From positions 1 through 42,633 of the forward strand of contig CACJPW010000004.1 in the NCBI GenBank assembly GCA_902595375.1: a stretch of DNA of 42,633 nucleotides. Direction: 5' to 3'. This stretch comes from an uncultured Pelagibacteraceae bacterium (GTDB lineage Bacteria > Pseudomonadota > Alphaproteobacteria > Pelagibacterales > Pelagibacteraceae). Position 1 is the stretch's first letter; the number at the start of each line of letters is the position of its first letter. Below, in pieces: positions 1-42,633 of this stretch. The position numbers and the translations under genes are program-made. The notes under the pieces were generated by a model. That model was not told the DNA's origin and ran no database searches. It worked only from the letters and a program-made list of their open reading frames with translations.

Positions 1-477
1 TGGTTATACGCTCAGTTTGTAGTATCAAAAACTGTTGATCTTAAGAAAAGCGACGTTGGTTTAACTATCATTAGAGATAGTACAATTAATCACAAACACT
101 TTACTAAGAGAGCTCCAAAACTTGGTGGACTTGTAGAATTCTACAGATCTAAAAACAGAGTATTGTGGTCACCAACAGGTATTAATGTTCCGGATTATCC
201 GAAACTTGCCCAAATCTGGTGGCAACAAATTGGAGATGTAAACTCTGGTGCGTTTACTCCACAACAAGCTATGGATCGTCTTGCAGAAGAGATGAACTTA
301 GTTATGTCACGTATGGAAGCTGCTGATAAAGCAAACAATACATACGGTGGATGTGGTCCAAGATTAGCTAAGCCGAAAGGTGCTGATTATTGGTTGAAAC
401 AACCGGGATCGCCAAAAGCAAAACGTAACGAGAAACCTAAAGGTAAAACAGTTCCATTCGCAAAAGCTTGGAATTAA
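1..477 (+). CDS. glpV: ABC transporter periplasmic binding protein, glycerol type (C-terminal part)
   Basis: The reading frame is open from base 1 to the TAA at 475-477, giving about 158 C-terminal residues. The start lies outside the window. The end of the protein resembles the C-terminus of the large family-1 solute-binding proteins of rhizobial GlpSTPQ-type glycerol transporters: a QQAMDRLAEEM segment, then a CGPRL motif, then a basic tail with YWLKQPGSPK and EKPKGKTVPF. The downstream order (two ATPases, two permeases, DUF2160 protein) is the same set, which supports glycerol as substrate, although binding specificity cannot be read from the tail. It would bind the substrate in the periplasm and deliver it to the permeases. 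Codon use is less AT-extreme than in neighbours, as expected for an abundant binding protein. Confidence 0.8.
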   Translation, partial: WLYAQFVVSKTVDLKKSDVGLTIIRDSTINHKHFTKRAPKLGGLVEFYRSKNRVLWSPTGINVPDYPKLAQIWWQQIGDVNSGAFTPQQAMDRLAEEMNLVMSRMEAADKANNTYGGCGPRLAKPKGADYWLKQPGSPKAKRNEKPKGKTVPFAKAWN

Positions 478-497
478 TTTAGGTTAAATCTAAATTT

Positions 498-526
498 AAA
501 GGGGGCTGTTAAAGCCCCCTTTTTTT
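498..526 (+). terminator. Hairpin with T-tract between binding protein and ATPase genes
   Basis: The GGGGGCT arm at 501-507 pairs with AGCCCCC at 513-519 and is extended by AAA/TTT pairs, with loop GTTAA and a run of seven T's after the C's. This is a textbook intrinsic terminator. Only about 20 bases separate it from the next ATG at 546, leaving no room for a new promoter, so it probably acts as a partial attenuator within one operon. Confidence 0.85.
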
Positions 527-545
527 AAAACGAAATTCAAAAATT

Positions 546-1610
546 ATGAGCCTAGAATTAAAAAACGTAGAAAAAAAAATAGGATTAGAAACTCATATTT
601 ATCCAACAAATTTAAAATTACAAAAAAATACGATTAACATTCTTTTAGGTTCTACTTTAGCTGGAAAGACTACTTTAATGCAGATTATGGCTGGACTAGA
701 TAAACCAACATCAGGTGAGATTTGGTTTAACAACGAAAATGTAACAGGTATGAAAGTTCAAAAAAGAAATGTCTCAATGGTTTACCAGCAATTTATTAAT
801 TACCCCAACTTCACAGTTTATGACAACATTGCATCTCCATTAAAAATTACTGGAGTAAGTTCAGATGAAACAAAACAAAGAGTTGGGAAAGTTGCAGAAT
901 TACTAAAACTCTCTGGAATGTTAAATAAAAAACCAAATGAGCTTTCCGGAGGACAACAACAAAGAACTGCTTTAGCAAGAGCACTTGTAAAAGACTCAGA
1001 CTTAATTCTTTTAGATGAACCACTCGCTAACTTAGATTTTAAATTAAGAGAAGAATTGCGAGAAGAATTACCAAAATTATTTGAAAATAGAGACTGTATT
1101 GTAGTTTACGCAACCACAGAGCCCTCAGAAGCTTTACTCTTAGGTGGCAATACTGCAACGTTACAAGAAGGTAAGATTATTCAATATGGAAAAACTTTAG
1201 ATACTTATAATAAACCTAACTCTCTAGTTTCTGCCCAGGTTTTTAGTGATCCACCAATGAATATTGCTCAAATAAAAAAATCAGGAGATCAGTGTTCATT
1301 TCTACAGAATGACATTCAATGGAAGACTAGATTAAATATTAAAGATGGTGAATATAAAGTAGGTATAAGACCCCACAATATTACTACGTATAAAGAGGGC
1401 AACAATACACTTGAGATAAAAGGTAAAGTTTTAATCTCTGAAATTAGTGGTTCTGAGAGCTTAATCCACTTTACAAATGGAAACTTGAATTGGGTTTCTT
1501 TGTCTAACGGAGTTTTTCAAAAAAACGTCGGCGATGAGATGAATTTATACATGAATACAGATGAGTTTGTTTATTTTGATCAAAATGAAAGGTTAGTATC
1601 TAATGGCTAA
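546..1610 (+). CDS. glpS: ABC transporter ATP-binding protein GlpS-like (degenerate switch histidine)
   Basis: This 354-residue ATPase belongs to the MalK/UgpC-like group. It has an N-terminal nucleotide-binding domain and a C-terminal TOBE-like region from about residue 240. Walker A is GSTLAGKT (35-42), the Q-loop is near 81, the signature LSGGQ is at 133-137, and Walker B has D157-E158. The switch histidine usually found in a VTHD motif is replaced: the equivalent segment reads YATTEPSEA with Thr191 at the His position. Its partner GlpT has the opposite defect, so the pair looks like an asymmetric heterodimer with one full ATP site. The ATG lacks a clear Shine-Dalgarno and follows the terminator hairpin by about 20 bases. 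The gene overlaps glpT by 8 bases. The name follows the rhizobial glycerol transporter. Confidence 0.85.
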   Translation: MSLELKNVEKKIGLETHIYPTNLKLQKNTINILLGSTLAGKTTLMQIMAGLDKPTSGEIWFNNENVTGMKVQKRNVSMVYQQFINYPNFTVYDNIASPLKITGVSSDETKQRVGKVAELLKLSGMLNKKPNELSGGQQQRTALARALVKDSDLILLDEPLANLDFKLREELREELPKLFENRDCIVVYATTEPSEALLLGGNTATLQEGKIIQYGKTLDTYNKPNSLVSAQVFSDPPMNIAQIKKSGDQCSFLQNDIQWKTRLNIKDGEYKVGIRPHNITTYKEGNNTLEIKGKVLISEISGSESLIHFTNGNLNWVSLSNGVFQKNVGDEMNLYMNTDEFVYFDQNERLVSNG

Positions 1611-2667
1611 AGTTACATTAAAAAGTTTAAGCCATAGCTATTTAAAAATTCAGTCTTCAGATGCTGACTGGGCAATCAGAGGAGTAGACATTGATTGGAA
1701 TGACGGGGGTGCTTATGCTTTATTAGGCCCATCAGGTTGTGGAAAGACAACATTGTTGAATATTATTTCCGGATTAATTACCCCAACTAAAGGCGATATA
1801 TTATTTGATGACAAAGTTGTTTCAGGCTTGAATCCCGTAGAGAGAAATATCGCACAGATTTTTCAATTCCCAGTTATTTATGACACGATGACAGTGTATG
1901 ATAATTTAGCGTTTCCTTTAAGAAATAGAAAAATCCCAGAAGAAGAAATCAAAGTAAAAGTTCATGAGATAGCTGAAATGTTGGAATTATCTTCAACAAT
2001 AAACAATAGAGCTTCTGGTTTAACTGCAGACGGAAAACAAAAAATTTCATTAGGGCGCGGATTGGTAAGATCAGATGTGAATGCTATAATGTTTGATGAA
2101 CCATTAACAGTAATCGACCCGCATTTAAAATGGATTTTAAGATCTAAACTTAAAGAACTTCATCAAAAGATAAATAGGACAATGATTTATGTAACACACG
2201 ATCAAACAGAGGCTTTAACATTTGCTGATCAAGTAGTTGTAATGCACGAAGGTCAAATAGTTCAAACAGGAACTCCTGTAGATCTTTTTGAGAAACCAAA
2301 ACATACATTTGTGGGATATTTTATTGGTTCACCAGGTATGAATGTACTTCCTTGCAAAATTAATGGAAATGATGTGATCGTAAATGGAAAAAAAATAGAA
2401 ACACACCAACAAGTTAAGAAAAATAATTTTAGCAAAACAGAAGTTGGAGTGAGGCCTGAATTTATATCTTTCAGCAACCACGGAATTCCTGTTAAAGTTT
2501 TATCAGTAAGTAATACCGGAAGACATAAAATTGTAGATACTGAAAGTGAAAGTGGAAAAATTAAAATGATTGCTAAATCGAATGAGAACATACCATCAGG
2601 GTCTGCATTCTTAAAATTTAAAAAAGAATATACTTACACTTATGGAGATAGTTGGATAATTGAATGA
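1603..2667 (+). CDS. glpT: ABC transporter ATP-binding protein GlpT-like (degenerate signature motif)
   Basis: The second ATPase of the transporter has 354 residues, with a nucleotide-binding domain and a C-terminal TOBE-like part. Walker A GPSGCGKT (42-49), Walker B D165-E166 and the switch His199 in YVTHDQTEA are intact. The ABC signature, normally LSGGQ, reads LTADG (140-144) followed by KQK. With GlpS supplying a good LSGGQ, GlpT would hold the catalytically competent site. It overlaps glpS upstream (8 bases) and glpP downstream (4 bases, ATGA), so translation is probably coupled. This is distinct from the unrelated E. coli GlpT permease of the same name. Confidence 0.85.
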   Translation: MAKVTLKSLSHSYLKIQSSDADWAIRGVDIDWNDGGAYALLGPSGCGKTTLLNIISGLITPTKGDILFDDKVVSGLNPVERNIAQIFQFPVIYDTMTVYDNLAFPLRNRKIPEEEIKVKVHEIAEMLELSSTINNRASGLTADGKQKISLGRGLVRSDVNAIMFDEPLTVIDPHLKWILRSKLKELHQKINRTMIYVTHDQTEALTFADQVVVMHEGQIVQTGTPVDLFEKPKHTFVGYFIGSPGMNVLPCKINGNDVIVNGKKIETHQQVKKNNFSKTEVGVRPEFISFSNHGIPVKVLSVSNTGRHKIVDTESESGKIKMIAKSNENIPSGSAFLKFKKEYTYTYGDSWIIE

Positions 2668-3530
2668 ATAAAACAGTAAATCAAAAAGCATGGTTCTTTG
2701 TAATACCAGTTTTTGTACTGGTGGCCTTCAATGCAATTATTCCACTCATGACCGTAGTAAACTATGCCTTTCAAGAAACTTTCGGAAACAATGTTTTCAT
2801 GTGGGAGGGAACTAGATGGTTTAAACAAATCATGTTATCAGAAAGATTTCATGCATCTCTAGGAAGACAGTTTTTATTTACTTTTATAATTTTATTTATT
2901 CAAATTCCTTTAGGTATAGCTATAGCATTAACAATGCCAAAAGAAGGATTAGGTGTTCCAGTTTGTTTAGTATTAATGTCAATGCCACTTCTAATTCCAT
3001 GGAATGTTGTTGGCGCAATGTGGAATATATTTGCTTTACCTGATATTGGTTTTCTTGGACATTCATTAAATGCTTTAGGTTTTGATTATAACTTTACTCA
3101 ACAGATAGGTGACGCATGGTTTACAACTATATTGATGGATGTATGGCACTGGACATCATTAGTGGTTTTATTATCTTATGCAGGATTAAGATCTATTCAG
3201 CCCGCTTATTATCAGGCAGCAGAAATAGATGGTGCAAGTCGTTGGGCAGTTTTTACTAAAATTGAATTACCTAAAATGAAAAAAGTATTAACGATAGCAA
3301 TACTTTTAAGGTTTATGGATAGTTTTATGATTTATACAGAACCTTTTGTATTAACAGGCGGTGGACCAGGGAACGCAACTGCTTTCTTATCAATAGATTT
3401 AGTAAAAATGGCTTTAGGTCAATTTGATTTAGGACCAGCTGCTGCAATGTCATTAATATATTTCTTTATAGTACTTTTGGTTTGTTGGGTATTTTATACA
3501 TTAATGATGAGAAATGAGGGGAAGTCATGA
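2664..3530 (+). CDS. glpP: ABC transporter permease, glycerol type (MalF-like)
   Basis: This 288-residue inner-membrane protein has about six hydrophobic segments: near 10-32, 68-90, 97-120, 150-175, 205-225 and 255-280. The cytoplasmic EAA loop that contacts the ATPases is visible as YQAAEIDGASRWAVFTKIEL around residue 180. It has the usual length for a MalF/UgpA-type permease without a large periplasmic loop. It overlaps glpT and glpQ by 4 bases each. Inferred role: one half of the membrane channel for glycerol or a related polyol. Confidence 0.85.
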   Translation: MNKTVNQKAWFFVIPVFVLVAFNAIIPLMTVVNYAFQETFGNNVFMWEGTRWFKQIMLSERFHASLGRQFLFTFIILFIQIPLGIAIALTMPKEGLGVPVCLVLMSMPLLIPWNVVGAMWNIFALPDIGFLGHSLNALGFDYNFTQQIGDAWFTTILMDVWHWTSLVVLLSYAGLRSIQPAYYQAAEIDGASRWAVFTKIELPKMKKVLTIAILLRFMDSFMIYTEPFVLTGGGPGNATAFLSIDLVKMALGQFDLGPAAAMSLIYFFIVLLVCWVFYTLMMRNEGKS

Positions 3531-4327
3531 GGAAAGCTAAGTGGTTAGTTCCTACAATTTATATTATTTTCTTAATGTTGCCGATTTACTGGTTGTTAAA
3601 CATGTCATTCAAAACAACTACAGAAATTATAAATACTTACACTCTATGGCCGCAGGAGTTTACTTTAGAAAATTATAAGAAAATATTTACTGATAGCACT
3701 TGGTACAATGGTTATCTAAATTCAATTTACTACGTTGTAATGAATACTGTGATATCTGTTGCAGCTGCATTACCTGCAGCTTACGCGTTTTCAAGATATA
3801 AATTTGTTGGAGATAAACATTTATTCTTTTGGTTATTAACTAATAGAATGGCTCCACCAGCAGTTTTTGCTTTACCATTCTTTCAGTTTTATTCATCAGT
3901 AAATTTATTCGATACTCATGTTGCAGTGGCTTTATCACATTGTTTATTTAATATTCCTTTAGCAGTTTGGATCTTAGAGGGATTTATGTCATCTGTGCCA
4001 AAAGAATTAGACGAAACAGCTTATGTTGATGGTTATTCATTCTGGAGATTTTTCTTTAAGATATTTATCCCAACAATTACTGCAGGAATAGGTATTACAA
4101 TGTTTTTCTGTTTTATGTTTTCTTGGGTTGAATTACTATTAGCTAAAACACTTACAGCTGTAGCAGCAAAACCTATAGCAGCTACGATGACTAGAACTGC
4201 TAGTACATCAGGGTACGAGTTGGGATTACTTGCTGCCGCGGGCAGTCTAACCATAATACCAGGTGCAATTGTGATTTATTTTGTTAGAAACTATATAGCT
4301 AAGGGATTTGCATTAGGACGAGTATGA
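3527..4327 (+). CDS. glpQ: ABC transporter permease, glycerol type (MalG-like)
   Basis: This 266-residue inner-membrane protein starts with a hydrophobic segment (about 8-24) and a SFKT motif typical of MalG-type permeases. The EAA loop reads DETAYVDGYSFWRFFFKIF around residue 165. It forms the second half of the channel with GlpP. ATGA overlaps on both sides place it in the same operon as the ATPases and the DUF2160 gene. It should not be confused with the E. coli glycerophosphodiester phosphodiesterase also called GlpQ. Confidence 0.85.
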   Translation: MRKAKWLVPTIYIIFLMLPIYWLLNMSFKTTTEIINTYTLWPQEFTLENYKKIFTDSTWYNGYLNSIYYVVMNTVISVAAALPAAYAFSRYKFVGDKHLFFWLLTNRMAPPAVFALPFFQFYSSVNLFDTHVAVALSHCLFNIPLAVWILEGFMSSVPKELDETAYVDGYSFWRFFFKIFIPTITAGIGITMFFCFMFSWVELLLAKTLTAVAAKPIAATMTRTASTSGYELGLLAAAGSLTIIPGAIVIYFVRNYIAKGFALGRV

Positions 4328-4683
4328 TGATGTTTAATATTTTAAATGCTGCCACATGGGGTGACATGGCTAAGGAAAAGGAGAAGGGCTTCTTTGAATT
4401 TGAGTTTATTACTTGGATGGCATGGACTTGGCAGACAGCTGCATTTTTTATATTCATAGCTTTATGTTTAACTGCAATGGTAATTTGGGAAAAAAAATCA
4501 CCAGGAGGAAGTCCAAGAAAGGGAATTTTAGGATTAGATACAACTAGAGGCGACAGATTATTTATTTCATTACTAGGCAGTGCGTTCATTCATTTATTTT
4601 GGTTGGCTCTAGTTGGAAGTGTACTGTGGATTGCAACAATAATTTGCATTGGTTACGCAGTTGTTGTATTTAAGTACGTCTAA
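4324..4683 (+). CDS. glpU: DUF2160 small membrane protein of the glycerol transporter operon
   Basis: This 119-residue protein has a soluble N-terminus followed by three likely membrane helices (about 33-53, 80-97 and 98-117) separated by a charged loop (KKSPGGSPRKGILG). It matches the DUF2160 family, which is found next to GlpSTPQ-type glycerol ABC transporters in alphaproteobacteria; its biochemical role is unknown. The sequence begins ATGATGATG. The assigned start at 4324 overlaps the glpQ stop, and the next in-frame ATG at 4327 is equally possible. It is the last gene of the transporter operon, ending 24 bases before gap. Confidence 0.75.
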   Translation: MMMFNILNAATWGDMAKEKEKGFFEFEFITWMAWTWQTAAFFIFIALCLTAMVIWEKKSPGGSPRKGILGLDTTRGDRLFISLLGSAFIHLFWLALVGSVLWIATIICIGYAVVVFKYV

Positions 4684-4707
4684 ATATTATTCATTAAAGG
4701 AGATTAA

Positions 4708-5712
4708 ATGGTTAAAGTTGGCATCAATGGTTTTGGGAGAATAGGGAGATTAATTTTAAGAGCTATTTTAGAAAATTACAAAAATAAAATTCATGTTGTT
4801 GCAATTAATGATTTAGGACCAATAGAAACTAATGCACATTTGATTAAATACGATAGCACTCATGGTATCATTAATGAAGAAATCCAAATTTCTAAAGAAG
4901 GTTTTAAAATCGGCAATCAAGAAATAAAAGTTTTTGCAGAAAAGGATCCAGCTAATATCCCTTGGGGTAAAGTAAGTGCTGACGTAGTCTTAGAATGTAC
5001 AGGCATTTTTATAGATAAGTCTTCAGCAGAAAAACATATTAAAGGCGGAGCAAAAAAAGTAATAATTTCTGCTCCTGGTAAAGAAGTTGATTTTACAATT
5101 GTCCAAGGTGTTAATAGCAAAGAGTTAAAAAAAGAGCACAATATTATTTCTAATGGTTCTTGCACTACAAATTGTTTAGCGCCAGTTGCAATGGTTTTAG
5201 AAAAAACTTTTGGAATTAGCTATGGCTATATGACTACAATCCATAGTTATACAGGTGATCAAAAACTCCTAGATACATTGCATAAAGATTTAAGAAGAGC
5301 TCGATCTACTGAAGGAGCAATGATACCTACTTCAACAGGAGCAGCCAAAGCAATGAGTTTAGTTCTGCCGAGTTTAAAAGGGAAGTTAGATGGAACAGCT
5401 ATAAGAGTTCCAACACCAAATGTTTCATTAATTGATTTAACTTTAGTTACTGAAAAAGAGATAACTATAGAAAGTATTAATAACGCAATGTCAAAAGCTG
5501 CAAAAGGAGAATTAAAAGGTATACTGGATGTAAATGAGAAACCCTTAGTATCAAAAGATTTTAATCACAATCCGCATAGTTCGATATTTGATTTGACTCA
5601 AACTCAAGTGATCAAAGGAAAATTTAGTAGAGTTTTATCATGGTACGATAATGAGTGGGGCTTTTCTAACAGAATGTGTGACACGGCCATTCAAATAGCA
5701 GAACTAATCTAA
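4708..5712 (+). CDS. gap: Glyceraldehyde-3-phosphate dehydrogenase, type I
   Basis: This 334-residue enzyme converts glyceraldehyde-3-phosphate, phosphate and NAD+ to 1,3-bisphosphoglycerate. The Rossmann motif GINGFGRIGR is at 4-13 and INDL (33-36) suggests NAD preference. The catalytic motif is SNGSCTTNC with nucleophile Cys152; most family members have SNASCTTNC, so there is an Ala-to-Gly change. The C-terminal WYDNEWGFSNRM is conserved. A strong ribosome site (AAAGGAGAT) precedes the ATG. Its place directly after a glycerol transporter makes metabolic sense, since glycerol enters glycolysis at triose phosphate. The 3' end overlaps a convergent small ORF by 4 bases. Confidence 0.97.
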   Translation: MVKVGINGFGRIGRLILRAILENYKNKIHVVAINDLGPIETNAHLIKYDSTHGIINEEIQISKEGFKIGNQEIKVFAEKDPANIPWGKVSADVVLECTGIFIDKSSAEKHIKGGAKKVIISAPGKEVDFTIVQGVNSKELKKEHNIISNGSCTTNCLAPVAMVLEKTFGISYGYMTTIHSYTGDQKLLDTLHKDLRRARSTEGAMIPTSTGAAKAMSLVLPSLKGKLDGTAIRVPTPNVSLIDLTLVTEKEITIESINNAMSKAAKGELKGILDVNEKPLVSKDFNHNPHSSIFDLTQTQVIKGKFSRVLSWYDNEWGFSNRMCDTAIQIAELI

Positions 5713-5882
5713 TTTTTAACTTTTTCAGCTTCTTCAATCAATTTTAGGGTATTTTTTGGGATATCTAAATTACTTTTCTGTTTAGTGATCTTTTTTTTAA
5801 ATAAATCTTTTTTTTCTTTTTTTAAATTATGAAGGTCGCTTACTGCACTTAAAATTTCCTCAATACTATAACTATTTTCCAT
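5709..5882 (-). CDS. Small hypothetical protein coupled to pyk (57 aa)
   Basis: Directly after pyk on the minus strand, a 57-residue ORF starts at 5882 in a TAATG overlap with the pyk stop and ends at 5709, four bases into the end of gap. The predicted product is highly charged and helical, with a Lys/Glu/Leu-rich stretch (about residues 17-35), and has no membrane segment or known motif. The overlap suggests translational coupling and a real gene, and it fills an otherwise empty convergent gap. Function unknown. Confidence 0.5.
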   Translation of the reverse strand: MENSYSIEEILSAVSDLHNLKKEKKDLFKKKITKQKSNLDIPKNTLKLIEEAEKVKN

Positions 5883-7294
5883 TACGAACCAACTTTATAA
5901 AGTCTAACCATGTTTGTCATTCCAGCCTTACCAAATGGTAAACCAGCAGTAATAATTACGAAATCGTTCTTTTTAATAAATCTTAGTTTTTTTATAATTT
6001 CTTTTGAAATAGACATCATATCTTTCCATCCATTTGCGTCTCTGCTATTAATTGATTGAACTCCCCATAATAATGATACTTGGCGACAAACATTAATACT
6101 AGGTGAAATCGTTAAAATTTTTGCAGCAGGGCGCATCGCTGATACTAGTTTTGCTGACTTACCAGAATTTGAAAATACAATAATTGCTTTGACATTTGGG
6201 TTGTAAGCCATATCTTTTACAGACAGTAGTATCGATTTTACTGGGTCTTTATTTGTAATAATAGAATTTTTAAAATCACCAATGTGCTGTTTTTTGTATT
6301 TTTCAGTTGATAATATAGTTTGTGTCATCGTTGAGACAGCTTGAATTGGAAATTTACCTATAGCTGCTTCAGCAGATAACATAACGGTGTCAGCCCCTTG
6401 AAATATTGCTGTTGCTATATCGTTTATTTCAGCTCGAGTAGCAACATTGTTTTCAATCATACTTTCGAGCATTTGAGTAGCTACAATTACAGATTTGGAA
6501 TATTGTGAACATTTTTTAATTAAGCTTAACTGAACTTTGGGAACTTCACTGTGACCAATATCTATAGCCAAATCTCCTCTTGCTATCATTAACGAGTCTG
6601 TAGCCCTAATAATTTTTTTTATATTTCGTAAAGCATGTTTATTCTCAATTTTTGCTATAATACCTATATCTTTTCTAATTAATTTTCTAGCCTCAAGAAT
6701 TAATTTTTCATTTTGTAAAAATGATAAAGCAATCCAATTACAACCAAGATTTACCGCAGTCTTGATATCTTTTTTATCTTTTTTTGTAAGTTTATTAAAT
6801 GCAATATCTACATTTGGAATATGAACGCTTTTATTATCTTTTAAAATGCAGTTATGACTTTTGCATTTTGTAATAATGCTCGAATTTTTTTTACTTATTA
6901 CAATAAATAAAAATTTACCATCATCTATTAATATTTTATTACCTTTTTTTATTTTTTTGAAAATTTTTGAATGAGGAAAACTAACCCTGCTTTCATCTCC
7001 TAAATCCTTTTTTGTATCAAAAATAAATTTTTGATTGTAATTAATTTTTTGATTTTCTTTTTTAAATTTCCCAATTCTTAATTTAACTCCTTGTAAATCT
7101 GCAATTAAAGATATTTTTTTTCCTTTTGTCTTTTCAACACTTCTGATTTTTGAAATAATTTTGTTAATACCAGTTGTATTATGGCTAAAGTTCAATCTAA
7201 ATGCGTCAACACCTAGATCTACAAGTTTTTTTAACTTGGACTCGCGATAAATTGCGGGACCTAAGGTTGCAATAATTTTTGCTTTTTTTTCCAT
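5882..7294 (-). CDS. pyk: Pyruvate kinase
   Basis: This 470-residue enzyme converts phosphoenolpyruvate and ADP to pyruvate and ATP. Recognisable blocks in order are KIIATLGPA (6-14), RLNFSHN (33-39), IADLQG followed by VKLRIG, the active-site IAKIEN, the ARGDLAIDIG metal/substrate loop and ATQMLESMI. The C-terminal regulatory-type domain contains FSNSGKSAKLVSAMRP. The family's usual DLQGPK reads DLQGVK here. Length is normal. It is transcribed divergently from pfk with about 60 bases between the start codons. Together with pfk it implies a classical Embden-Meyerhof route. Confidence 0.96.
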   Translation of the reverse strand: MEKKAKIIATLGPAIYRESKLKKLVDLGVDAFRLNFSHNTTGINKIISKIRSVEKTKGKKISLIADLQGVKLRIGKFKKENQKINYNQKFIFDTKKDLGDESRVSFPHSKIFKKIKKGNKILIDDGKFLFIVISKKNSSIITKCKSHNCILKDNKSVHIPNVDIAFNKLTKKDKKDIKTAVNLGCNWIALSFLQNEKLILEARKLIRKDIGIIAKIENKHALRNIKKIIRATDSLMIARGDLAIDIGHSEVPKVQLSLIKKCSQYSKSVIVATQMLESMIENNVATRAEINDIATAIFQGADTVMLSAEAAIGKFPIQAVSTMTQTILSTEKYKKQHIGDFKNSIITNKDPVKSILLSVKDMAYNPNVKAIIVFSNSGKSAKLVSAMRPAAKILTISPSINVCRQVSLLWGVQSINSRDANGWKDMMSISKEIIKKLRFIKKNDFVIITAGLPFGKAGMTNMVRLYKVGS

Positions 7295-7357
7295 TAAGAA
7301 ATTTTTGTGTTATAACACCTCTTCTAAAGAAATAATATATTAAACTATTAAAAATTG

Positions 7358-8446
7358 ATGAAGAATAAAAAAATTGGGATTTTGACTAGTGGGGGTGATT
7401 GCGGAGGTTTAAATGCTGCTGTTAGATCGATTTTTTATAGAGCAAAAAATAAATATAATATGGATGTGTTTGGTATACAAGATGGCACCGCTGGTTTAAT
7501 GAAAAAACCTGTCGCCGCTATTCGATTAAATCATAAAATTTTTGGTGGATATTTGTTAAGGCAAGGTGGCACCTTTTTAGGTTCTACCAATAAAGGCAAT
7601 CCTTTTAAATTTCCAACAACTGACGGTAAATTCGCAGATAAATCTAAGGAGATTATTGAGGGATATCATTCAATGAATCTAGACGGTCTCATTATAATCG
7701 GAGGTGATGGTAGTATGCAGATTTTAAAAAAATTAGCAAAGGAGGGAAATATGAAAATTGTGGCTATCCCAAAAACAATCGATAATGATGTTGGTGCCAC
7801 AGAAAGTTCAATAGGTTTTCATACTGCCGTAGATGTGGCTACGCAAGCTTTAGATAATCTGCAATCTACAGCAGCAAGTCATAGAAGATCCATGATATTA
7901 GAGGTTATGGGTAGAGATGCAGGCCATATAGCTTTAAATGCTGGTATTGCTGGTGGAGCAGATGTTATATTAATTCCAGAAATAAATTATTCAATTATGG
8001 GAATTATTAAAAAATTAAATTCCATGAAAAAACAAGATATTCAACATTCTTTAATTGTTGTCGCAGAAGCAGTTAAAAAAGAAAATGGAGCAAGAGTTTT
8101 ACATAAATATATTGATGGAGAGCAAAGACTTGGAGGCATTGGTGATTATATTGCAAAAGAGCTTATGAAAAAAACTGATGTTGAGTGTAGAGTTACAACA
8201 CTTGGGCACGTGCAAAGAGGAGCTCCACCAACAGCAAGTGACAGAATATTAGCGAGTGCTTTTGGCGTATACGCAGTTGATTTAATTAATCAAAAAAAAT
8301 TCGATAGAATGGTAGCATGGAGAGATAGACGTGTCGTTGATGTTCCTATAGAAGAAGGTATAAGAACATATAAAAATGTGGAAAGAAAAGACTCACTAGT
8401 TGAAACTGCATTGTCTTTAGATATATACTTAGGGGATAACGTTTAA
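7358..8446 (+). CDS. pfkA: 6-phosphofructokinase (GGDGS/PKTIDND type)
   Basis: This 362-residue protein has the ILTSGGDCGGLNA nucleotide/phosphate loop (8-20), GGDGS (115-119) and PKTIDND (138-144, catalytic Asp142). ATG at 7358 is chosen over a TTG one codon upstream. In this family Gly at the position of E. coli Gly104 favours ATP, and Asp there favours pyrophosphate; the protein has Gly118. The second marker (E. coli Gly124) is Lys139, as in pyrophosphate enzymes and in plant and trypanosome ATP enzymes. ATP use is therefore likely, but the lineage is the mixed type. It overlaps the next gene by TAATG. Confidence 0.92.
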   Translation: MKNKKIGILTSGGDCGGLNAAVRSIFYRAKNKYNMDVFGIQDGTAGLMKKPVAAIRLNHKIFGGYLLRQGGTFLGSTNKGNPFKFPTTDGKFADKSKEIIEGYHSMNLDGLIIIGGDGSMQILKKLAKEGNMKIVAIPKTIDNDVGATESSIGFHTAVDVATQALDNLQSTAASHRRSMILEVMGRDAGHIALNAGIAGGADVILIPEINYSIMGIIKKLNSMKKQDIQHSLIVVAEAVKKENGARVLHKYIDGEQRLGGIGDYIAKELMKKTDVECRVTTLGHVQRGAPPTASDRILASAFGVYAVDLINQKKFDRMVAWRDRRVVDVPIEEGIRTYKNVERKDSLVETALSLDIYLGDNV

Positions 8447-9222
8447 TGAAAAAAAAAAATATAGATTATTACGCTAATAGACTATCAACAGCATTTCTCA
8501 AAAATAAATTAATCTCACCAATACCGAACATATACTCAAAAAAGTTAGTAAATGCAGATAAATTCAGAAAGCTTTGTGAAAAAAAAATAAAAAAACCAAT
8601 AGCTGGTTTTAAAGCAGGCGGTACGGGTCTTGCTTTAATTAAAAAATTGAATGAAAAAGAGCCTTTTATAGCTTCGGTTTATAAGCACAATGTTTTAAAG
8701 AATAATCAAAAAATAAAGATAAATAAATATGTTTTAGGTGTTGAATTAGAGGTTTGTTATATAATTAAAAAAGATTTTTTCACTAATAAAAAAAAATTAT
8801 CAAAAAAAAATGTAAATAAGATAATTACACATATTGGACCTTGCATAGAAATTGCAGGTTATCGGCAAAAGAAAAAGGGTATAAAGTCTTTTGGTGATTT
8901 AAGCTCGGACTTTGGAGGAAATATAAAATTTGTTCTAGGAAAATTTAAAAAATATAAGAATCAAAATGTTAAAAATTTAAAAACATATATATCTAATAGG
9001 TCTGTATCGCAAAGAGTAATTGGAAACACCAATACTGTATATGGAGACCCCATAAACTCTCTTTTATTTGTTTTAAAAAAATTGAAAAAAGATAAGATTA
9101 ATCATAAAACTAACTTTTATGTTTTCACGGGTTCTACAGTTGGCGTTGTTCCAATTATTAGTAAAGGAACTTATACAGGTAATATTGAAAATCTTGGAAC
9201 CGTAAGAGCTAAAATTAGTTAG
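8446..9222 (+). CDS. 2-keto-4-pentenoate hydratase / FAH-like family protein
   Basis: This 258-residue protein resembles MhpD-type hydratases. It has GFKAGGTG (54-61), an acidic metal-binding segment VLGVELEVCYII (near 94), and a C-terminal VFTGSTVGVVPI followed by a GT-x(5)-ENLGTVRAKI block that matches the family's end. Members hydrate or decarboxylate 2-oxo acids using Mg2+. The substrate here cannot be told from sequence. It is rich in Lys and diverged. Translation is coupled to pfk by TAATG, an odd pairing, since these hydratases usually sit in aromatic-degradation operons. A role linked to sugar acid catabolism is only inference. Confidence 0.75.
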   Translation: MKKKNIDYYANRLSTAFLKNKLISPIPNIYSKKLVNADKFRKLCEKKIKKPIAGFKAGGTGLALIKKLNEKEPFIASVYKHNVLKNNQKIKINKYVLGVELEVCYIIKKDFFTNKKKLSKKNVNKIITHIGPCIEIAGYRQKKKGIKSFGDLSSDFGGNIKFVLGKFKKYKNQNVKNLKTYISNRSVSQRVIGNTNTVYGDPINSLLFVLKKLKKDKINHKTNFYVFTGSTVGVVPIISKGTYTGNIENLGTVRAKIS

Positions 9223-9430
9223 ATAAGAAATATCCACCAATTCCAATTAGAGCTATTGAGGCTATAATTTTTGTTTTTTTTAATCTTGTAGCTTTTTTTT
9301 CATTATGAACTTTTCTTTGAGACAAAAAATAAATATTTGAGGAATTCTTATTTCTAAATTTTGGCCTTAAAGGAGATGGGATTGTTTTGTTTTTTATTTG
9401 TTTAAATTTTTTTGGATTAATTTGTAACAT
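9215..9430 (-). CDS. Small hypothetical protein with one C-terminal membrane helix (71 aa)
   Basis: This 71-residue minus-strand ORF is very basic through residues 1-53 and ends in a hydrophobic helix (IIASIALIGIGGYFLSN, about 55-71). It would be a tail-anchored inner-membrane protein. It converges on the hydratase gene with an 8-base overlap, and its start lies about 65 bases from the Fur-regulated promoter reading the other way. No family was recognised. The charge-then-helix pattern favours a real gene over a chance ORF. Confidence 0.45.
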   Translation of the reverse strand: MLQINPKKFKQIKNKTIPSPLRPKFRNKNSSNIYFLSQRKVHNEKKATRLKKTKIIASIALIGIGGYFLSN

Positions 9431-9494
9431 TACTCATATAACTCGATTTGTCTTAAGTTATCAACAGTAAACACTACCCCTGGGTGCGTCAATA

Positions 9495-9542
9495 TTGCAA
9501 ATGATAATCATTATCAATATACTGTAAATGATAATCATTATC
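9495..9542 (+). promoter_or_regulatory. Iron-transport promoter with two tandem Fur boxes
   Basis: A promoter can be read as -35 TTGCAA (9495-9500), a 17-base spacer, and -10 TATACT (9518-9523). Two copies of AATGATAATCATTATC, the last 16 bases of the classical 19-bp Fur box, lie at 9500-9515 and 9527-9542. The full 19-bp boxes (9497-9515 and 9524-9542) each match consensus at 17/19. Box 1 fills the spacer and box 2 covers the expected transcription start. Binding of a Fur-type repressor with Fe2+ should block transcription of the Fe(III) transporter. A good ribosome site (AAGGG) precedes the ATG at 9560. Confidence 0.9.
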
Positions 9543-9559
9543 AATAATAAGGGTGATTA

Positions 9560-10579
9560 ATGAAAAAAACAATTATAATCAGCTATCTATTTTTGGTTGT
9601 ATTTGCTGCAAGTTTGTTTGCAAATGAGGTGAATATATTTAGCGCTAGGCATTATGACTCTGACATTCAGCTTTATGAAAAGTTCACTGCTAAAACGGGA
9701 ATAAAAGTAAACGTTGTGTCAGGAAAGTCAGGTGCTTTAGAGAAAAGAATAATAGAAGAGGGAGCTGATAGCAAAGCGGATCTATACATTACAGCAGATG
9801 CTGGAAGATTAGGTGCTTTTGAGGCTAACCTTCAAGGGGGACTAACAAGTGTAGCTATAAAATCTGCAGTGCCAAGTAACTTTAGAACATCAAAGTGGAC
9901 CGGTATAGCAAAGAGAGCTAGGATTGTATATTTTGCTCCAGAAAGAGTAAGTAGCGCAGAATTAGCTGGTTTAACATATGAAAGTTTAGCTGATCCAAAA
10001 TGGAAAGGCAGACTAGTAATTAGAGCCTCAAATAATATTTACAACCAATCACTTGTAGCTTCATTAATTAAAAATAATGGAAAAGGTAAAATTGCTGAAT
10101 GGTCAAAGGGTATGGTTTCAAATATGGCCAGATCTCCAAAGGGAAATGATAGAGCTCAAATACTAGCTGTTGCTGCAGGAGAAGCAGATATAGCAGTAGC
10201 TAACACTTATTACTTAGCACTTATGCTCTCTGGAAAAAAAGGACCAGAACAGCAAGCTGCTGCTAAAAAAGTAAAGCCTTTCTTTCCAAATCAAGATGGA
10301 AGAGGAACTCATATGAACATTAGTGGGGCTGGACTTGTAAAAGGAGCACCGAATAAAGCTAATGCAATAAAGTTAGTTGAGTTTTTATTAAGCGAAGAAG
10401 CTCAAAATCATATTGTTAATAATACTTTTGAGTATCCAATGATAAAAGGTGTGTCTCCACATCCACTTGTTGTTAATATGGGATTAGATTTTAAACAAGA
10501 TCTAAAAACTAAAGTTGTTAATTACGGTAAAAGACAAGCGGATGCTTTACAAGTAATGACAGCGGCAGGTTGGAAGTAG
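9560..10579 (+). CDS. fbpA: Fe(III) ABC transporter periplasmic binding protein
   Basis: This 339-residue protein has a signal peptide (residues 1-21, cleavage after SLFA). It belongs to the FbpA/SfuA/FutA ferric-iron binding family: it begins VNIFSARHYDSD and carries the tandem tyrosines of ANTYYLALM (Tyr217-Tyr218) plus Tyr32, which supply iron ligands in this family. The C-terminal half has the usual GRGTHMNISGAGLV block. It would capture ferric iron in the periplasm for the permease and ATPase downstream. The two Fur boxes upstream confirm the iron role. A micro-ORF and a 97-base spacer separate it from the permease. Confidence 0.94.
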   Translation: MKKTIIISYLFLVVFAASLFANEVNIFSARHYDSDIQLYEKFTAKTGIKVNVVSGKSGALEKRIIEEGADSKADLYITADAGRLGAFEANLQGGLTSVAIKSAVPSNFRTSKWTGIAKRARIVYFAPERVSSAELAGLTYESLADPKWKGRLVIRASNNIYNQSLVASLIKNNGKGKIAEWSKGMVSNMARSPKGNDRAQILAVAAGEADIAVANTYYLALMLSGKKGPEQQAAAKKVKPFFPNQDGRGTHMNISGAGLVKGAPNKANAIKLVEFLLSEEAQNHIVNNTFEYPMIKGVSPHPLVVNMGLDFKQDLKTKVVNYGKRQADALQVMTAAGWK

Positions 10580-10588
10580 ATAAAAAAT

Positions 10589-10759
10589 ATGAGTCGATCA
10601 ATAAAAAAAGAAGTCAACTTAAATAAATTAAAAACAGGTTGTTCGCCTTGTATTTCAGAAGCTAAAAAAATGGAGCAGAAAATATCCAATAGAGAGGTTT
10701 CTGAAATAAAAATTGAAGAAGTAAAAGTAATTGTATCTTCAATGTTTAAAAAAGATTGA
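10589..10759 (+). CDS. CxxC micro-protein inside the iron-transport operon (56 aa)
   Basis: A 56-residue ORF begins 9 bases after the binding-protein stop (ATG at 10589, TGA at 10757-10759). It has a basic N-terminus, a CSPC motif (Cys18-Cys21) and an amphipathic Lys/Glu-rich remainder, with no signal peptide or membrane helix. The CxxC pair suggests metal binding or redox function. Its place in a Fur-controlled operon makes an iron or Fe-S related role a reasonable guess, but no family was recognised. It is below the usual length cutoff of gene callers. Confidence 0.55.
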   Translation: MSRSIKKEVNLNKLKTGCSPCISEAKKMEQKISNREVSEIKIEEVKVIVSSMFKKD

Positions 10760-10856
10760 AAGTTTGACGTAAATTTCTCTGGCCTTAAATGTTAGCTTAA
10801 TTCTAAACTCAAGCAGCTTTAGCCAGCGAACTTTATATGATAACAAGGGCCGTTAA

Positions 10857-12473
10857 ATGACAAATTATAATATATGGTTATTTGGATCGCTGATTGTAGC
10901 TTCAGTAGTTGCTATGCCTATTATAACTGTTTTTTTTAGCTTCTTTACTGAGACAAGTAATTATTTTTATATTTTAAAGGAAACTTTTTTATTTGATTAC
11001 ATTTTTAACTCAATTACAATTTTATTATTTGTAATATTTTTTACTTTTATAATTGGAATTTTTTCAGCATACTTCGTATCTTTTTATGATTTTCCATTAT
11101 CCAACTTTTTTAGTTGGGCATTAATTTTATCATTTGCAGTTCCAGGTTACATTTATGCATTTTCAATAATTGCTTTTTTTGAAAATTACGGTACTGCATT
11201 TTCATTATTAACATTTCTATTTGGTGAAAATAATTATAATCGAATGATTCCAAAAATAGATGGATTAATTGGAGCTATAATATCTATATCGTTTTCTTTA
11301 TTTCCTTATGTTTATGTTTTAACAAGAGCATCATTTTATTATCAATCTAATAATTATATTGAGGTGGGAAAAAATCTTGGTCTTTCGTCAAAGGAAACCT
11401 TTTTAAGAATAGTTTTACCCTCTGCAAGACCCGCAATTATTGCGGGTTTAGCTTTAGTATCAATGGAATGTTTATCTGATTTCGGTACTGTATCTTTTTT
11501 TAGTGTCAATACACTTACAACTGCGATTTATAATTCTTGGTTATCTTTTGATGACTTAAATACAGCTAATCAGATATCTTTTATATTATTAATCTTCATT
11601 CTTTTACTTTTTTCGATAGAAATTTACTCAAGAAAAGAGGCAAAATACCATCAACCAGGTAGAGGGTTTAAACCAATCTCAAAAATCAAATTAACTGGAA
11701 GAATGTCTGTATTTCCAGTTGCTATTTGTTCTTTGATCTTTTTATTGAGTTTTATTTTTCCAGTTTCTCAAATGATTTATTGGACAGTGAAATTTCCGAA
11801 ATATATTCAAGACATTGATATATTCAAAATACACTTAAATACTTTGATGTTAGTGGGATTGGCTAGTGCTTTAATTGTATTTGTTTCTCTATTTATAAAT
11901 TATGGAAGCAGAATTTCAAAAAGCAAAATTTTAAATTACCTTACAACTTTTTCCATTTCTGGGTATGCAATACCAGGAGTTATTCTAGCAGTTGCCTTTA
12001 TTACTTTCTTTTCAAATTTAAGTGATTTTTTTACAAATAATTTCGATTTTAAAAGTTCAAAGAGTTTGTTTATAGGATCGATTTTTGGATTATTATTGGC
12101 ATATTTTATTAGATTTTTTTCTCTATCTTTTAACGGAATAAAGTCAAGTTATGAAAAAATTAATAATTCCATTGATGAAAGCGCTTATCTTCTTGGTTAC
12201 TCTAAGATTATTACATTTTTAAAAATTCATATTCCTTATTTAAGCACAAATATAATTTTAATCCTTTTATTGATTTCTTTAGAGATAATTAAAGAATTAC
12301 CAATGACAATGATTTTAAGGCCTTTTAATTTCGAAACCTTTGCTACCCAGGCCTATATCTATGCCTCCCAGGATCTACTAGAGGCTGCTGCATTACCATC
12401 TCTTTTTTTAATATTTTGGTCTACAATTTTGATACTTTTGTCATCTAGATATATACTTTCAAAAAAAAATTAA
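10857..12473 (+). CDS. fbpB: Fe(III) ABC transporter permease, fused two-domain type
   Basis: This 538-residue inner-membrane protein has about 12 hydrophobic segments arranged as two repeated permease halves (roughly 1-255 and 275-538), as in FbpB/SfuB. Each half has an EAA-type loop: EVGKNLGLSSKETFLRIVLP near residue 170 and ESAYLLGYSKIITFLKIHIP near residue 440. The 97 bases before it contain TTGACG-like and TATGAT-like elements and a possible imperfect hairpin (CTGGC/GCCAG outer pair), so an internal promoter or attenuator is possible but unproven. It is followed after 13 bases by the ATPase. Confidence 0.93.
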   Translation: MTNYNIWLFGSLIVASVVAMPIITVFFSFFTETSNYFYILKETFLFDYIFNSITILLFVIFFTFIIGIFSAYFVSFYDFPLSNFFSWALILSFAVPGYIYAFSIIAFFENYGTAFSLLTFLFGENNYNRMIPKIDGLIGAIISISFSLFPYVYVLTRASFYYQSNNYIEVGKNLGLSSKETFLRIVLPSARPAIIAGLALVSMECLSDFGTVSFFSVNTLTTAIYNSWLSFDDLNTANQISFILLIFILLLFSIEIYSRKEAKYHQPGRGFKPISKIKLTGRMSVFPVAICSLIFLLSFIFPVSQMIYWTVKFPKYIQDIDIFKIHLNTLMLVGLASALIVFVSLFINYGSRISKSKILNYLTTFSISGYAIPGVILAVAFITFFSNLSDFFTNNFDFKSSKSLFIGSIFGLLLAYFIRFFSLSFNGIKSSYEKINNSIDESAYLLGYSKIITFLKIHIPYLSTNIILILLLISLEIIKELPMTMILRPFNFETFATQAYIYASQDLLEAAALPSLFLIFWSTILILLSSRYILSKKN

Positions 12474-12486
12474 TATAATTATATTA

Positions 12487-13557
12487 ATGACTAATAATTT
12501 TTTTGAGATTCAAAACGGTAACTTTATTGCGAGTGAGAAAAATAAAGTAAATAATGTAAACCTAGTTATAGAAAAACAAGGTGAAGTTATTTCTTTGCTG
12601 GGCCCATCTGGAATAGGCAAAACCACTATATTAAGAACGATTGCAGGTTTACAAAAACTTAGCAAAGGAAAAATAAAACTGAGAGATAAAATTTTAGCAT
12701 CTGAAGAAATTCATGTTGAACCTGAAAAAAGAAATGTAGCACTTTCTTTTCAAGATAATTCTCTTTTTCCTAATTATAAAGTTATCGATAATATAAATTT
12801 TGGAAAAAAAAGATCTAATGGCCGTGGCTCAAGTATAGATGTTGAAGAAATAATCAATTTATTAAGAATTGAACCAATTTTAAAAAAATTCCCCCATCAA
12901 ATAAGTGCCGGAGAGGCGCAACGTGTTTCGCTAGCCAGATCTTTAATGTCTAAACCAGATTTATTATTATTAGATGAACCATTTTCAAATATAGATCAAA
13001 GTCTTAAGGAAGAAATACAGGTATCTGTTAAAAAACTTTTAAAAAGGATAAATTTGACAACAATAATAGTTACCCATGACTCATACGAAGCTTTTTCCAT
13101 GGCTGATAAATGCGGAATTATCTTGGATCAAGAGTTAAAGCAGTATGATATTCCATATAACGTTCATCATGAACCGAATTCTATTGCTGTAGCTAATTTT
13201 TTGAACAAGGGAATTTTTATAGATGTTAAGGTAATTGATAGTGAATGCGCTGTTCATAGACTGAAACATGATGAATTAGGTGAAATAAGGGGTAAATTAT
13301 CAAATAATTTTCCTTCAGGTTCTAAAGTCAAATTACTATTGCAACCTGAAGACCTAATACATGACGATCAAAGCAAACTAAAATTGGAAGTAGTTGATAG
13401 AAAATTTCGAGGAACAAACTTCATTTACACATTGAAGACTAAAAAAGGTGAGTATTTACCTGTATTTGTCCACTCTCATCACATACATCAACACGAGAAA
13501 TCTGAACAATTCGGCGTTAAGTCACCGATTTATATTGACCATTTAGTATGTTTTTAA
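12487..13557 (+). CDS. fbpC: Fe(III) ABC transporter ATP-binding protein
   Basis: This 356-residue ATPase has Walker A GPSGIGKT (39-46), Q-loop SFQDNSLFPN, Walker B D163-E164 and switch histidine in IVTHDSYEA, followed by a TOBE-like C-terminal region. The signature motif is variant, ISAGE (139-143) instead of LSGGQ, but the following AQRVSLARSL is normal. It energises ferric iron uptake through the preceding permease. It is the last gene of the iron operon and ends about 20 bases before tRNA-Arg. Confidence 0.92.
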   Translation: MTNNFFEIQNGNFIASEKNKVNNVNLVIEKQGEVISLLGPSGIGKTTILRTIAGLQKLSKGKIKLRDKILASEEIHVEPEKRNVALSFQDNSLFPNYKVIDNINFGKKRSNGRGSSIDVEEIINLLRIEPILKKFPHQISAGEAQRVSLARSLMSKPDLLLLDEPFSNIDQSLKEEIQVSVKKLLKRINLTTIIVTHDSYEAFSMADKCGIILDQELKQYDIPYNVHHEPNSIAVANFLNKGIFIDVKVIDSECAVHRLKHDELGEIRGKLSNNFPSGSKVKLLLQPEDLIHDDQSKLKLEVVDRKFRGTNFIYTLKTKKGEYLPVFVHSHHIHQHEKSEQFGVKSPIYIDHLVCF

Positions 13558-13576
13558 GTAAATATAATGATTATTA

Positions 13577-13653
13577 GCGCCCTTAGCTCAGCTGGATAGA
13601 GCATCGGTTTTCTAAACCGAGGGTCGTAGGTTCGAATCCTTCAGGGCGCGCCA
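13577..13653 (+). tRNA. tRNA-Arg (anticodon TCT)
   Basis: A 77-base cloverleaf with encoded CCA. The acceptor GCGCCCT pairs with AGGGCGC and the discriminator is G. The D-arm sequence is TAGCTCAGCTGGATAGAGCA. The anticodon stem is TCGGT/ACCGA with loop TTTCTAA, so the anticodon TCT occupies 13611-13613. The T-loop is TTCGAAT. It reads AGA, the main arginine codon of this AT-rich genome. Confidence 0.97.
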
Positions 13654-13664
13654 GTAAAACAAAT

Positions 13665-14729
13665 ATGAAAACTTATAAAATAGCAACAATAGCAGGTGAT
13701 GGTATTGGTAAAGAAGTAGTCCCAGAGAGTTTAAAAGTTTTAAGAGAAACTGCAAAAAAACATCAATTCAAATTACAATTTGATGAATTCGACTTCGCAT
13801 CATGTGATTATTACCAAAAAAAGGGAAAAATGTTACCTGATGACTGGAAGGATAAAATAGGAAATCACGATGCAATATTTTTCGGAGCTGTTGGTGATCC
13901 AGAAAAAGTACCAGACCATATAAGTCTTTGGGGTTCACTACTTCAGTTTAGAAGAGAATTTGATCAATATATTAACTTAAGACCAGTAAAACTATTTGAT
14001 GGAGTTCCATGTCCCTTAGCAAATAAAAAATCTGGAGACATAGATATGTTGATTATAAGAGAAAATACAGAGGGCGAATACTCTTCGGTCGGTGGACGAA
14101 TGTACAAAGACTCAGAGCGTGAAATCGTTATTCAAGAAACTATCATGTCTAGACATGGTATAGACAGAGTTCAAAAATTTGCTTTTGAATTAGCTATTAG
14201 CATGAACAGAAAAAAAGTAACTAATGCAACAAAATCAAATGGAATTTCAATTACCATGCCTTATTGGGACGAGAGATTTAATTTAATTAAAAAAAAATAT
14301 CCAAATATTAAGACAGATCAATTTCACATAGATATTTTAGCAGCAAGATTTGTCCTTAATCCAGAGTTATTTGATGTTGTTGTAGCCTCAAATTTATTTG
14401 GTGATATTCTATCAGATCTTGGCCCAGCATGTACAGGCACAATAGGTATTGCTCCATCCGGCAACATAAACCCAGAAAAAAAATTTCCTTCTTTGTTTGA
14501 GCCAGTACATGGATCAGCGCCAGATATCGCTGGTAAAGGGATTGCTAACCCAGTCGGTCAAATATGGTCTGGTGCTATGATGTTGGACCATCTAGGTGAA
14601 AAAGAAGCATCGCAAACAATTGTAAGCTCGATTGAAAAAACTTTATCAAAAAAAGAGAATAGAACTTTAGATCTTAAAGGTAGTAATAATACAGTTGGTT
14701 GTGCTAAAGCTATTATAGATAATATTTAA
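13665..14729 (+). CDS. Tartrate dehydrogenase / D-malate dehydrogenase-like decarboxylating dehydrogenase
   Basis: This 354-residue member of the isocitrate/isopropylmalate dehydrogenase family has IAGDGIGKEV (8-17), WGSLLQFRREFDQYINLRP around residue 89, ENTEGEYSSVGGR and the metal/cofactor region LFEPVHGSAPDIAGKG. The WGSLLQFRREFDQ and GVPCPLA segments are those of the tartrate/D-malate branch (TtuC/DmlA) rather than LeuB. Likely activity is NAD-dependent oxidation, with or without decarboxylation, of D-malate, tartrate or a related 2-hydroxy acid. It starts 11 bases after tRNA-Arg and runs into zapE after 6 bases. Confidence 0.85.
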   Translation: MKTYKIATIAGDGIGKEVVPESLKVLRETAKKHQFKLQFDEFDFASCDYYQKKGKMLPDDWKDKIGNHDAIFFGAVGDPEKVPDHISLWGSLLQFRREFDQYINLRPVKLFDGVPCPLANKKSGDIDMLIIRENTEGEYSSVGGRMYKDSEREIVIQETIMSRHGIDRVQKFAFELAISMNRKKVTNATKSNGISITMPYWDERFNLIKKKYPNIKTDQFHIDILAARFVLNPELFDVVVASNLFGDILSDLGPACTGTIGIAPSGNINPEKKFPSLFEPVHGSAPDIAGKGIANPVGQIWSGAMMLDHLGEKEASQTIVSSIEKTLSKKENRTLDLKGSNNTVGCAKAIIDNI

Positions 14730-14735
14730 ATTTTA

Positions 14736-15782
14736 ATGCAAATAAAATCGCTGCGAGAAGAATTTATTCTTTTTTGTAAAAAAAATAAGTTTGAAGAAAA
14801 TATTGATCAAATTAAAATTATAGAAAAAATTTCTGAATTTTTTAAAAAAAAAATTTTTTTGAACTTCTTCAAAAAATCAAATAAAAAAAAATGTTTTTAC
14901 TTATTTGGTGGAGTTGGTGTTGGAAAAACAATGATCTTTGATTTTGCATTTAACCATTTAGAATGTAAAAAACAAAGAACTCATTTTAATGAATTTATGA
15001 TTAGCTTTCATAATCACCGCCACAAAAAAAAAAGTAAAAAAGTAGTTTCAATAGACAGTTTTGTAAAAAAACTAAAAAAATATAAATTGATATATTTGGA
15101 CGAATTTCAAGTCACTAACATAGTTGACGCTATGATATTAGGAAATCTTTTTAAAAAAATATTTGATGAGGGTATTAAAGTATTTATAACTAGCAACGAG
15201 AGACCTGATGATCTTTATAAAGATGGATTACAAAGAAGTCAATTTCTTCCCTTTATAAAAATATTGAAAAGTAATTCAATAATACAAAAATTATCTATTG
15301 AAAATGATTACAGAAAATTAGTTTTAGGAAAATTAATTAGAACCTTATATCCATTAAATAAAAAAACAAAATTCAAAATAAATAAAATATTTAGGAGTAT
15401 TACAAAAAATAAAATTAAAGCTTCTTTAGATATAAAAATAAAAGGGAGAAACTTTAAAATCATCAATTATTACGATGGAATAGCAAGATTTGATTTTAAA
15501 GAGTTATGTGACAAAAATGTAGGAGCAGAAGATTACATTGAGATATCTAATAAATGTAAGTTTATGATAATTGAAAATATCCCCAAATTTAATGAAGAAA
15601 ATTCCAACTTACAAAATAGATTTATTACTTTAATAGATATTTTATACGAGAAAAAAATTCCCTTATTATTGTCATTAGAAACATATCCAAATAAAATTGG
15701 ATCATCTTTAAAATTACGTAAACCTTTTAAAAGAACATTGAGTCGAATTTACGAGTTAACATCTAAAAAAATCGTTAATTAA
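14736..15782 (+). CDS. zapE: AFG1/ZapE-family ATPase
   Basis: This 348-residue P-loop ATPase has Walker A GGVGVGKT (58-65), Walker B IYLDEFQV (Asp122-Glu123), the sensor segment VFITSNERPDDLY and the LQRSQFLPFI block typical of the AFG1/ZapE family. In E. coli, ZapE associates with the cell-division ring; mitochondrial AFG1 relatives act in respiratory-complex quality control. The N-terminal 50 residues are shorter and more basic than in enterobacterial homologues. It overlaps the convergent tautomerase gene by 4 bases. Confidence 0.9.
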   Translation: MQIKSLREEFILFCKKNKFEENIDQIKIIEKISEFFKKKIFLNFFKKSNKKKCFYLFGGVGVGKTMIFDFAFNHLECKKQRTHFNEFMISFHNHRHKKKSKKVVSIDSFVKKLKKYKLIYLDEFQVTNIVDAMILGNLFKKIFDEGIKVFITSNERPDDLYKDGLQRSQFLPFIKILKSNSIIQKLSIENDYRKLVLGKLIRTLYPLNKKTKFKINKIFRSITKNKIKASLDIKIKGRNFKIINYYDGIARFDFKELCDKNVGAEDYIEISNKCKFMIIENIPKFNEENSNLQNRFITLIDILYEKKIPLLLSLETYPNKIGSSLKLRKPFKRTLSRIYELTSKKIVN

Positions 15783-16222
15783 TGATTTTCTAATTTTCTT
15801 AATTTTATTTTTAAAGATTTTGGTAATTTTCTAAACCATTTTTTTTCACTACCAGCTTCAGGTAGTATTTCACCATACTCAATCATTTGTTCCGGTTTTA
15901 AATCTAAAATATATATCCATAAATTCTCCTTTTTTACTTTAGTTAATTCGATAATTTGGTCTCTCAAAGTAGTAATTAGTTTTTTTTTCACTGAGCTAGA
16001 TCTCCCAGCTCTAATTTGTCCGTGTAAAAAAAATTGTTTCTCTTTTATAATTTTACCTCCTATAAAATGATCATTTTTTTTACTTTTTTTAAAAATAACT
16101 TGAGCAAAATAAGTATTAGCACCTGTAACTTCGTTATGAACTTTTGTAATTATTTTTGCAATTTTCTCTTTTTTAATTTTATTGAGAGTGACATTTGAAA
16201 ACGATAATTTATATGTAGGCAT
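15779..16222 (-). CDS. cis-CaaD-like tautomerase-superfamily protein
   Basis: This 147-residue protein belongs to the larger-subunit tautomerase branch that includes cis-3-chloroacrylic acid dehalogenase and Cg10062. After removal of Met, the N-terminus is Pro1. Counting from it, His28, Arg70, Arg73 (in IRAGR), Tyr103 and Glu114 fall at exactly the numbering of the six catalytic residues described for cis-CaaD, with no gaps. Length (146 mature residues against about 149) also fits. Dehalogenase, hydratase and tautomerase activities all occur in this group, so the natural substrate is not predictable. It is convergent with zapE and divergent from aapJ. Confidence 0.85.
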   Translation of the reverse strand: MPTYKLSFSNVTLNKIKKEKIAKIITKVHNEVTGANTYFAQVIFKKSKKNDHFIGGKIIKEKQFFLHGQIRAGRSSSVKKKLITTLRDQIIELTKVKKENLWIYILDLKPEQMIEYGEILPEAGSEKKWFRKLPKSLKIKLRKLENH

Positions 16223-16367
16223 AAATTAATTTTATAGTGTAATAAAAATTTTCAAATATCTATTTTACGGTTGTATTAAGGCATATTTAGTTACAAGATA
16301 TTTTATTTACTAAATATAGTATTCAATGAAGTTGAAATTATAGTTTAATTGAAACATAATATTTAAC

Positions 16368-16403
16368 TTTTGAAATTCATATTTCAAAAATATTGTTAAC
16401 AAT
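16368..16403. promoter_or_regulatory. Two adjacent palindromes upstream of aapJ
   Basis: A perfect 9-bp inverted repeat, TTTTGAAAT (16368-16376) and ATTTCAAAA (16381-16389) around TCAT, is followed after two bases by the 12-bp palindrome ATTGTTAACAAT (16392-16403). Both end just before the ribosome site AAGAGGGA and the ATG at 16428. They could be an operator, or hairpins in the leader RNA. The rest of the 205-base spacer (16223-16427) shows only AT-rich sequence. Confidence 0.5.
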
Positions 16404-16427
16404 AAAAAAAAAGAGGGAATCATAAAT

Positions 16428-17474
16428 ATGATCAAATCATTTAAGACTTGGATTTTGGTTGGATTAGCATCTTTGCTATTGGTCGCTTGCGGTCAAGGCG
16501 GCGGTGGTGCTGGTTCTAAAAAATCTAAAACTTTAGAAAACACAAAAAAAGCCGGTTTTGTAAAATGTGGAGTTTCACAAGGTTTACCTGGTTTTTCTAA
16601 CGCTGATGAAGCAGGAAACTGGACTGGTATAGATGTGGATGTATGTAGAGCTGTTGCAGCTGCTGTTTTAGGAGACGCTGATAAAGTTAAATATACACCC
16701 CTAAGTGCAAAAGAAAGATTTACAGCTTTAACGTCTGGAGAAATCGATGTTCTTGCACGTAACACAACTTGGACATTATCAAGAGATGCTGACATTGGTT
16801 TAACATTTGTTGGTGTAAACTTTTACGATGGCCAAGGTTTCATGGTAAGAAAAAATTCTGGAATTAATTCTGTGAATGATTTCAAAAACGGTATTTCCGC
16901 TTGTACAAATACAGGTACAACTACTGAGCTTAACATGAGAGACTTCTTTAATTCTAAAAACATAAGCTACGAGCCGATTGCGTTTGAAAAAGCTGACGAA
17001 GTTGTTCAAGCTTATGATGCAGGAAGATGTGATACTTACACTACTGATAAATCTGGTTTAGCGGCACAAAGAACTAAAATGTCAAACCCAGATGAGCACA
17101 AAGTATTGCCTGAAACGATTTCTAAAGAACCTTTAGGTCCTGTTGTAAGACAAGGGGATGCAGTATGGGAAGATATCGTAAGATGGTCTCTAAATACTAT
17201 GATCGAAGCTGAAGAATATGGTGTTAATTCATCTAACGCTTCAAGCCTAAAAGACTCTGAGAACCCAGCTATAAAGAGATTAGTTGGTTCTGAAGGTGAA
17301 TTAGGTGCTGCTTTTGGTCTAGATAATGACTGGAGCTTAAGAATTATCGAGCAAGTTGGTAACTACGGTGAAAGTTATAAAAAACACATAGCTGATACTG
17401 GAATTTTACCTAACAGAGGTCCTAATCAATTATGGACCAAAGGTGGAATTCTTTACGTGCCACCAGCAAGATAA
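16428..17474 (+). CDS. aapJ: General L-amino-acid ABC transporter binding protein
   Basis: This 348-residue protein is the periplasmic receptor of the AapJQMP/BztABCD-type system. It contains GVSQGLPGFSNADEAGNWTG, DVDVCRAVAAAVLGD, TFVGVNFYDGQGFMV and C-terminal LPNRGPNQLWTKGGILYVPP, all strong family marks. The signal peptide ends in a lipobox (LVAC, Cys21) followed by a Gly-rich spacer, so it is predicted to be a membrane-anchored lipoprotein. It is followed by a strong hairpin before aapQ. Codon use is the less AT-rich kind, indicating high expression. Confidence 0.95.
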   Translation: MIKSFKTWILVGLASLLLVACGQGGGGAGSKKSKTLENTKKAGFVKCGVSQGLPGFSNADEAGNWTGIDVDVCRAVAAAVLGDADKVKYTPLSAKERFTALTSGEIDVLARNTTWTLSRDADIGLTFVGVNFYDGQGFMVRKNSGINSVNDFKNGISACTNTGTTTELNMRDFFNSKNISYEPIAFEKADEVVQAYDAGRCDTYTTDKSGLAAQRTKMSNPDEHKVLPETISKEPLGPVVRQGDAVWEDIVRWSLNTMIEAEEYGVNSSNASSLKDSENPAIKRLVGSEGELGAAFGLDNDWSLRIIEQVGNYGESYKKHIADTGILPNRGPNQLWTKGGILYVPPAR

Positions 17475-17490
17475 TTGCTAATTAATTAAA

Positions 17491-17521
17491 AAGGGCTGGA
17501 TTTATCCAGCCCTTTTTTTTA
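17491..17521 (+). terminator. Hairpin with T-tract between aapJ and aapQ
   Basis: GGGCTGGA (17494-17501) pairs with TCCAGCCC (17506-17513) around the loop TTTA, with flanking A's and a run of eight T's. It is a strong intrinsic terminator shape. aapQ starts at 17536, only about 14 bases later, so permease expression must come from read-through. Confidence 0.85.
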
Positions 17522-17535
17522 TTCTTAATTTTTAA

Positions 17536-18711
17536 ATGAATCTTAAAAAACTAAACATAGAAAATAAGAAAATTAGAGATTTAATTCCTCAAGTATTAAC
17601 TGTTTTAGCTTTACTTTCTGTAATAATTTATTTTGCTATTAATGCTCAAATTAACATGGGCAATAGAGGAATATCTTTTGGTTTTGGTTTTTTAAATCAA
17701 GAGGCATCATTTGATATTACTTTTTCGATGATAGAATATGATGGCTCGCATTCGTATGGAAGAGCATTTTTAGTAGGTTTATTAAATACAATTTTAGTTT
17801 CAGTAATCGGAATATTTTTTGCGACAATTATAGGAGTGGTAGTGGGTATATCTCGACTATCAGATAATTATTTAATTGCTAAAGTAGCAGAGTGGTATGT
17901 AGAAATCTTTCGAAACATTCCTTTAATTTTGCAAATATTTTTCTGGTACTTTGCAGCGTTAAGAGCACTACCTTTACCTGAAAATGGTATAAGTTTTAAT
18001 GATATTTCATTTTTAACAATAAAAGGTTGGTATGTTCCAAAATTTATATGGACAAATTTTAATATTTTTCTTTTATCAATAATAACAGCTTTTATAGCAA
18101 TTTATTTTATTAATTCTTATGCAACCAAACAAAGAGAACAATTTGGAAAACAAATACCAACAATAATTATTTCTTTAGCAACATTAATATTAATACCTTT
18201 AATTACATTTCTTTTCCTTGGAGTATCTCTTACATTTGAATATCCCGTTTTAAAACAACTTTCTCCAACAGTCTTTACTTATGAGGGTGGTGTTAGTATT
18301 ATTCCAGAATTAATAGCTCTAGCTTTAGCTTTATCAATGTATACAGCAACATTCATTGCTGAAAATGTAAGAGCTGGAATTTTGGGTGTTGGTAAGGGTC
18401 AAAAAGAAGCTGCAGCAAGTATAGGATTAAATAAAAATCAAATTTTAAAACTTGTAGTGATGCCTCAAGCTTTGAGAATAATTATTCCACCAACTACAAA
18501 TCAGTATTTAAATTTAACAAAAAATTCATCATTAGCTGCTGCTATTGCTTATCCAGATATAGTATTAGTTTTTGCTGGAACTGCTTTAATGCAAACGGGT
18601 AGAGCAATTGAAATTATTTCAATTACGATGCTTACATATTTAACTTTAAGTATTTCAATCTCAATATTTATGAATTGGTACAATAAAAAAATGGCAATAA
18701 AGGAAAAATAA
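17536..18711 (+). CDS. aapQ: General L-amino-acid ABC transporter permease
   Basis: This 391-residue HisM-type permease has about eight hydrophobic segments. It carries the VEIFRNIPLILQIFFWY block near residue 121, TAEN-like FIAENVRAGI, and the EAA loop with AAASIGLNKNQ and MPQALRIIIPP around 290-325. Length matches AapQ/BztB, which carry an insert in the first half. With AapM it forms the heteromeric channel. Its stop overlaps the aapM start by one base (TAATG). Confidence 0.95.
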   Translation: MNLKKLNIENKKIRDLIPQVLTVLALLSVIIYFAINAQINMGNRGISFGFGFLNQEASFDITFSMIEYDGSHSYGRAFLVGLLNTILVSVIGIFFATIIGVVVGISRLSDNYLIAKVAEWYVEIFRNIPLILQIFFWYFAALRALPLPENGISFNDISFLTIKGWYVPKFIWTNFNIFLLSIITAFIAIYFINSYATKQREQFGKQIPTIIISLATLILIPLITFLFLGVSLTFEYPVLKQLSPTVFTYEGGVSIIPELIALALALSMYTATFIAENVRAGILGVGKGQKEAAASIGLNKNQILKLVVMPQALRIIIPPTTNQYLNLTKNSSLAAAIAYPDIVLVFAGTALMQTGRAIEIISITMLTYLTLSISISIFMNWYNKKMAIKEK

Positions 18712-19964
18712 TGAATTTTATCGTAAAACCTTCAAAAGAGAGTATTAAAACTTATGTTCCTATAGGTTTATCTCTAGTTTTTTTAAGTTTTTTTGATGTT
18801 TTTGTTAACGCTTTTTTTAATTTCAATTTAATGGAATTTTTGCCTACTCAATTAAGCTATTTTTTACCATTGATATTAGGTTTTATTGGTTTCCACCTTA
18901 TCAGAATTGAATTTAGTGGTGTTCGTTCTTTAGATATTTTGAATAAGAATATAAATTCCAATAATTTTAATGCATTATTAACACTTTTAACAATTTTTAT
19001 TATTATAAAATCTATTCCTCCAATGTTGGACTGGTTTATTTTAGATGCTAATTTTGCAGGTAATTCAAAAGACGATTGTACAGGTGATGGCGCTTGTTGG
19101 GTTTTTATAAAAGTTTGGTTCAATAGGTTTATGTATGGCCTATATCCTGATGCGGAACAATGGAGAATTAACACAGCTTTTTTAATCTTATTTGCTGTTG
19201 TGGGCGCTTCATTTTTTGTATCAGAAAAGCTTAAAAAATATTTTATCTTATTTCTAATTTTTGTCTTCCCGTTCTTAGGTATTAAACTTATTTCAGGTGG
19301 AAGTTTTGGACTTGAGTATGTCGAAAGTGCAGCCTGGGGAGGTCTTTCATTAACTTTTATTATTTCTGCTTTTGCAATACTTTTTTGTTTTCCGATTGGT
19401 GTAATTTTAGCATTAGGGAGAAGATCATCTTTACCAGCGATCAAATATATTTCCATAGGTTTTATAGAACTTTGGAGAGGTGTTCCACTAATTACGGTTT
19501 TATTTATGTCCGCTGTAATGTTTCCTATGTTTCTGCCTGATGGAACTTTTATTGATAAATTAATAAGAGTTCTAATAGCTATAACACTATTTGAAGCCGC
19601 ATATATGGCGGAAGTTGTAAGAGGAGGATTGCAGGCTTTACCAAAAGGTCAATATGAAGCTGCTAAGTCTTTAGGAATGGGCTATTGGAGAATGAATGCA
19701 CTCATCATATTGCCCCAAGCGCTTAAATTAGTGATACCTGGAATAGCTAATACTCTTTTAGCTCTTGTTAAAGATACACCATTAATCTTCGTTGTAGGGT
19801 TGATGGAATTAGCAGGTATGATAGGTTTAGCAAAAACTAATCCTAAATGGCTTGGAATGGCAATGGAGGGTTATGTTTTTGCAGGTTTAGTTTTCTGGAT
19901 AATATGTTATGCAATGAGTAGATATAGTCAAAATTTAGAGAAAAAATTAAGTACAGAAAGATAG
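18711..19964 (+). CDS. aapM: General L-amino-acid ABC transporter permease
   Basis: This 417-residue permease has an N-terminal extension with several extra hydrophobic segments (about 14-100), then the conserved permease domain: [52 protein letters not shown] and [12 protein letters not shown] periplasmic stretch with [10 protein letters not shown] contains two cysteines that may form a disulfide. It is somewhat longer than rhizobial AapM. The gene lies between aapQ (one-base overlap) and aapP (2-base gap). Confidence 0.94.
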
Positions 19965-19966
19965 CA

Positions 19967-20698
19967 ATGTCAAAAATTATTGAATTAAAAAAAGTAAATA
20001 AATGGTTTGATAAGTTTCAAGTTCTTAAGGATATTGATCTCGAAGTAGCTCCACAAGAAAAAATTGTTATATGTGGGCCATCTGGATCAGGAAAGTCGAC
20101 GTTAATAAGATGCATTAATAGACTGGAAGAGCACCAAGAAGGAAATATTATTGTTGATGGCACAGAGCTTTCTGAGAGCACAAAAAATATTGAAAAAATA
20201 AGAGCTGAAGTTGGAATGGTTTTTCAACAATTTAATTTATTTCCCCACTTATCTATTTTAGATAATTGCTCTTTGGCACCTATATGGGTTAAAAAACTCC
20301 CAAAAAAACAAGCCGAAGAAGTTGCAATGAATAATTTAAAAAGAGTTCAAATTGATGATCAAGCTTTAAAATTCCCAGGACAACTTTCAGGAGGTCAACA
20401 ACAACGTGCTGCTATTGCAAGAGCTTTGTGTATGGAACCAAAAATAATGTTATTCGATGAACCAACATCTGCATTAGATCCTGAAATGATTAAAGAGGTA
20501 TTAGATGTAATGGTTGATTTAGCAAAAGGCGGAATGACTATGATAGTTGTAACACACGAAATGGGATTTGCTAAAGAAGTTGCTGATTACATGATTTTTA
20601 TGGATGAAGGTAAAATTGTAGAGAGAGCTAAAACAAGAGAATTTTTTGAAAATCCCAAATCTGAGAGAACTAAATTATTTTTAAGTCAAATATTATAA
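19967..20698 (+). CDS. aapP: General L-amino-acid ABC transporter ATP-binding protein
   Basis: This 243-residue polar-amino-acid ATPase has Walker [10 protein letters not shown] (37-45), [11 protein letters not shown] (85-95), signature LSGGQ (140-144), Walker B D164-E165 and [13 protein letters not shown]. All catalytic elements are canonical, and the length is the family norm without a TOBE domain. It is the last gene of the aap operon and overlaps the end of the convergent cysteine synthase gene by 6 bases. Confidence 0.96.
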
Positions 20699-21688
20699 CC
20701 AATTAGGTATAGGTAAATTTTTCTCTTTTAAAAAATTTTTATTAAATATTTTACTCGCATAACGCTTACCATGATCACAAAGTATTGTTACAATATTTTT
20801 TCCTGGACCCATTATTTTTGCCAATTTAATTGCACCAGCGATGTTTATACCTGATGACCCCCCAAGCACAATTTTTTGTTTTTCTATCAAGTCAAAAACT
20901 ATATTTAAGGCCTCTGTATCGTTTGTTTGAAATGCTTCATCTATTAAAGCTTTTTCAAAGTTCTTTGTAATTCTTGCAGTTCCAATCCCCTCAGTTATCG
21001 AATTACCTGAACTTACTAATTTTTTAGTTTTAATATAGGAATAAAGCGATGATCCCATTGGATCCGATAAAGCGATCTTAATATTTTTATTCTTATTCTT
21101 TAATCCAATTGAAACACCAGCTAGTGTTCCACCTGTTCCTACTGCACATGTAAAACCATCAATAGAGCCTGCTGTTTGGCTCCATATTTCTTCAGCTGTG
21201 GTTCTTATGTGTGCTTCTGTATTTACAACATTGTCAAATTGATTTGCCCAGTAAACTCCATTTTTATCTATTTTATTTAGATCTTCTGCAATTTTTTTTG
21301 ATTGTTTAATATAATTATTAGGATTGGAATAAGGAACCGCATCAACTTCAATTAATTCCGCGCCTAGCTTTCTTAAGGTTTCTTTTTTTTCTATCGATTG
21401 GGTTTTTGGTATGACTATTTTAAGTTTTAAATCGTATTCTTTACAGACTATAGCTAGTCCTATACCGGTGTTACCAGCTGTCCCTTCTACGATAGTACCA
21501 CCCTTTGATATTAGTTTTTTTTTAATAGCATCTTGCACTATAAATAGTGCCGCTCTATCTTTTACAGACTCACCAGGATTATAATATTCAGCTTTTCCAT
21601 ATATATTGCATCCAGTCAATTCTGAGGCTTGTTTTAATCTTACTAATGGTGTATTTCCAATTTGCGATATAATCGTATTAGTATCCAT
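20693..21688 (-). CDS. cysK: Cysteine synthase A (alphaproteobacterial long form)
   Basis: This 331-residue PLP enzyme makes cysteine from O-acetylserine and sulfide. The PLP lysine is Lys43 in [10 protein letters not shown], the substrate loop reads EGTAGNTG (68-75; E. coli CysK has a TSGNTG form), and the PLP phosphate loop is GTGGTLAG. The C-terminus ([13 protein letters not shown], then NLPIPNWL) matches the alphaproteobacterial cysteine synthase form. The ATG at 21688 is only 12 bases from the divergent start of the next gene. Confidence 0.92.
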
Positions 21689-21700
21689 AACATTAAATAT

Positions 21701-22384
21701 ATGAAAAACTTTTTATTTTCAATTGGTTTAATTTTGTTTTTAATTACAAAAATTAATGCACATGTTGAGCACTATTCAAAATATAATTACCTAGAATACG
21801 AATTATATAGAAATAATAAATTAATAGGTTTTCACAGATACGAATTTAGTAGAGATGATAAAGATTTAAATATAACGAATGAGGTCAGCTTTAAAATTAC
21901 TAAACTCGGGGTTGATTTGTACAAATATTATGCTTCAGGAGTAGAAACTTACAAAAATAGTAAATTTATTGGTTTTACGTCTGAAACAAATCAAAATAAA
22001 AAAGAAAAATATGTAAATATTTCAATTGATCCTAAAGATAAAAATTTAATTATCGATGGTTCATCGTACAAAGGAAAAGCTGATAAAGAGATGATAATTG
22101 GAACATGGTGGAATCATGAAATCGTTCAAAAAAAAGCTCAAATAAGTGCAGTTTCAGGAAGAATTATAGAGCAAAAAGTAAAATTTGTAGGTAAAGAAAA
22201 AGTCAAAATAGGAGACAAAACATACAACACTCTTAGGTTTAATTTTAGCTCAGCAGACCCAAGTTTATCAAAAGATAAGAAATTAAACACAGATATTTGG
22301 TATGAAGAGGAAACCTTTTTATGGGTTAAAGCAGCTTTTGATAAAACTGGATACTGGGAATATAGGCTAAAAACGGTTAAATAA
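21701..22384 (+). CDS. DUF6134-like secreted protein
   Basis: This protein has 227 residues from the ATG at 21701. An in-frame upstream TTG at 21662 lies inside cysK and would bury the signal peptide, so it is rejected as the start. Residues 1-20 form a signal peptide ending INA. The mature part is beta-rich (YLEYELYRNNKLIGFHRYEF, WYEEETFLWVKAAF) and resembles the DUF6134 family of periplasmic proteins of unknown function. A perfect TATAAT at 21668-21673 inside the 5' end of cysK is a plausible -10. Confidence 0.7.
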   Translation: MKNFLFSIGLILFLITKINAHVEHYSKYNYLEYELYRNNKLIGFHRYEFSRDDKDLNITNEVSFKITKLGVDLYKYYASGVETYKNSKFIGFTSETNQNKKEKYVNISIDPKDKNLIIDGSSYKGKADKEMIIGTWWNHEIVQKKAQISAVSGRIIEQKVKFVGKEKVKIGDKTYNTLRFNFSSADPSLSKDKKLNTDIWYEEETFLWVKAAFDKTGYWEYRLKTVK

Positions 22385-22525
22385 TAAAATTTCACACTTC
22401 ATTTTTAAGAGATAGTCAATAGTAAAAGTTGGTATTTTGCACTTTTTTTTTAATAAAAAAAAAAATTATTTGTATTGCCAAAGAGTTCATTTTGAGGTTT
22501 TATAATTAAAAATTTAGGGAGTTCA

Positions 22526-22891
22526 ATGGAAGAAAACTTTAACATTCACTTAGGTAAAAAGTTAAGAATGCGAAGATTATCTTTAGGTTTAACCCAAACA
22601 AAAGTTGCTCAAGCTATAAATGTTACATTTCAGCAGATTCAAAAGTATGAAAAGGGCACAAATGGGGTTAGTTCTAATAGATTAATGCAATTATCTCAGT
22701 TTTTAAAAGTTCCAATAATTTATTTTTTTGAAGATTATAGAGAATTTAAAGACATGAGCTCGAATAATGAAATAAATGATGATTTAAATTATTCTTTTTT
22801 AAGCAGAACATTTTCTTCTTTATCACGAACTCAGAAAGATAAAATTTTACAAATTTTAAGCAATACATCTAAATTTGAAAAAGTTGGCTAG
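22526..22891 (+). CDS. XRE-family transcriptional regulator
   Basis: This 121-residue protein has an N-terminal helix-turn-helix of the Cro/CI type: LGKKLRMRRLSLGLTQTKVA, then INVTFQQIQKYEKG (about 9-67). A short C-terminal part (FSSLSRTQKDKILQIL) may mediate dimerisation. It looks like the small XRE regulators conserved in alphaproteobacterial chromosomes. A TATAAT at 22501-22506 and ribosome site GGGAG precede the ATG. Targets are unknown. It lies just outside the left end of the restriction island, so it is probably not part of it. Confidence 0.85.
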   Translation: MEENFNIHLGKKLRMRRLSLGLTQTKVAQAINVTFQQIQKYEKGTNGVSSNRLMQLSQFLKVPIIYFFEDYREFKDMSSNNEINDDLNYSFLSRTFSSLSRTQKDKILQILSNTSKFEKVG

Positions 22892-22892
22892 T

Positions 22893-22968
22893 TGGCTCCT
22901 CGGGCAGGACTCGAACCTGCGACCAATTGATTAACAGTCAACTGCTCTACCAACTGAGCTACCGAGGA
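22893..22968 (-). tRNA. tRNA-Asn (anticodon GTT)
   Basis: The minus strand gives a 76-base cloverleaf beginning TCCTCGG and ending CCGAGGA-G-CCA. The D-arm is TAGCTCAGTTGGTAGAGCA, the anticodon loop CTGTTAA carries GTT, and the T-loop is TTCGAGT. The encoded CCA lies at 22893-22895, two bases after the XRE gene. Confidence 0.96.
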
Positions 22969-23016
22969 ATAAAAGCGAACATACTTTTTTTACTAATATA
23001 AAACAACTGATTTTTT

Positions 23017-23061
23017 TGGAGGCCACGCCCAGAATCGAACTGAGATAAAAGGATTTGCAAT
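23017..23061 (-). repeat. Displaced 3' fragment of tRNA-Cys (att-like direct repeat, left copy)
   Basis: This 45-base stretch matches 44/45 the 3' half of the intact tRNA-Cys at 28592-28636, from the CCA end through the T-arm and variable region to the anticodon. The single mismatch (23043, A for G) breaks a T-stem pair, and after 23061 similarity stops, so it is not a functional tRNA. This is the pattern left when an element integrates at the 3' end of a tRNA gene: the old 3' end stays behind and the tRNA is rebuilt at the other boundary. Confidence 0.9.
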
Positions 23062-23183
23062 ATTCTGGTTTCACAATATCTGTTCTCTCTGGTGCTCTCT
23101 AGCACTATTTCATAGGTAAAATTCATCATCCGTAGTTTCAATTTAAATATATATATTGAAAAATCTATCTTAAAAATTACTAC

Positions 23184-23205
23184 AAACCAGTCCTTAAACC
23201 AGTCC
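23184..23205 (+). repeat. Paired ACCAGTCC repeat, left end of island
   Basis: AAACCAGTCC occurs twice in direct orientation (23184-23193 and 23196-23205), a 12-base period, just upstream of hsdM. A matching pair in the same orientation and with the same period lies after hsdR. It could be a recombinase arm-type site, or an operator, since the second copy ends about where a -35 element would be. Confidence 0.75.
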
Positions 23206-23224
23206 CTATAACTAATAAATCTGA

Positions 23225-23230
23225 TATACT
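23225..23230 (+). promoter_or_regulatory. Putative -10 of hsdMS, suggesting a leaderless transcript
   Basis: TATACT at 23225-23230 would place the transcription start at about 23237, next to the ATG at 23238. No Shine-Dalgarno sequence precedes this ATG, so the mRNA may be leaderless. The -35 position is occupied by the ACCAGTCC repeat rather than a TTGACA-like element. Confidence 0.4.
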
Positions 23231-23237
23231 TATTTAT

Positions 23238-25562
23238 ATGTCTTCGAGTTTAACCTATAAAAAAATTGCTAATTACGTCTTTAATTTAGCAGATGACACT
23301 TTAAGGGGATCTTTCAGAAGACATGAATACGGAAACGTAATAATCCCATTCACTGTTCTTAAAAGATTGGACTCTATACTTGAGCCTGATAAACAAAATA
23401 TAATTGATTTATATAAAAAATGGAAAACTAAATCAAAAAATTATGAGGAAATAATTTTAAATAAATCAAAAGTTAAATTTTTAAATTATTCAAATTTTTC
23501 ATTAGATGTTTTAAAAAAAGATCATCAAAATATTAAAAGAAATTTCACAAAATATCTTGATAGCTTTAGCGAAAATGTAAAAGATATTCTTCAAAACTTT
23601 GAAATACCAAAGATAGTAGAAAAACTTGATAGAACAGATAGGCTTTATGGAGTAATAAGTAAATTTAGTGCAATGGACCTATCTCCAAAGTCTGTAAGCA
23701 ATCATGAAATGGGACTACTATTTGAAGAGGTGCTAAGATTTAGCAATGAACTTGCTAATGAGACTAGTGGAGAACATTATACACCAAGAGATATAGTTGA
23801 ACTTTTAGTCTCGTTAATATTCGCTCCAGAGAAAAAAAATTTTTTAAAATCAAACAAGGTAACATCTATTTATGATCCCTGTTGTGGCACAGGCGGAATG
23901 CTTACTATTGGAAAAAAATGGATAAATCAAAACTTAAATAAAACTGCAAAAGTGTTTATGTGCGGTCAAGAATTACTCCCAGAAGCCTTTGCAATTTGTA
24001 AAGCAGATATGCTCATAACGGGTGAAGATGACAGAAATATAAGAGGGCCTATAAGCACTCTTTCTAAAGATCAATTTAGTAGAGAAAAATTTGAATACAT
24101 GATTACAAATCCGCCATTCGGAGAAGATTGGGAAGAGGATAAAAACGCTGTGTATGATGAGTCAAAAAAAGTTGATTCTCGTTTTCCAGCTGGATTACCT
24201 CGAATATCAGATGGGTCTTTACTTTTTTTACAACACATGATTTCCAAAATGGAGAAGAAAAATTCCAGAATCGGGGTAATTTTTAATAATTCTCCATTAA
24301 ATAATGGAGAGGCCGGTCAAGGTGAAACAAAAATTAGAGAATGGATTATAAAAAATGATCTACTAGAAACAATAATAGCTTTACCAGATGATATGTTTTT
24401 TAATACACCTATACATACTTTTATTTGGATTATTACTAATAAAAAAGACAAAAAAAGAAAAAACAAAATTCAATTAATTAATGCCGAAAATTTTTTCGTA
24501 TTACTGAGAAAAAGACTTAATAGTAAACGAAAAGAAATTTCAAAAGAAAATAAAGATAAAATACTCAAATTATACGATGATTTTAAAGAAAATGAATTTT
24601 CAAAAATATTTGATAATGACTATTTTAGATATAATGAGATCCATTTTGTGGAAAATACAAAAGTAAAGAAAAAGATTAAAAAAGTAATAAAAACAACAAA
24701 AATTAATCAAATTGACGAGATAATTAATAAAGAGATAAAAATTCACTTTCCTAATTCAGAACTTAAGAAAGATTATCTTAAAAAGGGTTATGAAATAAAT
24801 TTTCAGGAAATATTTTTTAAATACAGAAAATTTGAAAAAGTAGATCAAATAGATAATAAAATAAAATCTATTAGTCAAAAAATAGATGAAATAAACAATA
24901 TTAATTCAAAAATAAAATTAAATAATTTTGATAAAAAATCTTTAAAAAAAACTGGAATTCAATGGATGCAATTTATCCCTGATACTTGGCAATCAGATAA
25001 AATAAGAAACATTTTTCATTTTTCTAAAGAAAAAATAGGGGAGGCAAAAGATCAAAAAGTTTTATCACTCACTCAAACTGGTCTTAAAATTAGAGATACA
25101 AGTAAAAACGAAGGACAGTTACCTGATAGTTTTGACAAATATGCAATAGTTAGAGTTGGGGATATAGTAATGAATCCGATGGATTTGATAACTGGGTGGG
25201 TGGATAAATCAATTTATGAGGGGATTATAAGCCCAGCCTATTTTATATTGAGACCAAAAAAAAATTATGAAAAATATACAGATGTATTTCTTATTCAATT
25301 ACAAAGATTCTATCTAGAAAAAATTTTTCTCCCATATGGAAAAGGTGTTTCTTACGATTACAGATGGACACTTCAGCCAGAAAAAATGGGGGATTTTGAG
25401 TTAGTGTATCCTCCTGAAAAAGATATACAAAAATTTATGCAAGATTTAAATATTGTATTAAGAAATGAGAAAGAATTACTTAAATTATATAAAGAATTGC
25501 AAGAAATGACTAAATCAAGAATTATTTCAATTATGAGTAATTCATTTAATTATGAGAAATAA
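23238..25562 (+). CDS. hsdM: Type I-like DNA methyltransferase fused to a half-size specificity subunit (HsdM-HsdS)
   Basis: This 774-residue fusion begins with the HsdM N-terminal helical domain (about 1-150), followed by an N6-adenine methyltransferase domain with SAM motif DPCCGTGG (213-220) and catalytic NPPF (291-294). A Lys-rich, partly coiled-coil linker (about 430-565) leads to an HsdS-like part from residue 571: TGIQWMQFIPDTW opens a single target-recognition domain (about 571-735), and one helical spacer (ELLKLYKELQEMTKSRI) ends the protein. Standard HsdS has two such domains. There is no separate hsdS. Two fusions might pair to read a symmetric site. The stop abuts the hsdR start with no gap. 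Confidence 0.9.
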   Translation: MSSSLTYKKIANYVFNLADDTLRGSFRRHEYGNVIIPFTVLKRLDSILEPDKQNIIDLYKKWKTKSKNYEEIILNKSKVKFLNYSNFSLDVLKKDHQNIKRNFTKYLDSFSENVKDILQNFEIPKIVEKLDRTDRLYGVISKFSAMDLSPKSVSNHEMGLLFEEVLRFSNELANETSGEHYTPRDIVELLVSLIFAPEKKNFLKSNKVTSIYDPCCGTGGMLTIGKKWINQNLNKTAKVFMCGQELLPEAFAICKADMLITGEDDRNIRGPISTLSKDQFSREKFEYMITNPPFGEDWEEDKNAVYDESKKVDSRFPAGLPRISDGSLLFLQHMISKMEKKNSRIGVIFNNSPLNNGEAGQGETKIREWIIKNDLLETIIALPDDMFFNTPIHTFIWIITNKKDKKRKNKIQLINAENFFVLLRKRLNSKRKEISKENKDKILKLYDDFKENEFSKIFDNDYFRYNEIHFVENTKVKKKIKKVIKTTKINQIDEIINKEIKIHFPNSELKKDYLKKGYEINFQEIFFKYRKFEKVDQIDNKIKSISQKIDEINNINSKIKLNNFDKKSLKKTGIQWMQFIPDTWQSDKIRNIFHFSKEKIGEAKDQKVLSLTQTGLKIRDTSKNEGQLPDSFDKYAIVRVGDIVMNPMDLITGWVDKSIYEGIISPAYFILRPKKNYEKYTDVFLIQLQRFYLEKIFLPYGKGVSYDYRWTLQPEKMGDFELVYPPEKDIQKFMQDLNIVLRNEKELLKLYKELQEMTKSRIISIMSNSFNYEK

Positions 25563-28487
25563 ATGACTAAAATTTATTCTGAAAAAGATTTTGAAAATCA
25601 CTTTGAAGAGGGATTAAAGAGTATTGGTTTTAAAAAAAAAATTAATTCAAGCTACAATGCCAAGTTAACTTTGTTAGAAGAAGATTTAATTGAATTTTTA
25701 AAAGAAACACAATTAAAACAGTATAAAATTGTTGAAAAAATTTTTAAGGATCAAACCAATAAAGTTATTTGCGAAAAAATATCAGACAAACTAAATTCAC
25801 TAGGTGTCTTAGAAGTATTAAAAAATGGCCTTGGATTTAATGGAGCTCGGTTCGATCTAGTTTACTATGAACCAAATAATAATCTCAATATTGAATTATC
25901 AAAATTATACAATCAAAATATTTTCACATTTATTCGTCAAGTTTATTTTTCCACAAGGAATAAAAGATCAGTTGATACCGTAATTTTTTTAAATGGAGTC
26001 CCAATAATCACAATTGAGTTGAAAAATTCTTTAACAGGACAAACTGCTATTGATGCAGTTCAACAATATATAAAAGATAGATCAATAACTGAGGATTTAT
26101 TTAAATTTAAAAGGTGTATTGTACATTTAGCAGTTGGAAATGAAGAAATTTATATGACAAGTAAGTTAGATTCAGAGAAAACTGAATTTCTTCCTTTTAA
26201 TAAGAACATTATAAATCCAATAAATCCTAGAGGACATAAAACTTCATATTTATGGGAAGAAATATTAAAAAAAAATCAAATTTTAGATATCATACAAAAT
26301 TACCTATTTGAAAGAAAAGATAAAAATAGACATGATAAAAGTTTTAATGAGGTTTTAATATTTCCTAGATATCATCAAATAGATGCAATTAATAAAATTA
26401 AAAAAGATATTTTAAAAAATGGTACTGGAAATAAATATCTAATTCAACACTCTACAGGTAGCGGAAAATCATACACTATTTCTTGGTTAGCCTTTCAATT
26501 TTTAACGTTGTTTGATAATAATAATAAAAGATATTTTGACTCTGTGATAATAGTAACTGATCGAAAAAGTATCGATAAACACTTAACAAAAACATTATTT
26601 GATCTCAATAAAAAGCTTAACTTAGTTCATGCTACCGAAAAAGAAAATTCAAAAACACTAAAAGATTATATTGAAGGGGGTAAACCAATAATAATTTCGA
26701 CAATTCAAAAATTTCCAAGAATTTCAAATTTTATTTCAGGTATTGACGGTAAAAAATTTGCAATTATTATCGATGAGGTTCACTCATCACAATCAGGAGA
26801 ATATTCAAATCATGTCATTAAGTCTCTGTCATCAGCAAATAAGGAACAAGCTCAAGATGACGATGGAACTGAAGATTTGACAAATATTGATAAATTAGTG
26901 GTCGATGAAATAAGAAAAATAAAAAATTCAAATCATATTAGTTATTTCGGTTTTAGTGGTACTCCAACAAAAAAAACATTAGAAACTTTCGGTACAAAAA
27001 ATAAAATTTTAAATAATATTTCATTTACCTCTTTTCATGAGTACACAATGAAACAAAGTATACAAGAAAAATTTACGTTAGATGTCCTTAAAACCTATAC
27101 AACATATGAAAGGTACTTTACGATAAATCAAAAAATACATGAAGATAAATTACTTCCAAAATCAAAAACAAAAACTTTATTAATAAAAAAAGTTGATTTA
27201 GACAAAAAACCAATAGAGTCAAAAACTAAAATAATTATAGATCATTTTTTAAACTGTACTGAAAAAAAAATAGAGGGGAAAGGCAAGGCAATTGTAGTCA
27301 CAAGATCAAGACTTCATTGTGTAAAATATAAACATGAAATAGATAGGCAAATTAAATTACTAGGACTTAAATATAAAACTATTGCAGCTTTCAGTGGATC
27401 GTTAGAGGATAAAGAAACACAAAAAATTTACACAGAATCGTCAATAAACGAATTTGACTCAAAAAAAATTGAGGAATTTTTTAAACAAGATAATTATAAA
27501 TTTTTAATAGTTAATAATAAATTCCAGACAGGATTTGATGAGCCTTTGCTTCATACAATGTACGTAGATAAAAAAATGGATGGTTTACAATGTGTCCAGA
27601 CATTAAGTAGGCTCAATAGAACGTGCAAGGCTAAGACTGATACAGCTGTTATTGACTTTGTTAACACACCTGACAGTATCAAAACTTCTTTTCAACCATT
27701 TTACAAAAGTATTATTTTAAGTGAACAGTCTGATCCCAATCAACTTTATACGACTGAATTAAATATCAAAAAATATAAAATTTTTTACGAGGAAGATATA
27801 GATAATTTAATTACAATTTTTTTTAGTAAAAACAAAAAACAAGAATTGATTCAACCTATTTTAGACAAGTGTGTTGAAAACTTTGACAATCTTTCAGATG
27901 ATGATAAAAAAAATTATATTGATTTTATAAATTTATATTTGAATAGCTACCCTTTCTTATCAAATATTGCTAATTTTTATGATGTTAAGCTTGAAAAACT
28001 TTTCATCTTTCTAAAACATTTAGTAAAAAAAATTAGGATAGTCGAAAATGATTTTGATTCTGATAATATTCAATCTTATGTAAATCTTGAAGATTTAAAA
28101 TTACAGAAAAAGTTTGAAGGGCAAATAATTTTAGAAAATGAAGATGTATTAGTAAAACCATCAGATTTTGAGACAATAAGAAAGATAGAGGATGATAAAG
28201 CCCCTTTATCAATCATTATTAAAACTTTAAATGAAGCTTATGGATCAACAGATTTAGATGAAAAATCCAAAAATGATTTAAATCAAATATTTGGTGATTT
28301 AAAAAAGAATCAAAATTTATCCAATGCATTAAAAAATGAAAATAATACCGAATATAACAAGATACTTTTATTGAATGATTTTTTTGAAAATGCAATATCA
28401 AACCTTCCAGATAAAAACTTACCCCTATATGAAAATATGATCAAAAATAAATCTGATTTAATAAAAAATTTAATGAAAATTTTGTAA
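25563..28487 (+). CDS. hsdR: Type I restriction endonuclease subunit R
   Basis: This 974-residue restriction and translocation subunit has an N-terminal PD-(D/E)xK nuclease domain with Asp138 and E152-L-K154 (in IITIELKNS), then a QxxxY-like VQQYIKDR. A superfamily-2 helicase follows: Walker A TGSGKS (298-303), DEVH box (404-407), FGFSGTPT motif III, and a C-terminal RecA domain with VTRSRLHC, NKFQTGFDEP and QTLSRLNR. The last ~250 residues are helical and would contact the methylase. All catalytic residues are present, so it looks active. It starts immediately after the hsdMS stop and ends 4 bases before the right ACCAGTCC pair. Confidence 0.94.
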   Translation: MTKIYSEKDFENHFEEGLKSIGFKKKINSSYNAKLTLLEEDLIEFLKETQLKQYKIVEKIFKDQTNKVICEKISDKLNSLGVLEVLKNGLGFNGARFDLVYYEPNNNLNIELSKLYNQNIFTFIRQVYFSTRNKRSVDTVIFLNGVPIITIELKNSLTGQTAIDAVQQYIKDRSITEDLFKFKRCIVHLAVGNEEIYMTSKLDSEKTEFLPFNKNIINPINPRGHKTSYLWEEILKKNQILDIIQNYLFERKDKNRHDKSFNEVLIFPRYHQIDAINKIKKDILKNGTGNKYLIQHSTGSGKSYTISWLAFQFLTLFDNNNKRYFDSVIIVTDRKSIDKHLTKTLFDLNKKLNLVHATEKENSKTLKDYIEGGKPIIISTIQKFPRISNFISGIDGKKFAIIIDEVHSSQSGEYSNHVIKSLSSANKEQAQDDDGTEDLTNIDKLVVDEIRKIKNSNHISYFGFSGTPTKKTLETFGTKNKILNNISFTSFHEYTMKQSIQEKFTLDVLKTYTTYERYFTINQKIHEDKLLPKSKTKTLLIKKVDLDKKPIESKTKIIIDHFLNCTEKKIEGKGKAIVVTRSRLHCVKYKHEIDRQIKLLGLKYKTIAAFSGSLEDKETQKIYTESSINEFDSKKIEEFFKQDNYKFLIVNNKFQTGFDEPLLHTMYVDKKMDGLQCVQTLSRLNRTCKAKTDTAVIDFVNTPDSIKTSFQPFYKSIILSEQSDPNQLYTTELNIKKYKIFYEEDIDNLITIFFSKNKKQELIQPILDKCVENFDNLSDDDKKNYIDFINLYLNSYPFLSNIANFYDVKLEKLFIFLKHLVKKIRIVENDFDSDNIQSYVNLEDLKLQKKFEGQIILENEDVLVKPSDFETIRKIEDDKAPLSIIIKTLNEAYGSTDLDEKSKNDLNQIFGDLKKNQNLSNALKNENNTEYNKILLLNDFFENAISNLPDKNLPLYENMIKNKSDLIKNLMKIL

Positions 28488-28491
28488 TCAA

Positions 28492-28511
28492 ACCAGTCCC
28501 TTGACCAGTCC
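28492..28511 (+). repeat. Paired ACCAGTCC repeat, right end of island
   Basis: ACCAGTCC at 28492-28499 and 28504-28511 repeats in direct orientation with a 12-base period, the same arrangement as the pair before hsdM. It lies between the hsdR stop and tRNA-Cys. The remaining spacer (to 28591) has a short GAGTC/GACTC inverted repeat and no ORF. Confidence 0.75.
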
Positions 28512-28591
28512 TTGGTGTACATTTAAAGTTTATGTTCAATTTGAGTCGAAGTGTTTTTGACTCCAAAGCGTTGTGTATCAACGATTATCTC

Positions 28592-28665
28592 TGGAGGCCA
28601 CGCCCAGAATCGAACTGGGATAAAAGGATTTGCAATCCTCTGCGTAACCATTCCGCCACGTGGCC
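28592..28665 (-). tRNA. tRNA-Cys (anticodon GCA), island integration site
   Basis: On the minus strand a 74-base cloverleaf starts GGCCACG, pairs with CGTGGCC, and ends T-CCA (CCA at 28592-28594). The anticodon loop ATTGCAAAT region carries GCA. The T-arm is CCCAG-TTCGATT-CTGGG. Its 3' 45 bases are repeated at 23017-23061, marking it as the site used by the island. The tRNA itself remains complete. Confidence 0.95.
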
Positions 28666-28692
28666 ACCTCTTATATAAAATCATGAAAAGCA

Positions 28693-29748
28693 TTATGCTT
28701 TCAATCTATTTTTATTATTATCAAATAAATATAACTTATTTTTTGGTAAGTAAATTGTAATATTTTTTTCTTTAACGTTTTGTATACTTTTTATTCTAAT
28801 TTCTACGCCGTTTACATGTGTATAAAAAATTCTCTCAGAACCTAAATTTTCAATTAATTCAACACTTACCTCAGCAGCATATTCACTTTTATTTTCTAGA
28901 GAGATATCTTCTGGTCTAATACCCACATAAAGAGTGTCTCCAAAACTTAAATTTTCAAATTTAATTTCTTTATTGAATAATTTAAATGTATTTTTGTTTA
29001 TAATATCTTCAGTTTTAATTTTGAAAATATTCATTTTAGGATTACCAATAAATTCTGCAACAAAAATATTATTTGGATTATTGTAAATGTCCTCAGGGCT
29101 ACCAAATTGTTCAATCTTTCCTTTATTCATAATGACAATTTTATCAGCTAAAGTCATTGCTTCAATTTGATCATGAGTTACATAAATAATGTTACTTTTA
29201 AGTTTTTTATGTAATTTTGAAATTTCAACTCTCATCTCTGACCTTAGTGCAGTATCTAGATTAGAAAGAGGTTCATCGAATAAAAATAATTTAGGATTTC
29301 TAGTTATAGCTCTCCCAATTGCCACCCGTTGCCTTTGCCCTCCCGAAAGTTCTTTTGGTCTTCTATCCAAAAGTTCTTCAATTTTTAGAATTTTTGCAGC
29401 CTCATTTACTTTATCTTTAATATCAATTTTTGAAATTTTTTCAGATTTAAGACCGAACGAGATATTCTGAAAAACATTCATATGGGGATACAAAGCATAA
29501 GATTGGAAAACCATCGCAATTTGTCTTTTTGAGGGTAATAAATCATTTAAAAGATTGCTTTCTAAAAGTATTTTTCCGTTATCTATTTTTTCTAATCCAG
29601 CTATCATTCTTAGCAGCGTAGATTTCCCGCAACCAGAGGGACCTAACAGAACTATAAATTTTCCTTTTTCAACCTCAAGGTTAAATTTACTAATTACATT
29701 GTTTTCACCAAAAGATTTATCTATATCTTCAAATTTTAAAAAAGCCAT
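28693..29748 (-). CDS. Sugar/polyol ABC transporter ATP-binding protein (UgpC/MsmK type)
   Basis: This 351-residue MalK-like ATPase has Walker A GPSGCGKST (36-44), Q-loop VFQSYALYPHM, signature LSGGQ (134-138), Walker B LFLFDEPLSNLD and VTHDQIEAMT. A TOBE domain lies at about 235-345, with the VGIRPEDI motif. All motifs are canonical. It is divergent from the binding-protein gene across an 83-base spacer and most likely powers that system (29832-33644), which has no ATPase of its own. Its 3' end is 27 bases from tRNA-Cys. Confidence 0.92.
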   Translation of the reverse strand: MAFLKFEDIDKSFGENNVISKFNLEVEKGKFIVLLGPSGCGKSTLLRMIAGLEKIDNGKILLESNLLNDLLPSKRQIAMVFQSYALYPHMNVFQNISFGLKSEKISKIDIKDKVNEAAKILKIEELLDRRPKELSGGQRQRVAIGRAITRNPKLFLFDEPLSNLDTALRSEMRVEISKLHKKLKSNIIYVTHDQIEAMTLADKIVIMNKGKIEQFGSPEDIYNNPNNIFVAEFIGNPKMNIFKIKTEDIINKNTFKLFNKEIKFENLSFGDTLYVGIRPEDISLENKSEYAAEVSVELIENLGSERIFYTHVNGVEIRIKSIQNVKEKNITIYLPKNKLYLFDNNKNRLKA

Positions 29749-29831
29749 AATTCAAAAATTTTTAATTTTTAGTTTTATCAAATCTATTATGTATGCTTAA
29801 ATCATTATTTAAATAATTAATAGGAGGAAAA

Positions 29832-31154
29832 ATGAGAAAATTAATAGCCTTCATTTTTGCTTTAACTTTTCTAACTTCAAATAGTTATGCCGATATTACT
29901 TTTTGGACTACAGAAGTTCAACCAGCAAGGATGGAAAAACAAATGGAAATGGCTAAATCATTTGAGACCAAGACTGGTATCAAAGTTGAAGTTATACCTG
30001 TGGAGGAAAAAGATTTAGGTTCTAGAGCTACCGCAGCCGCAGCCGCAGGAAATCTTCCAGATGTAATTTATCACACACTTCAATATGTTTTGCCTTGGGC
30101 AGAGGCTGGGATACTAGATGTTAATGCCAATAATGATGTTGTCAAAAGTTTAGGAAAAAATACTTTCGCACCAGGAGCATTGAACATGGCAAAAAAAGGT
30201 GGAAAAATTGCTGCAGTGCCAGTTGATGGATGGACACAAATGGTAGTTTATAGAAAAGACTTATTCAAACAAGCTGGTCTTCAACCACCGACAAGTTACG
30301 AAAATATAACTAAAGCTGTAAAAATACTTTCAAGCGGAGATATGTTTGGATTTGTGGCAGCGACTAAAACTGATGAAAACTTTATGAGTCAAGTTCTTGA
30401 GCATGTTCTTTTAGCTAATGGAGTAAATTTTGTTAAAAAAGGGGGAACAAAAAAGCAAGGAAAAGCTCTTAAAAACTCTCTAGAGTTTTATAAAGTAATT
30501 GCTAAAGCTAGTCCTCCAGGAGAATTATTCTGGAAGCAATCAAGGGAACTATATTTTGCTGGAAAAACTCCAATGATAATTTGGTCTCCATTTATTATGG
30601 ATGAATTAGCTGGACTTAGAGACTCAGCTCCTCCAACAATCAATAGTGACCCAACATCACCTGAACTTGCTTCTAAAACTGGTTTCATAACAAATTTTAG
30701 TGGACCAAATAACAAGAAAGGTGCTGCATGGGCAGATGTAAGATATTTTGGTATTACAGCTGATGCAGATACTGATGAAGCTAAAAAGTTTGTTGAGTAT
30801 TCAATGGACGAAGGTTACACAAGCACGTTAGCAATCGCTCCTGAAGGTAAATTTCCAGTAAGAAGAGGAAATTCCTCAGATCCTGCTGCGTTTACAAAAG
30901 CTTGGAGTAAATTACCAGTTGGTGTAGATAGAAAAAAACCATTAACCGAGCTTTATTCACCTGATGTAATAAATAACATTGTTGCAGGATTAGATACCGC
31001 AAATAGATGGGGTGTAAAAGAAGGTGAACTTTCAAGAGCATCAAAAATAATCAATGCTCAATTCTTAAATAGAATTACAAGAGAATACATTGATGACCAA
31101 ATAACTGTTGATGAAGCGGTTAAAAAAATTAATGCAGAATTAGCAAAATTCTAG
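29832..31154 (+). CDS. Sugar/polyol ABC transporter binding protein, family 1
   Basis: This 440-residue solute-binding protein has a signal peptide (1-20, cleavage after NSYA). The mature protein starts DITFWTTEVQPARMEKQ and contains AAAAAGNLPDVIYHTLQ and AVPVDGWTQMVVYRKDLF, typical of family-1 carbohydrate receptors. A strong AGGAGG site precedes the ATG. The substrate is inferred from the operon: the last gene resembles mannosyl/glucosylglycerate hydrolases, so a glycosylated glycerate or glycerol, or another small glucoside, is a candidate. A strong hairpin separates it from the permease genes. Confidence 0.88.
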   Translation: MRKLIAFIFALTFLTSNSYADITFWTTEVQPARMEKQMEMAKSFETKTGIKVEVIPVEEKDLGSRATAAAAAGNLPDVIYHTLQYVLPWAEAGILDVNANNDVVKSLGKNTFAPGALNMAKKGGKIAAVPVDGWTQMVVYRKDLFKQAGLQPPTSYENITKAVKILSSGDMFGFVAATKTDENFMSQVLEHVLLANGVNFVKKGGTKKQGKALKNSLEFYKVIAKASPPGELFWKQSRELYFAGKTPMIIWSPFIMDELAGLRDSAPPTINSDPTSPELASKTGFITNFSGPNNKKGAAWADVRYFGITADADTDEAKKFVEYSMDEGYTSTLAIAPEGKFPVRRGNSSDPAAFTKAWSKLPVGVDRKKPLTELYSPDVINNIVAGLDTANRWGVKEGELSRASKIINAQFLNRITREYIDDQITVDEAVKKINAELAKF

Positions 31155-31168
31155 CAAATTTATTTCTT

Positions 31169-31199
31169 AAAAGCGGATAATAGGTTATTATCCGCTTTT
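31169..31199 (+). terminator. Perfect 14-bp hairpin abutting the permease start codon
   Basis: AAAAGCGGATAATA (31169-31182) and its exact complement TATTATCCGCTTTT (31186-31199) flank a 3-base loop GGT. The arm ends in four T's, and the permease ATG follows at 31202. It can act as a weak terminator or 3'-end stabiliser for the binding-protein mRNA, and it covers the place where the permease ribosome site should be. Confidence 0.7.
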
Positions 31200-31201
31200 A
31201 A

Positions 31202-32461
31202 ATGAGTTCCAAATTATCAAAAATAGAAAAAAGGACTGCATATACACTTCTTTTACCTGCTGTATGCCTGGTATTTGCAATAATTTTATTTCCAATTTTT
31301 GCAAACATCTGGATTAGTTTCAAAGAAGTTGGACTTAAAGATATAAGAATTCCCGAGCCTAGAGCAAAAAAAATTGTAAAAAATATACAAGATAGCAATT
31401 CTGAATTAAAAATTATCTATAAATTAAGAAATAGTTCTCTAATCCAAGATATTAGAGAAGTTAGATTTTCAGATAAATTACCTAAAAATATTTATCCAGT
31501 TAATTTGGATAAAAGATGTGAGTTCAAGTCACAAAAAGTCAAATGTTTTTTTGGAGATTGGGAGGCAGGCTATCGTGAAAATTTTGAAATTTTTGTGAAA
31601 AACGTAAATAATAACACTATTAATATCAAAGTTGTAAAATCTAGTAAACCAAATTTAAATGGAAAATCAAATAACATCTTATTGACAACAGATTTTACTC
31701 TAAAAAATTTTAAAAATGTTTTCATTAATAACAATTTTTTTGAGCTTTTAATGACGACTTTTTACTTTACTTTTTTTGGAACACTTGGAGCTATTTTACT
31801 TGGTATTTTTGCTGCCCAACTTGTAAACCAAAAATTTTATGGAAGAACTTTTATGCGAAGTATATTGCTCTTTCCTTATGTAGGACCAGTGGTTGCTTTG
31901 GCTTATACATGGACTTTGCTCTTAGATCCTAATAGCGGTACAATAAATTCTCTTCTTGTTAATTACGGAATCATTGAAAAACCTATAAATTTACTTGGAC
32001 AAAAGTATTTAACAATTAATATTATAGGATTTGAATTGAAACTCAGATTAGCCTTGACCACAGTTATATTTTTTGAGATTTGGCGATATTTTCCTTTAGC
32101 TTTTTTATTTATATTAGCTAGATTACAAGCTATTCCTAGAGATCTTTATGAGGCTGCGGATGTTGACGGTGCTGGGCCATTTAGAAAATTTTTTTATATT
32201 ACCCTTCCACAAATTACAGCAATTTTATCAATTTTATTCATGATTAGATTTATTTGGAACTTCAATAAATTTGAAGATATTTTTTTATTAACTGGCGGCG
32301 CTTCAGGTACTTTGACATTGCCAATAAGTGTGTACCAACAAGGATTCGCAGTTTCAAATATTGGCATGGGTTCAGCAGTTTCAATAGTAATCGTATTATT
32401 ATTAATAACTTTTATGATTATTTATTTTAGATTAATTGGAAAGAAGGTAAATGAAATTTAA
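31202..32461 (+). CDS. ABC transporter permease with periplasmic insert (MalF-like)
   Basis: This 419-residue inner-membrane protein has TM1 at about 14-38. A hydrophilic stretch of about 120 residues (44-165) follows before TM2, containing two cysteines (Cys106 and Cys115), and then about five more helices. The EAA loop is YEAADVDGAGPFRKFFYITL near 318. The insert between TM1 and TM2 recalls the periplasmic P2 loop of MalF by position, although no sequence similarity can be claimed. The start codon lies 2 bases after a 14-bp hairpin. It overlaps the next permease by 11 bases. Confidence 0.88.
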   Translation: MSSKLSKIEKRTAYTLLLPAVCLVFAIILFPIFANIWISFKEVGLKDIRIPEPRAKKIVKNIQDSNSELKIIYKLRNSSLIQDIREVRFSDKLPKNIYPVNLDKRCEFKSQKVKCFFGDWEAGYRENFEIFVKNVNNNTINIKVVKSSKPNLNGKSNNILLTTDFTLKNFKNVFINNNFFELLMTTFYFTFFGTLGAILLGIFAAQLVNQKFYGRTFMRSILLFPYVGPVVALAYTWTLLLDPNSGTINSLLVNYGIIEKPINLLGQKYLTINIIGFELKLRLALTTVIFFEIWRYFPLAFLFILARLQAIPRDLYEAADVDGAGPFRKFFYITLPQITAILSILFMIRFIWNFNKFEDIFLLTGGASGTLTLPISVYQQGFAVSNIGMGSAVSIVIVLLLITFMIIYFRLIGKKVNEI

Positions 32462-33644
32462 ATCTTTAATAATAACGTTACTTGCATCATCAATTTTTCT
32501 TGCAGTTATTATTTGCATATGGAAAATTATGGCAACTTTGCAAGGTTTAAGTTTTACTAGTCTTAACTTTAATCTAAATCTATTATTATCGCTCGGATTA
32601 GTTACAACCTGTGTATTTATTGGAAAAAAGTTTAATCATAACTTAAAAATTTTTATATTATCCTTATTATTCACAATTTTATATACATTTTTAAACGAGA
32701 ACTCCCCGGTGTGGTTTTCAGTAGGTATTTTTTTACTAATTTTATTTTTTTCAAATAAATTGAAAAAATATGATTTAAAATATTTAAATCAGGACTTTAT
32801 ATCTGAAAAAATTGTGTTTGAGTTTTTATCTTTATTTGCAATAGTATTTTTCGCATTAGTTATATTATTTCCATTTTACATAATGTTTGTTACTAGCTTT
32901 AAAACGCAAACAGCTTTATTAATAAACCCGATTGATCTAAGTATTGATTTTTCAAAAAATATTTTTGAGGTATTCAAATCTTACTTCGTTATTTTTAAAA
33001 CATATGATTTTGGTAGATATATTCTTACAAGTTCGTATGTATCGGTTGGAACTGTTTTAATAACATTATTATTTGCTATCCCCGCAGCGTACGCTGTTGC
33101 AAGATTAAATTTCTTTGGCAAGACCTTTCTTTCAACATCAATATTAATAATTTATATGTTTCCAGCAATAGTATTAGTAATTCCTTTATACACTGTTTTT
33201 AGTCAACTAGGTTTGAGGAATTCTGTGGAAGGTCTACTAATAGTTTACACAGCAACCACTTTACCAGTAGCTATTTATATGCTTCAAGGATACTTTAAAA
33301 GCATTCCTAGAGAAATTGAAGAGGCGGGACTTATAGATGGACAAAATTGGTTTGGAATAATTATTAAAATAATAATTCCTCTTAGTTTACCTGCTATCGC
33401 TTCAGTATCTTTATACGTATTTATGATAGCTTGGAATGAATTTTTATTTTCTCTTATGTTTTTGGATAATCCAAAGACATTTACATTATCCAGAGCAATA
33501 AATCATTTAACTGGTGATGCCGAAACACCACGGCAATATCTAATGGCTGGATCTGTGGTAGTTACTTTACCAATACTTTTAATTTTTATATATTTTGAAA
33601 AATATTTAGTAAGCGGTTTAACAGCTGGGAGTGTTAAAGGTTAA
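32451..33644 (+). CDS. ABC transporter permease (MalG-like) with extra N-terminal helices
   Basis: This 397-residue protein has a normal MalG-type permease in its last ~270 residues (FYIMFVTSFKTQTALL near 143, EAA loop EEAGLIDGQNWFGIIIKIII around 285). About 120 residues of additional hydrophobic segments precede it (near 7-29, 37-54, 64-80 and 85-100). MalG proteins are usually 270-300 residues, so this N-terminal extension is unusual. Its stop overlaps the start of the GH63-like gene by one base. Confidence 0.88.
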   Translation: MKFKSLIITLLASSIFLAVIICIWKIMATLQGLSFTSLNFNLNLLLSLGLVTTCVFIGKKFNHNLKIFILSLLFTILYTFLNENSPVWFSVGIFLLILFFSNKLKKYDLKYLNQDFISEKIVFEFLSLFAIVFFALVILFPFYIMFVTSFKTQTALLINPIDLSIDFSKNIFEVFKSYFVIFKTYDFGRYILTSSYVSVGTVLITLLFAIPAAYAVARLNFFGKTFLSTSILIIYMFPAIVLVIPLYTVFSQLGLRNSVEGLLIVYTATTLPVAIYMLQGYFKSIPREIEEAGLIDGQNWFGIIIKIIIPLSLPAIASVSLYVFMIAWNEFLFSLMFLDNPKTFTLSRAINHLTGDAETPRQYLMAGSVVVTLPILLIFIYFEKYLVSGLTAGSVKG

Positions 33645-34906
33645 TGAATAGCTCAATTAAAGAGGCAAAGAGAACCTTAATAAATAACAGAAGATTAAAT
33701 TACACTTTACCCACTAATACTAGACTTTATCCAGCCCAATGGAATTGGGACTCAGCTTTTATCGCATTAGGATATTCTAATTTCAATTTAGACTATTCAT
33801 TTAAAGAGCTTGAAACTCTGATTTCAGGACAATGGGATGACGGAATGATACCGCACATTCTTTTCCATATAAAAGATTTAAATTATACCCCTAACTATAA
33901 AGCTTGGAATTGTGGTAAAAAAGTTTCCTCATCTGGAATAACTCAACCACCGATCTTAGCAAGTATTCTAAGGATAATTATTGAGAGACAAAAGTTTTCA
34001 AAAAAAGAAATAAAAAAATACCAGCCTTTAATTTTAAAGATTAAAAAATGTTTAGAATGGTTTATTAGATACAGAGATCCTAAACGTACTGGTTTAATTT
34101 CCATACTTCACCCATGGGAAAGTGGTTATGATAATTCTCCCTTATGGGACAAACCGATGAGTAAGATCAAAACAGAATTAAATCTTAAATATAAGAGAAA
34201 GGATAATAAAATTGTCAACCAAAGCCAAAGACCTTTGAAAATTGATTATGATAGATATGTAACTATTAAAAATCATTTAAAGGAAATGAATTATGATCCA
34301 AAAAAACTTTACTTCAAATCAAAATTTAATGTTGTAGATGTTGGATTTAATTCGCTTTTTTTAAAAGCTTTAAAAGACATGGATTTTTTACTTAGATGTA
34401 TAGATAAAAGAAATTCTTCTATAAAAAAATATATTTTTTTAAGTGAGAGTAAGCTTGTAAAATTATTCAATTCAAAAAAAATGACATTTAAGAATAAAGA
34501 TATAAGAAATAATAGTTTAGTAGCTATACCTTCAATAACTAATTTTTTTATGCTATTTGCTGATTTAAATAATAATTCAATTAATAGATCACTAATAAAA
34601 AGTTTAAAAGAATATAATAAAAATAATAAATATTTTTTTCCTTCAATAAATTCTAAACATAAATCATTCGAGGAAAAACGTTATTGGAGAGGGCCAGTGT
34701 GGGTTAATTGTAATTGGATTATATATCAAGGTCTGAAAAATAAAGATAAGAAGTTCGCAGAAACAATAAGAAAAAAGACATTAAATTTAGTCGAAAAAAA
34801 AAAATTTCGAGAATATTACAGTTGTAAATCAGGTTTAGGAATGGGTGCTAAAAATTTTTCTTGGACTGCTGCCTTATATCTAGATTTTAAACTTAATAGT
34901 TATTGA
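33644..34906 (+). CDS. GH63/mannosylglycerate-hydrolase-like glycosidase
   Basis: This 420-residue cytoplasmic protein (no signal peptide) resembles the (alpha/alpha)6 glycosidases of the MGH1-like GH63 group. Motifs in order are WNWDSAFIALG (33-43), GQWDDGMIPH (62-71), HPWESGYDNSPLWD (156-169), WRGPVWVNCNW and FREYY-x(10)-NFSWTA near the end. Asp163 and Glu390 are likely acid/base residues by position. Bacterial relatives hydrolyse 2-O-alpha-mannosylglycerate or glucosylglycerate. Coupling by TAATG to the ABC permease suggests it cleaves the imported substrate. Confidence 0.82.
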   Translation: MNSSIKEAKRTLINNRRLNYTLPTNTRLYPAQWNWDSAFIALGYSNFNLDYSFKELETLISGQWDDGMIPHILFHIKDLNYTPNYKAWNCGKKVSSSGITQPPILASILRIIIERQKFSKKEIKKYQPLILKIKKCLEWFIRYRDPKRTGLISILHPWESGYDNSPLWDKPMSKIKTELNLKYKRKDNKIVNQSQRPLKIDYDRYVTIKNHLKEMNYDPKKLYFKSKFNVVDVGFNSLFLKALKDMDFLLRCIDKRNSSIKKYIFLSESKLVKLFNSKKMTFKNKDIRNNSLVAIPSITNFFMLFADLNNNSINRSLIKSLKEYNKNNKYFFPSINSKHKSFEEKRYWRGPVWVNCNWIIYQGLKNKDKKFAETIRKKTLNLVEKKKFREYYSCKSGLGMGAKNFSWTAALYLDFKLNSY

Positions 34907-34938
34907 AATCTGATATATATCTCTAGATATCAAAAAAA

Positions 34939-37587
34939 ATGGAATTTAAAAAATATAATCATAGCAAAGAAGAAAAAAAAATCTCAGATTTTTGGATTAA
35001 AAGAGGGTTATTCAAACCAAAAAAAAACAAATCAAATAAAAAATTTTCTATAGTAATTCCTCCACCTAATGTAACTGGTAGGTTACATATGGGGCATGCC
35101 CTAAACAATAGTCTACAAGATGTTTTAGTTAGATATAATAGAATGAAGGGCCTCGAAACTCTATGGCAACCAGGAACAGACCATGCTGGAATTGCAACTC
35201 AAGCAGTTGTTGAAAATAACCTTTTAAAAGAAGGAATTAAAAAAAATGATTTAGGAAGAGAAAAATTTATTAAAAAAATATGGGATTGGAAAGAGGAGTC
35301 TGGTGGAATAATTTTAGATCAACTTAAGAAATTAGGTTGCTCGTGTGATTGGTCAAGAACGAGGTTCACCATGGATAAGGATCTTTCTAAAGCCGTAATT
35401 AAAGTTTTTGTTGATCTCTATAAAAATAAGCTAATTTATAAGGACAAAAAATTAGTCAACTGGGATACCAAACTTCAAACTGCTATTTCTGACTTAGAAG
35501 TAAACCAAAAAGATGTTCAATCTCAATTGTACTACATTGATTATAAGATAGAAAACTCAGATAAAAAAATCACTATTGCCACCACCAGACCAGAAACAAT
35601 GATGGGAGATACAGCGGTTGCTGTAAACCCAAAGGATGAAAGATATATTGATTTAGTCGGAAAAAATGTTCTTATTCCAATAGTTAATAGGACTGTCAAA
35701 ATTATTTCTGACAATTACGCTGATCCTGAACAAGGTTCGGGAGCAGTAAAAATTACACCAGCCCATGATTTTAATGACTATGAGGTAGGCAAGAGAAATA
35801 AATTAGAAATAATAAATATTTTTGAAAAGAATGGTAATATAAATAAAAATGGGATTAAAGATTTTCATGGTTTAGACAGATTTGAAGCAAGAAAACTTAT
35901 AATTAAAAAATTAAAGGACAAAGGTTCTCTTGTAAAAATTGAAAATATTAAAAATAAAGTTCCATATGGAGATAGATCAAACACTATAATCGAACCCCTC
36001 CTAACAGAGCAATGGTTTGTTGATGCAAAAAAATTATCCAAAAAACCAATTAAGATAGTTAAAGAGGGTAAAACTACTTTTTTTCCGAGCAACTGGTCAA
36101 AAACATTTTTTCAGTGGATGAATGATATTGAGCCTTGGTGTATATCTCGACAAATTTGGTGGGGTCATAGAATACCTGCTTGGTATGATGAAAATGGAAA
36201 TATTTTTGTAGCTGAAAGTGAAAAAGATGCAGTAAAACTAGCAAAGAAAAAAAATAAAAATAAACAATTTAAATTAAGACAGGAAACAGATGTTTTAGAT
36301 ACTTGGTTTTCATCAGCTCTATGGCCTTTTGCGACTCTTGGATGGCCAAAGAAAACTGAAGAACTTAATAAATTTTATCCAACTTCAGTTCTTGTTACTG
36401 GTTTTGATATAATTTTCTTTTGGGTAGCAAGGATGTTGATGATGGGCAATTATTTTAGAAAAAATACACCTTTTCATAAAGTATATGTTCATGCCTTGGT
36501 AAGAGATGAAAAGGGGCAGAAAATGTCAAAGTCAAAAGGTAATGTAATCGATCCATTAGATTTAATAAATGAATATGGAGCAGATAGTTTAAGGTTTACT
36601 TTAATTTCGATGGCCTCTCCAGGACGAGATGTAAAATTATCAAAAGATAGGGTTACTGGAAATAGAAACTTTATAACAAAAATTTGGAGCGCTAATAATT
36701 TTTTAAAACTTAATAATTGTAAATTAGATAAAAAGATAAATTTGACCTCAATTAAACTTCCAATAAACCATTGGATTTACAACGAATTTATAAAAACACA
36801 AAATTTAATCACAAAAAACATTGAAATATTTAGGTTCGATGAGGCTGCTAGGTATGCATATCAATTTGTTTGGCATTCTTATTGCGATTGGTATTTAGAG
36901 TTCTTAAAACCTATTTTTAATTCAAAAAATAAAAACGAAATTAAAGAAGCTAAAGCTTTCTCATCATTTATGATGGCAAATATACTTAGAATTCTTCATC
37001 CTTTTATCCCTTTTTTCACTGAGAACTTGTGGTCTTTAAATGCTTATAAAAAAATTTTCAAAAATCATTTAATCAGTTCTAGTTGGCCAGATTTTAAGAT
37101 AATTAATAAATTTAGCAAAAATCAAAATAATATAAATGATTTAATTGAAATAATTTCTAACATTAGATCTACTAAAGCAGAGTTAAAAATTACGCCAAAA
37201 TTATATTGTGACATATTTTTTGATTATAAATCAGGGAAATTAAAGAAACTAATAAATAGAAATATAAATTTGATGAAACAGGTTGGTAGAGTAAATAATG
37301 TCCTTACAACAAAGATAAGAGATAAAAATTCAATAGATATCTTAGTTCTTAAGGAAAAACTTTCATTAAAATTTAATGAAGATGTAAATTTAGGATCTCA
37401 AAAAGAGAGAATTTTACAAAAAATTGAGACAATTAATAAACAAATAACTAGTTTAAATAATAAGCTTAAAAATAAGGCTTATGTGACAAATGCACCTAAA
37501 GAAATAGTACAAAATGATAAAAATTTAGTTAAAGAATTAACTATTGAAGATGAAAAATTAAGAAGTATTGTATCTAGTATTAATTAA
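34939..37587 (+). CDS. valS: Valyl-tRNA synthetase
   Basis: This 882-residue class I synthetase charges tRNA-Val. The HIGH-type motif is HMGH (50-53, in PPPNVTGRLHMGH), KMSKS is at 528-532, and the editing domain includes ATTRPETMMGDTAVAVNP. A C-terminal coiled coil (about 815-882) ends the protein, as in bacterial ValRS. The 32 bases upstream hold a short TGATAT/ATATCA inverted repeat (34911-34932). It is followed by ilvD with no gap, pairing valine charging with valine synthesis. Confidence 0.97.
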   Translation: MEFKKYNHSKEEKKISDFWIKRGLFKPKKNKSNKKFSIVIPPPNVTGRLHMGHALNNSLQDVLVRYNRMKGLETLWQPGTDHAGIATQAVVENNLLKEGIKKNDLGREKFIKKIWDWKEESGGIILDQLKKLGCSCDWSRTRFTMDKDLSKAVIKVFVDLYKNKLIYKDKKLVNWDTKLQTAISDLEVNQKDVQSQLYYIDYKIENSDKKITIATTRPETMMGDTAVAVNPKDERYIDLVGKNVLIPIVNRTVKIISDNYADPEQGSGAVKITPAHDFNDYEVGKRNKLEIINIFEKNGNINKNGIKDFHGLDRFEARKLIIKKLKDKGSLVKIENIKNKVPYGDRSNTIIEPLLTEQWFVDAKKLSKKPIKIVKEGKTTFFPSNWSKTFFQWMNDIEPWCISRQIWWGHRIPAWYDENGNIFVAESEKDAVKLAKKKNKNKQFKLRQETDVLDTWFSSALWPFATLGWPKKTEELNKFYPTSVLVTGFDIIFFWVARMLMMGNYFRKNTPFHKVYVHALVRDEKGQKMSKSKGNVIDPLDLINEYGADSLRFTLISMASPGRDVKLSKDRVTGNRNFITKIWSANNFLKLNNCKLDKKINLTSIKLPINHWIYNEFIKTQNLITKNIEIFRFDEAARYAYQFVWHSYCDWYLEFLKPIFNSKNKNEIKEAKAFSSFMMANILRILHPFIPFFTENLWSLNAYKKIFKNHLISSSWPDFKIINKFSKNQNNINDLIEIISNIRSTKAELKITPKLYCDIFFDYKSGKLKKLINRNINLMKQVGRVNNVLTTKIRDKNSIDILVLKEKLSLKFNEDVNLGSQKERILQKIETINKQITSLNNKLKNKAYVTNAPKEIVQNDKNLVKELTIEDEKLRSIVSSIN

Positions 37588-39306
37588 ATGTCTAAAATTG
37601 ATAAAAAAAAACTACCAAGTCGTCATACTTCATTAGGCCCAGATAGAGCTCCTCATAGATCTTTTTACTATGCAATGGGAGAAACTGAACAGGATGTGGC
37701 GAAGCCGTTTGTAGGAGTAGTATCCACTTGGAACGAAGCTGCACCTTGCAATACAGCTTTAATGCGACAGGCACAGTCTGTAAAAAAAGGAGTAAAACAA
37801 TCTGGTGGAACTCCAAGAGAATTTTGTACGATAACCGTAACAGATGGTATTGCCATGGGTCATGAGGGAATGAAATCATCTTTAATTTCAAGAGAAGTCA
37901 TAGCTGATTCAGCTGAACTGACAGTTAGAGGACATTGTTATGATGCATTAGTTGGTATTGCTGGATGTGATAAATCTCTTCCAGGCTTGATGATGTCTAT
38001 GTTGAGATTGAATGTTCCTAGTGTGTTCATTTATGGTGGATCAATTTTGCCAGGAAAATTTAAAGGAAAAGACGTTACCGTTGTAGATGTGTTTGAAGCA
38101 GTAGGCAAACATTCCTCAGGTAAAATGTCCTCTGAAGAATTAAGAGAATTAGAATTAGTAGCTTGTCCAAGTGCTGGGGCTTGCGGAGGTCAATTTACAG
38201 CCAACACAATGGCGTGTGTATCGGAGGCAATAGGATTGGCTTTACCTTATTCAGCTGGTACACCAGCCCCTTATGAGGAAAGAGATAAATATGCTTATGA
38301 AAGTGGTCAAGCTGTAATGAATTTATTAGAAAAAAAAATTAAACCAAGAGAAATAGTTACTAAAAAATCTTTAGAAAATGCAGCAACAATTGTGGCTGCA
38401 ACTGGAGGCTCTACTAATGCAGCCCTTCATTTACCTGCACTAGCTAATGAGATAGGAGTAAAATTTGATTTAATGGACGTTGCAAAAATATTTAAAAAAA
38501 CTCCTTATCTTGCTGATTTAAAACCTGGAGGAAAATACGTTGCAAAAGACATGTGGGAAGCTGGCGGCGTTCCCATGTTATTAAAAACTCTATATGACGG
38601 AGGATATATTCATGGCGAATGTATGACAGTTACAGGTAAAACCATGAAAGAAAATTTAGCCAATATTAAGTTTAATACTAATCAAAAAGTTTTAAGAGAA
38701 TTTAATAACCCCCTTTCTCCAGATGGTGGAGTTGTTGGATTAAAAGGTAATTTAGCTCCAGACGGAGCAATCGTAAAAATTGCAGGATTAAAAAAATTAC
38801 AATTTACTGGTAAGGCAAGATGTTTTGATAATGAAGAAGATGCAATGAAAGCAGTACAGACAAAAAAATATAAGGACGGTGACGTAATAATAATCAGATA
38901 CGAAGGTCCAAAAGGCGGACCAGGAATGAGGGAAATGCTCTCAACAACTGGAGCTATTTACGGACAAGGTAAGGGTGAAAAAGTTGCACTTATAACTGAT
39001 GGAAGGTTTTCAGGAGCTACTAGAGGTTTCTGTGTTGGTCACGTTGGTCCAGAGGCTGCAATGGGGGGGCCAATTGCACTCCTTAAAAATGGAGATGTTA
39101 TAGATATAGACGCAAAAAAAGGTTCAATTAATGTTAGACTTACTAGCGCACAATTAAAAGCAAGAAGAAAAAAATGGAAAGAAAAAAAATCAAGTTTTGG
39201 ATCGGGAACAATTTGGAAATATGCTCAAACAGTAGGACCTGCCTATCTCGGGGCTCCAACACACCCAGGTAAGAAAAAAGAAGTTAAAGAATATTCAAAA
39301 ATTTAA
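37588..39306 (+). CDS. ilvD: Dihydroxy-acid dehydratase
   Basis: This 572-residue Fe-S enzyme makes the 2-oxo acids that become valine and isoleucine. Cluster cysteines appear as Cys54 (NEAAPCN), Cys127 (AGCDKSLPG) and Cys199 ([15 protein letters not shown]), with downstream [13 protein letters not shown] and [10 protein letters not shown]. Length and motifs are normal. The ATG directly follows the valS stop, and its own stop overlaps the next start (TAATG), so the three genes probably form one operon. Confidence 0.97.
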
Positions 39307-40508
39307 TGAAAATACGTCCAGTAATTTTATGTGGCGGGTCTGGTACAAGACTATGGTCTGATAAAAAACATCATCAACCAAAGCAGTTTATTGATTTTGG
39401 AAACTGGACATTATTCGGAAAAACTTTGGAGAGGATAAAAAATTCAATATTTGATTATCCAATAATAAGCACTAATAAAAAATACATAATTGAAATTAAA
39501 AAACATTTAAGGTTAAAAAGTTTTAAGAAGTATAAAATTATTCTTGAACCAGCTAAAAGAAATACTGCTCCTGCCATACTCAGTTCAGCATTGATAAAAG
39601 AAATACCTGAGAACCAGCCCTTAATTTTTTTAACATCAGATCATTTAATTGAGAAAACAAAACTGTTTAACAAATCTATTAAACAATACCAAAAATACTT
39701 GACAGATAAAAATATCTTTATATTTGGCATTAAACCCTCTAATCCTTCATCTGAGTTCGGCTATTTTTTATCAAAACGAATGAGAAATAATTATAAGGTT
39801 ATCAAATTTATTGAAAAACCAAGTTTAGCAAAAGCAAAAAAAATCATCAAAAGAAATGCTTATTGGAATTCAGGAATGTTTTTTCTAACAAAAAAATCAA
39901 TAATTAATAACTTCAAAAAGCACCAAAAAAAAAATTTTAATCATTGTTTAAATTCTGTAAATAAATCAAAATTTAAAAATAATATTTATCATCTTAATAA
40001 AAAAGACTTTTTAAAATGTAAGACAATTTCTTTTGATTACGCAATTTTGGAGAAATCAAAAGATATAAATGCTATAAACTTAAATATACCTTGGTCTGAC
40101 CTAGGTAGCTGGAAAGAAATTTGTAAAGTCTATGATAAATTAAAAACAAAATATCAAAAAAAGAAAAATATTTTTTATAGACCTTGGGGCAGATATACAA
40201 ACCTGTATAGTGGTAAAAATTTTTTAATTAAAGAACTTTATGTAAAACCTAAAGGGGTTTTAAGTCTTCAAAAACATTTTCATCGTTCTGAACATTGGGT
40301 CATAACTCAAGGAACTCCAAAAATTACACTAAATAAAAAGAAATTTATTCTAAGACCTAATGAAACTATTTATATACCTGTAAAATCTGTACATAGAATT
40401 GAAAATCCCTATAAAAAACCAGTAAAAATTATCGAAGCTCAATTAGGTTCGATTTTAAAAGAAACTGATATAGTAAGATACCAAGATATTTATGGTAGAA
40501 TTAAATAA
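39306..40508 (+). CDS. manC: Mannose-1-phosphate guanylyltransferase / mannose-6-phosphate isomerase
   Basis: This 400-residue protein has an N-terminal nucleotidyltransferase domain with GGSGTRLW (9-16), PKQF and the FIEKPS motif. The C-terminal cupin isomerase-type domain reads SLQKHFHRSEHWVITQGT, then IYIPVKSVHRIENP. It makes GDP-mannose for cell-surface polysaccharide. It is about 70 residues shorter than typical AlgA/ManC, mainly in the central region, and very Lys/Asn-rich. Whether the isomerase function is retained is not certain. It converges on xthA with an 8-base overlap. Confidence 0.9.
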   Translation: MKIRPVILCGGSGTRLWSDKKHHQPKQFIDFGNWTLFGKTLERIKNSIFDYPIISTNKKYIIEIKKHLRLKSFKKYKIILEPAKRNTAPAILSSALIKEIPENQPLIFLTSDHLIEKTKLFNKSIKQYQKYLTDKNIFIFGIKPSNPSSEFGYFLSKRMRNNYKVIKFIEKPSLAKAKKIIKRNAYWNSGMFFLTKKSIINNFKKHQKKNFNHCLNSVNKSKFKNNIYHLNKKDFLKCKTISFDYAILEKSKDINAINLNIPWSDLGSWKEICKVYDKLKTKYQKKKNIFYRPWGRYTNLYSGKNFLIKELYVKPKGVLSLQKHFHRSEHWVITQGTPKITLNKKKFILRPNETIYIPVKSVHRIENPYKKPVKIIEAQLGSILKETDIVRYQDIYGRIK

Positions 40509-41277
40509 TTTCTATTTCAATTGGTGTGTGATCAGATGGTTTTTCTTTAGATCTTGGTTTTTTATTTATATGAATTGATTTAATATTTTCAACCAGACTA
40601 TTTGAAATTAAAAAATGATCTATTCTCATACCATAATTTTTTTGCCACGATCCAGCAAAGTAGTCCCAAAAAGTGTATTCTTGTTTAGTTTTATTTTTAA
40701 ATCGATACACATCTTTAAAACCTAAATTAATAAGTTCTCTATATTTTTTTCTTATTTCTAATCTACCTAAAGCATCATCCTCATATCTTTTAAAGTCATG
40801 CACATCTATTTCTTCAGGAATAATATTAAAATCGCCAGCAATAATAATATTTGAATTTTTCTGAATTTTTTTTTTAACATTTGATATAAAATTTTTTAAC
40901 CATCTTTTCTTATATTCGTATTTTTCTGTATCTACAGGATTTCCATTAGGAACATAAATGTTTATTAGTTGTATCACCTTTTTTTTTAATTTTAACTCTG
41001 CAGTAATAATTCGTGATTGATTTAAATCATCTTTAATAAAGTTATTATTAGCATTATCTAATTCATATTTAGAAATAATAGCAACACCATTATAACTTTT
41101 TTGACCGAATACATATGATATGTATCCTAAATTTTTAAATTCATCATTTGGGAAATTTTCGTTTTGAGTTTTAATCTCTTGTAGCATGAGAACATCAGGC
41201 TCAGAGTCTTTAATATAATGTTTAATATTTTCTATTCTTGCTCTTACAGAGTTGACGTTCCAAGATATAATTTTCAT
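40501..41277 (-). CDS. xthA: Exodeoxyribonuclease III
   Basis: This protein has 258 residues starting at ATG 41277. A longer frame adds ten residues from inside the upstream gene and is rejected, because MKIISWNVNSVRARI is the family's normal N-terminus. It has the EEP fold with Asn7, Glu34 (LMLQEIK), the GDFNI motif and C-terminal SDHTPIEI with the catalytic His. It repairs abasic sites and 3'-blocked ends in DNA. Its start overlaps the Fe-S gene's stop as TAATG. Confidence 0.95.
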   Translation of the reverse strand: MKIISWNVNSVRARIENIKHYIKDSEPDVLMLQEIKTQNENFPNDEFKNLGYISYVFGQKSYNGVAIISKYELDNANNNFIKDDLNQSRIITAELKLKKKVIQLINIYVPNGNPVDTEKYEYKKRWLKNFISNVKKKIQKNSNIIIAGDFNIIPEEIDVHDFKRYEDDALGRLEIRKKYRELINLGFKDVYRFKNKTKQEYTFWDYFAGSWQKNYGMRIDHFLISNSLVENIKSIHINKKPRSKEKPSDHTPIEIEII

Positions 41278-41591
41278 TAAACAGAAAAAGAAAGGCCACA
41301 ACCGCATGAGGCAGAGGCTTTAGGATTATTTATAACAAAAGACTCTCCAATTAGTTCTTTCTTAAAATCTACTGTAGAGCCAGCTATTATATCAAGAGAG
41401 TTTTTGTCGATAATTGTTTTACTAAATAAAATATCATCCTTGTCAATTTTGTCATCAAAGCTAAAATTATATTTGTATCCTGAACAACCTCCACCTTTTA
41501 CTTCAATTCTAAAATATTTTTTTTCTTCACTTTTAGTGATTTTTTCTATCTGGATTTTTGCTTTATGTGTAAATTCTAATTTTTTTTCCAT
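41277..41591 (-). CDS. erpA: Iron-sulfur cluster insertion protein (IscA/ErpA type)
   Basis: This 104-residue A-type Fe-S carrier has the three ligand cysteines: Cys36 in KGGGCSGY, and Cys96 and Cys98 in ASASCGCGLSF. NPKAS before CGCG is typical of the ErpA/IscA group. It passes assembled clusters to target enzymes. It is the first gene of a two-gene unit with xthA and is divergent from dgt, with 30 bases between the start codons. The exact choice between ErpA and IscA is uncertain. Confidence 0.88.
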   Translation of the reverse strand: MEKKLEFTHKAKIQIEKITKSEEKKYFRIEVKGGGCSGYKYNFSFDDKIDKDDILFSKTIIDKNSLDIIAGSTVDFKKELIGESFVINNPKASASCGCGLSFSV

Positions 41592-41621
41592 AATTATCTA
41601 GTATATAACTATATAATTAGC

Positions 41622-42633
41622 ATGCAAAAAAATTCAATCGAATCATTATCAAAATTAGCAGTGCCATTGAAATCAAAAGGGAGGATTTTTAAAGAAAAAA
41701 AAGCAAAATTGAGATCAGATTTTCAAAGAGATAGAGATAGGATAATTCATTCAACTGCTTTTCGAAGACTAAAACATAAAACGCAAGTTTTTGTAAATAC
41801 CTCAAGTGATCATTTTAGAACTAGAATTACCCATTCTCTAGAAGTTGCACAAATAGCTCGAACTTTGTCAAAATCATTTAATTTAAATGAGGACTTATGT
41901 GAAACTATAAGTTTAGCTCACGATTTGGGTCACACCCCATTTGGTCACGCTGGAGAAGAAGAATTAAATAATTGCATGAAAATATTTGGCGGTTTTGATC
42001 ACAACATTCAAACATTAAGAACAATTTTATTTTTAGAAAATAGATACTATGAATTTAAAGGATTAAATTTAACGTTAGAAACATTGGATGGGTTATTAAA
42101 GCATAATGGCCCAATCAAAAATATTAGAAAATATAAAAATATTTTAGGATTTAACTATTTTAGAAATAAAATTAATTATTCATTAAGCCCATCTTTAGAA
42201 GCACAGATTGCTTCAATATCAGATGATGTTGCTTATAATAGTCACGATCTTGAGGATGGCTTAAAATCAAATCTATTTAATATCAAAAATCTAGAAGACA
42301 TACCAATACTTAGAAAAATAATTCAAAAACACAAACGAAAGGAGAAAAAGTATTCTATTGATTTAATTATAAGGCAAATAATTAGAGAAATAATCAATGA
42401 AATGGTCATTGATATTATCAATACAACAAAAAAAAATATTATAAAATATAAAATTAAAAATTTAACAGATGTCTATAATTGCAGATATCCAATAGTAACT
42501 TTCTCCAAAAAAATGAAAATATTTGATAAAAAAATTAAAAGTTTTTTGAGAAAAAAAATGTATTATCACAAAGATGTAAAGGCGAACACCAATAAAGGAA
42601 AAAGAGTTATTAAAAGATTATTTTTAACTATAA
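41622..42633 (+). CDS. dgt: Deoxyguanosinetriphosphate triphosphohydrolase-like protein (N-terminal part)
   Basis: The frame is open from ATG 41622 to the window edge (337 full codons), so the C-terminus is missing. It belongs to the dGTPase HD-domain family: FQRDRDRIIHSTAFRRLKHK, then FRTRITHSLEVAQIAR (His71) and AHDLGHTPFGHAGEE (His100-Asp101), which supply the metal ligands, and SDDVAYNSHDLEDG further on. It hydrolyses dNTPs to nucleoside and triphosphate. The ATG sits 30 bases from the divergent erpA start, with no clear ribosome site. Confidence 0.93.
   Translation, partial: MQKNSIESLSKLAVPLKSKGRIFKEKKAKLRSDFQRDRDRIIHSTAFRRLKHKTQVFVNTSSDHFRTRITHSLEVAQIARTLSKSFNLNEDLCETISLAHDLGHTPFGHAGEEELNNCMKIFGGFDHNIQTLRTILFLENRYYEFKGLNLTLETLDGLLKHNGPIKNIRKYKNILGFNYFRNKINYSLSPSLEAQIASISDDVAYNSHDLEDGLKSNLFNIKNLEDIPILRKIIQKHKRKEKKYSIDLIIRQIIREIINEMVIDIINTTKKNIIKYKIKNLTDVYNCRYPIVTFSKKMKIFDKKIKSFLRKKMYYHKDVKANTNKGKRVIKRLFLTI

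What the first reader, a model, noticed from the sequence alone, without database searches (positions are those of the whole stretch)
23017..28636. A 5.6-kb restriction island integrated at tRNA-Cys, with no integrase
The 45-bp direct repeat (44/45) between the displaced fragment at 23017-23061 and the 3' half of the intact tRNA-Cys at 28592-28636 is the classic footprint of tRNA-targeted integration. The cargo is only a restriction system. In a streamlined genome, such a minimal defence island that depends on an integrase elsewhere is unusual, and it suggests a swappable defence slot.
Basis: partly seen in the sequence, partly recalled or inferred. Interest (0 to 1): 0.75.

Follow-up and report, generated by a model that had tools for sequence, protein, structure and literature searches.

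The report
Integrase-less swappable tRNA-Cys cargo islands
A small restriction-enzyme island sits in the tRNA-Cys gene of an ocean bacterium of the SAR11 family, and relatives carry other cargo, or nothing, between the same built-in attachment ends, so this looks like a cargo capsule that must borrow a recombinase from another mobile element.

Summary
A 44/45-nt copy of the 3' part of tRNA-Cys lies at 23017-23061, the intact gene at 28592-28665, and only a type I restriction system (HsdM fused to a half HsdS, plus HsdR) lies between. Joined flanks align without a break to empty sites in relatives; 97 of 114 genomes of the genus with a detectable tRNA-Cys match have tRNA-Asn and tRNA-Cys next to each other. 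Other relatives (all Pelagibacteraceae, SAR11) hold different cargo between the same ends: nuclease/TerB/coiled-coil genes, lipoprotein clusters, or a zinc-finger protein. None has an integrase. The distal pair starts 123-124 nt from the tRNA fragment in 6 of 6 islands although the spacer is only 54-75% identical. The same paired-repeat design lies next to the integrase of SAR11 satellite-type elements; in one genome an integrase-bearing satellite and integrase-less cargo elements with identical arms stand in tandem at tRNA-Met. Best reading: non-autonomous islands, integrated by a satellite-type tyrosine integrase supplied in trans. The cognate tRNA-Cys integrase was not found. The slot is swappable, but not only for defence.

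The parts
23017..23061 (-). displaced 3' part of tRNA-Cys; the island-distal att core, originally the host's own tRNA 3' part
   Evidence: 44/45 identity to 28592-28636; aligns through the junction to empty sites
23062..23101 (+). conserved island end next to the core (TTCACAA...CTCTGGT), 85-92% identical among ACCAGTCC-type islands
   Evidence: alignments
23186..23205 (+). distal paired arm-type repeats ACCAGTCC-TTAA-ACCAGTCC, 124 nt from the core
23222..23230 (+). extended -10-like promoter TGATATACT ending 7 nt before the hsdMS ATG; similar box in G018, G141, G056
   Evidence: sequence; function inferred, and the consensus scan found no full sigma-70 site there
23238..25562 (+). hsdMS: type I methyltransferase fused to a half-length specificity subunit (774 aa)
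25563..28487 (+). hsdR: type I restriction subunit (974 aa), motifs intact
28492..28511 (+). proximal paired arm-type repeats ACCAGTCC-CTTG-ACCAGTCC, 80 nt from the tRNA 3' end
28592..28665 (-). intact tRNA-Cys(GCA), 3' part (28592-28636) brought by the island, 5' part from the host; crossover region in the anticodon stem-loop
   Evidence: mechanism inferred from the repeat limits
22893..22968 (-). tRNA-Asn, host flank; directly beside tRNA-Cys (median 39 nt) in empty relatives

Best explanation
The stretch is a non-autonomous, integrase-less island inserted in tRNA-Cys. Its two ends are complete attachment sites: a tRNA-Cys 3' copy that rebuilds the gene, plus paired arm-type repeats inside each end, laid out as in the attachment sites of SAR11 satellite-type tyrosine integrases. 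Shown: site-specific insertion, empty and alternatively filled sites, conserved end architecture, absence of an integrase from every island of this kind read. Inferred: a tyrosine integrase of that family, brought by a transient helper (a phage satellite or similar), binds the arms and recombines at the anticodon loop, so cargo travels without its own recombinase. Between visits the island is expressed as ordinary cargo; here a type I restriction system that should cut unmodified phage DNA (inferred from homology).
For: Empty configuration in 97 of 114 genus genomes and unbroken alignment of joined flanks, 86.7% over 631 nt. Paired ACCAGTCC occurs at 4 places in 297 family genomes (0.06 expected from composition), all beside tRNA-Cys; further Pelagibacterales places in genome contigs, again all beside tRNA-Cys. 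Distal arms at 123-124 nt in 6/6 islands of two arm classes while spacers are 54-75% identical. Same cargo with different ends (G018 versus G141; G306 versus G301) and same right end with different cargo (window versus G301). Satellite-type integrases of the family carry paired repeats of 11-nt period just upstream in 7/11 (background 2%) and in 26/40 viral relatives (background 11%). Parallel at tRNA-Met in G056: satellite with integrase, AAA ATPase and small terminase, followed by integrase-less elements with the same CTGACACA arms, each 42-43 nt from the tRNA copy. G018, 98% complete, has an island but only one tyrosine recombinase of Xer size (325 aa) and no resolvase.
Against: No integrase with ACCAGTCC or ACTGGCACG arms, or with a tRNA-Cys 3' half beside it, was found in viral contigs, phages or genomes. 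Excision was not observed. Two islands lack the shared promoter-like box. Several occupants of the interval have no tRNA fragment or arms at all.
Confidence: 0.62

Rival explanations
1. Decayed element (CIME-like relic): an integrase-bearing element inserted at tRNA-Cys, lost its integrase by deletion, and the ends are fossils that no longer move.
For: CIMEs are a described outcome of element decay (PMC5704250). A clearly decayed end exists in G307.
Against: Arms and their 123-124 nt spacing are kept while the spacer has diverged to 54-75%; four cargo types and two arm classes, none with an integrase remnant; cargo and ends are reshuffled.
Confidence: 0.2
2. Cargo is exchanged mainly by homologous recombination between the conserved tRNA-Asn side and tRNA-Cys side, as in replacement islands; the att ends are passengers.
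For: The interval also holds cargo without fragment or arms (G084, G089, G205, G217, G197, G215); ends and cargo occur in different combinations.
Against: It does not explain the arm repeats, their fixed distance, or the perfect reconstruction of the tRNA; island cargo starts right after the arms.
Confidence: 0.13
3. HTVC019P-type pelagiphage integrase, which targets tRNA-Cys, mobilises the islands.
For: Same tRNA; the phage att copy and the island repeat overlap in the anticodon stem-loop; HTVC022P integration at tRNA-Cys is published (PMC12753301).
Against: The phages carry the 5' half, the islands the 3' half; phage arm-like repeats CAACTATCCTC are absent from island ends and ACCAGTCC is absent from the phage stretches read.
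Confidence: 0.04
4. The resident housekeeping Xer-type recombinase moves the islands.
For: It is the only tyrosine recombinase detected in G018.
Against: No dif-like site was recognised (not tested by a dedicated scan); paired arms point to an arm-binding integrase, which Xer proteins are not (general knowledge).
Confidence: 0.01

Closest known systems
CIME (cis-mobilizable element; defined in PMC5704250)
   Same: attL and attR kept, no integrase or transfer gene, tRNA-type target
   Different: CIMEs are described as decayed relics moved by accretion with a related ICE or IME; here a recurrent set of cargo types shares intact ends and no related ICE or IME was seen
Tycheposons and other marine satellite elements (PMC10872708, PMC11389934)
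   Same: small cargo elements at tRNA genes of streamlined marine bacteria, exchangeable content
   Different: tycheposons are characterised by a tyrosine recombinase; these islands have none
CALIN cassette arrays and MITEs (hitchers, PMC11389934)
   Same: recombination sites kept, recombinase supplied in trans
   Different: not integron attC sites or transposon ends, but tRNA core plus arm repeats of a tyrosine integrase
HTVC019P-type pelagiphage prophage site (HTVC022P, HTVC021P)
   Same: same tRNA-Cys, crossover region in the same anticodon stem-loop
   Different: opposite tRNA half, other arms, phage carries its own integrase
Type I restriction-modification system
   Same: HsdM and HsdR domains and motifs
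   Different: no separate hsdS; a half-length S region with one recognition part is fused to HsdM, unlike family relatives G252 and G288, where M and S matches lie in separate open frames

Membership tests
tRNA-targeted genomic island | intact tRNA at one end, displaced fragment of the same tRNA at the other | tested here: met
tRNA-targeted genomic island | empty site in relatives | tested here: met
tRNA-targeted genomic island | integrase gene inside the island | tested here: not met
CIME | both att sites kept, no integration or transfer genes | tested here: met
CIME | mobilised in cis after accretion with an integrase-bearing element | not testable with these tools
   only a parallel at tRNA-Met in G056
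tycheposon | tyrosine recombinase in the element | tested here: not met
phage satellite | integrase, replication and packaging genes | tested here: not met
   the window island has only hsdMS and hsdR; met in the tRNA-Met element of G056
HTVC019P-type pelagiphage integration site | same tRNA half and same arm repeats | tested here: not met
Type I restriction-modification | M and R subunits with conserved motifs | tested here: met
   both proteins score below the NCBIfam equivalog/subfamily cut-offs
Type I restriction-modification | S subunit with two target recognition domains | tested here: not met
   one half-length S region fused to M
satellite-type integrase attachment site | paired 8-9-mers of 11-12 nt period beside the tRNA copy | tested here: met
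satellite-type integrase attachment site | a cognate integrase with the same arm sequence | tested here: inconclusive
   not found for tRNA-Cys in the collections scanned

The most novel reading that the evidence does not exclude
SAR11 populations share a pool of integrase-free cargo capsules whose only mobile part is a pair of attachment ends, moved in trans by integrases of phage satellites: a third tier (phage, satellite, hitcher) that delivers exchangeable genes, restriction systems among them, to a fixed tRNA-Cys dock in one of the most abundant bacterial lineages.
Probability: 0.4. Interest if true: 0.78.

Novelty: new variant of a known kind. Interest (0 to 1): 0.62.

Why it matters
How streamlined SAR11 cells, with almost no recognisable mobile elements, gain and swap accessory genes is an open question. 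A defined dock, defined end sequences and a candidate integrase family make trans-mobilisation directly testable. It also puts a restriction system, rare in this family (6 of 294 genomes have an HsdM relative), in the tRNA gene that an abundant temperate pelagiphage group uses as its own integration site.

Tried and rejected
Helper searches: paired ACCAGTCC and ACTGGCACG in viral contigs gave almost only coding-sequence or repeat matches in richer-GC contigs, and one intergenic low-GC hit (L193) was in an unrelated phage without integrase or tRNA in the part read. The full tRNA-Cys att pattern and the core-plus-end pattern gave no viral hits. Extra integrases in the genus (G044, G209 at tRNA-Leu; G223 near tRNA-Pro; G215 prophage at a tRNA-Asn fragment) have no such arms. 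Pelagiphage integrase rejected as helper. The wide integrase alignment A1 had no stretch fit for a scan; the sub-alignment A2 gave 80 viral loci, of which the 44 scanned have no tRNA-Cys piece and no such arm pair beside the integrase. hsd relatives in G170, G252 and G288 show no tRNA or arms nearby. Base composition does not mark the island as foreign: GC3 0.17-0.18 against 0.13-0.20 in host genes.

Full report
What is there. tRNA-Cys is intact at 28592-28665(-); 23017-23061 repeats its 3' part at 44/45. Between them lie only hsdMS and hsdR, motifs intact. HsdMS is a methyltransferase with a half-length specificity region; it would probably work as a dimer on a palindromic split site (inference from known half-S behaviour).

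It is an insertion. Joining the window's flanks at the repeat gives a sequence that aligns without a break to tRNA-Asn/tRNA-Cys in relatives, e.g. 86.7% over 631 nt. Of 114 genus genomes with a detectable tRNA-Cys match, 97 have the two tRNA genes within 90 nt of each other, 14 (the window included) have 0.3-11 kb between them, and 3 are unresolved (positions).

The ends are attachment sites. Both island ends hold two ACCAGTCC repeats of 12-nt period, the only such pairs in the genome. In 297 family genomes the pair occurs at four places, all next to tRNA-Cys, against 0.06 expected from base composition. The pattern scan of 85 thousand species genomes added further Pelagibacterales hits, again all at tRNA-Cys; the other hits were scattered over unrelated taxa and were not followed up. 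A second arm class, ACTGGCACG, marks both ends of the island in G056 and one end in G141; the exact pair occurs once in 294 family genomes, at that island. In all six left ends available the arms start 123-124 nt after the tRNA fragment, although the spacer between is only 54-75% identical and host flanks are 79-87% identical. That points to selection on position and sequence of the arms, as expected of integrase arm sites. Proximal arms lie 46-47 or 80 nt from the tRNA.

Cargo is exchangeable. Cargo types between these ends: restriction system (window); SNase + TerB + two coiled-coil membrane proteins (G018; partly seen on broken contigs in G285 and G141); clusters of small lipoproteins (G301, G306, G345); a treble-clef zinc-finger protein with a weak nuclease-domain match (G056). 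The window and G301 share the longer right end but not the cargo; G301 and G306 share cargo but not the right end; G018 and G141 share cargo but not the arm class. In the window, G018, G141 and G056 a TGATATACT-like box follows the left arms, 6-7 nt before the first ATG in three of them; a leaderless cargo promoter carried by the end is my inference.

No integrase. None of the islands encodes one. G018 is 98% complete and has one tyrosine recombinase of Xer size and no resolvase. In the window's own genome no tyrosine recombinase was found, but a third of it is missing.

A parallel case. In G056, tRNA-Met is followed by an element with a tyrosine integrase, an AAA_25 ATPase and a small terminase subunit, i.e. 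a phage-satellite-like element, then by a 1.4-kb element with two membrane proteins and no integrase, then by a third. The downstream copies share 55-56 nt of tRNA-Met, and each copy is followed 42-43 nt later by paired CTGACACA arms. Relatives of this integrase occur in 11 of 287 family genomes, some beside tRNA-Met, tRNA-Arg, tRNA-Ser or tmRNA, with paired 8-mers of 11-nt period just upstream in 7 of 11 (background 2%) and in 26 of 40 viral relatives (background 11%). The tRNA-Cys islands have the same design with their own arm words, so I infer an unseen integrase of this family as their helper.

Pelagiphages. HTVC021P, HTVC022P and relatives carry 39-49 nt of the other, 5', part of tRNA-Cys next to their integrase, overlapping the island repeat in the anticodon stem-loop; integration of HTVC022P at tRNA-Cys is published (PMC12753301). 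Their arm-like repeats are CAACTATCCTC, absent from the islands. Phage and island therefore use the same gene but probably not the same integrase, and could occupy opposite sides of it.

Limits. No excision data, no cognate integrase, one incomplete own genome, single-cell or metagenome assemblies for most relatives. Several other fillings of the interval carry no tRNA fragment or arms, so homologous recombination may also act there. In the literature held, I found no description of this island family; most subscription papers are not held, including the original tycheposon paper.

Noticed in passing
L229 (G056:C2:30000-49000), 8667-16454: Tandem array at tRNA-Met: satellite-like element with integrase, AAA ATPase and small terminase, followed by two integrase-less elements with the same paired CTGACACA arms.
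   Followed up: partly
L115 (phage HTVC019P), 6001-6075 and 10294-10308: HTVC019P has only a short anticodon-loop core at its att site but carries a tRNA-Cys-like gene elsewhere (89% identical to the window's): candidate for tRNA-dependent lysogeny, described for actinobacteriophages (PMC10865867), here in a pelagiphage.
   Followed up: partly
L174 (G197) 6287-11025 and L176 (G215) 5893-10614: 10-11 kb fillings of the same tRNA-Asn/tRNA-Cys interval share a caspase-domain protein, a trypsin-like protease and a protein with a weak neurotransmitter-gated-channel match (Pfam run on the G197 copy only), an odd set that could be a cell-death or defence cassette.
   Followed up: partly
L171 (G307), 396-530: Decayed copy of the island left end (degenerate tRNA-Cys fragment and following motif) in front of a small ORF.
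   Followed up: partly
L177 (G215:C15), 7663-9162: Prophage-like contig with a tyrosine integrase beside a 40-nt tRNA-Asn fragment: a SAR11 prophage at tRNA-Asn.
   Followed up: no
window 22526-22891: HTH_3 regulator beside tRNA-Asn looks like a conserved host gene, present beside the filled sites read here; not part of the island although it resembles defence-associated HTH proteins.
   Followed up: partly
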